A stretch of DNA of 60,104 nt from Deltaproteobacteria bacterium (GTDB lineage: Bacteria > Myxococcota > XYA12-FULL-58-9 > JABJBS01): contig JABJBS010000334.1 in assembly GCA_018668695.1 (NCBI GenBank), forward strand, positions 1-60,104. Reading direction: 5' to 3'. Each line of letters begins with the position of its first letter. Position 1 is the stretch's first letter. Shown one piece after another: positions 1 through 60,104 of the stretch. The notes beneath the pieces were generated by a model, which had not been told where the DNA came from, made no database searches, and saw only the letters and a program-made list of their open reading frames with translations. The position numbers and the translations under genes are program-made.

Positions 1-238
<238 letters not shown>

Positions 239-324
239 TTACTTGCTTTCATCCTGATTCTAACGAAAACTTAGTATAGGGAAGAGCAAAGCATTTGAAG
301 GGTTCTGGATAGAAAGGCTCCTGG

Positions 325-921
325 GTGTCCAAGGAAGACAAGCCCAAAGTACGCGCTCGCTCGCGTGCGAAGGCCAAAGGTGGCGCGAAGAAGGGCACTA
401 AGAAGAAGAGTGTCGCTAAGAAAGCTGCGCCCACAAAACGCAAAGGAGGCGGCGCCGCAGGGGTTTTCCTAGGCCTGGTTGTGGTTGGAGCCGCCAGCTG
501 GTTCGTGTTTGGCAATCCTGAAATCGTCCCGAAAAAGAAGCCCCCGGCAAAACAAAACATCGCCAAAGCGATGAAGTCAGGTAAGCCTGATCCTGCCAGG
601 CTCATGGTTTTACGAGCCCTTACCGCTATAAGACCTTACGTTGAAGACTGCTACCGCTTCGCTCTAGGCAAAGCAAAAGGCCTAGAGGGTGTCGTGGTCG
701 TTGAGTTTATGGCGGACTGGGAAGGCAAAAAGGGTTTTATCTCGGAGGCGCACATCATGGAGCCACGAGGGGGGCCACCCATACTCGAGGAATGCCTCGC
801 AGATACGGTCTCAGATATTCCGTTCAAAGCCCCAAAGAGCCTTAAAAACGGACAGCAACGGGTCGTATTTCCCTTTGCGTTTGATACGGTGCGCACCGAG
901 AGGACAGCCAAGAAAAAATAG
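325..921 (+). CDS. AgmX/PglI C-terminal-domain (TonB-like) membrane protein
   Basis: This 198-residue protein starts at GTG with an AAAGG-like ribosome site just upstream. Residues 1-45 are very rich in Lys and Arg. One membrane helix follows (about 48-66, GVFLGLVVVGAASWFVFG). A periplasmic domain then occupies about 90-190. That domain has the pattern of the AgmX/PglI C-terminal family common in Myxococcota: a paired Cys (EDCYRF and LEECL) about 55 residues apart, a G-V-V-V-x-F strand and a final VVFPFAFD strand. Such domains resemble the TonB C-terminus and occur in gliding and envelope proteins. No ExbB/ExbD or gliding genes are adjacent, so its partner is unknown. The family call is fairly good and the role is unknown. 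Confidence 0.6.
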   Translation: MSKEDKPKVRARSRAKAKGGAKKGTKKKSVAKKAAPTKRKGGGAAGVFLGLVVVGAASWFVFGNPEIVPKKKPPAKQNIAKAMKSGKPDPARLMVLRALTAIRPYVEDCYRFALGKAKGLEGVVVVEFMADWEGKKGFISEAHIMEPRGGPPILEECLADTVSDIPFKAPKSLKNGQQRVVFPFAFDTVRTERTAKKK

Positions 922-943
922 ATGCTTTGGCTGGCACCACACC

Positions 944-1450
944 ATGGTCTCATCAGCTGAAATTGAAGAACTCTACCGGCGCTTTGGACCAGCTCTGTTT
1001 CGGCGTGCGATATCTCTTCTTTCAGATGAGCCCGAAGCCCATGAAATTGTTCAGGAAACCTTCCTGCAGTTCTGGCGGGGAAGAAAAAAGTTCCGTAGAG
1101 AGAGTTCTCCTTTCACATTTTTGTACCGAATTACGACTAACTTATCGATTGATAAGCTAAGGCGTAGACGCACTGCAGGAAACCAAATGAGCTATGACGA
1201 CCATCACGAAAGCCAAAGCGGGCGTCTTCCGGATGCCCGGATTGTTGCGGCATCGGAAATAGCCATGCTCACCCAAGGGCTGGACGATGAAGTCGTTACG
1301 ATTGGCGTCATGAGCTTGGTGGATGGTTTAACGCAGGAGGAAATCGCAGAAGCACTTGGGCTTTCACGCCGTACCATTGTGAAAAGGCTCAAAAACTTTC
1401 GAAGGGTCACCGATGAAAACCGACGCGCACACAGTGGAGACAGGGCATGA
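944..1450 (+). CDS. ECF-type RNA polymerase sigma factor
   Basis: This 168-residue sigma-70 family protein starts at the ATG in MVSSAEIEELYRRFG. The frame is open further upstream but there it overlaps the AgmX-like gene. Region 2 spans about residues 5-75, with the core-binding segment EAHEIVQETFLQFWRG and then TFLYRITTNLSIDKLRRRR. Region 4 lies near residues 130-155, with the helix-turn-helix GLTQEEIAEALGLSRRTIVK. There is no region 3, which is the ECF layout. The stop overlaps the next start (ATGA at 1447-1450), so it is translationally coupled to a membrane protein that is probably its anti-sigma factor. Its target promoters cannot be told from the sequence. Confidence 0.85.
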   Translation: MVSSAEIEELYRRFGPALFRRAISLLSDEPEAHEIVQETFLQFWRGRKKFRRESSPFTFLYRITTNLSIDKLRRRRTAGNQMSYDDHHESQSGRLPDARIVAASEIAMLTQGLDDEVVTIGVMSLVDGLTQEEIAEALGLSRRTIVKRLKNFRRVTDENRRAHSGDRA

Positions 1451-2505
1451 GTTCATATACTGATATCATCCTCGAGCGTTTCGTTGCTGGGGATTTACCG
1501 GATCCGAAGAACTCTGAGATTGAAGCAGCCCTAGAGGGTGACCCGAGTTTGGCTGCCCGTGTCGCCGTGCTTCGGTCCTCAACGGAGGCCTTCCTGGCAG
1601 AGCGCCCACCTGAGCAATTTGCTCGCCGGCTCGCCGGCCGAATAGACCATGAAGGGGAGGCAGCTTCGGGATGGTCCGAGTTTCTTCGGTCGTGGTCACC
1701 AGCATTCGCGTTATTTTGCGCCGTTATTGGGATATTCTGGACGACCTTCGATCAGCCCGGATCGGACCCTTTTGAAATCTCGCCTCAGCTTGATGGCGTT
1801 TTAAGGCTGGCAAGCCCCAGTGTTGAGCGAACTGAATTAAAAGAGATTAGCCCGGACCAAGAACCTACGATGGGTGCTCGAGGAGCCGCGCCCCAGGCAA
1901 TGTCCGCAAGATCTGTCACGAAACAAGCGCCTTTAAAACCGAGAAGAAAAGCCAAGAAGGCATATACGCAGAAGCCTGCGGCCCCAAAACGAGAAATAGC
2001 TACCCCTATAGAGCTCGCAGCAGCTCCGCTACATCCAGCCCCAGATCCGGCGTCTACCCAACGAAAGCCCTCTCTAAGTGCCCGTGGAACAAGGGCAGGG
2101 ACACCCCTAACCAAGGGCAGTCGCTTGATGATGGCGGCCCCGGCATCCCAAATTTTTGAGTTAAAAGTCAGGTCACCTAGAGAAGGCTCCAGGAGGCTGA
2201 TAGGGGATACCCTGATTACCTCAAGTGAAGAGATCCTGGCCGTCCCAAAGTGGAGAGGACCACTGCACTGGGGGTATTTGATTACGAAGAGCGGGGCTCA
2301 AGACCGGCTCGTCGACGAGCTATCCTCACGGCCATATACGCAGGGCGCAGTGCTCAGCCAGCCCATTGGCTTCTCTGGTGAAGCGACCATCTGGGTGCTG
2401 GCTTGCCTGACTCCGTTTTCTATTGAAAATATTCTTTTTGATGGAATCAGGCTTCGTTCCGAAAATGAAAACTGTAAGGTTTTTGAGTTTTTTGCGTTAT
2501 TTTAA
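1447..2505 (+). CDS. Putative transmembrane anti-sigma factor
   Basis: This 352-residue protein overlaps the ECF sigma gene by four bases. The N-terminal 70 residues (ILERFVAGDLPDPKNSEI, then RRLAGRI) resemble the compact helical domain of anti-sigma or sigma-regulator proteins, but no zinc-binding HxxxCxxC motif is seen. One hydrophobic segment lies near residues 82-100 (SPAFALFCAVIGIFWTTF). After it comes a long Lys/Pro/Ala-rich linker (about 140-220) and a C-terminal domain with two Cys near the end (LACLTPF and ENCKVF), probably extracytoplasmic. Gene position, coupling and topology support a membrane-anchored regulator of the upstream sigma factor. Direct homology was not shown. Confidence 0.55.
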   Translation: MSSYTDIILERFVAGDLPDPKNSEIEAALEGDPSLAARVAVLRSSTEAFLAERPPEQFARRLAGRIDHEGEAASGWSEFLRSWSPAFALFCAVIGIFWTTFDQPGSDPFEISPQLDGVLRLASPSVERTELKEISPDQEPTMGARGAAPQAMSARSVTKQAPLKPRRKAKKAYTQKPAAPKREIATPIELAAAPLHPAPDPASTQRKPSLSARGTRAGTPLTKGSRLMMAAPASQIFELKVRSPREGSRRLIGDTLITSSEEILAVPKWRGPLHWGYLITKSGAQDRLVDELSSRPYTQGAVLSQPIGFSGEATIWVLACLTPFSIENILFDGIRLRSENENCKVFEFFALF

Positions 2506-2639
2506 AAATATTTAACAAGCATGTACATTGAGCAATATTAGGTACTTGAGTTCATCTCGTCCTCGGTTTTCAAATATACTGAAACGATATATTAGAAATA
2601 TTATTGACGATAGACTCCATGCAATATACCGTCTGTTTC

Positions 2640-3140
2640 ATGGCACTACTGACCACAGCAGAGATTCGAAAACTAGAGCGACAGCATGAAGCTGGCGTGA
2701 GTTCTTCGACTATTGTGGACATCTTTCAAGGTAAAGGTGAGCGGTTCAGTGAGGCTACGCTGCGCAAATACGTGCAGCTTAATCTTTTACCCAAGTCTCG
2801 GCGAGTGGGTACTCGCGGCAAGCACAAGGGTTCAAGTGGTGTCTATCCCGTTTCTATCATCGGTTTAGTGAACGAGATTAAGCGAACGCTGGCGGCGGGC
2901 GCGACACTGGATGAAATTCGATACACAAGTGTTGGACTCGTTGGGGAGGTTCATGCACTTCGCAGAGTGGTTCAGGAGACAGCAGCCCGATTTGCCGAAG
3001 CAATCGACAAGCAGGGTGATGCTAGGCATCGCAGCGGTCTCTTGAAATCTCTGGATAAACAAAGCAAGGCGTTCAACAAGCAAATCGAAGAACTCGAGCA
3101 GCTTGCCAATCGTCTGCGTAGCGGTGGTGATGGCGGATAA
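2640..3140 (+). CDS. MerR-like helix-turn-helix regulator
   Basis: The protein is about 166 residues from the ATG in MALLTTAEIRKLE; an in-frame ATG at 2619 and a TTG at 2604 are alternatives. The N-terminal half resembles a MerR-type winged helix: a start helix (TTAEIRKLE), a segment SEATLRKYVQLNLLPKSRRV like the MerR pattern T(L/I)RYYxxxGLL, then a Tyr-Pro wing (SGVYPVSIIGLV). The C-terminal half is helical and charged (residues about 100-160, including QSKAFNKQIEELEQLANRL), fitting a dimerising coiled coil. No effector-binding domain is visible. The upstream 134 bases are AT-rich and no strong ribosome site is seen, so the start is uncertain. Function beyond DNA binding is unknown. Confidence 0.6.
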   Translation: MALLTTAEIRKLERQHEAGVSSSTIVDIFQGKGERFSEATLRKYVQLNLLPKSRRVGTRGKHKGSSGVYPVSIIGLVNEIKRTLAAGATLDEIRYTSVGLVGEVHALRRVVQETAARFAEAIDKQGDARHRSGLLKSLDKQSKAFNKQIEELEQLANRLRSGGDGG

Positions 3141-3158
3141 TAATAGGTGTCTTGATCT

Positions 3159-3209
3159 GCAGTGAATACTGCCTAACGAAATAATAATAGAACGACCCCG
3201 CAAGGGGGT
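3159..3209 (+). other. Two short intergenic hairpins
   Basis: GCAGT-GAAT-ACTGC (3159-3172) and CCCC-GCAA-GGGG (3196-3207, with a GNRA loop) lie between the MerR-like gene and the next gene. There is no U-run, so this is at best a weak terminator or a leader structure. Confidence 0.25.
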
Positions 3210-3259
3210 TACCTTACCAGCTGGGTTTGCGGAGGATTCAGCTACACTTAGGAGGGGTT

Positions 3260-3778
3260 ATGGCTATAAGAGCTTCAAGGGATGCGCGTGCCGAGAAGCA
3301 GCAGGAGTCGACAGTCACGTCCGGGGGGACATCTGGACTGCGAGGCCGTGCTAAGCCGAAAACGATTTCACGTCGTGAAATGCAGCGGAACCAAAAGAGA
3401 CGTGAAAAAGCCGGCGATTTGCTCGAGATTATACCGTACGACAGACCAGAGAAACGGTCTGAATGTGCAACAGGACCACGACCTTGTTTGTTTGTGGCTT
3501 GTAAGTACCATCTCTATCTTGATGTTAACCCGGAGACGGGCTCCATTAAGATGAATTTTCCAGACTTGGAACCGTGGGAACTCGAAGAGACCTGCGCCCT
3601 TGATATCGCCGAACGTGGTGGTGTTACTCTGGAAGAAGTTGGTGCCATTTTGAATCTGACGCGCGAACGTGTGCGACAGGTTGAGGTTTCCGGTCTAACA
3701 AAGATGCATGAAGTAAGTGAAGAGCACGAACTTGATGCCTTTATGGGCTGGGAAGTTGGACAAGACCGAACAGGTTGA
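3260..3778 (+). CDS. Sigma-region-4-like DNA-binding protein
   Basis: This 172-residue protein is preceded by a strong GGAGGGG site at 3251-3257, which decides the ATG at 3260. The N-terminal 60 residues are basic and probably disordered. The centre has a conserved Cys-containing segment ([19 protein letters not shown]) followed by the acidic stretch [19 protein letters not shown]. The C-terminal part has a helix-turn-helix of the sigma-70 region 4 type, [20 protein letters not shown], near residues 120-150. There is no region 2, so it cannot act as a normal sigma factor. Similar small sigma-like proteins recur in deltaproteobacteria as regulators of unknown target. The four Cys around residues 75-115 could bind metal, which is inference. 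Confidence 0.65.
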
Positions 3779-3837
3779 TAAATGGCCACGGTGTCCGCAA
3801 GGCTCTGTGGCGTTCTTTTGACGGCGGCTGTTTAGGC

Positions 3838-5028
3838 ATGAAGTCATTATCAATTTATCTGCTGGTTCTTCTACCAGTTAGTGTTCTGATTCCGTGGGCC
3901 CCTTTGGTGGGCCCAATCAACACCAGTGATATTTTACCGATCTTGGGTGGCGCTGGAGCCTGCTGGCTCTTAATGTCGAACGCCGATACGCATTCGGTTA
4001 CTCCATTTCCTTGGTGGGTGCTTCTGGCGCTCGGCGTCGGAATGCTTGGGTCCCATTGCATTGGGCATTGGGAAACATTTGGAGTCGGCGTAAGCGGACG
4101 AACGCTTGGCCGCATGCTGCTTTACGCGGCGGTCGGTCTAGGAATAACCTCCTTTTTTGATGATAGAGAAATCTCGTTGCTTGGACGAGTCTTTACGATT
4201 GTTGTTCTCACTGAAGCCAGCATTGGCGTCGTGGCAGTACTCATCGGTGTACCCGGTCCTTTAGGGTTGGGTGTTGTTGATTATCCTCCAGGTCATTTCC
4301 CGGCAGACGGTTGGGCGCGTGCTCAGGGCACTTTTGGCGGAGTATTGCCGGCTGGTGAAGAGTTCCTCAATCGGGCCAACTTCTATTCAGCGTATCTTGT
4401 CATCGGTCTTTTCGTTGTGGCCGACCGCTTCGCGAAACGGCCGCGTTTCTTATTACCCGCTGTTTCCTTGATTCTTTTAGGAATATTGGCCTCCGGCTCT
4501 AGGATGAGCTTGCTGGCGGCGTTAGTCGGGTTAGCTGTTTTCATGTCTTTCAGCGGAAAAATCAAAACCCTGCTGGCTGGTGTGGTCATCTCTTTAGCCA
4601 CCGTACTGGCTTACGAGCCCATTAGAGCACGATTCCTTAATCTAACCACGGATAGGCTAGATCTCTGGGGGCATGCCTTACGCGTGACAGCAAGCGCACC
4701 TTGGTTAGGTGTCGGCGACGGTCACTATCTCACTGCTGCCCGGGAGCTAAGCCTACAAACAAGTGCCGTGATTCATAGCCCACACCATTCCATCCTTTAT
4801 GCAGCCGCGTCTTATGGTTTACTCACCGCCCTGGGCCTCATCGCACTCTATGTTTCAATGCTTTGGTATGCCTTCAAACAGCGTAAAGAACAGCCCGCAT
4901 TATTGGCCATGGCCGTAGCATTCATCCTCCATGATATGACCAATAATCTCTTTTTTATACCGGAAGTGGCGCTAAGCTTTTGGCTTGCCTGGGCGTATTT
5001 CACTAAAAAGGATGCCGCAAGCGCATGA
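3838..5028 (+). CDS. O-antigen ligase / polymerase (Wzy/WaaL) family membrane protein
   Basis: This polytopic protein of about 396 residues starts at the ATG in MKSLSIYLLVLLPVSV; the frame is open 21 codons further upstream. It has roughly ten to eleven membrane segments and a large periplasmic loop in the second half with the family signature WGHALRVTASAPWLGVGDGH, then HSPHHSILYAAASYG. That loop (G-x-G-x-G plus HSPHN-like residues) is typical of WaaL/Wzy-type proteins, which join lipid-linked glycan units or transfer them to an acceptor. It starts the polysaccharide locus and its stop overlaps the next gene (ATGA). Sequence cannot decide between polymerase and ligase. A second member of the family lies at 8206. 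Confidence 0.75.
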   Translation: MKSLSIYLLVLLPVSVLIPWAPLVGPINTSDILPILGGAGACWLLMSNADTHSVTPFPWWVLLALGVGMLGSHCIGHWETFGVGVSGRTLGRMLLYAAVGLGITSFFDDREISLLGRVFTIVVLTEASIGVVAVLIGVPGPLGLGVVDYPPGHFPADGWARAQGTFGGVLPAGEEFLNRANFYSAYLVIGLFVVADRFAKRPRFLLPAVSLILLGILASGSRMSLLAALVGLAVFMSFSGKIKTLLAGVVISLATVLAYEPIRARFLNLTTDRLDLWGHALRVTASAPWLGVGDGHYLTAARELSLQTSAVIHSPHHSILYAAASYGLLTALGLIALYVSMLWYAFKQRKEQPALLAMAVAFILHDMTNNLFFIPEVALSFWLAWAYFTKKDAASA

Positions 5029-5828
5029 TCAGTATCCTCATCGTTCATTACAATCGACCTGATCTGCTCACTCATTGCCTCGGGTCGCTGAACGGCGCCG
5101 AGGATGTTGTTGTGGTTGATAACGGGTCACTTAATGATTCAGCCAGGGCAGCGTTCAGCGAAGAGTTCCCAGAAGTCACTTGGGTATTCCTAGAAGAAAA
5201 TCTCGGTTTCTCGGCCGGTGTTAACCGTGCGGCCGCATCAGCTCGCGGTGATATATTCTTCTTACTGAACCCAGACACGTTGCTCGAGGGAGTCAGTCTC
5301 GCCAAGCTCGAACATGAATTTCGCAATGAAGGGGCCGAAATCATGGGCCTGGAACAAGTCGATAGCCACGGCCAGGTGCAGTTATCAGTTGGTTGGTCGG
5401 CGGGTGTCGTGCCGGAACTTTTTCGAAAGTTGCTTCAAGATGGCTGGGATAAAGAAAAGAAATGGGCTTATTGGCTTCTCGATAAGGTACAGCGGCCATC
5501 TTCTTCCGTCGATTGGGTTGCTGGATCCGCTCTACTTACCCATAAAAGGGTTTTTGATGCGCTTAATGGCTTTGATGAACGTTATTTCCTCTACTTTGAG
5601 GACATCGATTTTTGCCTTCGAGCCGCGGCTTCAGGCGCCAGAATAGCCTTTAGTAATTCCACGACATTAATCCACCATAGAGGCGCCTGCGCATCAACCG
5701 CACCCCAGGCGTCCAAGAGCCACTATCGAGACAGCCAGCGTCTCTTTTTCAGTGAGCATGGAACCAAGATAGCCAAAATACTGATGCCAGCATGGAGCGA
5801 GCTGCGTAAGCGAGTTAGGCGACCCTAA
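5025..5828 (+). CDS. Family 2 glycosyltransferase, rhamnosyltransferase-like
   Basis: This 267-residue GT-A fold enzyme starts in the ATGA overlap with the upstream gene. Residues 1-100 hold the nucleotide-sugar domain: MISILIVHYNRPDLL, VVVDNGS and the DxD-like NPDTLLEG. Residues about 165-210 carry the acceptor-side block WVAGSALLTHKRVF, then GFDERYFLYFEDIDFCLRA, characteristic of WbbL-type rhamnosyltransferases. The family adds a sugar from a dTDP- or UDP-sugar to a lipid-linked glycan on the cytoplasmic face. The sugar specificity is inference from family likeness only. Confidence 0.8.
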   Translation: MISILIVHYNRPDLLTHCLGSLNGAEDVVVVDNGSLNDSARAAFSEEFPEVTWVFLEENLGFSAGVNRAAASARGDIFFLLNPDTLLEGVSLAKLEHEFRNEGAEIMGLEQVDSHGQVQLSVGWSAGVVPELFRKLLQDGWDKEKKWAYWLLDKVQRPSSSVDWVAGSALLTHKRVFDALNGFDERYFLYFEDIDFCLRAAASGARIAFSNSTTLIHHRGACASTAPQASKSHYRDSQRLFFSEHGTKIAKILMPAWSELRKRVRRP

Positions 5829-5867
5829 ACGGCTTGCCCTCTCGAGCCCTGCTTTATATGGGGCCCT

Positions 5868-6962
5868 ATGCACGTAGCTCATATCATGGCATCTGGTGAA
5901 CCGGGAGGTGGGGCAACTTACCTTGTCGGACTTTTGCCTGAACTTGCGAAGCTAGAGGTCCAGTCATGCCTAATTACGCAGCCTAATTCAGTATTGGCCG
6001 AGTTGGCGCGCACCCAAGAATTTAAGGTTTACGGCCTAGACCTAATGACCAGTCGGCTAGACATCACAATAGCCAAGCAGCTCGCTTCGACGATTGCTGA
6101 AATTGGACCAACCCTTGTTCATGCGCACGGCACCCGTGCCGCATTCTATTGCGCATTGGCATCCATTCATAAATATTGCCCCGTGGTTTACACCGCCCAC
6201 GGAATCTCATTTCGGGATACTCAACCCTTGCCGAAAAATCTTCTAATGAAAGCCGTTGAATGGTTTTCTATGAGAAAGCTTGCCGCTCTTGCTTCAGTCT
6301 CGGAACAAGACCTGGAAGCCTTATCGCAATTGCACTCGAATTCGGCGACACCTAAGGCCTATATCCCGAATGCCGTCAGCGGCGAGTTGTTCAAGCCGGG
6401 CAACAAGGCCGAAGCGCGTAAAAGAATTAACCTGCCAGAGAAAGCGTTTATTGTAGGGACGGTAAGCCGGCTGGTCGAACAAAAGGCTGTGCACCTGTTA
6501 TTGGATGCCGCTACGGAAGTGGAAGGCGCCCATATTGTAATTGTCGGCGACGGACCGCTCGAGGCTCAGCTGCGAAAACTGGCTCATTCGACGGGTATTC
6601 AGTGCCACTTCCTTGGAAGCCGTAACGATGTCCCCGAAATTCTACCTTCGTTCGACGTATTCGTATTGAGTAGTTTATGGGAAGGGGAGCCTCTGAGTCT
6701 CCTTGAATCCATGGCGTGTGGCATACCTGTCATTGCGTCCGACACACCCGGCGCATGCTCGATACTTAAAAACGAAAACTCAGGCCTTTTGTTTAGCCGT
6801 GGCTCAAAACAAGATCTGGCTGCCTTACTCTTACGCCTAAGAGACAATCCTGAGCTAAGAAGAGTGCTTTCCCTTGGAGCCATTGCAGCCGCCTCTGAGC
6901 GAACTTTAACGAGGACGGCGCAACAAACGGTCGCAGTTTATCAAGAAGGGCTAGTGCCCTGA
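5868..6962 (+). CDS. Family 4 glycosyltransferase
   Basis: This 364-residue GT-B enzyme has an N-terminal acceptor domain (MHVAHIMASGEPGGGATYLV, then HAHGTRAAFYC) and a C-terminal nucleotide-sugar domain. The latter has VGTVSRLVEQKAVHLLL, IVGDGPLEAQL and the E-x7-E motif EGEPLSLLE near residue 272. The layout is that of retaining GT4 enzymes that build O-antigen or capsule repeats. It is 39 bases from the preceding gene, and its TGA overlaps the next ATG by one base. The donor sugar is unknown. Confidence 0.8.
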   Translation: MHVAHIMASGEPGGGATYLVGLLPELAKLEVQSCLITQPNSVLAELARTQEFKVYGLDLMTSRLDITIAKQLASTIAEIGPTLVHAHGTRAAFYCALASIHKYCPVVYTAHGISFRDTQPLPKNLLMKAVEWFSMRKLAALASVSEQDLEALSQLHSNSATPKAYIPNAVSGELFKPGNKAEARKRINLPEKAFIVGTVSRLVEQKAVHLLLDAATEVEGAHIVIVGDGPLEAQLRKLAHSTGIQCHFLGSRNDVPEILPSFDVFVLSSLWEGEPLSLLESMACGIPVIASDTPGACSILKNENSGLLFSRGSKQDLAALLLRLRDNPELRRVLSLGAIAAASERTLTRTAQQTVAVYQEGLVP

Positions 6963-8209
6963 TGCAAGTTGGCGGTCTAAGTATTGCGTTCGCAGCCATC
7001 GGCGCCTGGGCGGCCGAGCAGTGGTTCCCAGAAAACATAGGAATTGGAGGCAGTCTCATTGCCTTGATTCTCGCAATGGTTCTCATACCCACCGCATTTC
7101 GCAAAATGAGTATTTTCATTGCCTTGGCAGTCGCAGCGACGCTCTTGCCTGTTTTGCTTGTCCTAACAGCCTCTTTAGATTGGGACCAGAGCACGCTCAT
7201 CAGCTCATACGCCCACATGATTTGGGTTATGGGAGTAAGCGGCGGGAGCTGGGGATCCGCAATGCGTGGCGGGCGCTGGCCCGTCGCCGCGGTCTTGGTC
7301 ATCGCCGCGCTGATTGTGGCTCCAATGACACGCCAGCAGGACGAAGCCGATGGCGAAAGTTCATTGATGCAGCTTGAAGCGGCTATGGTCCGTGGCAATA
7401 ACGATTTACTTCAGCGGTGGGTCGAGCTTGCATTGAATCAAAACGTAGGCCCTCAGAGACTCAGACATTTTTGCAAACAATCGCGGCATGACTTTAGGCG
7501 CGGCACGAGTGACTTAGATACGCGAACTCAAACGGTATGCCGGGCACTGCTCCATAAGTTCCCAGAACAGGGTGGTCGCGAGTTATTACGTGCTGAGTCA
7601 TCTAAGCAGGTGAGGTTGGCGGCAGATCTTTTCGCCGAGGCGGGCCTCTGGGACGAAGCTTCAATGGCGACGCACCGAGCAGTCAAACTCGGCGCGGCCC
7701 ATTCAGCTCTAAATCTATGGCGCTGGAAACGCGTGAAGGGACGTCAAGCCAAAGGAGTCGAAGACTGGGCTGGCTGGAATGCCGAAACAACATTCGTGGG
7801 CCCAGCTGGAGCAGAACGAAGCGCGGTTCGCGTTAGTGGTGCCAGTGGTGGACTCAAGCCCATGGTTCTAAGATCGGGGCAAAGAGCCATCATGTCCGTG
7901 AATCGCTACGGCGACTCGTTTACCGTGGATTTGCCAAAACCGCCTTCCAAAAATGTTCAAAGCATTAGTCTCATGGGCCAAGCTCGAAATGGTTTTGCGT
8001 TCGAGTTCTTAGATGCAGGCAATACGTGGCACCGATATCACTGCGACGGGCCTTCTAAGTCTGCAGGTATTTATGGGTCCTCATTTTGCAACGAGCAGCT
8101 TGGCACAGCCGTGGTTGAGATCGATGAATCGATCCGTCAACCGCTGCGTCGGATACGGGTCCGAGGGAATTTTATCCTTCAGGGTATTCAAGCGAGCGCG
8201 CGCCAATGA
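6962..8209 (+). CDS. Unrecognised membrane protein with helical and beta-rich domains
   Basis: This 415-residue protein is coupled on both sides (TGATG before, ATGA after). I do not recognise a family. Residues 1-120 have about four membrane segments. Residues 130-260 are helical with TPR-like spacing (LLQRWVELALNQNV, LAADLFAEAGLWDEASMAT). Residues about 265-415 look beta-rich and soluble, with segments such as SAVRVSGASGG, SFTVDLPKP and FAFEFLDAGNTWHRYHCDG, and two Cys about 15 apart. A carbohydrate-binding jelly-roll in the periplasm would fit, but this is inference. Its place between a glycosyltransferase and an O-antigen ligase family gene suggests a role in glycan assembly or export. Confidence 0.5.
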   Translation: MQVGGLSIAFAAIGAWAAEQWFPENIGIGGSLIALILAMVLIPTAFRKMSIFIALAVAATLLPVLLVLTASLDWDQSTLISSYAHMIWVMGVSGGSWGSAMRGGRWPVAAVLVIAALIVAPMTRQQDEADGESSLMQLEAAMVRGNNDLLQRWVELALNQNVGPQRLRHFCKQSRHDFRRGTSDLDTRTQTVCRALLHKFPEQGGRELLRAESSKQVRLAADLFAEAGLWDEASMATHRAVKLGAAHSALNLWRWKRVKGRQAKGVEDWAGWNAETTFVGPAGAERSAVRVSGASGGLKPMVLRSGQRAIMSVNRYGDSFTVDLPKPPSKNVQSISLMGQARNGFAFEFLDAGNTWHRYHCDGPSKSAGIYGSSFCNEQLGTAVVEIDESIRQPLRRIRVRGNFILQGIQASARQ

Positions 8210-9453
8210 CATTCCAGCAACGCGAACAAGGGCATATTCTCGCTTTGATGCTACTGGCATTCGCCATACCCCTTGGAGAGGGAATCGCGCTGCTTGGCAT
8301 GGGGCTGGTCTTTCTTTTTTGTTTCCTGCGACGCTACAGCATTGACTGGACCGAGCTGCGCCGAGGCTTGGCGGGCGTATGGTTTTATGGTTGGCTTGCT
8401 TGGTTTGTTGTCGGGATCTTGATGATTTCGATATCGGGGCTAGGTGTTTTAAAGTCGTCTGAGATTTTTCGCCACACGCCCATTCTCGCAGCTCCCGCAG
8501 TTTTCCTATCGGTTCGCTCGTTGCCACCGCGTTCGTTAGCCAGGGTTCAACAGCTTCTGATGATTATGCTTTGCGCCGGGGCTCTGCTTGGGATTTACCA
8601 ATGGTACAGCAGCAGTCACGATCTTGCATTTATGGTGCGAGCGGACTCCTCTATCGCAAGTCAGGCACGTGTACCGGGCGCGTATGATTCCATGGCGGCT
8701 GCTGGATTTTACTTTCATCGATTAAAGATGGCCCATGTGTTGGTGCTTGCCATCGGCCTGGTCGTCCCATTTGGCTTAACGAAGGGCAGACAGGCAGGAT
8801 GGGCGTGGTTTGCCGCGGGGCTTTTCACGGTTTGCCTGGCCGGCACTTTCGCGAAAGCCTCTTGGGGTGCTTGCTTCGTAGGCACCGTTGCTGCCGGTTA
8901 CTGCGTGTTTAAGCAAGTCAGAAAACCCGTTTTATTCGCTTCGTTGGTGGGTGCCGGGTCAGTCTTGTATTTGCAGAGCAATGGACAGCTTGTGTTGCCA
9001 AGTTCCATGGGTAGCTCAACAGGCATCCGGTCTATGATCTGGGGCCAAGCACTTCATGTGATCCAAGATTATCCGGGTGGCGTTGGTCTTGGGAATTACT
9101 CAAAAGTAGTCGCAAGCTATTACGACCAGGTCATGCCAGCGTTTCATATACGAACCTATCCCCACAATCTTCTACTTGCATGGTGGGCCGAGTGTGGCGC
9201 AGGCGGCATGCTCATACTGGTTTCATCATGGGTCATAATCTTCGTTAAAGCCTTTCAACGTGCGTGCGACACAAATCTTGGATCGGCAAATCGGAGCATC
9301 TATGCATCGTTGGTCTTCTATCTTGCCTCGTTTTGGATTATCGGCCTCACGCACGATGTTTTTTACCACCAATCTGTCGCCTTGATGTTTTTCAGTGGCG
9401 TTGGCTGGCTTCTGGGTCAATTACCCAGTGATGAATTGAGCAACAGACTATGA
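8206..9453 (+). CDS. Second O-antigen ligase / polymerase family membrane protein
   Basis: This 415-residue polytopic protein starts in an ATGA overlap. It has about ten hydrophobic segments. The central periplasmic part includes MAAAGFYFHRLKMAHVLVLA and a cytosolic-side FAKASWGACF stretch. The large second-half loop has SSTGIRSMIWGQALHV, DYPGGVGLGNYSKV and TYPHNLLLAWWAECG, the hallmark of the Wzy_C/O-antigen ligase family. One of this protein and the one at 3838 is probably the polymerase and the other the ligase. Which is which cannot be read from sequence. Coupling to the NlpC/P60 protein that follows suggests coordinated assembly at the envelope. Confidence 0.78.
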   Translation: MTFQQREQGHILALMLLAFAIPLGEGIALLGMGLVFLFCFLRRYSIDWTELRRGLAGVWFYGWLAWFVVGILMISISGLGVLKSSEIFRHTPILAAPAVFLSVRSLPPRSLARVQQLLMIMLCAGALLGIYQWYSSSHDLAFMVRADSSIASQARVPGAYDSMAAAGFYFHRLKMAHVLVLAIGLVVPFGLTKGRQAGWAWFAAGLFTVCLAGTFAKASWGACFVGTVAAGYCVFKQVRKPVLFASLVGAGSVLYLQSNGQLVLPSSMGSSTGIRSMIWGQALHVIQDYPGGVGLGNYSKVVASYYDQVMPAFHIRTYPHNLLLAWWAECGAGGMLILVSSWVIIFVKAFQRACDTNLGSANRSIYASLVFYLASFWIIGLTHDVFYHQSVALMFFSGVGWLLGQLPSDELSNRL

Positions 9454-11627
9454 ATGGTATTGTCATAACCCTGGCCATCCAGGCAGCGCTGGCTTGGAGC
9501 CTCGACCATCCTATCGAGAATCTTGATCAGCTTAAATGCGTCACACAAACCCAGCAAGTTGACGATCCTCTTTACGAACTCAAGCTGAATCAAGGCACGC
9601 GTCACTGGGTTGGTCTCTTGTGGCGGCCTGACACCCTTCGGCTCACCCCGCGCTCAAGGGCGCCATCCGCAGACACTTTGCTCGATACGGCCCGGGGCTT
9701 TCTCGGAACACCCTACGTTTGGGGCGGAGTGGGCCGGCGTGGCCTCGACTGTAGCGGGTTTGTTAACGCCGTCTATGCTCGCCACGGGTACGATTTACCC
9801 AGAGTTTCGCGGGATCAATTTCGAGTCGGTGTAAAAACTCCACGTAGCCGCTTAGCGCCTGGTGACTTGCTCTTCTTCGTGACCCAACCTGGGACTAAAA
9901 AGATTACGCATGTTGGCATGTATGTGGGCGATAACGAGTTTATCCACGCCGCACGGGGTAAAGGGAAAGTCACCTACGACCGTTTAACATCAAGGTACTA
10001 CAGCGCACGGTTTGCGGGAGCACGACGTTTTCTTAGCTTAAAGCCCGGGCGCTTCAGCGATAAAATCGGGCGCTACCGAAAAGGCAGGCTCTACGGTTCT
10101 GCTAAAGCAGGCGGAGTGGACCCCGTTTTGCTTGAACTCGGGCTTGCTGACCCAAGCATGGGCGAACCGGATGTTCTCGACTCAATAGGCCTAAGCGAGT
10201 CGGGCGATACCCTCAGGGAACATGCCGGTGAACAGAAGCCGATGCAGCTTTCAAGTGGTTTCATTAAGGGCACCATCACAGGCGTCGGGCCATCGCTGGT
10301 GGCAACCGAGGAAACCTCGATAGGTGTGCGGCTCGGCGGCGGACACATGGCCGGCAGTTATGCTTTTGTCATTGCGCCAGAATTCACCTACTTTGGTCAC
10401 GACAACGCCTTGGCCCTCAATATAGGGGTGCCGCTCCATATTCCTGTGGCAAATTATGAGGGCACGTTTTCCGAGGTCTTCAAGGCCGGCTGGGACAAGC
10501 CTCGAGACTACACAAAACTCATTCGAGGCATAAAGTTTGGCCAAAAAGAATCAAATCTTTACGTCGAGCTAAGTCGAACGTTATCGGGCAGCCTCGGTCA
10601 CGGCCAGCTGATGAGGTTCTTTACCCCTAATGTTGGGTCTGCTTTTTTACCTGAGTACACGTTGGAGGCAGATGCCTTATCGTTGGCCTTCGATGGGTAT
10701 CTCGGCTTTGGCGGCTTTGAACTATTTATAGATGACCTCATCGTGCCGAGGGTGTTTGGCGGCTTGTTCTTCTTGAGGCCGTCGGTTCTGGCCGGCACAG
10801 ACAACGCTCTGCTCAAAAGACTGTCCCTGGCGCTTACTTATGCTGGAGATGTTGGGGCGCCTATGGCCGACACAGCAGTTGCTCAGGAGTCCTTCGGTAG
10901 TGTCCACGGAATCGGCTTTGATGCAGAATTCAAATTCTACAAGAGCGGGTCTTTGGACATGAAGGCTTACGCTGACGTATCCGGACTGCTTTATACGGGA
11001 GGATCGAGCGCAGGCGGAGCTCTCGGATTACTTGTTCGCTCAAACATTGAAAGTACATCCACCCATATCCTGCGTGGGCGCCTTGAGTTTCGAATCAGTG
11101 AACCATCTTTTATCCCATCCTATTTTGACACGACTTACAAACTTGGTCGATTGGCTGCACCCTCAGACACCATGCAGGACACTGCTCCTGAGACCAAGCT
11201 GGATTTACTCAACGAGCTTGAGTCGGACCCATCCAGGTGGGGGTTCTACACGGAGCTAACATACCACCTGTTTAGGCGGTTCAGCGTTATGGCCTCCTAC
11301 GAGGACTCCGGGACATTTGGAGATGCCTTGCAAACCTACTCCGGCCGAAACTTCATGGTGACCGCCCGAGTGCAGGATGTTTACTGGCCCAAAACCACCA
11401 AGACGATGGACTTCTATCTCGCGTACCACCTTCGCAATATAGACAGCGCTAAGGGCCTCTTTACGCTCGATAAGCGCAATGAATTCATCTTTGCCGCTGC
11501 ATCTATGCGGGTCAGCAGGTTCGTCGAGGTTTCGGCTACTGTTCGCAAAGGCGTCAATGAGTCCGACCCGTATTCCCGTGGTGCTCTCGATGCGATGCTT
11601 GGCTTAGCGTTTAGGTACGAACTCTAA
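9450..11627 (+). CDS. NlpC/P60 peptidase fused to a large beta-rich, barrel-like domain
   Basis: This 725-residue protein has a probable signal peptide (MNGIVITLAIQAALA, cleavage before Trp16). Residues about 75-195 form an NlpC/P60 domain with Cys101 (GLDCSGF), His154 (ITHVGMYVG) and His166 (EFIHAARG), the expected Cys-His-His triad, plus the PYVWGG lead-in. Residues about 255-725 are beta-rich with alternating aromatic strands (LYVELSRTLSG, FGGFELFIDDLIVPRVFGGL) and end in FRYEL, an aromatic-containing tail like those of outer-membrane barrels. NlpC/P60 enzymes usually cleave peptidoglycan stem peptides. Its place inside an exopolysaccharide operon suggests an envelope passage for polymer combined with cell-wall remodelling, which is inference. 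Confidence 0.7.
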   Translation: MNGIVITLAIQAALAWSLDHPIENLDQLKCVTQTQQVDDPLYELKLNQGTRHWVGLLWRPDTLRLTPRSRAPSADTLLDTARGFLGTPYVWGGVGRRGLDCSGFVNAVYARHGYDLPRVSRDQFRVGVKTPRSRLAPGDLLFFVTQPGTKKITHVGMYVGDNEFIHAARGKGKVTYDRLTSRYYSARFAGARRFLSLKPGRFSDKIGRYRKGRLYGSAKAGGVDPVLLELGLADPSMGEPDVLDSIGLSESGDTLREHAGEQKPMQLSSGFIKGTITGVGPSLVATEETSIGVRLGGGHMAGSYAFVIAPEFTYFGHDNALALNIGVPLHIPVANYEGTFSEVFKAGWDKPRDYTKLIRGIKFGQKESNLYVELSRTLSGSLGHGQLMRFFTPNVGSAFLPEYTLEADALSLAFDGYLGFGGFELFIDDLIVPRVFGGLFFLRPSVLAGTDNALLKRLSLALTYAGDVGAPMADTAVAQESFGSVHGIGFDAEFKFYKSGSLDMKAYADVSGLLYTGGSSAGGALGLLVRSNIESTSTHILRGRLEFRISEPSFIPSYFDTTYKLGRLAAPSDTMQDTAPETKLDLLNELESDPSRWGFYTELTYHLFRRFSVMASYEDSGTFGDALQTYSGRNFMVTARVQDVYWPKTTKTMDFYLAYHLRNIDSAKGLFTLDKRNEFIFAAASMRVSRFVEVSATVRKGVNESDPYSRGALDAMLGLAFRYEL

Positions 11628-12745
11628 TGAGGGTTGCGCTGGTCCACGATTGGCTGGTCGCCCATAGAGGCGGTGAAGCAGTGTTGCTGGAGCTTGCCCG
11701 ACTCTTTCCTGAGGCACCTATTTACACACTGGTCCTGGACAGGCCCAAGATCCATCTCGAATTGCAACAAAGAGATATTCGGACGAGCTACATCCAGCGC
11801 TTGCCGGGATCCCCGGTCAGCTTCCGGCGCTATCTACCAATCTTTCCTCATGCCATTGAACAATTCGACCTCACGTCTTTTGACCTTGTGGTTTCAACCA
11901 GCCATTGCGTCGCCAAGGGCATCATCACCGGTAAGGCTCAGCACTTAAGTTATGTGCATACGCCTATGCGCTACATCTGGGACCAGCGAAAACAATACCA
12001 ACCCAAGGGCCTCCTTGGCACCATCATGAGACCGGCTTTTGAAGCTACGGCTGCGGCTCTTAGGGTTTGGGATAGGGCCAGCGCCGAGCGTCCCGACCGT
12101 ATTATCGCAAACTCAAACTTCGTAGCGGAGAGAATCAGGCAGTCATGGGGCAGGGAAGCGGGTACAGTTTACCCTCCCGTGGACACGAAGTTCTTCACAC
12201 CCGGCGCCCAAGCGCGAAAGGACTATCTCGCCGTCGTGGGGGCGCAAGTTGGCTATAAAAACACAGCGCTCGCGGTTGAACTGGCCACCCGAGAAGGCTT
12301 GGATTTAAAAGTTGTTGGCACTGGCCCCGCGGTGAATGCTCTCAAGAAGCACGCAGGGCCAACCGTTTCTTTCGTCGGTCACGTTAGCAATGAGGATCTT
12401 CGGGAAGTTTACCGTGAAGCGAAAGGTCTTCTCTTTTGCGGAGTAGAGGATTTCGGCATTGTACCCGCTGAGGCGATCTCATGCGGTTGCCCCGTAGTCG
12501 CCTTTGCCGCCGGCGGTGCATTGGAGACCGTTGGAGGTAATGTGAGCCAACCCGTGGGCGTCCTATTCTCCGAGCCTACAATAATTTCGCTCGGGCAAGC
12601 CGTGGCCAAGCTCGACACCCACTGGAGTCAGGGGGTTTTTGATTCGGCCCTAATGCAGGGGTACGCGAAGAGATTTTCCCGAGAGGCTTTCTGCAGCTCT
12701 ATAAAGCAGGAAATCCAAACATTACTGAGCACTTCCGTTCACTAG
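11627..12745 (+). CDS. Family 4 glycosyltransferase, WbaZ-like
   Basis: This 372-residue GT-B protein begins in a TAATG overlap with the NlpC/P60 gene. The N-terminal half has MRVALVHDWLVAHRGGEAVL and HLSYVHTPMRYIWDQRKQY, blocks seen in WbaZ-type mannosyltransferases. The C-terminal donor domain has VGAQVGYKNTALAVELA and the E-x7-E motif EDFGIVPAE near residue 283, followed by SCGCPVVAF. It is the last gene in the tightly coupled run that begins at 5868. Family assignment is good; mannose as substrate is only suggested by likeness. Confidence 0.78.
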   Translation: MRVALVHDWLVAHRGGEAVLLELARLFPEAPIYTLVLDRPKIHLELQQRDIRTSYIQRLPGSPVSFRRYLPIFPHAIEQFDLTSFDLVVSTSHCVAKGIITGKAQHLSYVHTPMRYIWDQRKQYQPKGLLGTIMRPAFEATAAALRVWDRASAERPDRIIANSNFVAERIRQSWGREAGTVYPPVDTKFFTPGAQARKDYLAVVGAQVGYKNTALAVELATREGLDLKVVGTGPAVNALKKHAGPTVSFVGHVSNEDLREVYREAKGLLFCGVEDFGIVPAEAISCGCPVVAFAAGGALETVGGNVSQPVGVLFSEPTIISLGQAVAKLDTHWSQGVFDSALMQGYAKRFSREAFCSSIKQEIQTLLSTSVH

Positions 12746-12985
12746 ACACGACAAAAATGTCAGTAGACTCTGTAATATTCAACAAACTTGTCGGAAATCG
12801 TGATGTCCATTGGCCGTACATAGGCTTCAAAATAGGTTTTTTTTGTGTTGCTGGTTCTCGGTTCAGGCGTTAGGGGCGGGTTTTCTAAACGGAATCCCGG
12901 GTTGGACGTGCAGTCATGCCAACCGAACTTTTAATAACGGTTCACGGCCACGCTTTGGTCCGGAACTTGCTCTAGTGATAACACC
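12746..12985 (+). other. 240-base intergenic gap before the first sugar-phosphate transferase
   Basis: No gene is seen. The gap separates the coupled run from the next transcription unit. It holds a T8 tract at about 12835-12842 without a convincing hairpin, and a sigma-54-like site at its right end. Confidence 0.4.
12956..12971 (+). promoter_or_regulatory. Sigma-54-like -24/-12 element
   Basis: TGGTCCGGAACTTGCT matches the sigma-54 consensus (TGGCACG-N4-TTGCW) at all but two fixed bases, with the exact GG-N10-GC spacing. The predicted start (about 12982) lies only four bases before the ATG at 12986. The message would therefore be nearly leaderless, which weakens the call. Confidence 0.35.
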
Positions 12986-14419
12986 ATGCTGAAACGATAC
13001 CCACGAACTTTCGAGCTATTCCAGGTGATTAACGATGCCACGGCGGTGGCAGGCGCTTTTGTATTGGCGTACTCACTCCGTTTCTCACTTCCAGACCTGA
13101 TTCCCTATGAGACCATTTCAGATCCTCGCGAAACCATCTGGGTCGGCTGCTTCTCGGTTAGCACCTGGGTTCTTTTCGCGTATCTTGGCCAATTCTACGT
13201 TAGTCATCGTGCAAAGAGCCTAGCGTCTGAGATTTTTGAGATATTCAAAACCTCGCTTTACTCGTTTTTCGCGGTCGTCACGCTAACGTATTTTATACGA
13301 GATGTTCGGTATTCACGATTAGTTATAAGCTTTTGGCTTATGTTTTCGTTTATAGGCGTGTCCGCCAGCCGAACGGCTTTACGGCTTGTCCTAAGACGGA
13401 TCCGCCGAAAAGGTTACAATCTGCGCCACGTCATCATTGTTGGGACTGGCACACTTGCAACCGATGCTATCCGGCTGATCCAGGGACAGCCTCAGCTGGG
13501 CGTTCGCGTAAAGGGGCTGGTTCGAGAAAAGGCCGGTCCACGCCGACGCGCATTGGACGAGATTACCCAATTAACCGCAACCACCTTAGAAGGCGTACCG
13601 GTACTCGGAGACCTTACGGAACTCTCAACGATGGTTGAAGAAACTGGAGCGGACCAGGTTCTGATAGCGCTGCCCATCGAGCAGCTCGGTGTAATGCCCG
13701 AGATCATGGCCTCTATGACTCAGCACACTGTTGATGTTCGCCTGATTCCAGACATTTACCAACACGCGACCCTTTGTGGAAGTATCGAGGATTTTGGTGG
13801 CGTACCGGTTATTAATCTTCAAGAGACGCCGCAGGTGGGCTGGAATAAAGTACTCAAGCGGCTCTTCGACTTCTCGCTGACTGCAGCCGGCGTCGCACTT
13901 ATATTGCCAATATTTGGCTTCATCGCATCGCTCGTAAAGCTCACATCTCGTGGACCAGTCTTCTATTCGCAAGAGCGCGTCGGGTTCGACGGTCGCCGTT
14001 TCCAGATGTACAAATTTCGAACCATGCGCCAAGACGCTGAGAGTGACGGCGCAACCATGGCGGTGAGCGGAGATCCACGGTGTACAAGTGTCGGCCGGAT
14101 ACTCCGAAAAACGTCCCTCGACGAGCTGCCGCAGCTCTGGAATGTGCTTCGAGGCGAGATGAGCTTGGTTGGCCCTCGACCCGAAAGGCCGTGCTTTGTC
14201 GAGGATTTAAAGCGAGAAATTCCGAGGTACGCCTTGCGACATAAGATGAAAGCAGGCATGACCGGCTGGGCTCAGGTGCACGGGATGCGAGGCAACACCA
14301 GTATCCACAAAAGGGTTGAACTGGATCTCTATTATATTGAGAACTGGTCGGTCCGGTTGGATATCGTTATCTTGTTAAGAACAATTTTTGGTGGCTTCCT
14401 TTCTCCCAATGCGTACTGA
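12986..14419 (+). CDS. Undecaprenyl-phosphate sugar-1-phosphate transferase (WcaJ/EpsZ type)
   Basis: This 477-residue polyisoprenyl-phosphate hexose-1-phosphate transferase has four to five N-terminal membrane helices (residues 10-135). A Rossmann-like CoA-binding domain follows (HVIIVGTGTLATDAIRLI, about 150-270). The C-terminal catalytic domain begins KRLFDFSLTAAG. It carries ERVGFDGRRFQMYKFRTM, SLDELPQLWNVLRGEMSLVG and GPRPERP. The ending GMTGWAQVHGMRG is that of the glucose-1-phosphate (WcaJ) subgroup. It would start the polysaccharide by loading a sugar-phosphate on the lipid carrier at the inner membrane. The start lacks a good ribosome site. A second paralogue lies at 16612. Confidence 0.85.
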   Translation: MLKRYPRTFELFQVINDATAVAGAFVLAYSLRFSLPDLIPYETISDPRETIWVGCFSVSTWVLFAYLGQFYVSHRAKSLASEIFEIFKTSLYSFFAVVTLTYFIRDVRYSRLVISFWLMFSFIGVSASRTALRLVLRRIRRKGYNLRHVIIVGTGTLATDAIRLIQGQPQLGVRVKGLVREKAGPRRRALDEITQLTATTLEGVPVLGDLTELSTMVEETGADQVLIALPIEQLGVMPEIMASMTQHTVDVRLIPDIYQHATLCGSIEDFGGVPVINLQETPQVGWNKVLKRLFDFSLTAAGVALILPIFGFIASLVKLTSRGPVFYSQERVGFDGRRFQMYKFRTMRQDAESDGATMAVSGDPRCTSVGRILRKTSLDELPQLWNVLRGEMSLVGPRPERPCFVEDLKREIPRYALRHKMKAGMTGWAQVHGMRGNTSIHKRVELDLYYIENWSVRLDIVILLRTIFGGFLSPNAY

Positions 14420-14435
14420 CGCCAGTAACGACGCG

Positions 14436-14465
14436 AAGCCCTGGTGATTTAGTCCAGGGGGGCTT
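14436..14465 (+). other. Imperfect intergenic hairpin
   Basis: AAGCCCTGG pairs with CCAGGGGGGCTT across a nine-base loop, with two extra G. It lies between the transferase stop and the AAGGAG ribosome site of the aminotransferase. There is no U-run; it may be a processing or attenuating hairpin. Confidence 0.3.
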
Positions 14466-14480
14466 GAAGGAGAATGCACG

Positions 14481-15599
14481 ATGTCTGAACCTGTTCCATT
14501 TCTCGACCTACCTACACAACATGCTCCGCTAGCGGATGACATGACTAAAATGTTTGCCCATGCGGTTGCCACCGGTGGCTTTATCGGCGGCGCAAACGTT
14601 GCCACCTTTCAAGACCAATTTGCATCATTTTGCGAGGTTAAGCATTGCCTAGGCGTAGCCAATGGCACGGATGCCATCATGCTCGCTCTTCGGGCCCTAA
14701 ACATTGGACCGGGCGATGAAGTTGTCGTTCCTGCTCAGACCTTCATTGCAACGGCTGAGGCAGTATCCATGGTCGGCGCGAAGCCCGTCCTGGTTGACGT
14801 CACACCTGACAGTCACACCCTGGATCCCGTGGCGCTCGAGAAACTGGAATCCAAGGCTATCAAGGCTGTTATCCCGGTTCATCTTTATGGCCAACCTGCA
14901 GACATGACTGCCATTATGGCGGTCGCCGACAAACGCGGTTGGGCTGTCGTTGAAGATTGCGCACAAGCACATGGCGCGGCAATCGAAGGACGCAAAGTTG
15001 GTAGCTTCGGTGCATTCGGCTGCTTTTCATTTTACCCAGGCAAAAACCTCGGAGCGTTGGGCGACGGCGGGGCACTGGTGAGCAATGATGAAGAGCTTCT
15101 GGAGAAGGCAAGGCTGGTCGCCAATCACGGCCGCACCACACGAACAGACCACATGGTTGCTGGCGTAAACAGTCGCCTGGACTCCATTCAGGCTGGTGCA
15201 TTGAGCATTAAGCTGCCCCACCTACGGGGATGGAATGATGCCAGGATCCAAGCGGCCGAGTGGTACCTAGAAGCCTTGGCTGGAATCGAGAGCCTCGTAA
15301 CGCCTACGGTTGTATCGGGTCGACGGCATGTCTTTCATCTCTTTGTGATTCAGGTGCCAGCCCGGGACAGCCTTATGGCTGAACTCAAAGCGAACAAGAT
15401 TGGTTGCGGCCTTCATTACCCGACACCTATTCATCTTCATCCCGCTTACGGAGATCTTGGTCACGGTGTTGGTTCATTTCCTCACTCGGAACGTGTTGCT
15501 AGTCACGGACTAAGCTTGCCAATGTTTCCAGGAATGACCCAAGTTCAAGTTAAGCAAGTCGCAAGTGTAATTGCCGCCCACATGAAGGAACAGTCATGA
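14481..15599 (+). CDS. DegT/DnrJ/EryC1/StrS sugar aminotransferase
   Basis: This 372-residue PLP enzyme has an AAGGAG site eight bases before its ATG. Residues show the family pattern: GVANGTDAIMLAL (about 58-70), GDEVVVPAQTFIATAEAV, VEDCAQAHGA (about 158-166) and the PLP lysine Lys188 in FYPGKNLGALGDGG. The family transfers an amino group from glutamate to a nucleotide-linked keto sugar. Its partner, overlapping by four bases, is a Gfo/Idh/MocA oxidoreductase. The pair resembles WlbA-WlbE/WbpB-WbpE, which makes 3-amino sugars from UDP-GlcNAc uronate. The exact product is inferred, and no acetyltransferase is visible nearby. Confidence 0.85.
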   Translation: MSEPVPFLDLPTQHAPLADDMTKMFAHAVATGGFIGGANVATFQDQFASFCEVKHCLGVANGTDAIMLALRALNIGPGDEVVVPAQTFIATAEAVSMVGAKPVLVDVTPDSHTLDPVALEKLESKAIKAVIPVHLYGQPADMTAIMAVADKRGWAVVEDCAQAHGAAIEGRKVGSFGAFGCFSFYPGKNLGALGDGGALVSNDEELLEKARLVANHGRTTRTDHMVAGVNSRLDSIQAGALSIKLPHLRGWNDARIQAAEWYLEALAGIESLVTPTVVSGRRHVFHLFVIQVPARDSLMAELKANKIGCGLHYPTPIHLHPAYGDLGHGVGSFPHSERVASHGLSLPMFPGMTQVQVKQVASVIAAHMKEQS

Positions 15600-16603
15600 G
15601 TAAGTACTCTGTAGCAGTCGTTGGAGCCGGGTATTGGGGCCCAAACCTTATTCGAAACTTCGCAGCAAATGCTCTTTGCCGTGAACTTTGGGTTTGCGAG
15701 AGGGATGCTGAACGACTTGAGAAAATCAAATCACGCTTCCCCGGCATTCGTGCGACTCAAAGCTTCGAGCAGGTACTTGAGTCTGACGTTGACGCATTGG
15801 TTTTGGCCACGCCCGTAGGCACCCACTATCAGCTCGCTATGAAAGCCATGGAAGCCGGTAAGCACGTTTTTGTAGAGAAGCCGATGGCATCCTCTGTGAA
15901 GGAGGCTGAAGCACTGGTCGACATGGCTGCAAAAAAAGGCCTTACCCTCATGGTTGGCCACACCTTCGAATACAGCCCACCAGTCCGAAAGATTTCAAGC
16001 TTGATTAGTTCGGGCGATTTGGGTGACGTGTTTTTCGTTTCAAGTATGCGTGTCAACTTGGGGCTCCACCAAAAAGACGTCTCGGTTATCTGGGACTTGG
16101 CGCCACACGATTTCTCAATTCTGTTTTCATGGATTGGCGAAGAGCCTAAATGCATCACCGCTACGGGTGGAACATTTGTTCAAAAAGGTATCCCCGACGT
16201 GGCATTTATCTCGACGACTTTCGAATCAGGGATTGTAGCGCACATCGAAGTCAGCTGGTTAGCACCATCCAAGCTTCGCCGAACAACCGTGGTTGGGTCC
16301 AAGAAAATGGTCGTCTATGATGACACCGAATCCATTGAAAAGGTCAAAATATTCGACCGGGGTGTCCAATATAAAGACCCTGAAACTTTTGGTGAATTTC
16401 AGCTATCTTATCGAACGGGTGACATCCTGATTCCTAAACTCGATCAGTTCGAGCCGCTTGGGTTGGAAGCCACAGAGTTTCTAACTTCGATTCAGAATAA
16501 GACAGCACCATTGTCTGACGGGCTCAGCGGCCTAAGAGTTGTTCGCGCGTTAGAGGCTGCACAAACCAGCCTTGATAACGGTGGCGCTCCGGTAAACCTT
16601 TAG
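15596..16603 (+). CDS. Gfo/Idh/MocA family sugar oxidoreductase
   Basis: This 335-residue NAD(P)-dependent enzyme starts MSKYSVAVVGAGYWGPNLI with the Rossmann motif GAGYWG. The catalytic-domain EKP motif follows (HVFVEKPMASSVKEAEALV, around residue 97), then MVGHTFEYSPPVRKI and the block WDLAPHDFSIL. Members oxidise or reduce nucleotide sugars. Overlap with the aminotransferase stop (ATGA) indicates they act in sequence, with this enzyme making the keto sugar. It resembles WlbA-type dehydrogenases acting on UDP-N-acetyl-hexosaminuronate; this is inferred. Confidence 0.82.
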   Translation: MSKYSVAVVGAGYWGPNLIRNFAANALCRELWVCERDAERLEKIKSRFPGIRATQSFEQVLESDVDALVLATPVGTHYQLAMKAMEAGKHVFVEKPMASSVKEAEALVDMAAKKGLTLMVGHTFEYSPPVRKISSLISSGDLGDVFFVSSMRVNLGLHQKDVSVIWDLAPHDFSILFSWIGEEPKCITATGGTFVQKGIPDVAFISTTFESGIVAHIEVSWLAPSKLRRTTVVGSKKMVVYDDTESIEKVKIFDRGVQYKDPETFGEFQLSYRTGDILIPKLDQFEPLGLEATEFLTSIQNKTAPLSDGLSGLRVVRALEAAQTSLDNGGAPVNL

Positions 16604-16611
16604 GCAATCTG

Positions 16612-18054
16612 GTGAGTCGCCGTCATTCATCATCTTGGCCAGCCGTTGTACTGGTGCTTATCGATCTGATGGGTTTCTTTGCGGCTATCCATCTAGCGAT
16701 CTGGCTCCGATATTCCATATTTGTTGGAGCATTTATCAAGCAAGGCCCACCACCTTGGCCTGAAATATTGGACGTTCTACCATTCGTAGCCGTCTCCTGG
16801 ATTGCTGTAAACGCGAGTGTTGGCAGTTATCGTCAGGGCCTAGGAGCCCTCGATGAGTTCAGCAGCCTTTTACGAGCCACCATTCTGACCTTTCTCGGCG
16901 TATTAAGCGCACACTTCTTTTACAGGGAAGCCAGTTATTCAAGGGCCATGATTGGCTTCTTGATACCACTTTTACTTTTCGTCTCACTGGCATCTCGTCT
17001 CGTCTTGCGAATGCTCCGTCGCCGTGCACTCACAAAATTCGGAGGCACCCTAAGAGTACTTGTGGTTGGAGAAGACCCTACTGCCCAAGGCTTGATTCAA
17101 GGCATGATACGCCTTGGAGACCAGTATAAAGTGATAGGATCACTTAGCGTAGGGCCCAGAAAAACCCAGGGCATACTTCCTGTTCTCGGCGAATTCGAGG
17201 ATTTAGAAGAAGTTTGCCAACGTGAAAACATCGACACACTTGTTATCGCCGAACGCGAACTAGGTGAAGACAAGGTTCTGAGTTCCATAGAGGTTTGCCT
17301 GCGAAACCAAGTGGCATGGAACATGGTCCCAAGAGTTCACGAGCTTTTGGTCGACCGAGCCCGAGTAGACCTCGTTGACGGTATCCCACTTGTGGGAATG
17401 CGCCGAACCAATATCGTTGGTTTCAACTGGATGCTTAAGCGCGCGTTGGACATCGTCGCATCATCTGTCCTGCTTCTTGTTGGTTCGCCGCTCATGATAG
17501 GCGTGGCCATCGCCATTAGGATCAGCTCGAAAGGACCAATTTTCTACGTTCAAGAACGGGTTGGGTACCGCGGCCAACTTTTTCCATTCATAAAGTTTCG
17601 TTCGATGCATCTAAATAACGATAATGCCATCCATCGAGACTACACGAGACAATGGATCACAGAAAACAAGGCACACACCGAGGGCGGGGAAGCGAAAGAA
17701 GCTGTTCATAAAATCATCGACGACCCTCGAATCTTCAAGGTCGGGAAATTCATTCGCCGATACTCAGTCGACGAACTTCCGCAGCTATTCAATGTTTTTC
17801 GCGGAGACATGAGCTTAATCGGACCACGTCCAGCATTGGCTTATGAAGTTGAAGTATACAGCGAATGGCACCGACGGCGCTTTGAGGCTCCGCCAGGAAT
17901 TACCGGCCTTTGGCAGGTCTCTGGACGAAACCGGCTCTCGTTTGAGCAGATGGTCGAGCTGGATATTGAGTATCTGGAAAACTGGACACTGGGCACAGAC
18001 CTAAGAATTCTTATCCGTACCGTTAGCGTCGTTCTGTTTGAAAAAGCCTATTGA
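16612..18054 (+). CDS. Polyprenyl-phosphate sugar-1-phosphate transferase, second copy (WbaP-like)
   Basis: This 480-residue protein starts at GTG, eight bases after the oxidoreductase stop. Four to five membrane segments occupy residues 10-135 and a Rossmann-like domain follows (LRVLVVGEDPTAQGLIQGM). The C-terminal transferase domain begins KRALDIVASSVLLL. It has QERVGYRGQLFPFIKFRSM, SVDELPQLFNVFRGDMSLIG and GPRPALAYEVE, then ITGLWQVSGRNRLSF. The last block differs from the copy at 12986 and resembles WbaP/galactose- or amino-sugar-phosphate transferases. Two initiating enzymes imply either two polymers or one alternative starter sugar. Its stop overlaps the convergent glycosyltransferase by seven bases. 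Confidence 0.85.
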   Translation: MSRRHSSSWPAVVLVLIDLMGFFAAIHLAIWLRYSIFVGAFIKQGPPPWPEILDVLPFVAVSWIAVNASVGSYRQGLGALDEFSSLLRATILTFLGVLSAHFFYREASYSRAMIGFLIPLLLFVSLASRLVLRMLRRRALTKFGGTLRVLVVGEDPTAQGLIQGMIRLGDQYKVIGSLSVGPRKTQGILPVLGEFEDLEEVCQRENIDTLVIAERELGEDKVLSSIEVCLRNQVAWNMVPRVHELLVDRARVDLVDGIPLVGMRRTNIVGFNWMLKRALDIVASSVLLLVGSPLMIGVAIAIRISSKGPIFYVQERVGYRGQLFPFIKFRSMHLNNDNAIHRDYTRQWITENKAHTEGGEAKEAVHKIIDDPRIFKVGKFIRRYSVDELPQLFNVFRGDMSLIGPRPALAYEVEVYSEWHRRRFEAPPGITGLWQVSGRNRLSFEQMVELDIEYLENWTLGTDLRILIRTVSVVLFEKAY

Positions 18055-18812
18055 TTGGCTTCGCTCGTTCGGCTGCCCGGCCACTTGGCGCGAGCCGCTA
18101 TCTTAAAAATCTCACCCAACATAACCACGGGATCCTTGATTAGGTTCACCTTGCTTCCGCCCACATCTTTCCAGCGCACGGGATGCTCCTCTACTTTGAA
18201 GCCCTGCTGATGAGCTAAAAACAGTGCCTCCACATGAAAGCCGAAACCGTTCGACTCCAGTGCTTCAAAAACGGAGTGAGCGCACTGCCTCTTCATGAGC
18301 TTGAATCCACACTGGGTGTCCTTGATGCCTGTCGGTACGATGGCCTGAGTCACCCGACGCCAGACCTTCCCCATAATAATCCGATGATAGGGCTGAGCCT
18401 GAAGAACACTGCGAGGGTCTATGACTCGTGAACCAGCGGCAAAGTCGGCACCAGCTCGAAGTGCGTCCCAAAGAATCATGGTGTCTTCAAAGGGGACAGG
18501 GCCGTCCGCATCGGAGATTAAGATATAATGCCCCTTAGCAGCCAGAACCCCTCGCTTAACCGCATATCCAGGACCTCGTCGCCGGTCTGCACTGAGTACT
18601 TTAACCCTTAACCCCGGGCATGATGAAACAGCTGCCTGACATGTTTCGTCAGAGGAGCCGTCGTCGGCCACGATAACCTCGAAAGCCGTGCCGATAAACT
18701 TTTGAAACGCATGAATCCGCCTAAGCGTCTCCGGTAACCGGTGCGCTTCATTCCATGATGGAATGACGATGGACAAATCGACCGAAGTCGTGCTTTGGTG
18801 CTCTGCGTTCAC
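18048..18812 (-). CDS. Family 2 glycosyltransferase, dolichyl/polyprenyl-phosphate glucosyltransferase-like
   Basis: This 254-residue GT-A enzyme begins, after a short tail, with VDLSIVIPSWNEAHRLPETL. It contains VIVADDGSSDETC, RGPGYAVKRGVLAAKGHYIL, SDADGPVPF (the DxD motif) and IKDTQCGFKLMKRQ, the signature set of ALG5/DPM1-type enzymes. These transfer sugar from a nucleotide to polyprenyl phosphate for later use outside the membrane. No C-terminal membrane helices are seen. It faces the polysaccharide operon (tail-to-tail overlap of seven bases) and is divergent from the gene at 18873, so it is probably its own unit. Confidence 0.82.
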   Translation of the reverse strand: MNAEHQSTTSVDLSIVIPSWNEAHRLPETLRRIHAFQKFIGTAFEVIVADDGSSDETCQAAVSSCPGLRVKVLSADRRRGPGYAVKRGVLAAKGHYILISDADGPVPFEDTMILWDALRAGADFAAGSRVIDPRSVLQAQPYHRIIMGKVWRRVTQAIVPTGIKDTQCGFKLMKRQCAHSVFEALESNGFGFHVEALFLAHQQGFKVEEHPVRWKDVGGSKVNLIKDPVVMLGEIFKIAARAKWPGSRTSEANQ

Positions 18813-18872
18813 ACCGAACCTCTACAGGAACATGGCCAGGGCCGGCAAGACTGGTTTTGAGGATGATAGAAG

Positions 18873-19484
18873 ATGTTTGATAAAGCCATAGATAAGGCAG
18901 CCGGGATAATCCGAGAGGGCGGGGTTGTCGCGTTCCCTACGGAGACCTTTTACGGTCTCGCGGTAGATCCCGGTCAAACAAGTGGACTAAGCCGGTTGAT
19001 TGAAATCAAGCAGCGCGACGCTGCCAAAGGAATCCCTGTAATTGCAGCTAGTTTCGCGGATGTAGAACGCAACTTTATACTGCCAGACGCTCTACGAGAT
19101 GCGCTAGAAAGCATCTGGCCGGCACCTCTATCTGTCGCTCTCACGCCGCGCGAGCAAGTTTCAAGGACGCTCTGTGGTGATTTCACAAGCGTTGCAGTGC
19201 GCGTATCTGCGAACCGGCTTGCGCGTGAACTCGCGCAACGCAGTGGTGGTCTAATCACCGCAACCAGCGCCAATCTCTCCGGACAGCCGCCCAGCCAAGA
19301 CGCGCAGGGCGTGATGGCCCAGCTCAAGGACACCATCGATTACCTTCTGGATACGGGTAAGACGCCAGGCGGAGAACCATCAACCATCGTGGCATTCGAA
19401 AAAGGAAGTCTCCGTATTTATCGCCAAGGTCGGTACGACGTGGCGAAACTGACATCCTTAACGGGGCTTTCATGCCTGAACTAA
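18873..19484 (+). CDS. L-threonylcarbamoyladenylate synthase (Sua5/YciO/YrdC)
   Basis: This 203-residue protein has the YrdC pattern: GGVVAFPTETFYGLAVD near residue 15, KQRDAAKGIPVIAASFADV, WPAPLSVALTPR, VAVRVSAN and a TATSANLSGQPPS block. It makes threonylcarbamoyl-AMP from threonine, bicarbonate and ATP, the precursor of t6A37 in ANN-decoding tRNAs. It is the short YrdC form, lacking the Sua5 C-terminal domain. The end overlaps the next gene by 13 bases, so the two tRNA-modification genes are coupled. Confidence 0.88.
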   Translation: MFDKAIDKAAGIIREGGVVAFPTETFYGLAVDPGQTSGLSRLIEIKQRDAAKGIPVIAASFADVERNFILPDALRDALESIWPAPLSVALTPREQVSRTLCGDFTSVAVRVSANRLARELAQRSGGLITATSANLSGQPPSQDAQGVMAQLKDTIDYLLDTGKTPGGEPSTIVAFEKGSLRIYRQGRYDVAKLTSLTGLSCLN

Positions 19485-20215
19485 AACTTACAAAAGACTC
19501 CATGCTGGACGGACAGCTTACCCTGTGGCAGCCGGCTAAAGGTTTCGGCTATCGCTTCAACCTTGATCCCATTTTGCTAAGCGGATTCGCGAAGTCCGAA
19601 GGCTGCATACTCGATTTGGGAAGCGGTTGTGGTGTGCTTGGTTTGGCTATGTTGTTGAGAGGTGCCAAGCACCTTATTGCGGTCGAGAAAGAGCCTGCAA
19701 TGGCGGAAGTGATTAAGCAAAACGCTGAAGAAAACGGTCTAAGCAGCCGTGTCGATGTGATCTGTGCCGATTTGCGAGAACTTGACGGACTCACCGTCGA
19801 CCATGTTGTATCCAATCCGCCATACTTCAAGCCAGGAAGTGGCCGTGCCGCCGATAACGCGTTGAAAGATGCAGCAAGATTTGAACGCAGCGGGGGACTT
19901 TATGATTTCCTTCACTGTGGGCTGCATCAGGTTAAAGACGGCGGGACTGTTTCATTTGTAATCCGTTATGACCGCAAAGCTGACCTCTTAAAACACACCG
20001 AAGAACTTGGCGCATCGGTTCAACGAATATGTGAAGTACGACCCCACCGAGATTCCATTCCCAAAATGATTATGGCAGAACTCATGTCCGTGCGGGGAGC
20101 AGAAACACCGAGCATGGAAACACTCACAATCCATGAAGAGCCCGGCAAACGAGATTACACCGAGACGGTCCGAAATCTATTGTCACGTATTCCAAGCGGT
20201 GTCGGACCTGCTTAG
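19472..20215 (+). CDS. TrmN6-like tRNA (adenine-N6) methyltransferase
   Basis: This 247-residue SAM-dependent methyltransferase shows motif I ILDLGSGCGVLGLAML (about 36-52), an acidic SAM-ribose residue in AVEKEPAMAE, and the N6-adenine catalytic motif NPPY in HVVSNPPYFKPGSG near residue 112. The start region GYRFNLDPILLSGFA is typical of the YfiC/TrmN6 group, which modifies A37 of tRNA-Val1. It follows the t6A synthesis gene with a 13-base overlap. Substrate assignment rests on family likeness. Confidence 0.78.
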   Translation: MPELKLTKDSMLDGQLTLWQPAKGFGYRFNLDPILLSGFAKSEGCILDLGSGCGVLGLAMLLRGAKHLIAVEKEPAMAEVIKQNAEENGLSSRVDVICADLRELDGLTVDHVVSNPPYFKPGSGRAADNALKDAARFERSGGLYDFLHCGLHQVKDGGTVSFVIRYDRKADLLKHTEELGASVQRICEVRPHRDSIPKMIMAELMSVRGAETPSMETLTIHEEPGKRDYTETVRNLLSRIPSGVGPA

Positions 20216-20217
20216 CT

Positions 20218-20724
20218 TTAATCTTCCTCGTCCAGGCACCGTTTCCGCCTGGCTGCAATCAGCATCACCTTACGCAGACTTTCTCGTACATCCTCGTCCT
20301 CAACACTCGACACAATCGACTCAGCTTCGGCAACGTCCTCTGGATGATCAGCGGTGTAACACCATTCGCCCGGCGTTTCAGCGGGCACCGGCGGATCCGG
20401 GTCTTGGTACTTGTTGCCTGCAACGACTCTTATGTCTTGGATGACAACTGAACCCAGCACATCGTTGAGTTTGGCCATCATGTCTTGCTTGAGAAAAGTT
20501 AACTCATTTTGCCATGCTGTACTTTGACTCTTCACAGTAAGAACGCCGCGGCTAAAAGCGATGGGGTGTGAGCGCTTGGCGATGATTTTGCCGACCGCTG
20601 CATCGTAGATCTGAGTAATTCGAAACCGACGCGCTTGGTCCTTCATTCCGTTCGCATTGAGTGCGGAATGGATCACCTCGGTAATGGGTTCAGCCTCAGT
20701 TTTTTTGCGTCGTCGACGGGCCAT
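20218..20724 (-). CDS. DUF721 (DciA-like) protein
   Basis: This 168-residue protein begins MARRRRKKTEAEPITEVIHS. The central domain, about residues 25-105, has WQNELTFLKQDMMAKLNDVL preceded by LTVKSQSTA. This is the DUF721 fold, whose DciA members load the replicative helicase in bacteria lacking DnaC. The C-terminal 50 residues are acidic with two Cys. It ends two bases after the TrmN6 stop (convergent) and is divergent from apt. DciA function is inferred from the domain only. Confidence 0.65.
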   Translation of the reverse strand: MARRRRKKTEAEPITEVIHSALNANGMKDQARRFRITQIYDAAVGKIIAKRSHPIAFSRGVLTVKSQSTAWQNELTFLKQDMMAKLNDVLGSVVIQDIRVVAGNKYQDPDPPVPAETPGEWCYTADHPEDVAEAESIVSSVEDEDVRESLRKVMLIAARRKRCLDEED

Positions 20725-20808
20725 GGGCCACTCCTATACCGGCAAAGCGCTACGGACAACTACCATTGGCTCTGGACTTGCGAATGGCTTTGTGCGAGTT
20801 GGGATTCT

Positions 20809-21324
20809 ATGAAAGAAATCGCAGATCTCATCTCAGACGTCCCGGATTTCCCAAAACCAGGGATCGTCTTTAAAGATATCACCAGCTTACTAGAGCACCC
20901 CACGGGGCTTAAACTGGTTGTCGATGCTTTTAAGCAGCGCTACGCAGACCAGGGCGTTACGCATTTCGCAGGCATTGAAAGCAGAGGGTTTATTTTTGCC
21001 TCCGCGTTAGCCCACGAGATGGGCGTTGGCATGGTTTTGATTCGAAAGCCCGGGAAACTTCCAAGACCCACCCACAGTGCCTCGTACGCGCTGGAGTATG
21101 GCGAAGATACTGTTCATATCCATCAAGATGCCGTTGGCGCAGGCGACAAAGTTGTGATCGTTGATGATCTCATTGCCACTGGTGGAACCGCAAAAGCGGC
21201 CGCTGACCTTGTTGCCATGTGCGGCGCAGAGGTGCATGAAATCGCCGCCGTTATCGAGTTATCGTTTTTGCCTGGACGTGAGAAGCTGGGCGACATTGCC
21301 GCCCATGCGCTAGTAGCCTATTGA
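20809..21324 (+). CDS. apt: Adenine phosphoribosyltransferase
   Basis: This 171-residue protein starts at the ATG in MKEIADLISDVPDFPKPGIV; the frame is open upstream but overlaps the divergent gene, and homologues start here. Family blocks are FKDITSLLEHPTGLK, FAGIESRGFIFASALA, LIRKPGKLP and the PRPP-binding motif VVIVDDLIATGGTAKA near residue 120. It salvages adenine and PRPP to AMP in the cytoplasm. Length matches the family. A tRNA gene follows 73 bases downstream. Confidence 0.93.
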   Translation: MKEIADLISDVPDFPKPGIVFKDITSLLEHPTGLKLVVDAFKQRYADQGVTHFAGIESRGFIFASALAHEMGVGMVLIRKPGKLPRPTHSASYALEYGEDTVHIHQDAVGAGDKVVIVDDLIATGGTAKAAADLVAMCGAEVHEIAAVIELSFLPGREKLGDIAAHALVAY

Positions 21325-21371
21325 CCTGGACTTTGGAATGCTCTTTAATTACCTAAGTCCTTGGAATCACA

Positions 21372-21400
21372 GGCCATCAATAGCGCAGCGACTGATGGCC
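21372..21400 (+). other. Inverted repeat overlapping the tRNA 5' end
   Basis: GGCCATCA (21372-21379) pairs perfectly with TGATGGCC (21393-21400). The right arm covers the first three bases of tRNA-Arg. It may terminate apt transcription or fold in the pre-tRNA leader. Confidence 0.35.
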
Positions 21401-21476
21401 CCCGTAGCTCAGTAGGATAGAGCTGGGGATTCCTAATCCCTGTATTGCACAGGTTCGACTCCTGTCGGGGGCGCCA
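21398..21476 (+). tRNA. tRNA-Arg, anticodon CCT
   Basis: A full cloverleaf is visible. The acceptor arm GCCCCCG pairs with CGGGGGC. The D stem is GCTC/GAGC. The anticodon stem GGGGA/TCCCT encloses the loop TTCCTAA, with CCT at positions 34-36. The T stem ACAGG/CCTGT encloses TTCGACT. The discriminator is G and CCA is encoded. The variable loop has seven bases. It reads AGG arginine codons. Confidence 0.93.
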
Positions 21477-21523
21477 GTCGAGGGTTAAGGTAAACCGCAA
21501 AAGAGTATTTGTGGAGGTACGGC

Positions 21524-21850
21524 ATGAACAAGTCTGATTTGATTGATATTCTCGTTGATAAGTCCAATTTGCCGCGTAAGAAGGCGGAATCAGTAGTTAA
21601 TTTGATTTTTGATCAAATGACTGATGCGCTTGCAAAGCAGCAACGGATTGAAATTCGAGGGTTTGGTAGCTTTGTGGCGAAGCAATACGGTGCACGAACT
21701 GGTCGCAATCCGCGCACAGGGGCGAGCATTGATGTGCCATCTAAGCGGTTGCCACTGTTTAAGGTTGGTAAAGAACTCCGAGAGCGCGTCGATAACGGCT
21801 TCCAAAAAGAGCTCACTACTGACAAGCCCGATGGTGAAAGTACTCCGTAA
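21524..21850 (+). CDS. IHF/HU family nucleoid DNA-binding protein
   Basis: This 108-residue protein has a GGAGG site at 21513-21517 that fixes the ATG in MNKSDLIDILVDKSNLPRKK. The fold is that of HU/IHF: helices 1-40, then RIEIRGFGSFVAKQYGART and the DNA-intercalating arm GRNPRTGASIDVPSK with Pro near residue 67, then the VGKELRERV helix. The RTGRNPRTG form and length suggest IHF-beta or a stand-alone IHF-like subunit. A 15-residue polar tail follows the fold. It bends DNA and affects many promoters. Confidence 0.88.
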   Translation: MNKSDLIDILVDKSNLPRKKAESVVNLIFDQMTDALAKQQRIEIRGFGSFVAKQYGARTGRNPRTGASIDVPSKRLPLFKVGKELRERVDNGFQKELTTDKPDGESTP

Positions 21851-21904
21851 GTTTCAGATTTTTCCAGTTATTGCATGTCTTTAGCGAAAAATCAGTATTC
21901 GCGA

Positions 21905-22429
21905 TCAAAACGCATATCGAGCGGTCAGGACGACATTCGATGTGTTGTAGGCTGTTGGTTGCTCACCGAGGGTCGAGCTGAGGTCAAAGGTCACATCCAG
22001 GCCGGCCGTGAACTTCCTTGTGAGAAAATAATCCACACCTGCTCCGGCACCCGCACCCATTGCCCATAAATTTGCACCCATAATGTTCATCAGGTGAGTG
22101 ACTCTCAAATGCGCAGAGACGTAGGGCGAGATCGGGAAATCTAGTCCTGTAAACCGGTACTTAGCGCCTGTTTCGAGTTTGATGGTTTGGCTTGAACCTA
22201 GCCCAAAGTCACCCCGAGCATAAATGCCGATCTGGCTTTCCAGTGCATATTCAACATCGGCGCCGATACTTAGAAGCACGTCACTGCCACCCAAACGGCC
22301 ACCCATTTTGGAGTCGACCCCAAAGGTTGCTCCCACCCAAACGGCCCCTGGCTCGAGAGACTTAGCTTGACTGGTTGCCGAAATGATTAAAGTGCAGATG
22401 AATAGCGCAGATGTGATGACATTTTTCAT
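21905..22429 (-). CDS. Secreted, outer-membrane beta-barrel-like protein
   Basis: The protein is about 174 residues from the ATG in MKNVITSALFICTLI, which opens a clear signal peptide ending near ATSQA. The frame is open 11 codons further. The mature part has alternating strands rich in Gly and aromatics (VWVGATFGVDS, GIYARGDFGLG, AGLDVTFDLSS) and ends in LTARYAF, with the C-terminal Phe expected for BAM-dependent barrels. It is likely a small eight-stranded barrel like OmpA/OmpW-type proteins. No known family was recognised. It is divergent from the cysteine desulfurase gene. Confidence 0.6.
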   Translation of the reverse strand: MKNVITSALFICTLIISATSQAKSLEPGAVWVGATFGVDSKMGGRLGGSDVLLSIGADVEYALESQIGIYARGDFGLGSSQTIKLETGAKYRFTGLDFPISPYVSAHLRVTHLMNIMGANLWAMGAGAGAGVDYFLTRKFTAGLDVTFDLSSTLGEQPTAYNTSNVVLTARYAF

Positions 22430-22541
22430 GGTTTGAATCGGTACCATGGAGGAGGCAAACAATCAATTTTGAAGGTTTTTTCAATGCCGTCACTGACCGA
22501 ATGAGGATTGACACACTGAATTTCCGCAAGTACAGCGGGGC

Positions 22542-23630
22542 GTGATTTATCTAGACCACAATGCCACGACCCGCCTGAAGCCTGAAGCCCTCGAAGCAAT
22601 GTCGGCTGCACGCGTGAAAGGTCGTAATCCCATGAGCTTACACCGACCTGGTCGGCGAGCACGGGTGCAACTGGACGAGGCTCGCGAGGCACTCCGGCGG
22701 CTATGTAATGCACCCAAGGCTGACGTGATTTTCACATCGGGCGGCACAGAATCAGACCATATTGCCCTCCGGGGACTGGCTCACGCTCGGCGCAGGGCGC
22801 ACGGTGCAACGAAAGTTATCCTCACAGAAGTGGAGCATCCGGCAATAAAGTGTGCAGCCGAAACACTCGCGGAGGATGGTTTCGAGGTCATTACGCTTGA
22901 CGCTCCATCGGGCCGGATAGACCCCAAGGATTTTGAATCCATCGTCGATTCTGATGTCGCAGTGGTTGCGGTTATGTTGGCCCACAATACGACAGGGATT
23001 GTTCAGCCCGTTACTGAGATCTGTAATCTTGCAAACAGCCACGGCGTACCCGTTCACGTTGACGCAGTTCAGGCTGCAGGGAAAACCACGATTGAGTTTT
23101 ACCAGCTGGGCGCAACATCGCTTGCAGTGAGTGCACACAAGTTTGGCGGGCCAAGAGGTGTTGGCGCGTTGATTATCCAGAAATGTGTCGACTTGGTTCC
23201 AATCTGGTCCGGCGGGGGTCAGGAAGAAGGCAAGCGGTCTGGTAGCCACGCCAATGCGCTTATCGCGGGCATGGCGGCCGCAGCAGACGCTACCATTTTT
23301 GACCAAGACGCGATGGCGGCCAAGCGAGATGTGTTCGAAGCTGGCCTTATTGCGGAAACCGGAGCGCAAATATTAGGGGCGGAGCATCCACGCTTGCCGA
23401 ATACGTGTGCAGCCATCATCGGTGGCATAGACGGCCGCGCTTTCGTTAAAGCAATGGATGAAAAATATATCGCAGTAAGCGCGGGAGCAGCCTGTCATGC
23501 AGCCTCAGGCGGAATGGGCCCAGCGGGTCAAATAAGGTTCTCCTTAGGCCAGCAAAACACCGAAAAGGAATTGAGCGAAGCTTTGAAAATTACTGTAGAA
23601 GTGGTTTCTAACTTGAGGAAAGAACGATGA
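22542..23630 (+). CDS. Cysteine desulfurase (NifS/IscS family)
   Basis: This 362-residue PLP enzyme starts at GTG (MIYLDHNATTRLKPEALEAM). The PLP lysine is Lys200 in SAHKFGGPRGVGAL. The substrate cysteine is Cys318 in VSAGAACHAASGG, a short-loop arrangement. TSGGTESDHIAL and HVDAVQAAG are the usual cofactor contacts. It takes sulfur from cysteine as an enzyme persulfide. It overlaps mnmA by four bases, so its main client is probably MnmA for 2-thiouridine at tRNA position 34, as with other desulfurase-MnmA pairs. No IscU or Fe-S scaffold gene is nearby. Confidence 0.88.
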   Translation: MIYLDHNATTRLKPEALEAMSAARVKGRNPMSLHRPGRRARVQLDEAREALRRLCNAPKADVIFTSGGTESDHIALRGLAHARRRAHGATKVILTEVEHPAIKCAAETLAEDGFEVITLDAPSGRIDPKDFESIVDSDVAVVAVMLAHNTTGIVQPVTEICNLANSHGVPVHVDAVQAAGKTTIEFYQLGATSLAVSAHKFGGPRGVGALIIQKCVDLVPIWSGGGQEEGKRSGSHANALIAGMAAAADATIFDQDAMAAKRDVFEAGLIAETGAQILGAEHPRLPNTCAAIIGGIDGRAFVKAMDEKYIAVSAGAACHAASGGMGPAGQIRFSLGQQNTEKELSEALKITVEVVSNLRKER

Positions 23631-24742
23631 GAGTAGTTGTTGCGATGAGCGGCGGTGTGGACTCCTCAGCAGTTGCCGGGCTCCTAAAGGAGCAAGGCCA
23701 CGAGGTTATCGGTCTCGCCATGAAAACCCACAGTCTTCAGCCGAAGGCGAATCGAGCATGTTGTACACCCGACGACATGCGTGATGCGCGGTTGGTTGCG
23801 GATATGCTAGACATTCCATTTTACGTGTTGCCTTACGAGGAAACCTTTAAAGAACTCGTGATTAAGCCGTTTGCAGAGGCGTACCGTGATGGTTACACGC
23901 CGAACCCCTGTGTCGTATGCAACGACAAGGTGAAGTTCATGCCGCTGCTTGAACGGGCTCAGTTACTTGGAGCAGACGCGTTGGCGACGGGCCATTACGC
24001 ACGCATTGAGGGCCAGCCTGGAAATCTTCAGTTAAAGCGCGGGCTAGACAGCAATAAAGACCAGTCATACTTTCTTTATCGGCTTCGCCAAGACCAGCTG
24101 AGCCGCTTAATGTTTCCAATTGGGAATATGAACAAAGCTGAAGTGCGCGAGCATGCACGGCGCTTCGGGATGCCCTTAGCAGACAAGCACGAGAGCCAAG
24201 AGATCTGCTTTGTCGGGAAGGAAGGCTACGCTGCCACCGTTGAGAAAATATTAGGCGAGGGTGGCAGGGCTGGAAATTTTGTAACCACAGATGGCGCGGT
24301 ACTCGGAAAGCATCCAGGTGTTCATCATTTTACCATAGGGCAACGGCGAGGTCTTGGTATCGCTGCACCGAAACCCCTCTACGTATTAGACGTCGACGGG
24401 CAATCTGGCGATGTGACGGTTGGTACGGTCGATGAGCTTAGTGCCGACTGGATCGATATTGAAGATGTCGTATGGACCGATGGCCATCAGCCTAGAGCGG
24501 ATGCAATGTATGCGGTCCAGCAACGTTATCGTTCGAAGCCGAATGTCACACGCGTTGAAATCACCGGTGAACGAACCGCACGCCTACATTTTGCCAAATC
24601 AGAACAACCCGGCGCTCCCGGGCAAGCTGCCGTTATTTACGCCGACGACACAGTTGTTGGTGGTGGCAAAATAGCCAAAGGTCGATTCGCTGCGTCCAGG
24701 CGCAAAAGCTTGCCTGTTATCGGTCAAATGGTTCAGTCATGA
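23627..24742 (+). CDS. mnmA: tRNA-specific 2-thiouridylase MnmA
   Basis: This 371-residue enzyme has the PP-loop SGGVDSSAVAGLL near residue 8 and catalytic Cys98 (NPCVVCNDKVKF). A second Cys194 lies in SQEICFVGKEGYAA. The GHYARIEG and HHFTIGQRRGLGI blocks are those of MnmA. It activates U34 of Lys, Glu and Gln tRNAs with ATP and receives sulfur as a persulfide. It overlaps the desulfurase upstream and rnc downstream by four bases each, so sulfur donor, thiolase and RNase III are translated together. Confidence 0.93.
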   Translation: MRVVVAMSGGVDSSAVAGLLKEQGHEVIGLAMKTHSLQPKANRACCTPDDMRDARLVADMLDIPFYVLPYEETFKELVIKPFAEAYRDGYTPNPCVVCNDKVKFMPLLERAQLLGADALATGHYARIEGQPGNLQLKRGLDSNKDQSYFLYRLRQDQLSRLMFPIGNMNKAEVREHARRFGMPLADKHESQEICFVGKEGYAATVEKILGEGGRAGNFVTTDGAVLGKHPGVHHFTIGQRRGLGIAAPKPLYVLDVDGQSGDVTVGTVDELSADWIDIEDVVWTDGHQPRADAMYAVQQRYRSKPNVTRVEITGERTARLHFAKSEQPGAPGQAAVIYADDTVVGGGKIAKGRFAASRRKSLPVIGQMVQS

Positions 24743-25440
24743 GTATTCAAGAATTTCGCAATATCCAAGAGCTTGAAGATGTGTTGGACTACCAATTCAC
24801 TAATGGTGAACTCTTGTTGGAAGCCTTAACCCATTCAACCTTTGCGAATGAAAATAAGGAAGTAGATTGCCATAACGAACGGCTTGAGTTTGTTGGTGAC
24901 TCTGTTTTTGGGATGATGGCCGCAACGTTACTTTTCCGGCTATTTCCTGACGAGCCTGAAGGCAAATTGAGCCAGCGGCGCTCCCGAACAGTGTCGAACC
25001 AGGCACTGTCCGAGTACGCAGCAAGCTTAAGGCTGGGCGATTGGCTCAGAATGGGACAGGGCCAGCGTGACTGTGACGGGCATGTCCCATCTAGCTTGCT
25101 TGCGGATGCCATGGAGGCGGTAGTCGGTGCAGTATCCCTCGACGGAGGCTTGGCCGCCGTTACCACGGTGTTTGAGAACGACCTGAAAGACAAACTTCTC
25201 AGTTCAAGCCATTTCGCAGACTACAAAACGAGACTTCAGGAGGCGTGTCATCGCAAACGGCACCCAGCCCCAAACTATCGCGTTGTGGCGACAGAGGGCC
25301 CAGCTCACGCACCCACGTTTACGTGCTCAGTGAACATAGCTCATGAAGAATGGGCCCGTGCTAACGGGAGCAGCAAATCGCAAGCAGAACAGGACGCCGC
25401 AAAAACGGCCCTGGAACGACTAGAGGAAAAAAATGACTGA
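24739..25440 (+). CDS. rnc: Ribonuclease III
   Basis: This 233-residue protein has the RNase III signature NERLEFVGDSVFGMM at residues 46-60, with acidic metal ligands, and a second acidic site in LLADAMEAVVGA near residue 120. A double-stranded RNA-binding domain spans residues about 160-230 (YKTRLQEACHRK through SKSQAEQDAAKTALERLEE). It processes rRNA precursors and structured mRNAs. It overlaps mnmA by four bases and era by eight. The rnc-era order is conserved widely. Confidence 0.93.
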   Translation: MSIQEFRNIQELEDVLDYQFTNGELLLEALTHSTFANENKEVDCHNERLEFVGDSVFGMMAATLLFRLFPDEPEGKLSQRRSRTVSNQALSEYAASLRLGDWLRMGQGQRDCDGHVPSSLLADAMEAVVGAVSLDGGLAAVTTVFENDLKDKLLSSSHFADYKTRLQEACHRKRHPAPNYRVVATEGPAHAPTFTCSVNIAHEEWARANGSSKSQAEQDAAKTALERLEEKND

Positions 25441-26368
25441 TAATAATACACCCATATCCCGTAGCGGATTTGTGGCGCTTGTTGGACGACCCAACGTCGG
25501 CAAATCAACGCTCACCAACGCACTGCTCGGTGAAAAGGTAAGCATTGTAACCCCGAAGCCTCAAACCACGAGGACACGAATTCACGCCATCGTTAACCGG
25601 CCCAACGCACAACTGGTATTGATTGATACGCCCGGATTCTGTGGCAGCGAAACGCCTTTGCGCCGCGTTCTGCGGAAGATTGCTGGAAAGGCGCCCGCAG
25701 ACAGCGATATCACGCTGATTGTCACCGACATGAAAGGTAAAGAGCCCAACATCTCTAAGACCGACCGTGAAGTGATTGAAGCGGCGCAGTCGGGCCCTGG
25801 AAAAGTTGTGCTGGCAATCAACAAGATTGACAAACTTCCACGAAAAGAAATGCTTCTTCCTTGGATTGAAAAGTTCCATGAAGAGACTGATCTCGAAGCG
25901 ATTATCCCGATATCAGCCAAAAACGGTGATGGATTAGAAGTCTTAGAGGAAACGCTAATCTCAATGCTTCCCGAAGGCGAAGCCATGTTCCCGCCCGACA
26001 TGTACACAGATCAGGTCGAGCGATGCATGTGTGAAGAACTGATTCGCGAACAACTTTTGTTTCAAACCCATGAGGAAGTTCCTCACAGCGCAGCCGTTGT
26101 CATCGAGACCTTCGAAGACGGTCGATCAGAAGGCGCCATGGTTCGGCTCGAGGGTCGCATCATTGTCGCTCGTGATTCCCAAAAAGGGATTGTCGTCGGG
26201 AAGAAGGGCGCACGAATCAAGGAAATCAGCACCAAGGCGAGAGAGAATATCGAGGAGCTTCTCGGCTCTAAAGTATTTCTCCGACTTGCTGTGGCCGTTG
26301 ACAAACAATGGACCCGCCACGAGACATCTATTCTGAGATACGGGATTGGGCAGGAGCTAGAAGAATGA
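25433..26368 (+). CDS. era: GTPase Era
   Basis: This 311-residue protein has a GTPase domain with G1 GRPNVGKSTLTNALLG near residue 17, the switch QTTRTRIHAI, G3 IDTPGF and G4 INKID. A C-terminal KH domain follows (GIVVGKKGARIKEISTKARE, about residues 240-265). Era binds the 3' end of 16S rRNA and checks 30S maturation. It sits between rnc and der with overlapping ends. Confidence 0.94.
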   Translation: MTDNNTPISRSGFVALVGRPNVGKSTLTNALLGEKVSIVTPKPQTTRTRIHAIVNRPNAQLVLIDTPGFCGSETPLRRVLRKIAGKAPADSDITLIVTDMKGKEPNISKTDREVIEAAQSGPGKVVLAINKIDKLPRKEMLLPWIEKFHEETDLEAIIPISAKNGDGLEVLEETLISMLPEGEAMFPPDMYTDQVERCMCEELIREQLLFQTHEEVPHSAAVVIETFEDGRSEGAMVRLEGRIIVARDSQKGIVVGKKGARIKEISTKARENIEELLGSKVFLRLAVAVDKQWTRHETSILRYGIGQELEE

Positions 26369-27792
26369 GCGTACGACCTCCATTAATTGCTTTGGTAGGC
26401 CGACCCAATGTCGGCAAATCTACTCTTTTTAACCGCCTCGTGGGCAGTAAAACCTCATTGGTTTATGACCGGCCAGGTGTAACACGAGACCGAATTTTCG
26501 GAGAAACCATCGTCGAGGACAAGCTCTACCGAGTTGTTGATACGGGCGGGATTGAAATCGAAAGTGAAGACTTCTTTTTCGACGCGATGCGAAAGCAGAC
26601 TCAGCTTGCAATCGAAGAGGCTGACCTCATCGTGCTGATGCTTGATGGTCAATCCGGGGTGAATCCTGAAGATGGCGAAATTGCCAGAATGCTTCGCAAG
26701 AGCGGCAAAACGGTCGTGGCTGTTGTTAACAAGCTCGACGTCTACGCCCATCTTGATAAGGCCCACCAGTTTTATGAGCTTGGCTACGAGACAATTATTG
26801 GCATGAGTTCCGAACATGATATCGGCATGGACGAATTCCTGACTGCCGTTGTTGAGAAACTAGATGCTCCTTTGGCTGAAGACCATAAAAAGCTCAGTGG
26901 TGGTATTCCAATCCAGGAAGAAGAGCCCGAGGAAGGCACAATCTCCAAGATTGAGTGGGACGGCGGACCTATCCGTGTCGCCGTTATCGGTCGACCCAAC
27001 GCGGGCAAATCGTCACTGATAAACCAGCTCATAGGGGAAGACAGGCTTCTCGCTACGCATGTCGCAGGAACCACGCGTGACCCCGTCGACACAAACCTAT
27101 CGGTCGACGACCAGGATTATATCCTGGTTGATACGGCAGGCATCCGTCGTAAACGGTCCATCGGTGATCAGCTTGAGCAATTCGCAGTGGTCGCGGCTGT
27201 GCGCAGCCTGGAACAAGCTGATGTTACCTTGTTGGTGCTCGATGCAGGTGAATCCGTTGCAGATCAAGATGCCAAGATCGCATCACTTGCCAATGAACGT
27301 GGCAAGGGCATCATCATCGTAGCCAATAAATGGGATTTGCTAGAAGAAAAATCACGGATTGAATACGAAGACCGGCTTCGAAGGCGCCTCCGGTTCTTGG
27401 ACTATTCACCCCTTATTCGAGTGAGCGCGAAAACCGGACGCAACGTTAAGAGAGTTCTACCTATGGTTCTTTCGGCTCAAAAAGAGCGTCATCGTAGAAT
27501 AGCGACATCTGAGCTCAACCGCTTTTTCCAAGACGTTGTCGAGACACTCTCGCCAGCTTCACGAGGCGGTAAGAAGCCCAAGCTCTTCTTTGTAAGCCAA
27601 CCTTTGGTTAGACCCCCAACGTTCGTGTTTAAGACACGCCGGGGTGAGGACATCCAGGATTCCTACAAGCGATACCTCGAGAATTCACTTCGAGACCGAT
27701 ATGGTTTCGAGGCGTCACCGCTGTGGATTAAATTTAGAGAGAGTTCTCAGAAAAAACACCCTGCGGGCAAACGCATCAAGCGGTCGTCGTAG
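26365..27792 (+). CDS. der: Double GTPase Der (EngA)
   Basis: The protein is 475 residues from the ATG in MSVRPPLIALVGRPNVGKST, overlapping era by four bases. The first G domain occupies residues about 1-170. An acidic linker follows (EEEPEEGTI, near 190). The second G domain starts at VAVIGRPNAGKSSLINQL. A KH-like C-terminal domain ends in a basic tail (KKHPAGKRIKRSS). The DTAGIRRK block after the second G2 is diagnostic. Der is needed for 50S subunit assembly. In enterobacteria der lies beside bamB and yfgM; here those genes follow but are separated by RNase E/G on the other strand. Confidence 0.94.
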   Translation: MSVRPPLIALVGRPNVGKSTLFNRLVGSKTSLVYDRPGVTRDRIFGETIVEDKLYRVVDTGGIEIESEDFFFDAMRKQTQLAIEEADLIVLMLDGQSGVNPEDGEIARMLRKSGKTVVAVVNKLDVYAHLDKAHQFYELGYETIIGMSSEHDIGMDEFLTAVVEKLDAPLAEDHKKLSGGIPIQEEEPEEGTISKIEWDGGPIRVAVIGRPNAGKSSLINQLIGEDRLLATHVAGTTRDPVDTNLSVDDQDYILVDTAGIRRKRSIGDQLEQFAVVAAVRSLEQADVTLLVLDAGESVADQDAKIASLANERGKGIIIVANKWDLLEEKSRIEYEDRLRRRLRFLDYSPLIRVSAKTGRNVKRVLPMVLSAQKERHRRIATSELNRFFQDVVETLSPASRGGKKPKLFFVSQPLVRPPTFVFKTRRGEDIQDSYKRYLENSLRDRYGFEASPLWIKFRESSQKKHPAGKRIKRSS

Positions 27793-27809
27793 CGGCGTTT
27801 CAATGTGAG

Positions 27810-27827
27810 TGGGGCCGGTTGGCCCCA
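27810..27827 (+). terminator. Hairpin between convergent der and RNase E/G
   Basis: TGGGGCC-GGTT-GGCCCCA forms a perfect seven-base stem with a four-base loop in the 50-base gap between two convergent genes. No U-run follows on either strand, so it may be a bidirectional stop or a 3' end stabiliser rather than a classic terminator. Confidence 0.5.
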
Positions 27828-27842
27828 TCAACATCATCTATC

Positions 27843-29990
27843 TTAAAGACCGAGCCATTTCTTAAGCCAACCAAAGCCTTTGGGCTTTTCATCTTCAATA
27901 GCAGCAATCGTAGAAGCTGCGAGTTCCTGATTGTCTGGTTCAGCGACCGCTTGGTCGGCACCGTTTGGCGCAGAAACCTCGGAGCCGTTAACAGGCGCCG
28001 CCTCTGCTGATGCTTCAGTCTGCGCGTCTTCTTCGTGTCCGGCCGCAAGTCTTGGCTGACCACGACGCCGCTGGCCACCTCTGCGTCCACGACGCCGACG
28101 CGCTCGTGAGCGACCGTCTAGCCCTGCTTCGTCTTCGTCTTCCTCTTCTTGACTCGCTGCCCCTGGCTTTATGTAACCCAGTTTCTCTGGCGCAATAAAG
28201 CGGTAGGTCGGTAGGTCGAAGTGTTCTTTCGGACCCCTGGAGCGCTCACCGCCTTCAGAGTCATCATCTCCAGCCTCAACTACCTTACGTGGCTTACCCT
28301 CAGCGTTTCGCTCATCGCCTCGTCCACGTCCACGACGTCGACGTGACCTCTTAGGCTTACGATCACCTTCCTTGGTCTCGTTTTCCTCGTCTTGACCGTC
28401 TTGACCTTCTTCCATCAACATTTCGTCGATTTCATCAGGTTCATCATCCTCAGGTGAATCACGACGCTCAGCTGGGCCAAAGTTAGGAGCAGCCAGTTTT
28501 ATAGGCTTGGCGTCAGGATTAGTCTCAAATGTGAATTCTGCTTGTCCAGGTGCCATGTTGCGAGCAAGCTTGATCTCGATATGAACGTTGTAACGTTTTT
28601 CGAGAGCTTGGACCGCATTCCAACGTTCTGTACGAAGATGGTCTGCCGCTTTTGGCTCGAGTTCTACTCGGGCCATCTTAAGGTCACCGCGAGCAGCACG
28701 GTCACTTAGCTTACGCATGACCTGAACTGCGTGCGATTGCGGATTCAGAACATGACCTGTACCCGCACATGCTTCGCATCGGCTAAACATACTTGCATGG
28801 ACACTGGCTCGAATACGCTGCCGTGTAAGCTCAAGTGTACCATTGCGAGAGATGCGGCTTACCTTGACCTTCGAGCGGTCTTCCTTAAGCGCGTCCTTCA
28901 TCGCCTTTTCAACTTTTTGCTGATTCTTGCGATTGGACATATCGATGAAGTCGACGACGATAATTCCGCCGAGGTCCCGTAGTTTTAACTGTCGAGCGAC
29001 TTCTTTAGCTGCTTCCATGTTGGTTGCAGTGGCCGTCTCTTCATGTCCGCCCGCTTTACGCTTGCCAGAGTTTACATCGATGGCGACCAGTGCTTCGGTC
29101 TGCTCAATAACAAGCGACCCGCCCGATGGCAGGCCAACTTTTGGCTGATAAATCGTCTCCAGCTGAGCTTCAATACCATAATGGTGGAAGATTGGCCGAG
29201 ACTCAACGTAGCGGGTAAGGGCGCCGCGATGCTTTGGCATAACCATTCGCATGTACTCAGCCGCACCATCATAGGCGTCGTCTAAATCGAGGATGACTTC
29301 ATCAATTTCCGCCGAGAAATAATCTCGAAGTGAACGAATGATGACATCTTGTTCCTTAAAGATAAGCGACGGCGCCTTAGTCTTTTTGGATTCTTTTTGG
29401 ATGTTTTCCCAGAGTCGCAAGAGCACCTTAAGATCTCGACTGATCTCAAGCTTCGTGCGGTCCTTGCCAGCAGTACGGATAATCACACCCATGCCGTCTG
29501 GAATCTTAAGTTTGTCGGCTGCTTCACGCATACGTTTGCGTGTTTCTTCGTCTTCAATTTTTTTGGAGACGCCTTGCCGATTCGTGTTGGGCATTGCCAC
29601 AACGTATCGTCCTGCAAGTGCCAGATAGGTCGTTAGAACGGCACCCTTGGCACCAACTTCATCTTTAGTGACCTGGACCAGGATTTCTTGGCCCGGCTTT
29701 AAAAGCTCGGTAATGCTGGCATTTTTATCAAGCTCAACATCGTCGCCGTGACCGGCTGCACGAGGATTCACGTCGTTGGCAGTCAGAAAGCCTTGCTTGT
29801 CTGCGCCATAATCGACGAATGCAGCATTGAGCGATGGCTCAACGTCTACGATTCTAGCTTTATATATATTCCCAGTGTTGGTCTGGGAGCCCCTCGTTTC
29901 GATATCGAAATCAATGAGGCGGGCATTTTCCAATAATGCGATGCGGACCTCTTCTGGATCCACTGCGTTGACGACCATTTTGCGAGTCAT
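27843..29990 (-). CDS. Ribonuclease E/G family protein
   Basis: The protein is 715 residues from the ATG in MTRKMVVNAVDPEEVRIALL; the frame is open 59 codons upstream, but family members start here. An S1-like domain follows (GNIYKARIVDVEPSLNAAFV, about 40-125). The DNase I-like catalytic core has acidic sites in LVAIDVNSGKRK and GGIIVVDFIDMSN. The zinc-link CEACAGTGHV matches the CPxC-type link of RNase E. The C-terminal 230 residues are disordered, acidic first and then Arg-rich (RRRRGRGRGDERN and RRRRGRRGGQRRRG), probably for RNA binding and degradosome contacts. It initiates mRNA decay and rRNA/tRNA processing. Confidence 0.88.
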   Translation of the reverse strand: MTRKMVVNAVDPEEVRIALLENARLIDFDIETRGSQTNTGNIYKARIVDVEPSLNAAFVDYGADKQGFLTANDVNPRAAGHGDDVELDKNASITELLKPGQEILVQVTKDEVGAKGAVLTTYLALAGRYVVAMPNTNRQGVSKKIEDEETRKRMREAADKLKIPDGMGVIIRTAGKDRTKLEISRDLKVLLRLWENIQKESKKTKAPSLIFKEQDVIIRSLRDYFSAEIDEVILDLDDAYDGAAEYMRMVMPKHRGALTRYVESRPIFHHYGIEAQLETIYQPKVGLPSGGSLVIEQTEALVAIDVNSGKRKAGGHEETATATNMEAAKEVARQLKLRDLGGIIVVDFIDMSNRKNQQKVEKAMKDALKEDRSKVKVSRISRNGTLELTRQRIRASVHASMFSRCEACAGTGHVLNPQSHAVQVMRKLSDRAARGDLKMARVELEPKAADHLRTERWNAVQALEKRYNVHIEIKLARNMAPGQAEFTFETNPDAKPIKLAAPNFGPAERRDSPEDDEPDEIDEMLMEEGQDGQDEENETKEGDRKPKRSRRRRGRGRGDERNAEGKPRKVVEAGDDDSEGGERSRGPKEHFDLPTYRFIAPEKLGYIKPGAASQEEEDEDEAGLDGRSRARRRRGRRGGQRRRGQPRLAAGHEEDAQTEASAEAAPVNGSEVSAPNGADQAVAEPDNQELAASTIAAIEDEKPKGFGWLKKWLGL

Positions 29991-30578
29991 GTTGAAATTC
30001 TTTCGTAACCATTGCGGGGGTCCAATACGGACCAGCGCCGGTGTCCAGTTGCCTACAAGCTCGGTCCCATGAGTGCGAGCTAGTAACTGGTTTTGCGTGT
30101 AGAGCCATATAAGACGGCTTTTGTTGGTTAGCGAAGGTAAACAGTGCGGCCAAGCTGCTGCTCCCAAAGGGGCGCTGCCTGATTAGCGGTGTGGCGGCTT
30201 CGCTTAAAATAGCGGGTCCGGCCAACGTCCGTTCTGGGACCGATAGAACGCTTGCTCTGTTTTTTGTCACCGATAACATCATTTCGGAGTCGGTGTCCTT
30301 CTGCTGGGGCCCAATTGGCCCGGGGTTCAAGAATAAGGCATGTATCGGTTAGTTCCTGTTAAATATCAAGGAGTTTCTTGGGCTGGGGTTGAATTTATCG
30401 AGGTCTCGACCTAAGAGCCCTGAGTGTCGCTCTTAGGCACGTTTTCACAGGAAAACGCCTCTAACCTACTCATTCTTACCGTTTTTCCTTGATTCCCCGG
30501 CCTCATACTTTTAGATAACTGCGCGCCGAGAACTGTTCGGCGATCCGAATTGTTTTCGGTCCGACAAAGAGTGGGTAC
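29991..30578. other. 588-base divergent intergenic region
   Basis: No gene is supported here; the open frames seen on both strands lack family likeness. It should hold promoters for RNase E/G and for the YfgM-like gene. The RNase E/G leader could be long, as in species where RNase E regulates its own message. The right third is dense in hairpins. Confidence 0.4.
30398..30559 (+). other. Cluster of five short inverted repeats
   Basis: Five consecutive stems are visible: TCGAG/CTCGA (30398-30409), CCTAAGAGC/GCTCTTAGG (30410-30437), CGTTTTC/GAAAACG (30440-30457), CGCCGA/TCGGCG (30524-30542) and CCGAA/TTCGG (30545-30559). The last ends 19 bases before the next ATG. A structured leader or a small RNA is possible. 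Confidence 0.4.
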
Positions 30579-31370
30579 ATGGCCAAGAAAAAAATGAGCA
30601 AGAAGCAAAGTCGTAAAGAACTCCTCAAGGAAGAGGATGCCTTTATCGAAGCCGCCAATCAAAGCATTGAGTGGGTAGACAAACATAAAAACCTCGTTAT
30701 CGTCATCACCATTGGTATTGCCAGTGCAGTGGCGCTGGGATGGGGTGGTATGGAAGTCATGGCCGTCGAAAAGGCGCAATCATCTAGCGCATTTGACGTC
30801 GCAATGACCGTCTTGAACGCAGAAGTCGCCATCGACGAAAGCACCGCTGCTCCAGATGCTGAGCCACCTGTATTTGCCACGGATGAAGCACGGCTTCGCG
30901 CTGCACGTGTTGCGCTAGACGGCGTTGTTGCATCAGGCTCATCAGTTGCCGATCTGGCCCAATTTTACGCTGTCGACACATTGGTCAAACTTGACGATAA
31001 GGAGGGTGCCTTAGCGGCCCTGAATAAGTTGGTTGACACCATTAGCCAAAACAACAGCCTCTATTTCCTAGCGATTGAGCGTTTGGCACTCCTGCAAGAG
31101 TCCATGGGCAAGGCCGATGAAGCCATCGCAACGTTTGAAAAGATCAGTTCGAGCAAGAATGCCTTCTACCGAGACGCTGCCACATTTGAAGTTGCACGTA
31201 TCCATCATGCCGCCGGTCGTTCGGACAAAGCTCGCGAATTACTCGTTATGGCGAAAGCGGAATTCCCAACGTCAACTCTTAATTCTGCAGTCGACAAGCT
31301 TCTTAAGGAAGTGGGCGGCGAAGAAAAGGCTGCAGCTGCGCCTGCTCCTAAGGCAGACAAGGCCCAATAA
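30579..31370 (+). CDS. YfgM-like TPR membrane protein
   Basis: This 263-residue protein has a basic N-terminus (MAKKKMSKKQSRKELLKEED), one membrane helix at about 38-60 (LVIVITIGIASAVALGWGG), and a periplasmic part with TPR-like helices (KVEVARIHHAAGRSDKARE-like pairs from residue 125 on). It ends in an Ala/Pro/Lys tail. Topology and position directly before bamB match YfgM, a periplasmic companion of the SecYEG translocon. Sequence likeness itself is weak, so the call leans on gene order. It is two bases from the next gene. Confidence 0.65.
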   Translation: MAKKKMSKKQSRKELLKEEDAFIEAANQSIEWVDKHKNLVIVITIGIASAVALGWGGMEVMAVEKAQSSSAFDVAMTVLNAEVAIDESTAAPDAEPPVFATDEARLRAARVALDGVVASGSSVADLAQFYAVDTLVKLDDKEGALAALNKLVDTISQNNSLYFLAIERLALLQESMGKADEAIATFEKISSSKNAFYRDAATFEVARIHHAAGRSDKARELLVMAKAEFPTSTLNSAVDKLLKEVGGEEKAAAAPAPKADKAQ

Positions 31371-31372
31371 AA

Positions 31373-32518
31373 ATGACAACCCGGCTCCTTCTCGCTTTTG
31401 GATGCATCGTTTTAGGAGTCATGCCAACTGCAGAAGCTGGCAATGAATCCGAGCGTTCTATCGACGCATCAAACCAAGTGGTTTTCCCTCTAAGATGGCA
31501 GCAGCCTCTGGTTCGTGAAGGAACTCACCGTACACTCTCATTTACGATGGGACGTCCGGCGGTTTCCAACCGACATGAACTTGTAATCGTAGGCACCGGC
31601 GAGCGTCGCCTGATTGCGCTATCTACCCGAAACGGTAGCGAAATTTGGGCGAAAGATTTCCCGGCTGAACTCGAAGCCTTTGGTGGGATTGGAGTTCAGA
31701 AGTCGGGCCAAGAAGTTGCCCTGTTTTCGAGCCGCGATGGAATTTTTCATTGCGTAGGGACCGACACAGGGGTCACTTTATGGTCAGTGGCATTGAGCGC
31801 TGAAAGTCGCGCTGAGCCCAACATTCTTCCTGAGGGCGTCTTGGTAACAAACGCCCAATCTGAGCTTGTTTTACTCAATATCGAGAATGGTAAACGGATC
31901 TGGTCCAAGAGACGTACTCCACCCAGTGGGATGACCGTGCTTGGGCATAGCCGCCCGCTTATCTCTAAGGGTCGAGCGTATGTTGGATTTTCCGACGGGT
32001 ATGTCGCTGCTTTTGACATCAAGACCGGCAAAGAAATCTGGGCGATGCCAGCATCACTGAGCCAAGACAAATTCGCCGACGTTGATGCGGACCCCGTATT
32101 GATCGATGGTCAGCTTATCGTTGCATCATACAGCTCGGGCATTGTGTCTCTCGACCCAGAAACCGGTAAGCGTAATTGGTCCCAGGCCGCGAAGGCTGTG
32201 AACCGCCTCGCCGGTGACCATCAGCGACTTTTCGCTGCATCGGGAGATGGTCTCGTTTGGCGGCTAAATCCAAAAGATGGAAGCGTTGTCTACCGAGTTC
32301 GTTTGGACAATGGCCCAGTCTCACGCATGACTCTCAAGGGAAACCTGCTAACCTTTGCGGGCGGACCCAATGGGTTGGTTGTACTTGATGCGCTGAGTGG
32401 TAAGCCACTCCAGGCGACTGCAATGCGAGGTGGGGCGAACAGTGATCCTAACTGGTCTGACCTTGGAATCTTCGTGCTCAGTAATCGCGGCGACCTCTAC
32501 GCTTTTGACGTTCGATAA
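31373..32518 (+). CDS. bamB: BamB-like outer-membrane assembly beta-propeller
   Basis: This 381-residue protein has a signal peptide (MTTRLLLAFGCIVLGVMPTA, cleavage near EAG). It contains a run of PQQ-type propeller blades, each with a G-x-x-x-W-like ending: LIALSTRNGSEIWAKDF, HCVGTDTGVTLWSV, LLNIENGKRIWSKR, AFDIKTGKEIWAMP and SLDPETGKRNWSQ. Such an eight-bladed propeller is BamB, part of the BAM complex inserting barrels in the outer membrane. The usual lipobox Cys is absent from the cleavage site, so it may be a soluble periplasmic form. The yfgM-bamB order supports the call. Confidence 0.75.
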   Translation: MTTRLLLAFGCIVLGVMPTAEAGNESERSIDASNQVVFPLRWQQPLVREGTHRTLSFTMGRPAVSNRHELVIVGTGERRLIALSTRNGSEIWAKDFPAELEAFGGIGVQKSGQEVALFSSRDGIFHCVGTDTGVTLWSVALSAESRAEPNILPEGVLVTNAQSELVLLNIENGKRIWSKRRTPPSGMTVLGHSRPLISKGRAYVGFSDGYVAAFDIKTGKEIWAMPASLSQDKFADVDADPVLIDGQLIVASYSSGIVSLDPETGKRNWSQAAKAVNRLAGDHQRLFAASGDGLVWRLNPKDGSVVYRVRLDNGPVSRMTLKGNLLTFAGGPNGLVVLDALSGKPLQATAMRGGANSDPNWSDLGIFVLSNRGDLYAFDVR

Positions 32519-32538
32519 CCCATCACCGAGGACACGCT

Positions 32539-32928
32539 ATGAGTAAGCGCACAATATACGTTGTATCCGCAGCGATAGAACGCAACGGCGCCTACTTGAT
32601 AACGCAGAGGCTCGAGAAGGCCGTGTTCCCAATGCTCTGGGAGTTCCCCGGCGGCAAAATGGAAGACGGCGAATCCAAGGAAGATGCTTTGGTACGAGAA
32701 CTCAATTACCGGCTGGGAATCGATGCCGAAGTGTCCGGACTACTTAGTGAAACTAAGCGTTCTTACCCCAATTACGATATCTGCTTGTATCTCATGGCAT
32801 GCGATATTGGCGACCAAACCCCTAAAGCAATCTCCGTGCGGGATTTGCGCTGGGTACCATCCGACGAAATGGGCGATTATGATTTCGTGCCCGCCGATGA
32901 AGAGTCTATGGATAAGCTTCTAAGCTGA
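32539..32928 (+). CDS. Nudix-fold protein with a degenerate catalytic box
   Basis: This 129-residue protein of MutT size starts MSKRTIYVVSAAIERNGAYL. The Nudix segment begins normally, WEFPGGKMEDGESKEDALV, and continues REL. It then reads NYRLGI where the consensus has xEExGU, so the two Glu that bind catalytic metal are replaced by Tyr and Arg. The fold is probably kept but hydrolysis may be lost or altered. It could be a nucleotide-binding regulator or an enzyme with displaced ligands. It follows bamB by 20 bases and ends three bases before the convergent hydantoinase gene. Confidence 0.75.
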   Translation: MSKRTIYVVSAAIERNGAYLITQRLEKAVFPMLWEFPGGKMEDGESKEDALVRELNYRLGIDAEVSGLLSETKRSYPNYDICLYLMACDIGDQTPKAISVRDLRWVPSDEMGDYDFVPADEESMDKLLS

Positions 32929-32931
32929 GGC

Positions 32932-35900
32932 CTACTGGTCTCCCGCTCCCCAGCCGCCGCCACCGGGTGTTTTTACCACCAGTATGTCTCCGGGCGATGC
33001 TCTGCAGGCAACCTTGCCAGGCAGTGGGGTCGTCGCCCCTGTCGCGCGAACCAGGCTATTCTCCCCCAACTGCCCAGATTCCCCCCCAGCTAAGCCATAG
33101 GGCGCGATACGCCGCCGCTCGGTCATAAGGGTAAGGGTAGAATGCCGAAGGAACTGATACTGCCGCTCAATCCCGCGGCCACCCCGAAAGGTATCGCCGC
33201 CCGTTGTGGTCTCACGAATCCTGTAACAGGGCATTAAGACAGGGAATAATCGCTCCATTTCCTCGATGGGAGTGTTGAGCGTATTCGTCATGTGACTGTG
33301 GAGCGCACTGGCGCCATGAGACGATGGCCCTGCACCGCAGCCACCCGCTAAGGTCTCGTAATGCACCCAGGCTGGGGTTTCACTGTCGCTATCGATTCCG
33401 CCAATTAGAACATTGTTCATACTTCCGCATGATGCGGCGGGCACGAGCTTAGGCACAAACTCATAAAGCGCGCCAAGCAATGCATCAACCAGGCGCTGCG
33501 AAGTTTCAACGTTGCCGGCAGAAACCGCCGATGGGTACTGAGCGTCGCAAATTGAACCGGGGCGGGTGATAACGCGTAAAGGTCGCATGATGCCGCCACT
33601 GGATGGCATTTCTTCTGGAGCCAAGCATCGGAAAACATAGTAGGTCGCAGCAAGAGTTATCGCCTTAACAGCGTTAAGGGCGGAGTCACAACTTGGCGCA
33701 GAGTTCGAAAAGTCGACCACGGCTTCATCACCATGAACAGTAAGCGTCACCTCAATCGAAATGGGATTGTCGTTAATGCCATCGGAATCCAGGGCATCTA
33801 CGAATGTAAAACTACCATCGGGAATAGATCCGATGACCGCCCGCATTCGCGCTTCCGCGTAATCAAGCAAAGCTTCGTTGAGAGCTAAGAGTTCCTCAGG
33901 TGAGAACGAAGACTCAGCCAACTCCTTTAAGCGCTGTATGCCTACATGATTCGCGGCCTCCTGCGCACGAAGGTCTCCCAGTCGCTCGGCAGGTGTTCGC
34001 GAAGCAGAAACAAATGCATCACGAACGCCGTCGTCAAGCAGTGTCGGTCCAATACAAAATCCTTCATCAAGTATCTCTAAAGTGCGAGTTGTGCCATCGT
34101 CAAAAAATGGGGCAGGCATGCTGCCAGGACTAATGCCACCGACATCCGCATGATGAGCGCGATTTGCCACAAAGAAAGCAGGGGAGTTCCCATCATCCAA
34201 AAACACCGGTGACACCAAGGTGACATCAGGTAGATGAGTCCCCCCGCAAAAGGGATCATTGAGAATAACCGTGTCGCCGGGGCTAAAGGATACATGTTCG
34301 ATGGCCGCTTTAACGCTCAACTCTTGTGAGCCTAGATGAACAGGTATGTGAGCAGCTTGAATCAGTAAATTTCCCTGCCCGTCAAAAAGGGCGCATGAGA
34401 AATCACGCCGTTCTTTAATGTTGGCCGAATACGATGAGCGCATCAGTGCGGCGCCCATTTCCTCAGCAATCGAGCTTAGTCTTTGACGATGAACCTCCAA
34501 GCCAAGCTTGGCGTGGGTTGATTTCCGGTGTTGACGATGGCCCGTCTTTCTGGTGCAAACCATGGATCCAGAGCTATCCTCAACGGCTTCCCAGTCAGAT
34601 GGCAGCCACAATGTAGCACTGTAACTCGATAAGGCCTTAGGCCCGTCATGCTCTTTCTTTGAAAGAGAATCCAATGAATCACCGGCTAAGTCATGAGGCG
34701 CTTGGCTCAAATGAACCCTAAACGCTGTCAGCTCAAACGCATCACCTACCTCTGGCTCCCACCCATAAAGCACCTTGTGACGATTAGCAAAATGAGACCG
34801 TATCTTCGCCGCCAAGTCAGAGCTGCGAGCCCGCGCGAGCAGGCTTTCCCCCTTTACGTCCTGAACAACTTCCTCAAGCCGGAGCGCAATGTCATGACTC
34901 TGCCCGACGAGACGACAATCCAGGTAAATGGTTGTCTGCAGATTTCCTTGAAGCTCACACTCGCTTTTTAGTTTGGTGAGTGAGTTCTCAAGATCTAGGC
35001 ATAGTTGACCACTTTCTAGCTCGCGGCTATCTACAAAGTAACTCCTGCTCGCTGACGACTGAATAGGCGCATTCTGTATGCCCTGCGCGGACAAGACGCC
35101 TGAGTTTGCAGGGAATAAAACGGCCTTACAACCAAGCTGTTCAGCCACTGCACATCCATGAAGACCGCCCGCGCCGCCGAATGCAACCAGCGCCAGCTCT
35201 CGAGGGTCTACGCCTTGGCTCATGCAAATGTTCTTACATGCTCGCACCATGGTCGATTCAGCGATGGAAACAATTGCCTTCGCGGTATCCATAACCGTGG
35301 CGGCCAGTTTCTCCGCGACACGGGCGATGGCTGCTTCTGCGGCACCGTGGTCGATTGCCATCGAGCCACCCAGCAAATTGGGTATACGTCCCAAAACGAC
35401 ATTGGCATCCGTTACAGTGGCCTGCGCATTAACGCCTGCTTTTCCATAGGCGGCAGGGCCAGGGTCAGCACCCGCCGACTTTGGTCCAACGCAAAGTGCG
35501 CCGCCGCTATCGATGAAAGCAATAGATCCACCGCCTGCTCCAACTGTTTCAATATTCAGCATGGGTGTGCGCAGTGGGATTTCTCCAACGCGCCCATCCA
35601 CCTTCGGCCGTAAATGACCTTGTGCGATACTTACATCCGTTGAGGTTCCGCCGATATCCAACCCCAGAATCGAATGATAGCCAGCGCCGCAACCGGCAGC
35701 CCACGCGCCCCGAACGCCACCAGCGGGTCCACTCAGGGCAGTTCTCACCGGTTCTTTTAATGCGCCTTGTACCGTGAGGCGGCCGCCCGCTGAATCCATA
35801 ACGCTAAGTTCAGCAGGGGCAATGTCGGCACGTAACTTCCCTATATAGCGAGTCATCACTGGCGCGATAAACGCATTTGCCGCTGTCGTCTCGGCCCGCT

Positions 35901-36507
35901 CATACTCCCGGCTAAGAGGGCTGATGCGTGAGCTAAGGGTGAGCGGCACGCCTGGAAATGCCGCGGTAAGGGCGGCTCCAACTTGCTGCTCATGAACCGG
36001 ATTGGCGTAAGAGTGAAGCAGGCATACCGCAAATGATTCAGCAGAAGCCAAGAGCTCATGGTGAGTTTGAATAAATGCGGCAAGGTCCTCTTGTTCTGTA
36101 TGGGTAGACCCATCATGCCGTAGCCTACCGACCAAGCCGAGGGTTTGGGTACGGGGAATAAGCGGTGGACGAGGAGACGGGAAGAGATCATAAATGTTGG
36201 GCCGATTTTGACGCCGCAATTGCAGGAGGTCCTCAAATCCCGAGTTCGTGATCAGCACCGCCCGAGCACCTTTGCCCTCAAGCAATCCGTTGGTGGCAAC
36301 CGTCGTACCATGCGCCACATGCGTCACGTTGCCAGGTAATACCTTCGCGAGTGCAGCCAGACCATTGAGCACCGCTTCGCTGGGGTCGCGGGGCGTAGAA
36401 GGAACCTTGAGGGTTTGAGTAGCACCATCAGACCGGCGCGCGACAATATCGGTAAACGTTCCGCCGGTGTCGACAGCTACGTCAATGGTGAGCGTTGAAG
36501 GATCCAC
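32932..36507 (-). CDS. Hydantoinase / 5-oxoprolinase, fused HyuA-HyuB
   Basis: This 1191-residue protein starts at GTG. Residues about 5-660 are the HyuA ATPase part: DVAVDTGGTFTDIVARR, GLDIGGTSTDVSI, VGAGGGSIAFID and VAFGGAGGLHGCAVAE. Residues about 670-1190 are the HyuB part: SSIAEEMGAALMRSSYSANI, NDPFCGGTHLPDVTLV, NRAHHADVGGISPGSM and GPSSHGASALHSHMTNTLN. The fused order is that of ATP-dependent 5-oxoprolinases (OPLAH type), which open 5-oxoproline or hydantoin rings. It overlaps the hydrolase gene upstream by 31 bases and is last in the minus-strand block, so the ring substrate may be taken up by the TRAP system. That link is inference. Confidence 0.85.
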   Translation of the reverse strand: MDPSTLTIDVAVDTGGTFTDIVARRSDGATQTLKVPSTPRDPSEAVLNGLAALAKVLPGNVTHVAHGTTVATNGLLEGKGARAVLITNSGFEDLLQLRRQNRPNIYDLFPSPRPPLIPRTQTLGLVGRLRHDGSTHTEQEDLAAFIQTHHELLASAESFAVCLLHSYANPVHEQQVGAALTAAFPGVPLTLSSRISPLSREYERAETTAANAFIAPVMTRYIGKLRADIAPAELSVMDSAGGRLTVQGALKEPVRTALSGPAGGVRGAWAAGCGAGYHSILGLDIGGTSTDVSIAQGHLRPKVDGRVGEIPLRTPMLNIETVGAGGGSIAFIDSGGALCVGPKSAGADPGPAAYGKAGVNAQATVTDANVVLGRIPNLLGGSMAIDHGAAEAAIARVAEKLAATVMDTAKAIVSIAESTMVRACKNICMSQGVDPRELALVAFGGAGGLHGCAVAEQLGCKAVLFPANSGVLSAQGIQNAPIQSSASRSYFVDSRELESGQLCLDLENSLTKLKSECELQGNLQTTIYLDCRLVGQSHDIALRLEEVVQDVKGESLLARARSSDLAAKIRSHFANRHKVLYGWEPEVGDAFELTAFRVHLSQAPHDLAGDSLDSLSKKEHDGPKALSSYSATLWLPSDWEAVEDSSGSMVCTRKTGHRQHRKSTHAKLGLEVHRQRLSSIAEEMGAALMRSSYSANIKERRDFSCALFDGQGNLLIQAAHIPVHLGSQELSVKAAIEHVSFSPGDTVILNDPFCGGTHLPDVTLVSPVFLDDGNSPAFFVANRAHHADVGGISPGSMPAPFFDDGTTRTLEILDEGFCIGPTLLDDGVRDAFVSASRTPAERLGDLRAQEAANHVGIQRLKELAESSFSPEELLALNEALLDYAEARMRAVIGSIPDGSFTFVDALDSDGINDNPISIEVTLTVHGDEAVVDFSNSAPSCDSALNAVKAITLAATYYVFRCLAPEEMPSSGGIMRPLRVITRPGSICDAQYPSAVSAGNVETSQRLVDALLGALYEFVPKLVPAASCGSMNNVLIGGIDSDSETPAWVHYETLAGGCGAGPSSHGASALHSHMTNTLNTPIEEMERLFPVLMPCYRIRETTTGGDTFRGGRGIERQYQFLRHSTLTLMTERRRIAPYGLAGGESGQLGENSLVRATGATTPLPGKVACRASPGDILVVKTPGGGGWGAGDQ

Positions 36508-37316
36508 TGACTGATTACCTCATATGTTTCATGCCGGGCTAATTCGTTGAGAATTTCGTGCTTCTCACCTCTACGGACGTGGATAGTTTTATCATCCCCG
36601 CTAAGTCGTTCAGCCAAATTACGGTTATCATGAGGAGATGCAACAGGGTCGCAGTCAGAAAACAGATAAAGAAGCGGTTTCGGAAAATCCCGATAGCCTT
36701 TAACACGGTCCTGCGCGCGCTCTACTTCATTAAACCAGCCCGCGGTGGCAGTAGGGAAGACCATGGGATCACGCTCATAGCGTCTTACAATCTCCGTATC
36801 GTGGGTTAGGCCGCTTGCATCAATACCTGATGGAATCGCCAGTGTTGGAACAAAGTTTCCCGCGAGGCGGCCCGCAAAGAGCTTTGGAGCAGGTACTGGC
36901 ATCGCTAAACCGAGAAACGGATTCGAGAGGATGACACCGGAAACATCAGGAGTGTTCTTAACGACGAAATCGAGCGTCACAAGCCCGCCATGAGAATGCC
37001 CCAGAATGAATCGAGGCACACCGTCGGCGGCATGCTCAAGAGTCATCTCAACATCATGAAGAAAGTGCTCAAATGCATCGCAGTGCCCACGGATACCCTC
37101 TGAGTGACCATGCCCACGTAAATCAACGGCTAAGGTCTGGATGCCCTGTTCCGCAAGCGCATGTGCAAACTCCCGGTATCGTCCACTATGCTCCGCATAA
37201 CCATGAATCAGAACGACCTCAGCACGAACCGGTGTTGAATCGGGAGTCCATCGCTGAATAAACAGCTTAAGATTGTCATGGGTGCGAGCGTGAATCTCTT
37301 CGTGTTTTACGGGCAT
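36477..37316 (-). CDS. Alpha/beta hydrolase, monoacylglycerol lipase-like
   Basis: This 279-residue enzyme has the oxyanion segment LIHGYAEHSGRY, the block VDLRGHGHSEG, and the nucleophile elbow GHSHGG with Ser108. Asp223 (FSDCDPVA) and His253 (GEKHEILNE) complete a plausible triad. The pattern resembles lysophospholipase/monoacylglycerol lipase enzymes. No signal peptide is seen, so it is cytoplasmic. It lies 64 bases downstream of the TRAP permease and overlaps the hydantoinase gene, suggesting a shared transcript. Confidence 0.8.
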   Translation of the reverse strand: MPVKHEEIHARTHDNLKLFIQRWTPDSTPVRAEVVLIHGYAEHSGRYREFAHALAEQGIQTLAVDLRGHGHSEGIRGHCDAFEHFLHDVEMTLEHAADGVPRFILGHSHGGLVTLDFVVKNTPDVSGVILSNPFLGLAMPVPAPKLFAGRLAGNFVPTLAIPSGIDASGLTHDTEIVRRYERDPMVFPTATAGWFNEVERAQDRVKGYRDFPKPLLYLFSDCDPVASPHDNRNLAERLSGDDKTIHVRRGEKHEILNELARHETYEVISQWILQRSPLT

Positions 37317-37380
37317 GCGGGCACCTTTTGGGCAAGATTTCTATGATGACCCTATACAGGACCCGTGCAGTCTCGCAAGG

Positions 37381-39261
37381 CTAGGGCGCAGCCTCAGCTT
37401 CGATGGGCTTGGAACCTGGATCAGCAGGGGCGTCATCAGCCGCAGGGGCGGCCTCAGGACTGCCATCACCCTCGGGAGGGGCCTGGCCTTGCTCCTGGTT
37501 CTCTTCGCCATCACCAGCCGCCTCATCAGAAGGGGTGTCACCATCCTCATTTACCGCGTCAGGGTCGCCTGCGTTTTCTGCGTCATCGGAATCAGAATCT
37601 TCTTCGTCATCATCATAGTCATCGTCGTCTTCATCGTCATCCTCTCCTGCCTGTAACATGAGGTCTTGAAGCGACATGATTTCCCCGACCGGCTCCTTCT
37701 TTGTACCATAGAGCTCCTGAAGGAGTTCTCCCGGTCCTAACGAAATCGCAGGAATATAGGTGACCATAATAATACCGATCAACATCAGGCCGGTAAAAGG
37801 TACGACCGAACGAACAACCTCCCCAATAGGCTTTTTGAAAAGCGTACTGGCCACAAAAAGGTTCAAGCCAAGCGGCGGCGTCAGATAACCGATTTCAAGG
37901 TTAACGATAAACACGATGCCGAGGTGAACAGGGTCAATCTCAATTCCTGGAGCCGCTGCCATCGGCACAATCAGTGGAGCGATAATTAATATCGCACTGA
38001 TAATATCCATAAAGCAGCCCACCAAAAGCAGGAAGATATTTAGAACGACCAGGAACTCGATGCGAGTGAGCTCCATGTCGCGAATCAACGCAACTGCTTG
38101 CTCAGGAATAGACTCACTAACGAGATAATCGTTAAACACGAATGCAATGACCATGATAACGACCAGGGAGCCCATCATGACAGTGGAGTCTGCGATCAGC
38201 TCCGGCATGTCGCGCCACTCCATCTCGTTGTAGATGTAAATCGCAACAACAAGAGAGTAGACCACGGCAACAGCCGCCGCCTCGGTCGGTGTGAACAAGC
38301 CCGAGTAAATGCCGCCCAAAATGATAACCGGAAGCATCAAGGCCCAGAAGCCCTCAAGCAACTGCTTGCGGGCAACAATGCACGCCATCACAGCAAGAAC
38401 GACCGGCCCTGTAACATGGCCCCATTTATTCCCCATGCCGACAATGATTTGCCCAACGACAAACGGTGAGGCGATGATCGCAAAACCAGTGAGTAACCGT
38501 TTAAGGTCTGCATTGAAATTCTTGCTGTTTCGAAGCGAGGTGCCTACGACATAGCTACCAAGTAAGCCACCAATCAAAAGACCTGGGCCAATACCGGCTA
38601 AAAATAAGTCACCAACATCCACAACTTGCTGCCCGCTGACAACAATGGCGTAAATAATCATCGGGATAGAAGGGGGGATGACAATCCCAAGTGAGCCGGC
38701 CGAGGTCAGCAAGCCAATCGAGGTTTTTTCATCGTATCCTGCCGCCGTTAACGCAGGATACATCATTCCGCCAATGGCAATAACTGTCACTGGAGATGAG
38801 CCGCTGATTGCTGCGAAAAGCACACAACCACCGATGGCCGCGATGGCTAAACCGCCCGGCATCCACCATGTAAGCGCTCGCGCGAAATCAATGAGGCGCT
38901 TTGCAATGCCACCGTGGGTCATAATTGCGCCAGATATAACAAAGAACGGGATGGCGAGTAGCTCGTTTTTGTCCGTTAACCCAAATATCTTTTCTGGAAA
39001 AATACCGAAATCGTTAACAGGCACCGAAGCCATATAATTGAAGCAGACGAGGGTAAGAACCCCGAGAACAACATAAAGTGGTTGAGCCAAAAGAAGGCTC
39101 AAAGAAATCGTCGAGAGGATCAACGAGGTTCCAAAGGAGCCGAACAGCAATGGCACCACCCCAAGGGCGGTGAGAATAATCGCGACGACTGGCTTGTGCT
39201 TGAGAAAATAGAAACTCGAAGCCGCTAGAATAATCACAACGGCGATACTAACCGTTTCCAT
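37381..39261 (-). CDS. TRAP transporter large permease DctM with acidic tail
   Basis: This 626-residue protein has about 12 to 14 membrane segments over residues 1-510. DctM signatures are NELLAIPFFVISGAIMTHGG, ISGSSPVTVIAIGG, SLGIVIPPSIPMIIYAI and TPPLGLNLFVAS. The first conserved block starts near residue 95, about 45 residues later than usual, so one or two extra N-terminal helices are present. The last 110 residues are an acidic, low-complexity tail (DDDEDDDDYDDDEEDSDSDD) followed by a Pro/Glu/Ala stretch. TRAP systems import organic acids with a Na+ gradient. No small DctQ subunit is encoded in the 93-base gap or nearby. Confidence 0.88.
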   Translation of the reverse strand: METVSIAVVIILAASSFYFLKHKPVVAIILTALGVVPLLFGSFGTSLILSTISLSLLLAQPLYVVLGVLTLVCFNYMASVPVNDFGIFPEKIFGLTDKNELLAIPFFVISGAIMTHGGIAKRLIDFARALTWWMPGGLAIAAIGGCVLFAAISGSSPVTVIAIGGMMYPALTAAGYDEKTSIGLLTSAGSLGIVIPPSIPMIIYAIVVSGQQVVDVGDLFLAGIGPGLLIGGLLGSYVVGTSLRNSKNFNADLKRLLTGFAIIASPFVVGQIIVGMGNKWGHVTGPVVLAVMACIVARKQLLEGFWALMLPVIILGGIYSGLFTPTEAAAVAVVYSLVVAIYIYNEMEWRDMPELIADSTVMMGSLVVIMVIAFVFNDYLVSESIPEQAVALIRDMELTRIEFLVVLNIFLLLVGCFMDIISAILIIAPLIVPMAAAPGIEIDPVHLGIVFIVNLEIGYLTPPLGLNLFVASTLFKKPIGEVVRSVVPFTGLMLIGIIMVTYIPAISLGPGELLQELYGTKKEPVGEIMSLQDLMLQAGEDDDEDDDDYDDDEEDSDSDDAENAGDPDAVNEDGDTPSDEAAGDGEENQEQGQAPPEGDGSPEAAPAADDAPADPGSKPIEAEAAP

Positions 39262-39354
39262 TATTCCGTTACCCCCTACCGCGCGAGGCGGTTGTTAACC
39301 CTAAGGTTGAACGTTGACTGGCCACTCCCCATAAGCGCCAGTCACCGAATTATA

Positions 39355-40368
39355 TTATTTACTGCGATACTCTTTGACCGCCTTATCGATGGTCTTCAGT
39401 AGAGCTAAGCCTTCTGGGGTTGCCCGTGATTCAAATTCCTTGCGAACCGCTTTGGCTGGCTTGGAGAATGACTTACGTTCTTTATCCGTAAGTTCGTAGA
39501 CCTTGATTCCATAGTTTTTAAAGTTCTTAATTAGACCGGGCTCGAGACGCCGTACGCCTTTTCGACCCTTCTCTGTATCCTTTTGTACATTGCCCATGAG
39601 CGCCGGTTGCAGGTCGGCAGGGACTTTGTCGAAAAACTTTTTAGAGTACGCAAGAACGCCTGGCTGATACAGGTGACGACTGATCGTGTAGTACTTGATA
39701 CCTCGATACCAACCTGCCGCAAACGTGTATAACGGCGTCTGAGCAAAGCCATCCACACGACCCGTGTTCAGGGCGGGCAATACTTCCGAAACCGGCATTT
39801 CTGTAGGTGATGCTCCCATCGCCTTCCAAGTGGAAAGGTGAACAGGCGCTTCCTGAGAACGGATCTTACGGCCGGCCAAGTCAGCAGGGTGCTTCACGAA
39901 CCCATCGGTCAACCCGATATTCTGCCAGCCGTTCTCTGCCCATTGGTACAGGATGTAGCCGTATTTCTTCATGACATCGCCGATTGGCTTGTAAAGGTAG
40001 TTATCCAATACAAAGTCGGCTTCTTTAGAAGTCTTAAAGATAAACGGTAGCTCAAGAACCTGCATTTCCGGAACTTCCGTTCCGATTGATGCGGTCGATA
40101 CCCCGATAATCTCCAAGCGAGCATCCCGGCACTGACGAACCAATGATTTCTCATCGCCTTTAGCACCACCGAAGTAAACCTTCACCTTGATGCGTCCGCC
40201 TGAATCTTTACGAATGTGCTTCTTGGTACCCTTGATTTGCTGCTCCCAAGGCGTGCCTTCAGGTGCAACGGTTCCCGCACGGACTACAATCTTGTCGCTC
40301 TTCTTCGCAAACGCTTCCGCGCTGAGCGAGATGGCCAATACGGCGCAAAGAGATATTCTCCAAAGCAT
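39355..40368 (-). CDS. TRAP substrate-binding protein DctP, copy 1
   Basis: This 337-residue periplasmic protein has a signal peptide (MLWRISLCAVLAISLSAEAF). It shows the DctP pattern: VRAGTVAPEGTPWEQQIKG, KVKVYFGGAKGDEKSLV, FVDNYLY-like helices, AGRKIRSQEAPVHLSTWKA and TGRVDGFAQTPLYTF. The usual TRAP motif Arg that binds carboxylate is in the GRKIRSQ segment. It is most similar in the window to the protein at 41337-42350, showing duplication. It is preceded by a TatT-like lipoprotein gene. Confidence 0.85.
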   Translation of the reverse strand: MLWRISLCAVLAISLSAEAFAKKSDKIVVRAGTVAPEGTPWEQQIKGTKKHIRKDSGGRIKVKVYFGGAKGDEKSLVRQCRDARLEIIGVSTASIGTEVPEMQVLELPFIFKTSKEADFVLDNYLYKPIGDVMKKYGYILYQWAENGWQNIGLTDGFVKHPADLAGRKIRSQEAPVHLSTWKAMGASPTEMPVSEVLPALNTGRVDGFAQTPLYTFAAGWYRGIKYYTISRHLYQPGVLAYSKKFFDKVPADLQPALMGNVQKDTEKGRKGVRRLEPGLIKNFKNYGIKVYELTDKERKSFSKPAKAVRKEFESRATPEGLALLKTIDKAVKEYRSK

Positions 40369-40402
40369 TCATTAACTCCCTGGGTTCGATAAATAAGAAG
40401 GG

Positions 40403-41299
40403 TTAGAAGATGTCTTCGCCTTCGGCTTTAAGTCGTTTCGCTTTCTCGATTTCAAATACTTGCTCTGGCGCCACTTCTGGAATCTTGGTGGCGTCGCCAG
40501 CGATAACCTGGTCAAGCAACTCGTAGAACAAATCTTCTTCGTCTTCCTTCGTCGCCCAAAACTCCGCATACAACACCTTGGTTGCGAGATAATCAGGGGC
40601 CAGCTCAATGGACTTCAGAAAGTGCTCCTTTGCTTTGCCCATATCCCCGCCGGCAAAACCCGGTGCCTTGGCGAAGTAAACACCAAAGTAGCGATGCGGC
40701 GCACCGTAGTAATAAGTTGGGTCCAGAGCCAAGACGCGCTCCATAATCTTAAAGATACGCTCTTTGTACTTAAGCAGGGCCGCGATACCTTGTTCGTTTG
40801 CCCATTTACCTAAACATACTGAATACCAGTACATCGCAGGCTGACCTTCGATCGATATTGAACTTACAGCATTTTCCGGCTTCTCACCGGCCTTAACTCG
40901 TCCTTCGAATTCAGCAGAGGATGCCACCATCGCACGCTCTCCGAGCGTCACGCCTTTCTCCAGAGATGCCAACATGCCATCCTTATCACCCGCAAGCCGC
41001 TGGTGAAGGTCACCGTAAAACCGGTAGGCTTGGGCCAACATCGTCAGGAGTGCCATGTCCTTGGGGGATGCTGCAAGTGCTTGCTCCCATTTCTCAATCG
41101 CTAATTTCGTTTGAACGGGGTCTGCGCGCAATGCCCACGCGGCGTCCGCTTCAGCCTTGATCGCCGAGGACACATCTGAAGAGAGCTCTGCGCCTTCGGC
41201 AACCTTTGTTTCGCGGTCCCAAATGGCTTCACGACTGCCGCCGCACGCGGTGAGGGAAGTAGCTACTAATATGACGGTGAGAACTCTAAATTGAGACAT
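40403..41299 (-). CDS. TRAP transporter TatT component-like lipoprotein, copy 1
   Basis: This 298-residue lipoprotein has a clear lipobox, SLTAC, with Cys19 (MSQFRVLTVILVATSLTAC). The mature part is helical with TPR-like pairs: AIEKWEQALAASPKDMALL, AYRFYGDLHQRLAGDKDGM and MGKAKEHFLKSIELAPDYLA. YYYGAPHRYFGVYFAKAPGF matches the TatT family of TPR proteins that partner TRAP binding proteins (TPAT systems, first known in Treponema). It lies 34 bases before DctP copy 1 on the same strand. It probably delivers a hydrophobic or bulky ligand to DctP at the envelope. Confidence 0.82.
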   Translation of the reverse strand: MSQFRVLTVILVATSLTACGGSREAIWDRETKVAEGAELSSDVSSAIKAEADAAWALRADPVQTKLAIEKWEQALAASPKDMALLTMLAQAYRFYGDLHQRLAGDKDGMLASLEKGVTLGERAMVASSAEFEGRVKAGEKPENAVSSISIEGQPAMYWYSVCLGKWANEQGIAALLKYKERIFKIMERVLALDPTYYYGAPHRYFGVYFAKAPGFAGGDMGKAKEHFLKSIELAPDYLATKVLYAEFWATKEDEEDLFYELLDQVIAGDATKIPEVAPEQVFEIEKAKRLKAEGEDIF

Positions 41300-41336
41300 G
41301 ATGGTTCATTTCCTCTTCGAGTGTTAGTCGATTGTT

Positions 41337-42350
41337 TTACTTAAAAGCTTTTCTGCCTTTTTCAATGACGTCGAGTAACTGCTTCGCTTCTGGTGACGCC
41401 TTAGAACGGTATATCTTAAAAACGTCTTTCGCTTTAGTCGCAAAAGCTTTCTTTTCGGCTGGAGTTAGCTGATAAACTTTGATGCCGTAACTACGGAAGT
41501 TTTCAATAAGCTGGGGTTCCAATTTGCGAACACCTTCTCGGCCTTCCTCTGCGAGAGCCTGGGGGTCAAGATGCATGAATTTCTGGATCTCTTTGGTTTG
41601 CGCGTCGTGGAATTTCTTACTCCAGACGAGCACTCCAGGCTGGTAGAGGTGCTGAGTGAGTGTGTAGTGAGTAATGTGGGGCTGCCAGTTGGCGGCAAAT
41701 GTGTAGAGTGGAGTCTGACCAAACGCGACCACCTTCTTATCTCTGAATCCATCCGTAACTTGTTCGGTGCTTAACTCGACAGGCACCGCGCCGAGTGTTG
41801 ACCAAGTTAATGGGTGAACCTTTGATGGCTGCGCACGAATCGTAATTCCAGCTAGATCACTAGGCTTCTTAATAAACTTGTTCGCTCCAATGTTGTGCCA
41901 GCCGTTTTCGGCCCACATGTATAGAACGAGGCCGCCCTTCTCGAGTAATTTAGACACGATAGGAGTTGCATACTTATCCAGTACAAAGTCTGCCTGGGCA
42001 GAGTTCTTGAACAGAAAGGGAAGATCGAAAACCTCAAGGGCAGGCGCATACTTATTCATCGCGCTTAGAGTACCGCCGTACATTTGCAGTTCATTCGCGT
42101 GAACCTTTGCAATGCACTCGTTCTCACCGCCTTTAGCGCCTCCGAAGTAAACCTTGATTTTCAGTTCGCTGGAGGATTCCTTTCGGATAATCTTCTTAAC
42201 CTTCTTCGTGAGCTGCTCCCAGGGCGTGCCCTCGGGGGCCACGGTACAAACCTTTGCCTTCACCTTCGCTGACGCCATAGAGGGAACCATTGCGAAGCAG
42301 AGGCAAGCTGCAATCATGGTTACTCGGATTTCACATAACTGTCGGTACAT
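41337..42350 (-). CDS. TRAP substrate-binding protein DctP, copy 2
   Basis: The protein is 337 residues from the ATG in MYRQLCEIRVTMIAACLCF, preceded by a GGGTGGG-like site; a GTG four codons upstream is an alternative. The signal peptide ends near SMASA. It shares the layout of copy 1: CTVAPEGTPWEQLTKK, KIKVYFGGAKGGENECI, WAENGWHNIGANKFIKKPSD, AGITIRAQPSKVHPLTW and VAFGQTPLYTFAANW. The identical length and shared motifs show a paralogue with probably different ligand choice. It lies between two TatT-like genes. Confidence 0.84.
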   Translation of the reverse strand: MYRQLCEIRVTMIAACLCFAMVPSMASAKVKAKVCTVAPEGTPWEQLTKKVKKIIRKESSSELKIKVYFGGAKGGENECIAKVHANELQMYGGTLSAMNKYAPALEVFDLPFLFKNSAQADFVLDKYATPIVSKLLEKGGLVLYMWAENGWHNIGANKFIKKPSDLAGITIRAQPSKVHPLTWSTLGAVPVELSTEQVTDGFRDKKVVAFGQTPLYTFAANWQPHITHYTLTQHLYQPGVLVWSKKFHDAQTKEIQKFMHLDPQALAEEGREGVRKLEPQLIENFRSYGIKVYQLTPAEKKAFATKAKDVFKIYRSKASPEAKQLLDVIEKGRKAFK

Positions 42351-42377
42351 TATTTTTCCCACCCAAAGGCATACAGA

Positions 42378-43391
42378 TTAGAAGATGTCGTCAATCTCTT
42401 CGAGAAGGTTCGTCGCTTTTATTTGCTCAAAAGCCTGCTCTGGTGCTAGCCCTGGAAGAATGTCTTTATCTGCGTTGATTACGAAATCCAAAAGCCGTTT
42501 AAAGTGATCAGGGTCCTCTGTCTTGCGGGTATACATGTCCGCCATCAGGACGCTGGTCGAGAAGTAATTAGGCGCAATTTCCAACGCTTTCTCAAAATGC
42601 AGTTTTGACTTATTCATATCACCACCGGCCCATGCTGGTGCTTTCGAGTAATACGCTCCGAAGTAACGATGAGCTGCTCCGTGAAAATAATACTCGTCGA
42701 GCGTGAGAAGTCGTTGCATCAGAGCAAAAATTTGAGCTTTGTAAAAAAGCAGTGTTGGAAATGAATCTAATGCCGCATATTTTCCGAGGTTAACTGCGTA
42801 CCAGTAGATATGGCCTGCCGCTTCCATAGGTAGGTGGCTTACGCAGTCTTCAACTGGATCTTGCAACTCCAAGCACTCGTTAAATTTCGGGCTAATCGCC
42901 TTCATGCCATCCATGGCATAATCAAAACCCTTTTTGTAGGTGGCCAGCATATCGTCGCGCTTGTCATCGTAGTCTTCCTCTTGTCGCATGTGGCCATCCG
43001 TCAAAAGGTAGTACCCCCGGGATAGCCATTCGTAGGCGATCCCATCTGCAGGCTCAGCTGCAACCAGTTTCTCGAGCTCAGCCAGAGACTCTTTGAGCGA
43101 CTCTTTGTTGTCTCTCTTGCTCCAGCCAGTAGCCGCGTCACCTGGAGGCATCGGCGTTTTATCTTCCGGCTCCGCCTCAACCGCAGGGTCTGCAGCGTGT
43201 TGAACGGGTTCAACTCCCAGGTGGTCCTGGATTGCTCGAATCTGAACCTGGAGATCTGTGAGTTGCTGTTGTAGCAACTTAAGGTTTTTACCTAGGTCTT
43301 CATCCGAGTCTGCGAATGCTTGACTGGCAGGCATTCCTATCGCGACCGCAATGGTCATTACGATAACGTGTCTCATGTTACGACGTTTCAT
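42378..43391 (-). CDS. TRAP transporter TatT component-like protein, copy 2
   Basis: The protein is 337 residues from the ATG in MKRRNMRHVIVMTIAVAIGM; an ATG five codons later is also possible. The signal peptide ends near QAFA and has no lipobox Cys, unlike copy 1. A short coiled coil follows (LGKNLKLLQQQLTDLQVQI, about 33-60), then an acidic Pro-rich linker. The TatT-like helical domain comes last, with YYFHGAAHRYFGAYYSKAP and MNKSKLHFEKALEIAPNYF. It is the first gene of the minus-strand block, 27 bases ahead of DctP copy 2. Soluble placement and a coiled coil suggest it may self-assemble; this is inference. Confidence 0.8.
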   Translation of the reverse strand: MKRRNMRHVIVMTIAVAIGMPASQAFADSDEDLGKNLKLLQQQLTDLQVQIRAIQDHLGVEPVQHAADPAVEAEPEDKTPMPPGDAATGWSKRDNKESLKESLAELEKLVAAEPADGIAYEWLSRGYYLLTDGHMRQEEDYDDKRDDMLATYKKGFDYAMDGMKAISPKFNECLELQDPVEDCVSHLPMEAAGHIYWYAVNLGKYAALDSFPTLLFYKAQIFALMQRLLTLDEYYFHGAAHRYFGAYYSKAPAWAGGDMNKSKLHFEKALEIAPNYFSTSVLMADMYTRKTEDPDHFKRLLDFVINADKDILPGLAPEQAFEQIKATNLLEEIDDIF

Positions 43392-43722
43392 ATGCGGCTC
43401 CGGGGCGTTGTAAAAAGCAATGGCACTCCAACCCCCATTAAAGTGTCTACTGAAATTTATGCCAAACATTTCGAGGTCATGTAAAGCGTGAGCAAATTCA
43501 GCAACCCTCCGTGTCTCAGATATGACGGTACTCCTAGGTGTTAAAATTCAATCAAATAAGGCGTGTTATACGTGGGGGGCTGTAGTCAAGCGGGGCACAC
43601 TCCCCCAAGCTGGATAAACGGACCTAAATCCGGCAAGCCCTTGGTGTAAGTGCATTTGATGGGTTGCCTCAAAGGATTTCAGAGGTTAAACACGGCCGAA
43701 ATCAATGACAAAGGGACCGTAC
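43392..43722. other. Divergent control region between the TRAP block and the fatty-acid gene
   Basis: No gene is seen in 331 bases. It must hold promoters for both directions. On the minus strand TTGACT is followed by TATAAC only 13 bases on, too close for a standard sigma-70 site. An AAGGGA ribosome site lies six bases before the ATG at 43723. Confidence 0.4.
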
Positions 43723-45744
43723 ATGACAATCCAAAAAGCAGCAGTTGTTGGAGCAGGTAACATGGGCAGTGGTATTGCCCAGAAGATCGCAACCGAGGGG
43801 TTCAATGTCATCCTGGCTGATATGAATGAAGAACAAGCCAGAAAGGGCGTGAAGCGAATCGAAACCCTTCTCATGGAAGGCGTAGAGCGCAAGATATTTA
43901 AGCCAGAGCAAGTTGAGACTATTCTGGGACGAATCAGCGCCACCGGTGACATGAATGATTTGAACGACGTCGATATTATAATCGAAGCTGTTTTTGAAGA
44001 CATTGGCATCAAGCAATCACTTTTTCAGAAGCTTGGCGAAATCACGCGACCCGACACGGTTCTTGCGACGAACACAAGCTCCTTTCTGGTTGCCCAAGTT
44101 GCAGAAGGCGTCCAACATCCGGAAAGAGTGATTGGTCTCCATTACTTTTATCACCCCGCAAAAAACAGACTTGTCGAGGTAATAGGTCACGAAGCCACCA
44201 GCGAATCTGTGCTGGCTGATGCTTGGAATTTCCAAGAACGCATAGGCAAGACCCCAATCGATTCAGCCGACGCGCCCGGGTTTGTAGTCAATCGTTTTTT
44301 CGTCCCATGGCTCAACGAGGCCATCCGGCTCAAGGAAGAGGGTCACTCCATTGCGTCCATCGAGGCTGCCTCTAAGCAGTGCTTTGGTGTGGGTATGGGA
44401 CCATTCGAGCTGATGAACGTTACAGGCGTTCCTATTACGCTACACGCCAGTCGCTCACTCGCCGGCGTCCTTGGTGACTTTTATGCACCTGCCGCATCCT
44501 TAGTGCCGCAAGTTGAAAGTGGCGAAAACTGGAATCTAGGCGGGGAGCCTGACGAGGCCTCCATTAAGCCCGTGTCAGAACGCCTGCTGGGAGTTGTCTT
44601 TACCATTGCTGGCCATCTTGTGGATGAAGGCGTGAGTACGCTTGAGGATACCGACATTGGCGCTCGCGTTGGTTTGCGATGGCCCATTGGCCCGTTCGAA
44701 CTAGCAAACCAGATAGGCAAAGCGGTCGCTACTCAGCACGTTAAATCTCTCACTGAAAAATACAATCTAGATTTCCCTGAATGCTTCGCTGGGCCAGACC
44801 CCTTCGTGTTGTCGCGGGTAAGCCTTGATGTGGAAGATTCTATCGCCACAATCATGATTAACCGTCCCGATAAGCTTAATGCACTGGATCCGGAAACAGT
44901 TTCCCAGCTAGGCGAGCGCTTCGAGGAGGCCCAGGAAGACAAGTCAGTCGATGGCATTGTTATCGCTGGGGCCGGTAAAGCATTTGTAGCCGGGGCTGAT
45001 GTTCAATTCTTCGTAGACAAAATCAGGGGGGATTCCCTCGACAAGATTCAAGCCTTCACTGAAAAGGGGCAGGCGATTTTTCGTGCAATCGAAAAAAGTC
45101 CAAAGCGCGTTATCTGCGCGATGGACGGTTTAGCGCTGGGCGGCGGAGCTGAGCTAGCACTTTCGTGCCACGCCATCGTCGCAACCAATCGAGCATCGAT
45201 GGGGTTCCCTGAAACAGGCATTGGCATCTATCCTGGCCTCGGCGGCACGCAACGCCTCACGCGGCGACTGGGGCTTGGTCTTGCCCGCTATTACATCTAC
45301 ACCGGCGCGTTCTTATCCTCGAAAGACCTCGCAAGGTTAAACTTGGCTGATGAAGTTGTTGGTGTTGAGGAATTAGATGACGCCATCGCTCGAGCGCTGA
45401 AGACGGACAAGGTGCAAACGGCTGCCGAGTTGAGTAACCTTGATGAGCCAACCCGCGAGGTTGCACAATGGCTCGCTGAAACGTCATCTAATGACTTGCT
45501 AAAAGGGCAAGCCACTGAGCCTGAGTCGGCCAAGGCGTTAAAGATATTGAAGAAAGTCTCATTTAAAGCACCGCTGGCCATCGGCATGGTGGAGGAGCTA
45601 ACGGCCATTGCGAGCGAAAAAGACCTTGATGAGGGCCTAAGCGCCGAATTGGCAAAGCTTAAGTCCATCTTCGGGAGTTCAGATGCCCTGGAAGGGCTCA
45701 GTGCACTTCTCGAGAGGCGACGCCCAAATTACCAAGGGGTTTAG
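43723..45744 (+). CDS. Fused 3-hydroxyacyl-CoA dehydrogenase / enoyl-CoA hydratase, reversed domain order
   Basis: The protein is 673 residues; the AAGGGA site supports the ATG at 43723 over the one 18 bases earlier. Residues about 1-285 are the NAD-binding and first C-terminal parts of a 3-hydroxyacyl-CoA dehydrogenase (AAVVGAGNMGSGIAQKIA, GLHYFYHPAKNRLVEVI, DAPGFVVNRFFVPWLNEA). Residues about 285-360 are its second C-terminal repeat. Residues about 365-540 are a crotonase domain with both catalytic Glu: GGGAELALSC and MGFPETGIGIYPGLGGTQRL. FadB/FadJ have the hydratase first. This order resembles bifunctional crotonyl-CoA hydratase/3-hydroxybutyryl-CoA dehydrogenase proteins. It acts in beta-oxidation or a related CoA pathway in the cytoplasm. 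Confidence 0.88.
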   Translation: MTIQKAAVVGAGNMGSGIAQKIATEGFNVILADMNEEQARKGVKRIETLLMEGVERKIFKPEQVETILGRISATGDMNDLNDVDIIIEAVFEDIGIKQSLFQKLGEITRPDTVLATNTSSFLVAQVAEGVQHPERVIGLHYFYHPAKNRLVEVIGHEATSESVLADAWNFQERIGKTPIDSADAPGFVVNRFFVPWLNEAIRLKEEGHSIASIEAASKQCFGVGMGPFELMNVTGVPITLHASRSLAGVLGDFYAPAASLVPQVESGENWNLGGEPDEASIKPVSERLLGVVFTIAGHLVDEGVSTLEDTDIGARVGLRWPIGPFELANQIGKAVATQHVKSLTEKYNLDFPECFAGPDPFVLSRVSLDVEDSIATIMINRPDKLNALDPETVSQLGERFEEAQEDKSVDGIVIAGAGKAFVAGADVQFFVDKIRGDSLDKIQAFTEKGQAIFRAIEKSPKRVICAMDGLALGGGAELALSCHAIVATNRASMGFPETGIGIYPGLGGTQRLTRRLGLGLARYYIYTGAFLSSKDLARLNLADEVVGVEELDDAIARALKTDKVQTAAELSNLDEPTREVAQWLAETSSNDLLKGQATEPESAKALKILKKVSFKAPLAIGMVEELTAIASEKDLDEGLSAELAKLKSIFGSSDALEGLSALLERRRPNYQGV

Positions 45745-45832
45745 AGCCCTCTGGTGCCCATTACACTTTTGATCTGGCAGCATCCCCGCTATAAACGGCA
45801 TCAAAGAGTTTATAGGTCATGGGGGTCCAGTA

Positions 45833-48448
45833 ATGAACCGTTTGAATTTGGTCGGTACGTTTATTCTATTATCAGCACTTGCATGTGCCGATGATGGCAC
45901 TGGAGGCGGCTGCGCCTGCGCGGGTGATTACGTCTATCCCCGTGATATTGCTGAGGCTGCACCAACAGAGTCTGCCGTTCGAGCTCGAGTTACCGAGACA
46001 GGTTTCGACAGCATTGGCCGTGCGGTTCCAGGTATTTTGAAGGCAGGGTGCACCCCTGAAGGTGAGGATACTTCGTCAGCCTGCGAGCTGTCCAGCGACG
46101 ACCCAAACATCGCCAAACTCTACCTGGGAGAGCCCGGTGCTCCGCTGGAGAGCAGCACAAACCTTCTTTTTACAACCATTTACGCGGAAGTGCGCTCCGG
46201 TGAGTGCAATGGGCAACCGTGCCACCGGTCCAATCTTGGCCTCCATCTGGATAGCCTCGATGGCAACGTCCACACCCGCCTCATAAATGATGCGGATGGG
46301 CCCGGCATCGAAATGATATTTGGCTGCCCCGAAAGCAGCATGAGTTCATGTAGTCCCGACCAGTTTGTAAACGTTTCATTGGATATGGTGTGGCTCCTTA
46401 CTGGCTTTGGCGCTCAAAACGCGTGCAGCTTCATTGATGATCCCGGCGCAAACGCAGGCATCACCATCGAATCCGCCAAAGTTGTTTTACGGCCCAACAT
46501 CGAGCTGGGTGAGGACCTTAAGCCATACCTGACCATGGTCCCTGATACTATGAACCTCGACGACCTAAACTTGGATTTTAATATCCGCCAAGAGGGTGCC
46601 ATTGGTGACCCTGCTTGTGGCAACGACGGATGTGGTACGTGGTGTACCGTGACAGACTGGGCAACCAGTGTGGTTGAGACCTTGCTCCAGAGCGAGTTCC
46701 TGGCGAGCCTTCTCGCCGAACTGATTGCGGATAGCCTGGTTGGAGCACTTGGAGATGAGCCTCTCGAAGTAGCAGGCGAACTCGATTTGGTGTCACTGCT
46801 CGGTGTTGGGAATGAACGCTCAGACCCAATGGGCTATTTGGTCACTGCTGATCTTGATTCCCCAACGGTAACCGGTGAATCCGGTAACAAAGGTTTGAAT
46901 TTCGATTTCGATACAGGCTTTCATAGTGAGTATGTTCCATGTGTACCTGAAATAGGGCCTTCATCTTGGCTGCTGCCGCAAATCGACCCACCGGGTGCCG
47001 TTATCCAGGCTCCAGACCCGGTTACGGGTCAGCTTCGATGGGAAAATTTCGACCTCATGCTTACACTCGGCGATGTGCTACTCGAGCGAGCTGCCTACAG
47101 CTTATTCAACGGCGGCAACCTCTGTATCAATCTCAAGCCAGAGGTTCTTGAGGAACTCTCGGGCGGAACATTCTCTCCGACCGTCTCGCTTATTAGCCTT
47201 ATAGCCCCGGGTCTCGCCACCATGGCTGGGCCTGATGAGCCTGTGACCTTAGCTCTGGTTCCAACCTTACCGATGATGGTTACTTTCGGGAGCGGCGACA
47301 TTATCTCTGAAGATGAAGTAGACAGCCATATTAAGATTTTTTGGCCGGATGTAGAACTCGCCATTTATCCTTTAATTGACGATTCGGTTCAGCGGCTTTT
47401 GGCGTTCAAATTCAACCTCGTGATCAATGTCTCCCTGGTGCCTGATGCAACGGGTGCACTTCAGATAATGATTGATCAGCTGGACCTCGCTGATGTGTAC
47501 GAGTCCTACAATGAGATTGGGACTGATTTCGACCCTGCGGCTGTTGCCGACTTAATCGGTGTATTTCTACCCACATTATTAGAAGATGCTGACGCTTTCA
47601 AAGTGGACCTCGGCCCAGAAACACTGGGGGCACCCCTTGGGCTCAAAGTTCGGAAGCTTAACGCTGAAGGCCCTGAAGGGCGACACCTGGCCGTTTACTT
47701 AAAAATCTGTACAGAGTCGGAGTTAGGGGACCCTACAAACGACCTTTGTTATTCAAACAACGACACCTCGGCTGAGGAGAGCCTAATCAGTGGAGCCAAT
47801 ATTCGTTTCAACGAGAATAGCCGCGACTGGGAATTGCATCTCGCAGATTCATACTTTCAAGGGGAATATGCGGTCAGGGTTGACGGGCGAGGGCCATGGT
47901 ACAACTACCGTGCGCCAGGAGCGGACGGAGTCCTAGTTCTAGAACAGCCGCAACTAAGGTTCCCGGGGCCACACGAGATCGAGGTCATGGTGCGCCAGCA
48001 AGGCACCAACTCCACTCAGCGTGTAAGGCGTGCCTATACGGCTGTCACGAAATCCGTTCTGAGCTTTAATGGTCAAGTAAGCGATGACACTGTTACTGTC
48101 CACGCCTGGAATGGCAACGGCGACGTTGTCGGTCATCCTGTAGAGGTCCAGCTGGTCAACGCCTTAGGCGCGATGACGACGATTTCAGGGCAGAGCGGGG
48201 ACATCATAGCTCTGCCTGGCGACTTCGAAAAAGTGTCAGCGCGGCTTCTCTATTCATCCACAACCGGTTCACATTGGCGGGTTTTGAGCGCATCCACGAA
48301 AACCGTGGAGCCAGTGGCTCCCGTGTCTCAAATTAAGACAGAGGAAGATCTCGGCTGCAGCGCAACTTCGGCGCCCATCTTTTGGCTCCCTTTGTGTTTC
48401 ATATTGATACACCTTCTTCGACGAAAAAGAGTCGGCACCGAGCTCTAA
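45833..48448 (+). CDS. Large secreted protein with lipoprotein-like start and MYXO-CTERM-like end
   Basis: This 871-residue protein has a GGGGG site seven bases before its ATG. The signal peptide MNRLNLVGTFILLSALACAD ends in a lipobox-like ALAC, though not the strict consensus, and a Cys-rich start follows (GGGCACAGDY). The middle is beta-rich with scattered Cys pairs and Asp/Asn-rich segments, and has no recognised domain. The last 30 residues read GCSATSAPIFWLPLCFILIH then LLRRKR: Cys, membrane helix, Arg cluster. This is the MYXO-CTERM layout, cut and anchored by a rhomboid-like sortase in Myxococcota. Having both ends is unusual. It precedes the giant Cys-rich gene in the same direction. 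Confidence 0.65.
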   Translation: MNRLNLVGTFILLSALACADDGTGGGCACAGDYVYPRDIAEAAPTESAVRARVTETGFDSIGRAVPGILKAGCTPEGEDTSSACELSSDDPNIAKLYLGEPGAPLESSTNLLFTTIYAEVRSGECNGQPCHRSNLGLHLDSLDGNVHTRLINDADGPGIEMIFGCPESSMSSCSPDQFVNVSLDMVWLLTGFGAQNACSFIDDPGANAGITIESAKVVLRPNIELGEDLKPYLTMVPDTMNLDDLNLDFNIRQEGAIGDPACGNDGCGTWCTVTDWATSVVETLLQSEFLASLLAELIADSLVGALGDEPLEVAGELDLVSLLGVGNERSDPMGYLVTADLDSPTVTGESGNKGLNFDFDTGFHSEYVPCVPEIGPSSWLLPQIDPPGAVIQAPDPVTGQLRWENFDLMLTLGDVLLERAAYSLFNGGNLCINLKPEVLEELSGGTFSPTVSLISLIAPGLATMAGPDEPVTLALVPTLPMMVTFGSGDIISEDEVDSHIKIFWPDVELAIYPLIDDSVQRLLAFKFNLVINVSLVPDATGALQIMIDQLDLADVYESYNEIGTDFDPAAVADLIGVFLPTLLEDADAFKVDLGPETLGAPLGLKVRKLNAEGPEGRHLAVYLKICTESELGDPTNDLCYSNNDTSAEESLISGANIRFNENSRDWELHLADSYFQGEYAVRVDGRGPWYNYRAPGADGVLVLEQPQLRFPGPHEIEVMVRQQGTNSTQRVRRAYTAVTKSVLSFNGQVSDDTVTVHAWNGNGDVVGHPVEVQLVNALGAMTTISGQSGDIIALPGDFEKVSARLLYSSTTGSHWRVLSASTKTVEPVAPVSQIKTEEDLGCSATSAPIFWLPLCFILIHLLRRKRVGTEL

Positions 48449-48687
48449 TTTCCGTTATTGCAATTTTCTCGCGTCGCTTTCTGACTTAAACCGACCAAAA
48501 AAACACCCCGAAGATCCCTTTTGTCAGCGTGCGTTATCCGCCGCGCCTATACATGATTGCGCTGCTTATGAATGATGCTGATTCATTCCTTGTCCGAAAT
48601 ATTCCCTAAAAATTTCAGATAGTTTCGTTCGCTGATGAAAATTTGATTGTCAAAATGAGGTCGTTGCATTTTGCACCGCTCGGTTAT

Positions 48688-48699
48688 CCCACATGTGGG
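48688..48699. promoter_or_regulatory. Perfect 12-base palindrome, possible operator
   Basis: CCCACATGTGGG is fully self-complementary and lies 59 bases upstream of the predicted -35 box of the giant gene. A nearby CCCAC at 48710-48714 pairs with its right half. An activator-binding site is plausible but unproven. Confidence 0.35.
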
Positions 48700-48758
48700 T
48701 CGCTGTGTGCCCACGGAATGTGAGCGGGATCACACACCTTGAACTTGTTGAGATCCGC

Positions 48759-48786
48759 TTGAGCGACATCTGAAAAGTCCTATAAT
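48759..48786 (+). promoter_or_regulatory. Sigma-70-like promoter of the giant Cys-rich gene
   Basis: TTGAGC (48759-48764), a 16-base spacer and TATAAT (48781-48786) lie 59 bases before the GTG at 48846. The -10 box is a perfect match. A GGGGGG tract at about 48832-48837 would serve as ribosome site. Confidence 0.55.
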
Positions 48787-48845
48787 TTTTGAACTGTCGA
48801 TTCGTTATCGACGTTAGCTACGACCAGTAGCGGGGGGTAAATGCA

Positions 48846-51800
48846 GTGATTAATAGCATCAAAGGGCCGTTTGGCCTGGTTCTCATATGTTTTATGTCGT
48901 TCTTAACATCCGGTTGTATGATTGCCGAGTTCTTCGAGGAAGAGTCTTCGTCAGAAGACGGCACGGTTACAGACAACTGCGGTGCCGAAGAGACGGCGTG
49001 TCCCGCACCAGAGAACGCCACTGCGTCATGTGTAAGCTCGCAATGCGCCTGGGAGTGCGATGAAGGCTTTCACGTAAACGATGCGCGAGACCCCTCGGGA
49101 TGCCTTGCAGATGACACGGTCAATAGCTGCACACCTGCTGGTGTCGATTGCCGCGCTGCTGCTCCATCCAACTCAACGGCCACCTGCGATGGTGTGAGCT
49201 GCGGGTTCGAGTGTAACGATGGTTTTGACCTCACGGCGAACGGTGTTTGTCAGCGTCAGTGTCAGTCCGATGAAGAGTGCCCCGTGTTCTCGTTCGGCTG
49301 CATTAACGGCGATTGCAAGTCGCCGACCGATACCTGCGACGGTCAAGACGAGTTCTCACAATGCTTCGGTCCTAATGATGCCACTGGTCAGGCAATGGTT
49401 GGGTACTGTGTAACGAACCCTGCAACCTCAACTCGAATCTGTGTAAACTCATGCGACCCGTCAATCGGTTGCAATGAAGCCTCTTCCGTGTGCCAGCCCC
49501 TCGGCGCAGTAGAGGATATCGAGAACACTGAAAACGTCCCAGCTTTGTGTAAAACGGCCTGCGCTTCAGATGCTGAGTGTCCGGCCGGTACCTTTGGTTG
49601 TGAAAATGGTGTCTGCGTATCACCTTTTGGTGGCGGTGGAACCTGCGAAAATATCGGTGACATTTGTGCAACACCCGGCGGGACCGAAGGGCGCTGCTTT
49701 TCGGCGGGCGGAGATCCATTGTGCTTGGCAGTCTGTGACCCTGTTGGTGAAGTCGCCTGCGCGACGCCGGGCAGTGTTTGCCAAGCTTCCGGTATCATCG
49801 GTGATCCGACAACATACGGTGTATGTATTCCACCCGGGCAAATTCCTGATGTAGCTTTTTGCCCAACGGGTACTCTCGGTCTCTACGATGGTTCCTGTGT
49901 GCCGCCGTCCGCGATTGCTTGCGACGGGGTTGAAATGAACGGTGCGTGTTCATTTAGCTATTTCGGCAGCGACCATTACGGTTATTGCTACGGCGCCGAC
50001 GAAGCGTCAAAGGTCTGTTTGGCGTCATGTGATGTTGAAAGTGGCATTGCTTGTGAGAATCCGAACAACGTGTGTCAGCCAGCAGGCATCATCGGTGACC
50101 CATCAACCGTTCAGGTTTGTATTCCCAATAACATTCTCTTGGGTGACGAAGATTGCCCGACAGGTACCCACGGTTTCTACGACGGAGCGTGCGTGCCACC
50201 ATCGGTTATTCCTTGTTTGAATGCTGACGACCCTTCTGACTTCACCAGCACGCTTGGAGATGCTTGTGAGTTTGGTTACTTCGGAGCGACCTTGACGGGA
50301 GCCTGTTATGGGGACGGCACCTCGCCGGCCGCATGCCTTGCAGAGTGCTCTCCGAGCGGCGCTGCTGGTGATGAAGAAATTGGCTGCCAAAACCCCAATA
50401 GCATCTGTCAGGCCATCGGACTCGTCGGTGACCCCGCAACAGTAACAGTCTGTATTCCGAGCAACCTGGGTTGCCTTGAGGATAGCCAGTGCCCATCCGG
50501 AACACACCGTTGTATTGAGGGTGCCTGCGTTCCACCGAGTATTTACCCTTGCCTTGATGAAGAAAACCCAGGCAATTATGCTACCAAGTTAGGGCAGGCC
50601 TGCGAGTTTACATACCTCGGATCTGAAGTGACGGGCAGTTGTTTCGGAACAGGACAAGAGCCGGCAGCGTGTCTTGCAAATTGCGACCCATCACCATTTG
50701 ATGGTTCAGCGCCTATTGCATGTGCAAACTCAAACAATATTTGCCAGGCAACTGGTGCTGTTGGTGACGCTGCTACGGTTAACGTCTGTATTCCTGACAC
50801 CCTCGGTTGCCAAGTTGATAGCGATTGCCCAAGCGGTTCGCTCTTTTGCGACAAGGGCGGCTGCGTGACGCCTTCGGCCGTTGCCTGCGTATCACCTGAT
50901 GATCCAAACGATTTCACTGCGACCATCGGACAGGACTGCGGGTTCCTTTTCAACGATACTGAAGTTAGCGGTATCTGCTTTGGTACAGGCACAACGCCAC
51001 CAGCATGTCTTGCTGCATGCGACTTGGCCCCAGCCGACGGTTCAGACCCAACCCCATGTGCGGTCGCGAGCAATATTTGCCAAGCATCGGGCCCCATTGG
51101 CGACCCAGCCACCGTTCAGATTTGTATTCCAAACACGGTAGGGTGTAGCGAAGACAGCGATTGCCCAACCGGTACATTTGGTTGCACCGAGGGTTCTTGT
51201 ATCGCACCATCAGCGCTTCCTTGTGCGAATCCTGATGATCCCGAAGACTTCACGAGTAAGCTGGGCGAAAGCTGTACGTTTGACTACGGTGGAGTTTCTT
51301 ATGACGGAGCTTGCTTCGGAACGGGCGCATCACCGGCTGTCTGCCTCGACACCTGTAACCCATCCCCACTTGACGGATCAGAGGGAACGGGTTGTGCGAA
51401 CGCGAACAACATCTGTCAGTCAACCGGCCTTGTTGGTGATCCATCGACAGTGCATGTATGTATCCCGACCTCAGCTGGCTGCGAGGAGGCCAGCGATTGC
51501 CCAAGTGGTTCGTTTGTCTGTCATGATGGCGCCTGTGTTCCGCCTAGCGTGGGTCCATGCGTGAATCCGGCTGATCCAACAGATTTCACCAGCATGATTG
51601 GGTCCGACTGCGGCTTTGATTATTTAGATGTCAGTGTGGCTGGTAAATGTTTCGGTACAGGGACCACGCCAGCGGCATGCTTGGACACATGTGATCCTGT
51701 AAACAACGTAGGTTGCTTTAACTCAGGTAGTGTTTGTCAGGCGTCCGGTATCACCGGTGACCCAACGACAGTGAATGTTTGTATCCCGGCAAGCAGCGGT

Positions 51801-54800
51801 TGTACCGTTGACTCTGATTGCCCGACAGGAACGCACGGCTGTATCGATGGTGCGTGTGCTGCTCCTTCTGTTACGCCATGCCTCGACAGCGCTGATCCTT
51901 CAGACTTTACAGTTATGATAGGCTACGATTGTTCCTTTGAATACATGGGCGGAACATTCGGTGGCACGTGCTACGGAACTGGTGAAACTGCTCCTGCTTG
52001 CCTCGCGACATGTGATGTTGCAGCGGGCGTAGGCTGCGCCAACGCCAACAACCTTTGCCAAGCAACGGGCGCTATCGGCGACCCAGCGACTCTCAATCTG
52101 TGTATCCCATCGACTCTCGGCTGCACCGTGAGTTCCGATTGTCCAAGCGGCGCTTTGGAGTGTATCGACGGAATATGCATCACGCCATCGGCGGTAGCAT
52201 GTGCAAACCCCGCGGACCCATCAGATTTTACGAGCATGCTCGGCGACGCATGTACAATTGATTATCTTGGGGCGCTGGTCGACGGCGCTTGCTTCGGTAC
52301 AGGTACATCACCGGCGGCCTGCCTTGATACTTGCGATGTTGTAGCAGGTGATGACTGCGTCAACGGAAACAGTATTTGTCAAGCAGTAGGCGCACTGGGC
52401 GACCCTGCGACCGTTCAAGTTTGTATTCCTGACTCATCTGGATGTGTTGATGACAGCGGTTGTCCTGCTGGTACACACGGTTGTTTTAACGGAACATGCG
52501 TGCCTGCGGGAATCGATACCGCCGGCGGCTGTGTTGTGCCATCAAGCTACGATGTAAACGGCTGGGACCTCAGCGCTTGTGGAGGTAATACGAGCTGGAT
52601 CGGGGATGGTTACTGCGATAACGGCAACAACGTTGAGTCCTGCGGTTTTGACGGCGGTGATTGCTGTGAGCAAACGTGTGAAGACGGCTCCTATACTTGT
52701 AACAGCGGTGCGGCGACCGGTTTCGGCAATGTGTTCAACTGTACGGATCCAAACGTTGAAGAAAACTTAGGTGTTCAAGATGGAGCACCTGTTACGGGAG
52801 GCGGCGCGCTGGCCGACGGTGACACGTGTTTTTATAACTACTTCGACAACGCGATTGCAGGGGAGTGTTTCTACAATGCTGGAGCTGGGGGCACGCTCTG
52901 TTTACCAACATGCGATGCGGCAGACCCGAATGGAAGCTGCGAGATGGTTAATGCCGTTTGTCAGCCGTTTGGCGTGATCGAGGACCCTGCGACAACCGCA
53001 CTCTGTGTGCCAAGCGGGTGTAATGATGCTGCTGGCAACCCAGATGATGCAAACTGTCCTTCCGGAACCCATGGTTGCGTTGCGGGAATCTGTGTGCCGC
53101 CATCTGCAACTGCGTGCGCAGGTGCAAGTTCTGGCGACACGTGCTCGTTCACCTACGGTGACGCATCTGTAGGCGGTCGATGTTTCGATGCTGGCACGGG
53201 TCAGATTTGTTTGCCTGAGTGTGATGTGAACGACCCAATTGGTTCGTGTGGAGTCGGCGATGCCGTTTGTCAGGCGCTTGGTGTGCTTGAAGATCCTGCA
53301 ACCTATGCACTTTGTATTCCGAGCACATGTAAAGATGCCGACGGCACCGATGATGATTCGCTTTGTCCTGCTGGTACCCACGGGTGCGAAAACGGTATTT
53401 GCGTAGCACCTTCTATCGTTCCATGTACCACGGGTGCTGACGGTGCTGGTAATCCTATCTTTGCTGCCGATGGTACGGCTTGTACGTATGAGTACTCGGG
53501 TCAAACCGCAGTGGGCCAATGTTTCGATGCCGGTACAGGCTCAGCCTGCTTGCCTACCTGCGATGTTCGCAACCCAGAGGAATCCTGCCCGATGGCAGAC
53601 GCTGTTTGCCAGCCATTTGGTGTTCTTGAAGATCCAAACACAATGGCACTCTGTGTGCCGAGCGGCTGCCGCGATGCTGACGGAAACGATGTCGATTCCC
53701 TATGCCCTGCGGGCACCCACGGTTGCGTGGACGGAATCTGTGTTGGGCCATCAGCGGAAGCTTGTGTTGCAGGTGTCGCCGATGCTGATTTAACGGGCTA
53801 TGGCCTCTCGGTTCACCAAAACGGTACCGATGCCGCATCTATTCAGTTCACAGAAGACTTCAGCGGTGATTATTCAACAGGCAGCTATATCGTGCTTGCC
53901 CGAAATGCTGACAGCCTCGAGGACTGGGCGAATATGTTTAACCCGCCATTGAGTGCCGCAGAAACAGCAAACATTGCTCTGTTTGTGGACACAAATGGTG
54001 CATGGGCTGTGAATGGCTCGGACGACCCAGCTACGCTGGACGGTCCTGGCGGAGCAGTGCAAGTTGCCCCAAATAAGGATGACATCATCCGGCTTCAGGC
54101 AGACGGCACCTACCTCTTGGACGCTTCTGGTCAAACCGTGGGCGCAACTGGCGCTGACGGCCTCATCGGAAACACAGCTGCTCCAGTTGTTATCTATGAA
54201 GTGGGCGAAAAGGGCAGTGGAACCCGGCTCACCGATTACAACGGTAACTACGTAATGCTCTTTGTTGCAGGTAGCGGCGACGCTGCGTACGCGGCATCAG
54301 GTACAGCGTGTGCTTATGAATACGCTGGCGGCGAAGAAGTAACGGGTACCTGTTTTGACCCAGGAACTGGGACCATTTGTCTCCCGACCTGTGACTACAA
54401 CGACCCAAGCGGTACTTGTGTCATGGCTGGTGCAGTATGTCAGCCAACAGGCGTAATTGGAGATCCTTCGACTCAGTCGATTTGCGTTCCACCTGCTTGT
54501 CAGACAAATGCAGACTGCCCAACTGGTACCTTTAGTTGTACCGACGGATTCTGTACGCCACCTTCAATCATCCCGTGCTTCGACGAGGCAGACCCAACTG
54601 ACTACAGCAGCACTATCGGCCAGGCTTGTAGCTTCGACTACAATAGCGTGACCTCCAGTGGTGTCTGTTTTGGTACGGGCGCAACGCCTGCAGCTTGCGT
54701 CGCAACATGCGACCCTGCGGCGCAAGTAGGATGTGTGAACCCGAACAGTACTTGCCAGGCAACTGGCGTTATTGGCGACCCCGCGACTGGCGGTGTCTGT

Positions 54801-57800
54801 ATTCCGAATAATCAGTTTGCTGCAGCAAGTGATTGCCCAACAGGCACGCACGCTTCAGATAACGGGGACGGTACTTTTGACTGCGTGGCACCTAGCGGAA
54901 TCGCATGTGCAGCCCTCAGTGATCTCGACGCCTGTTCGTTTGATTACTTTGGGTTAACCGTAAACGGCACATGCTATCAGGATGTCTGCCTTGAAGATTG
55001 CTCGAGTGCCGGCAACGACTGCGCCAACCCAAACAGTGTTTGCCAGGCTACTGGCATCGTCGGGGACCCATCCACTGATTTCGTGTGTATCCCGAGTAAT
55101 ACATTCACCGCATCAGGGCTGTGTCCGTCGGGCACACACGAAGTGGCTCAAGATGACGGAACTTACCAATGCGTGGCGCCAAGCGGCATCGCCTGCGTCG
55201 GAGCCAGCGACCTAGATAGCTGTGAATTCACATGGGGCAACAATGATATCGAGGGAACTTGTTACCAAGGTGTTTGCCTTGAAGACTGTTCCATTGACGG
55301 TGATGACTGCAACAATGGCAACAGCGTATGTCAGGCCACCGGTGTTATCGGTGACCCGGCCACCGACTTTGTTTGTATTCCAGCCAGTCAGTTCCCAGCA
55401 GCAGGCCTTTGCCCAACAGGCACACATGAGGCTGCTCAAGCAGACGGGACCTATCAGTGTGTGGCGCCTAGCGGCGTAGCGTGCGCGGGCGCAGCAGACC
55501 TTACTACATGTGAATTCACATGGGGCTCAAACACTATCAACGGAACTTGCTATCAGTCTGCATGCCTTGCTGATTGTACGGGCGCCGGTGATGACTGCTC
55601 CAACAGCAACAGTGTTTGTCAGGCAACAGGCGTTGTGGGTCTACCATCCACAGACTTCGTCTGTATCCCATCAAACACATTTACAGTCGATAATACGTGC
55701 CCATCGGGTACGCATGAAGTGGCGCAAGCAGACGGTACTTATCAGTGTGTTGCACCGAGTGGTGTGGCGTGCGCAGGTTCAAGCGACCTAGACAGCTGCA
55801 CGTTCACATGGGGCGGCAACAACATCTCTGGTACATGCTACCAAGGTGCTTGTCTTGAGGATTGCACCATCGATGGTGACGATTGCGGCAACGCTAACAG
55901 TGTTTGTCAGGCAACAGGTGTGATTGGAGCACCGGATACGGACTTCATCTGCATCCCAGGCAGCACTTTCGCTGCCGACGACCTCTGCCCGACAGGTACA
56001 CATGAGGCTGCTCAAGGTGATGGTACATTCCAGTGCGTTGCGCCGAGCGGTGTCGCATGTGTAGGTCTCAGCGACCTCGATGCGTGTACGTTCGCATGGG
56101 GCTCAAACTCAATTACAGGCACATGTTACTTAGGGACTTGCCTTGAGGATTGCTCCATTGATGGTGACGACTGCAATAACGGCAACAGTGTCTGTCAGGC
56201 TACCGGTGTAATCGGTGACCCGGCTACTGACTTTGTTTGTATTCCATCGAACCAGTTCCCCGCGGAAGGGTTCTGTCCTTCAGGAACGCATGAGGTTGCT
56301 CAGGGTGATGGCACGTATCAGTGTGTTTCGCCTAGTGGTGTAGCCTGCGCAGGCAAGGCAGACTTGGCAGCGTGCAGTTATGCGTGGGGTTCAAACTCAG
56401 TCAACGGTACTTGCTATCAAGGTGCATGCCTTGAGGATTGTTCCAGTCTCGGCAACGATTGCGCCAACGAGAACAGCGTTTGTCAGGCAACGGGCGTTAT
56501 TGGATTACCGAGCACAGACTTCATCTGTATCCCGGCCAGCACGTTTACCGCAGACAACACCTGCCCATCAGGAACACACGAGGCGGCTCAAGCCGACGGA
56601 AGTTATCAGTGTGTGGCGCCAAGTGGAGTCGCATGTGCGGGGCTGGCAGACCTTGCGGCCTGTACCTATGCATGGGGAACAAATACTGTGAACGGAACTT
56701 GTTACCAGGGCGCGTGCCTTGAAGACTGTTCGGTAGCAGGAGACGACTGCAACAACGGCAACAGTGTATGTCAGGCAACTGGGGTCATTGGTGCACCGGG
56801 TACGGACTTCATCTGTATCCCAGGCAGTCAATTTGCTGATGACGACCTTTGTCCAACGGGCACACACGAGGTTGCTCAGAGTGATGGCTCATATCAGTGT
56901 GTTGCGCCTAGCGGCGTAGCGTGCGCCGGACTTAATGACCTTGATGGCTGTACTTATGACTGGGGCAGTAACTCCATCAGCGGGACATGCTACCAAGGTG
57001 CTTGTCTTGAAGATTGCTCGATTGCGGGCGACGACTGCGCCAACGGCAATAGCGTGTGCCAGGCAACGGGAGTTATTGGAGCGCCTGCATCAGACTTCGT
57101 TTGTATCCCAGCCAACACATTTGCAGTGGACAACACGTGCCCATCAGGAACACATGAGGTCGCGCAGATTGACGGAACTTATCAATGCGTTGCACCAAGT
57201 GGCGTAGCTTGCTCAGGCAAGGCTGATCTTGCAGCTTGCGCGTATGCATGGGGCACAAACAGCATCAGCGGTACGTGTTACCAAGGTGCATGTTTGGAAG
57301 ACTGCTCGGACAACGGTAACGACTGTGGCAACAGCAACAGTGTGTGTCAGGCAACGGGCGTTGTCGGTGCACCGGGCACAGACTTTGTTTGTATCCCGGG
57401 GAATACATTTACAGCAGACAACACGTGCCCAAGCGGTACACATGAAATGGCTCAAGCAGACGGCTCCTATCAGTGCGTGTCACCAAGTGCCGTGCCTTGT
57501 GTGGGCCAAGCAGACCTTGCTTCATGTAGCTTCACGTGGGGTTCAAACTCCGTCAGCGGCACATGTTATCAGGGCGCATGTCTTGAAGACTGTACACAGG
57601 CAGGTAACGATTGCGCTAATGGCAACAGCATTTGCCAAGCAACGGGAGCCATCGCTGCACCAGGCACAGATTACATCTGTATCCCAGGCAGCACCTTTAC
57701 AGCAGATAACACTTGCCCAACTGGCACGCATGAGATGGTTCAGGCTGATGGTTCTTACCAGTGTGTTGCACCTAGTGGTGTGGCGTGCGCAGGCCTTAAT

Positions 57801-60104
57801 GACCTAGACACTTGCTCATTCACATGGGGAACCAACAGCGTATCTGGTACTTGTTACCAGGGTGCGTGTCTTGAGGATTGCACTCAAAATGGCAGCGACT
57901 GTGCAAACGCCAACAGTGTTTGTCAGGCAACGGGTGTCATAGGGCTTGGATCCACGGACTTTGTCTGCATCCCATCCAGCCAGTTCTCGGCCAACGACTC
58001 ATGTCCATCGGGCACTCATGAGGAAGCTCAGTCTGATGGCACTTATCAATGCGTGGCACCAAGCGGCGTAGCCTGTGTCGGTAAGTCGGACCTTGATTCG
58101 TGTGCCTACGTTTGGGGAACCAATGCTGTGAGCGGTACCTGTTACCAGGGAGCGTGTCTCGAGGACTGCAGTATCTCTGGCAGCGACTGTAACAATGGAA
58201 ACAGTGTCTGTCAGGCTACAGGAGCCATTGGCGCAGCCGGAACAGACTTTGTTTGTATCCCAGGCAATCAGTTCACCGCGGACAACACCTGCCCAACAGG
58301 GACACATGAGATCCTTCAGACAGATGGCACCTACCAGTGCGTGGCACCGAGTAATGTTGCTTGCTCTGGCAAGGTCGATCTTGCATCCTGCACATATTCA
58401 TGGGGAACCAACAACGTGTCAGGTACTTGTTACCAGGGCGCGTGTCTTGAAGACTGCACGCAGGCAGGTAACGACTGTGCTAACAGCAACAGCATCTGCC
58501 AGGCAACGGGCGTGGTTGGTGCACCGGGCACAGATTTCATCTGTATCCCAAGCAGCACATTCACTACGGATAACACTTGCCCAACTGGCACGCATGAGAT
58601 GGTTCAGGCCGATGGCTCTTACCAGTGTGTAGCTCCAAGCGGGGCAGCATGTGCAGGACTCAGTGATCTCGATGGATGTTCATTCACATGGGGCACTAAC
58701 AGCGTGTCAGGTACTTGCTACCAGGGTGCGTGTCTTGAAGACTGCACGCAGGCAGGTAACGATTGCGCCAATGGAAACAGTATTTGTCAGGCAACCGGAG
58801 CCATCGCGGCACCGGGCACAGACTACATCTGTATCCCGGACAACACCTTTACGGCAGACAACACCTGCCCAACAGGTACACATGAGGTTATTCAGACGGA
58901 TGGAAGCTATCAGTGTGTGGCACCAAGTGCTCTTGCATGTGCAGGCGCTGCGGACCTAACTTCTTGTACTTATGCCTGGGGCACCAACACTGTAAGTGGA
59001 ACGTGTTACCAGGGTGCGTGTTTGGAAGACTGCACAGCTGCCGGCAACAACTGCCCGAACAGCAACAGCATCTGTCAGGCAACAGGTTCAATTGGCGCAA
59101 GCGGAACAGATTACGTCTGTATCCCGAGCAACCAGTTCACAGCCAACGACACCTGCCCATCAGGAACACATGAAGTCGCACAAGCGGACGGCTCGTACCA
59201 ATGCGTTGCACCAAGCGCAGTTGCATGTACCGGTAAGAGTAACCTTGCATCGTGTATCTTTATCTGGGGCACAAACGTCGTAGATGGCCAATGTTACCAA
59301 GGTTCGTGCCTTGGAACATGCACGGTCGCCAGTGATGATTGCCTCAACAGCAACAGCGTTTGTCAGGCAACAGGAGTCATCGGCGATGGCGCCACAGGCT
59401 TCGTATGTATCCCTGACTCAACATTTACAGCGGACAACTCGTGCCCAACTGGCACCCACGAAGTGGACCAAGGAGATGGCAATTATCAGTGCGTGGCTCC
59501 AAGTGGAATCGCATGCGCTGGCAAGTCAGACCTTGATTCCTGTAGCTACAGCTGGGGCTCTAACTCCATCAACGGCACTTGTTACCAGGGTGCTTGCCTT
59601 GAAGACTGTTCGCAGTCGGGCAATGACTGCTCAAACGGCAACAGCGTTTGTCAGGCAACCGGGGTGGTCGGCGCAGGTGGAACAGACTACATCTGTATCC
59701 CAAGCAACACGTTCACTTCAGACGGTGGATGCCCAACAGGAACACATGAGTTACTTCAGGCAGATGGAACCTATCAGTGCGCAGCACCAAGCGGGATTGC
59801 ATGTGCAAGCGCAGCAGACCTGGATGACTGCAGTTATGAGTGGGGCAGCAACAGCGTAAGCGGCACATGCTATCAGGGCGCTCGTGGTCTTTTTGGAGCA
59901 GCGTCTAAACGCATCCATACCTCTGCCGATCGCCTGACAAAAATTGATCGGGCTTTTGAGGCGCAAGGTGTGTTATTGGCGCTTGCTGCCACTGCGCATC
60001 ATGCCCTCACCGGCCCAAATGCAACTTTGCCTGATTTGATCATAGGTCATGGAATTTTAGGGCGTTTGCTTGCGCGGCTGACGGTTGCGCTAGGCGCCCC
60101 GTCG
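48846..60104 (+). CDS. Giant Cys-rich tandem-repeat lipoprotein (open to window end)
   Basis: From the GTG at 48846 the frame is open for 3,753 codons without a stop. Residues 1-24 are a lipoprotein-type signal peptide ([20 protein letters not shown], then TSGC). The mature protein is Cys-rich throughout. Eight diverging A units of 97-112 residues span about 284-1148. An LNR-like module lies near 1240-1280. Related units with CFDAGTG and EDPATxALC motifs span about 1340-1640. A Cys-poor insert without repeats lies at about 1642-1815, and two more units follow it. Seventeen B units of exactly 96 residues span 2043-3674. Each B unit has ten Cys. The last 75 codons look like a BchC fragment, so the true end is missing. 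Probably a surface fibre or adhesin held by disulfides; function unknown. Confidence 0.75.
49695..52289 (+). repeat. A-type Cys-rich repeat units
   Basis: Measured between equivalent Cys codons (GxCYG/GxCFG), the units are 291, 318, four of 336 and two of 321 bases. The consensus contains ACLxxCD, NNICQAxG, GDPATVxVCIP, DSDCPxGTHGC, CVPPS and DPxDFT. They are in frame within the giant gene. Confidence 0.8.
52563..52680 (+). other. LNR (Lin-12/Notch repeat)-like module
   Basis: In the giant protein the segment reads [18 protein letters not shown], then [11 protein letters not shown]. The W-x-GDG-x-CD and FDGGDC pattern is the calcium-binding LNR motif. It interrupts the repeat series once. 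Confidence 0.6.
53773..54290 (+). other. Cys-poor, possibly lamin-tail-like insert domain
   Basis: About 170 residues nearly free of Cys interrupt the repeats. Segments such as [44 protein letters not shown] and [14 protein letters not shown] suggest beta strands with the look of lamin-tail-like domains of bacterial surface proteins. The likeness is only suggestive. Confidence 0.35.
54972..59867 (+). repeat. Seventeen tandem 288-base (96-residue) B-type units
   Basis: The Cys codon of the motif [12 protein letters not shown] recurs at 54972 and every 288 bases to 59868, with no length change. Each unit carries [46 protein letters not shown] and a Phe/Tyr-x-WG strand. Units are alike in protein but clearly diverged in DNA. 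Confidence 0.9.
59881..60104 (+). pseudogene. BchC-like dehydrogenase fragment joined in frame to the repeat
   Basis: After CYQGA the frame abruptly reads [11 protein letters not shown], then [16 protein letters not shown] and [20 protein letters not shown]. This matches the middle of BchC, the medium-chain dehydrogenase acting on 3-hydroxyethyl bacteriochlorophyllide a in bacteriochlorophyll synthesis (conserved [15 protein letters not shown] and [18 protein letters not shown]). No Cys and no repeat motif remain. It has no start of its own and runs off the window. An assembly chimera is likeliest; a real gene fusion or recombination is the alternative. Confidence 0.75.

Follow-up and report, generated by a model that had tools for sequence, protein, structure and literature searches.

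The gene between an O-antigen ligase family gene and a glycosyltransferase gene in the window, i.e. the whole analyzed stretch of 60,104 nucleotides (contig C334; draft genome of 5.87 Mb, completeness 98.6%), encodes an NlpC/P60 peptidase fused to a C-terminal domain that is very probably an outer-membrane barrel. This architecture is conserved across genomes and apparently undescribed; no account of an NlpC/P60-barrel fusion turned up in the open-licence papers covered. An enzyme that remodels the wall from a membrane anchor is a better reading than a polymer exporter, because the fusion itself recurs in related bacteria while its setting among polysaccharide genes is peculiar to one genome. 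We assign a probability of roughly 60% to the reading that it is an outer-membrane-anchored murein endopeptidase that resembles MepS in function, with an integral barrel as its tether.

Domain architecture of the fusion protein

Residues 86-193 match the complete profile of PF00877 (NLPC_P60; E 1.1e-28, 99.7 bits vs. a cut-off of 23, profile positions 1-105 of 105), and Cys101, His154 and His166 are invariant in an alignment of the eight fused homologues described below, which bears out the intact Cys-His-His triad noticed in the sequence-only reading. The spacing of these residues resembles that in Spr. The best PDB sequence matches of the domain are peptidoglycan hydrolases, namely the putative cell wall hydrolase 7cfl (7e-28), Spr/MepS from E. 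coli (2e-18) and LytE, and the NCBIfam model for MepS is matched below its cut-off (81.6 vs. 186 bits). NlpC/P60 enzymes of this type cleave peptidoglycan stem peptides and, judging from its sequence, the peptidase of the fusion protein is apparently catalytically competent. The probable signal peptide at the N-terminus coincides with the second-highest window in a hydropathy scan (residues 4-22); its n-region is devoid of Lys and Arg, and the homologues start with similar short hydrophobic stretches. The linker that follows the peptidase differs in length and sequence among the homologues.

Table 1. Positions of the fusion gene, its parts, its neighbours and related loci (window coordinates unless a locus is given)
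Feature	Position	Strand	Basis
NlpC/P60-barrel fusion gene, 725 aa	9450..11627	+	ORF, Pfam domain, homologues
N-terminal hydrophobic segment, ~residues 1-18, probable signal peptide	9450..9503	+	hydropathy
NlpC/P60 (C40) domain, residues 86-193; Cys101, His154, His166	9705..10028	+	Pfam, alignment
Linker, ~residues 195-263, ~70 aa, low model confidence	10032..10238	+	alignment, model
C-terminal beta-barrel-like domain, residues 264-725, ~20-21 predicted strands	10239..11624	+	models, homologues
O-antigen ligase family (Wzy_C) gene, upstream neighbour	8206..9453	+	Pfam
GT4 glycosyltransferase gene, downstream neighbour	11627..12745	+	Pfam
ftsE-ftsX-envC/fusion-gene locus of G002	L030:7137-12908 (G002:C241)	one strand	Pfam and PDB matches
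Three stand-alone barrel-domain paralogues, own genome	L035:8416-10500, L036:4104-5627, L037:9114-10367	n/a	homologue search

Even with the threshold relaxed to E 10, Pfam yields nothing for residues 264-725, which are nonetheless conserved in sequence among the homologues, with SLGHG and IPSYFDT motifs and an FIKG motif at the start of the domain that is common to stand-alone relatives. A PDB sequence search with this domain alone returned nothing useful. AlphaFold2 models built from five sequences, a number that limits them to low-to-medium confidence (mean pLDDT 50.6 and pTM 0.46 for the full protein, 58.2 and 0.55 for the domain alone), contain about 21 beta strands in the C-terminal domain, the central ones with pLDDT 70-80. 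The Foldseek matches of this region in the PDB are outer-membrane barrels, albeit with low TM-scores, and include MOMP, CdiB, porins, maltoporin, Occ porins, OprC, AlgE and PelB. The contrast in hydrophobicity between the inside and outside faces of the strands amounts to 2.90 vs. 1.55 +/- 0.25 in within-strand shuffles, not one of 2000 reaching 2.90; this supports a barrel but does not prove it, because soluble beta proteins may also have amphipathic strands. All 19-residue windows of the domain stay at or below a mean hydropathy of 1.51, i.e. there is no strong transmembrane helix. Of the earlier proposal that some 470 beta-rich residues end like an outer-membrane barrel, for which a structure prediction of residues 255-725 had been suggested, the beta-rich stretch (about 460 residues, modelled from residue 264) and the likeness to outer-membrane barrels thus stand, while the barrel itself falls short of proof at these pLDDT values and TM-scores.

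The C-terminal domain also occurs without NlpC in many Myxococcota, where it makes up a widespread stand-alone family that has no Pfam entry and is represented by three paralogues in the window genome (Table 1). NCBIfam model NF047543 (ImpL63 of Leptospira) is matched by the window domain at E 3.4e-9 (35.9 bits vs. a cut-off of 1000 bits) and by the stand-alone Myxococcota relatives at up to E 2.5e-42, all of them far under the equivalog cut-off, pointing at distant homology. In Leptospira, ImpL63 has been employed as a marker of the inner membrane (PMC2698987, PMC2780356), a use that fits poorly with a barrel fold of the outer-membrane type for the C-terminal family. The stand-alone proteins share the SLGHG and YFDT motifs and, together with maltoporin and Occ porins among the structural matches, they could speak for a substrate-specific porin or an uptake channel in which muropeptides are trimmed by the NlpC/P60 domain for recycling or scavenging. 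We consider this unlikely, as no specific porin family in Pfam matches the domain by sequence and no conserved transport or recycling genes were found beside fused or stand-alone barrel genes; the neighbours of the stand-alone genes have no common theme.

Distribution of the fusion and its relation to polysaccharide genes

A profile of the fused protein recovers the full fusion in eight of 195 Myxococcota genomes with 931 to 685 bits; below this, scores fall to about 180 and belong to stand-alone barrels or stand-alone NlpC proteins. Apart from the window genome, the eight comprise G002, G005, G006 and G007 from the same order and G008, G011 and G029 from other families. Whole-protein identities of fused homologues in same-order genomes are 48%, 41% and 37%. 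An assembly chimera, which we considered, is rejected because fused homologues with up to 48% identity across the whole protein occur in other genomes. A scan of genome contigs with a close alignment as query found only four loci, all from Myxococcota/Deltaproteobacteria metagenome-assembled genomes. In quick trees, the fused NlpC domains cluster together and so do the fused barrels (two label changes vs. about seven after shuffling), and the fused genes may be of single origin as far as these trees go, with G002 as the uncertain member, since its barrel sits on a long branch. G001 has a stand-alone NlpC protein that lies near the fused NlpC domain of G002, with no FtsEX-EnvC genes adjoining it.

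In the window, the start of the fusion gene overlaps the Wzy_C gene by 4 nt (ATGA at 9450-9453) and its stop overlaps the GT4 gene by 1 nt (TAATG at 11625-11629). Both overlaps can be read directly from the sequence and agree with the translational coupling to both flanking genes that had been noted before. Likewise, the earlier observation that the locus is devoid of recognizable Wza-type export genes holds: no Wza or Wzz gene was seen among the polysaccharide genes of the window, the only Poly_export gene of the genome resides elsewhere (contig C139), and PF02706 (Wzz) has no match in the genome. The operon contains two Wzy_C-family genes (3775-5028 and 8206-9453) and two polyprenyl glycosylphosphotransferase genes (12986-14419 and 16612-18054). 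It also encodes a 415-residue protein (6962-8209, plus strand) with several hydrophobic segments, a soluble C-terminal part and no family match; at the same position, the G001 operon carries a gene for 551 residues without BLAST match to that protein. Elsewhere on the contig, the minus strand carries a TRAP transporter cluster (37381-43469) in which the DctP and T-component genes are duplicated. A very long open reading frame on the plus strand (48846-60104, at least 3753 residues) runs to the contig end; it has a lipoprotein-like start (LTSGC), is rich in Cys, contains about 15.7 copies of a 288-bp repeat (55257-59779) and has no confident Pfam match.

The tight overlap with Wzy_C-type and GT4 genes, the lack of a Wza gene nearby, with only one in the genome, and the presence of the alginate porin AlgE and of PelB among the many barrel matches speak for the proposal that the polysaccharide made by the adjacent operon crosses the outer membrane through the barrel while the peptidase opens the wall locally. 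We regard such an exporter as improbable. AlgE and PelB match no better than porins, MOMP, OprC and CdiB, Pfam finds no polysaccharide-exporter family domain of the Wza/OPX or AlgE type outside NlpC/P60, and the barrel domain is without a sequence tie or a specific structural tie to known exporters. Furthermore, unlike AlgE and Wza-type exporters the fusion lacks a conserved linkage to polysaccharide genes: no polysaccharide biosynthesis or export locus was found around any of the seven other fused genes, and BLAST of the window operon proteins against their surroundings found none. The contig of G029 measures only 5.9 kb and therefore says little about its neighbourhood. Pfam matches identify biotin carboxylase/carboxyltransferase and cytochrome c552 as neighbours in G007, a putative aminopeptidase and a Na+/H+ antiporter in G006, S49 peptidase, VTT and FHA proteins in G005 with a GlgC-like nucleotidyltransferase close by, zinc alcohol dehydrogenase and alpha-amylase in G008, and alanine racemase among others in G011. 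By our own reading, the GlgC-like nucleotidyltransferase and the alpha-amylase are of the storage-glucan type and do not indicate export loci.

Operons without the fusion gene are a stronger test than the neighbourhoods of the other fused genes. A collinear operon is present in four same-order relatives (G001, G004, G006 and G007) and in none of them contains the fusion gene, even though G006 and G007 carry it elsewhere in the genome. The Wzy_C-family and GT4 genes overlap directly in G001 and G007 and are about 60-70 bases apart in G004. Downstream, these three genomes have WcaJ, DegT and Gfo/Idh genes in the same order as the window, with two extra open reading frames between GT4 and WcaJ in G007, and G006 likewise keeps GT2, GT4, GT4, WcaJ and DegT. 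In G002, an opposite-strand protein, which we take to be sulfatase-like, sits between the Wzy_C-family and GT4 genes. Since the flanking genes are adjacent in relatives, these gene orders are most simply explained if, in the window lineage, the fusion gene arrived between genes that had been neighbours ancestrally, i.e. if its position reflects a lineage-specific insertion; co-expression with the window operon may still have some local meaning. Export of polymer by a barrel with its own hydrolase, as the sequence-only reading had put forward, is thus unsupported because the distribution of the fusion is unlinked to polysaccharide loci, a pattern that reading had itself named as contrary evidence.

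A probable wall enzyme with a proposed outer-membrane anchor

One neighbourhood would fit a function in the cell wall. In G002, from the same order, ftsE, ftsX, an envC-like gene, the fusion gene and lemA follow each other on one strand, with a TPM gene also downstream; ftsE was identified by its best PDB matches to FtsE, the M23 EnvC-like gene by matches to EnvC and ftsX by Pfam. In other bacteria, FtsEX acts with NlpC/P60 or EnvC hydrolase partners (PMC6705760, PMC6705773), and as these partners include NlpC/P60 hydrolases, the context in G002 fits a role in cell separation, albeit as a single case among the eight genomes. It is reminiscent of FtsEX-RipC and FtsEX-CwlO, whose hydrolases, however, lack a barrel and come from monoderm or mycolate bacteria. 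MepS/Spr, the murein DD-endopeptidase lipoprotein of E. coli, shares the NlpC/P60 domain with its Cys-His-His residues and is comparable in that the fusion protein, too, would be anchored in the outer membrane and face the wall, but MepS comprises about 190 residues and uses a lipid anchor in place of a barrel-like anchor of about 460 residues.

We infer the following arrangement, which covers the topology and closure of the barrel, localization, periplasmic orientation, enzyme activity and physiological role. The hydrophobic N-terminus would direct the protein into the periplasm, and the C-terminal 460 or so residues would form a large, roughly 20-stranded barrel embedded in the outer membrane. 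Held on the periplasmic side of this membrane, the NlpC/P60 domain would reach the peptidoglycan by way of the flexible linker (about 70 residues) and hydrolyse bonds in the stem peptides, much as lipid-anchored MepS/Spr does. The role would then lie in envelope remodelling, whether during growth, in cell separation or by clearing the wall locally beneath the barrel, and not specifically in polysaccharide export. Against a murein endopeptidase of this kind stand the restriction of the FtsEX-EnvC context to one genome, the low-to-medium confidence of the models, the use of ImpL63 as an inner-membrane marker and the uncharged n-region. Several Myxococcota are predators, and an autotransporter-like barrel presenting the peptidase outside the cell against other bacteria would agree with the order of passenger and barrel, but this is very unlikely given the lack of an autotransporter Pfam match, a barrel far larger than the 12-strand autotransporter translocator and the variable linker.

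The case illustrates that a striking operon position may be a lineage-specific insertion rather than a functional clue. Tentatively, Myxococcota might possess a class of murein hydrolases whose integral outer-membrane barrel, as the anchor, would position or regulate the cutting of the wall, e.g. together with FtsEX-EnvC in cell separation, and which would couple remodelling of outer membrane and peptidoglycan in one polypeptide. If the murein endopeptidase reading is true, a peptidase that carries its own barrel would connect wall and outer membrane physically and directly, which bears on how Gram-negative bacteria coordinate peptidoglycan cutting with the outer membrane.
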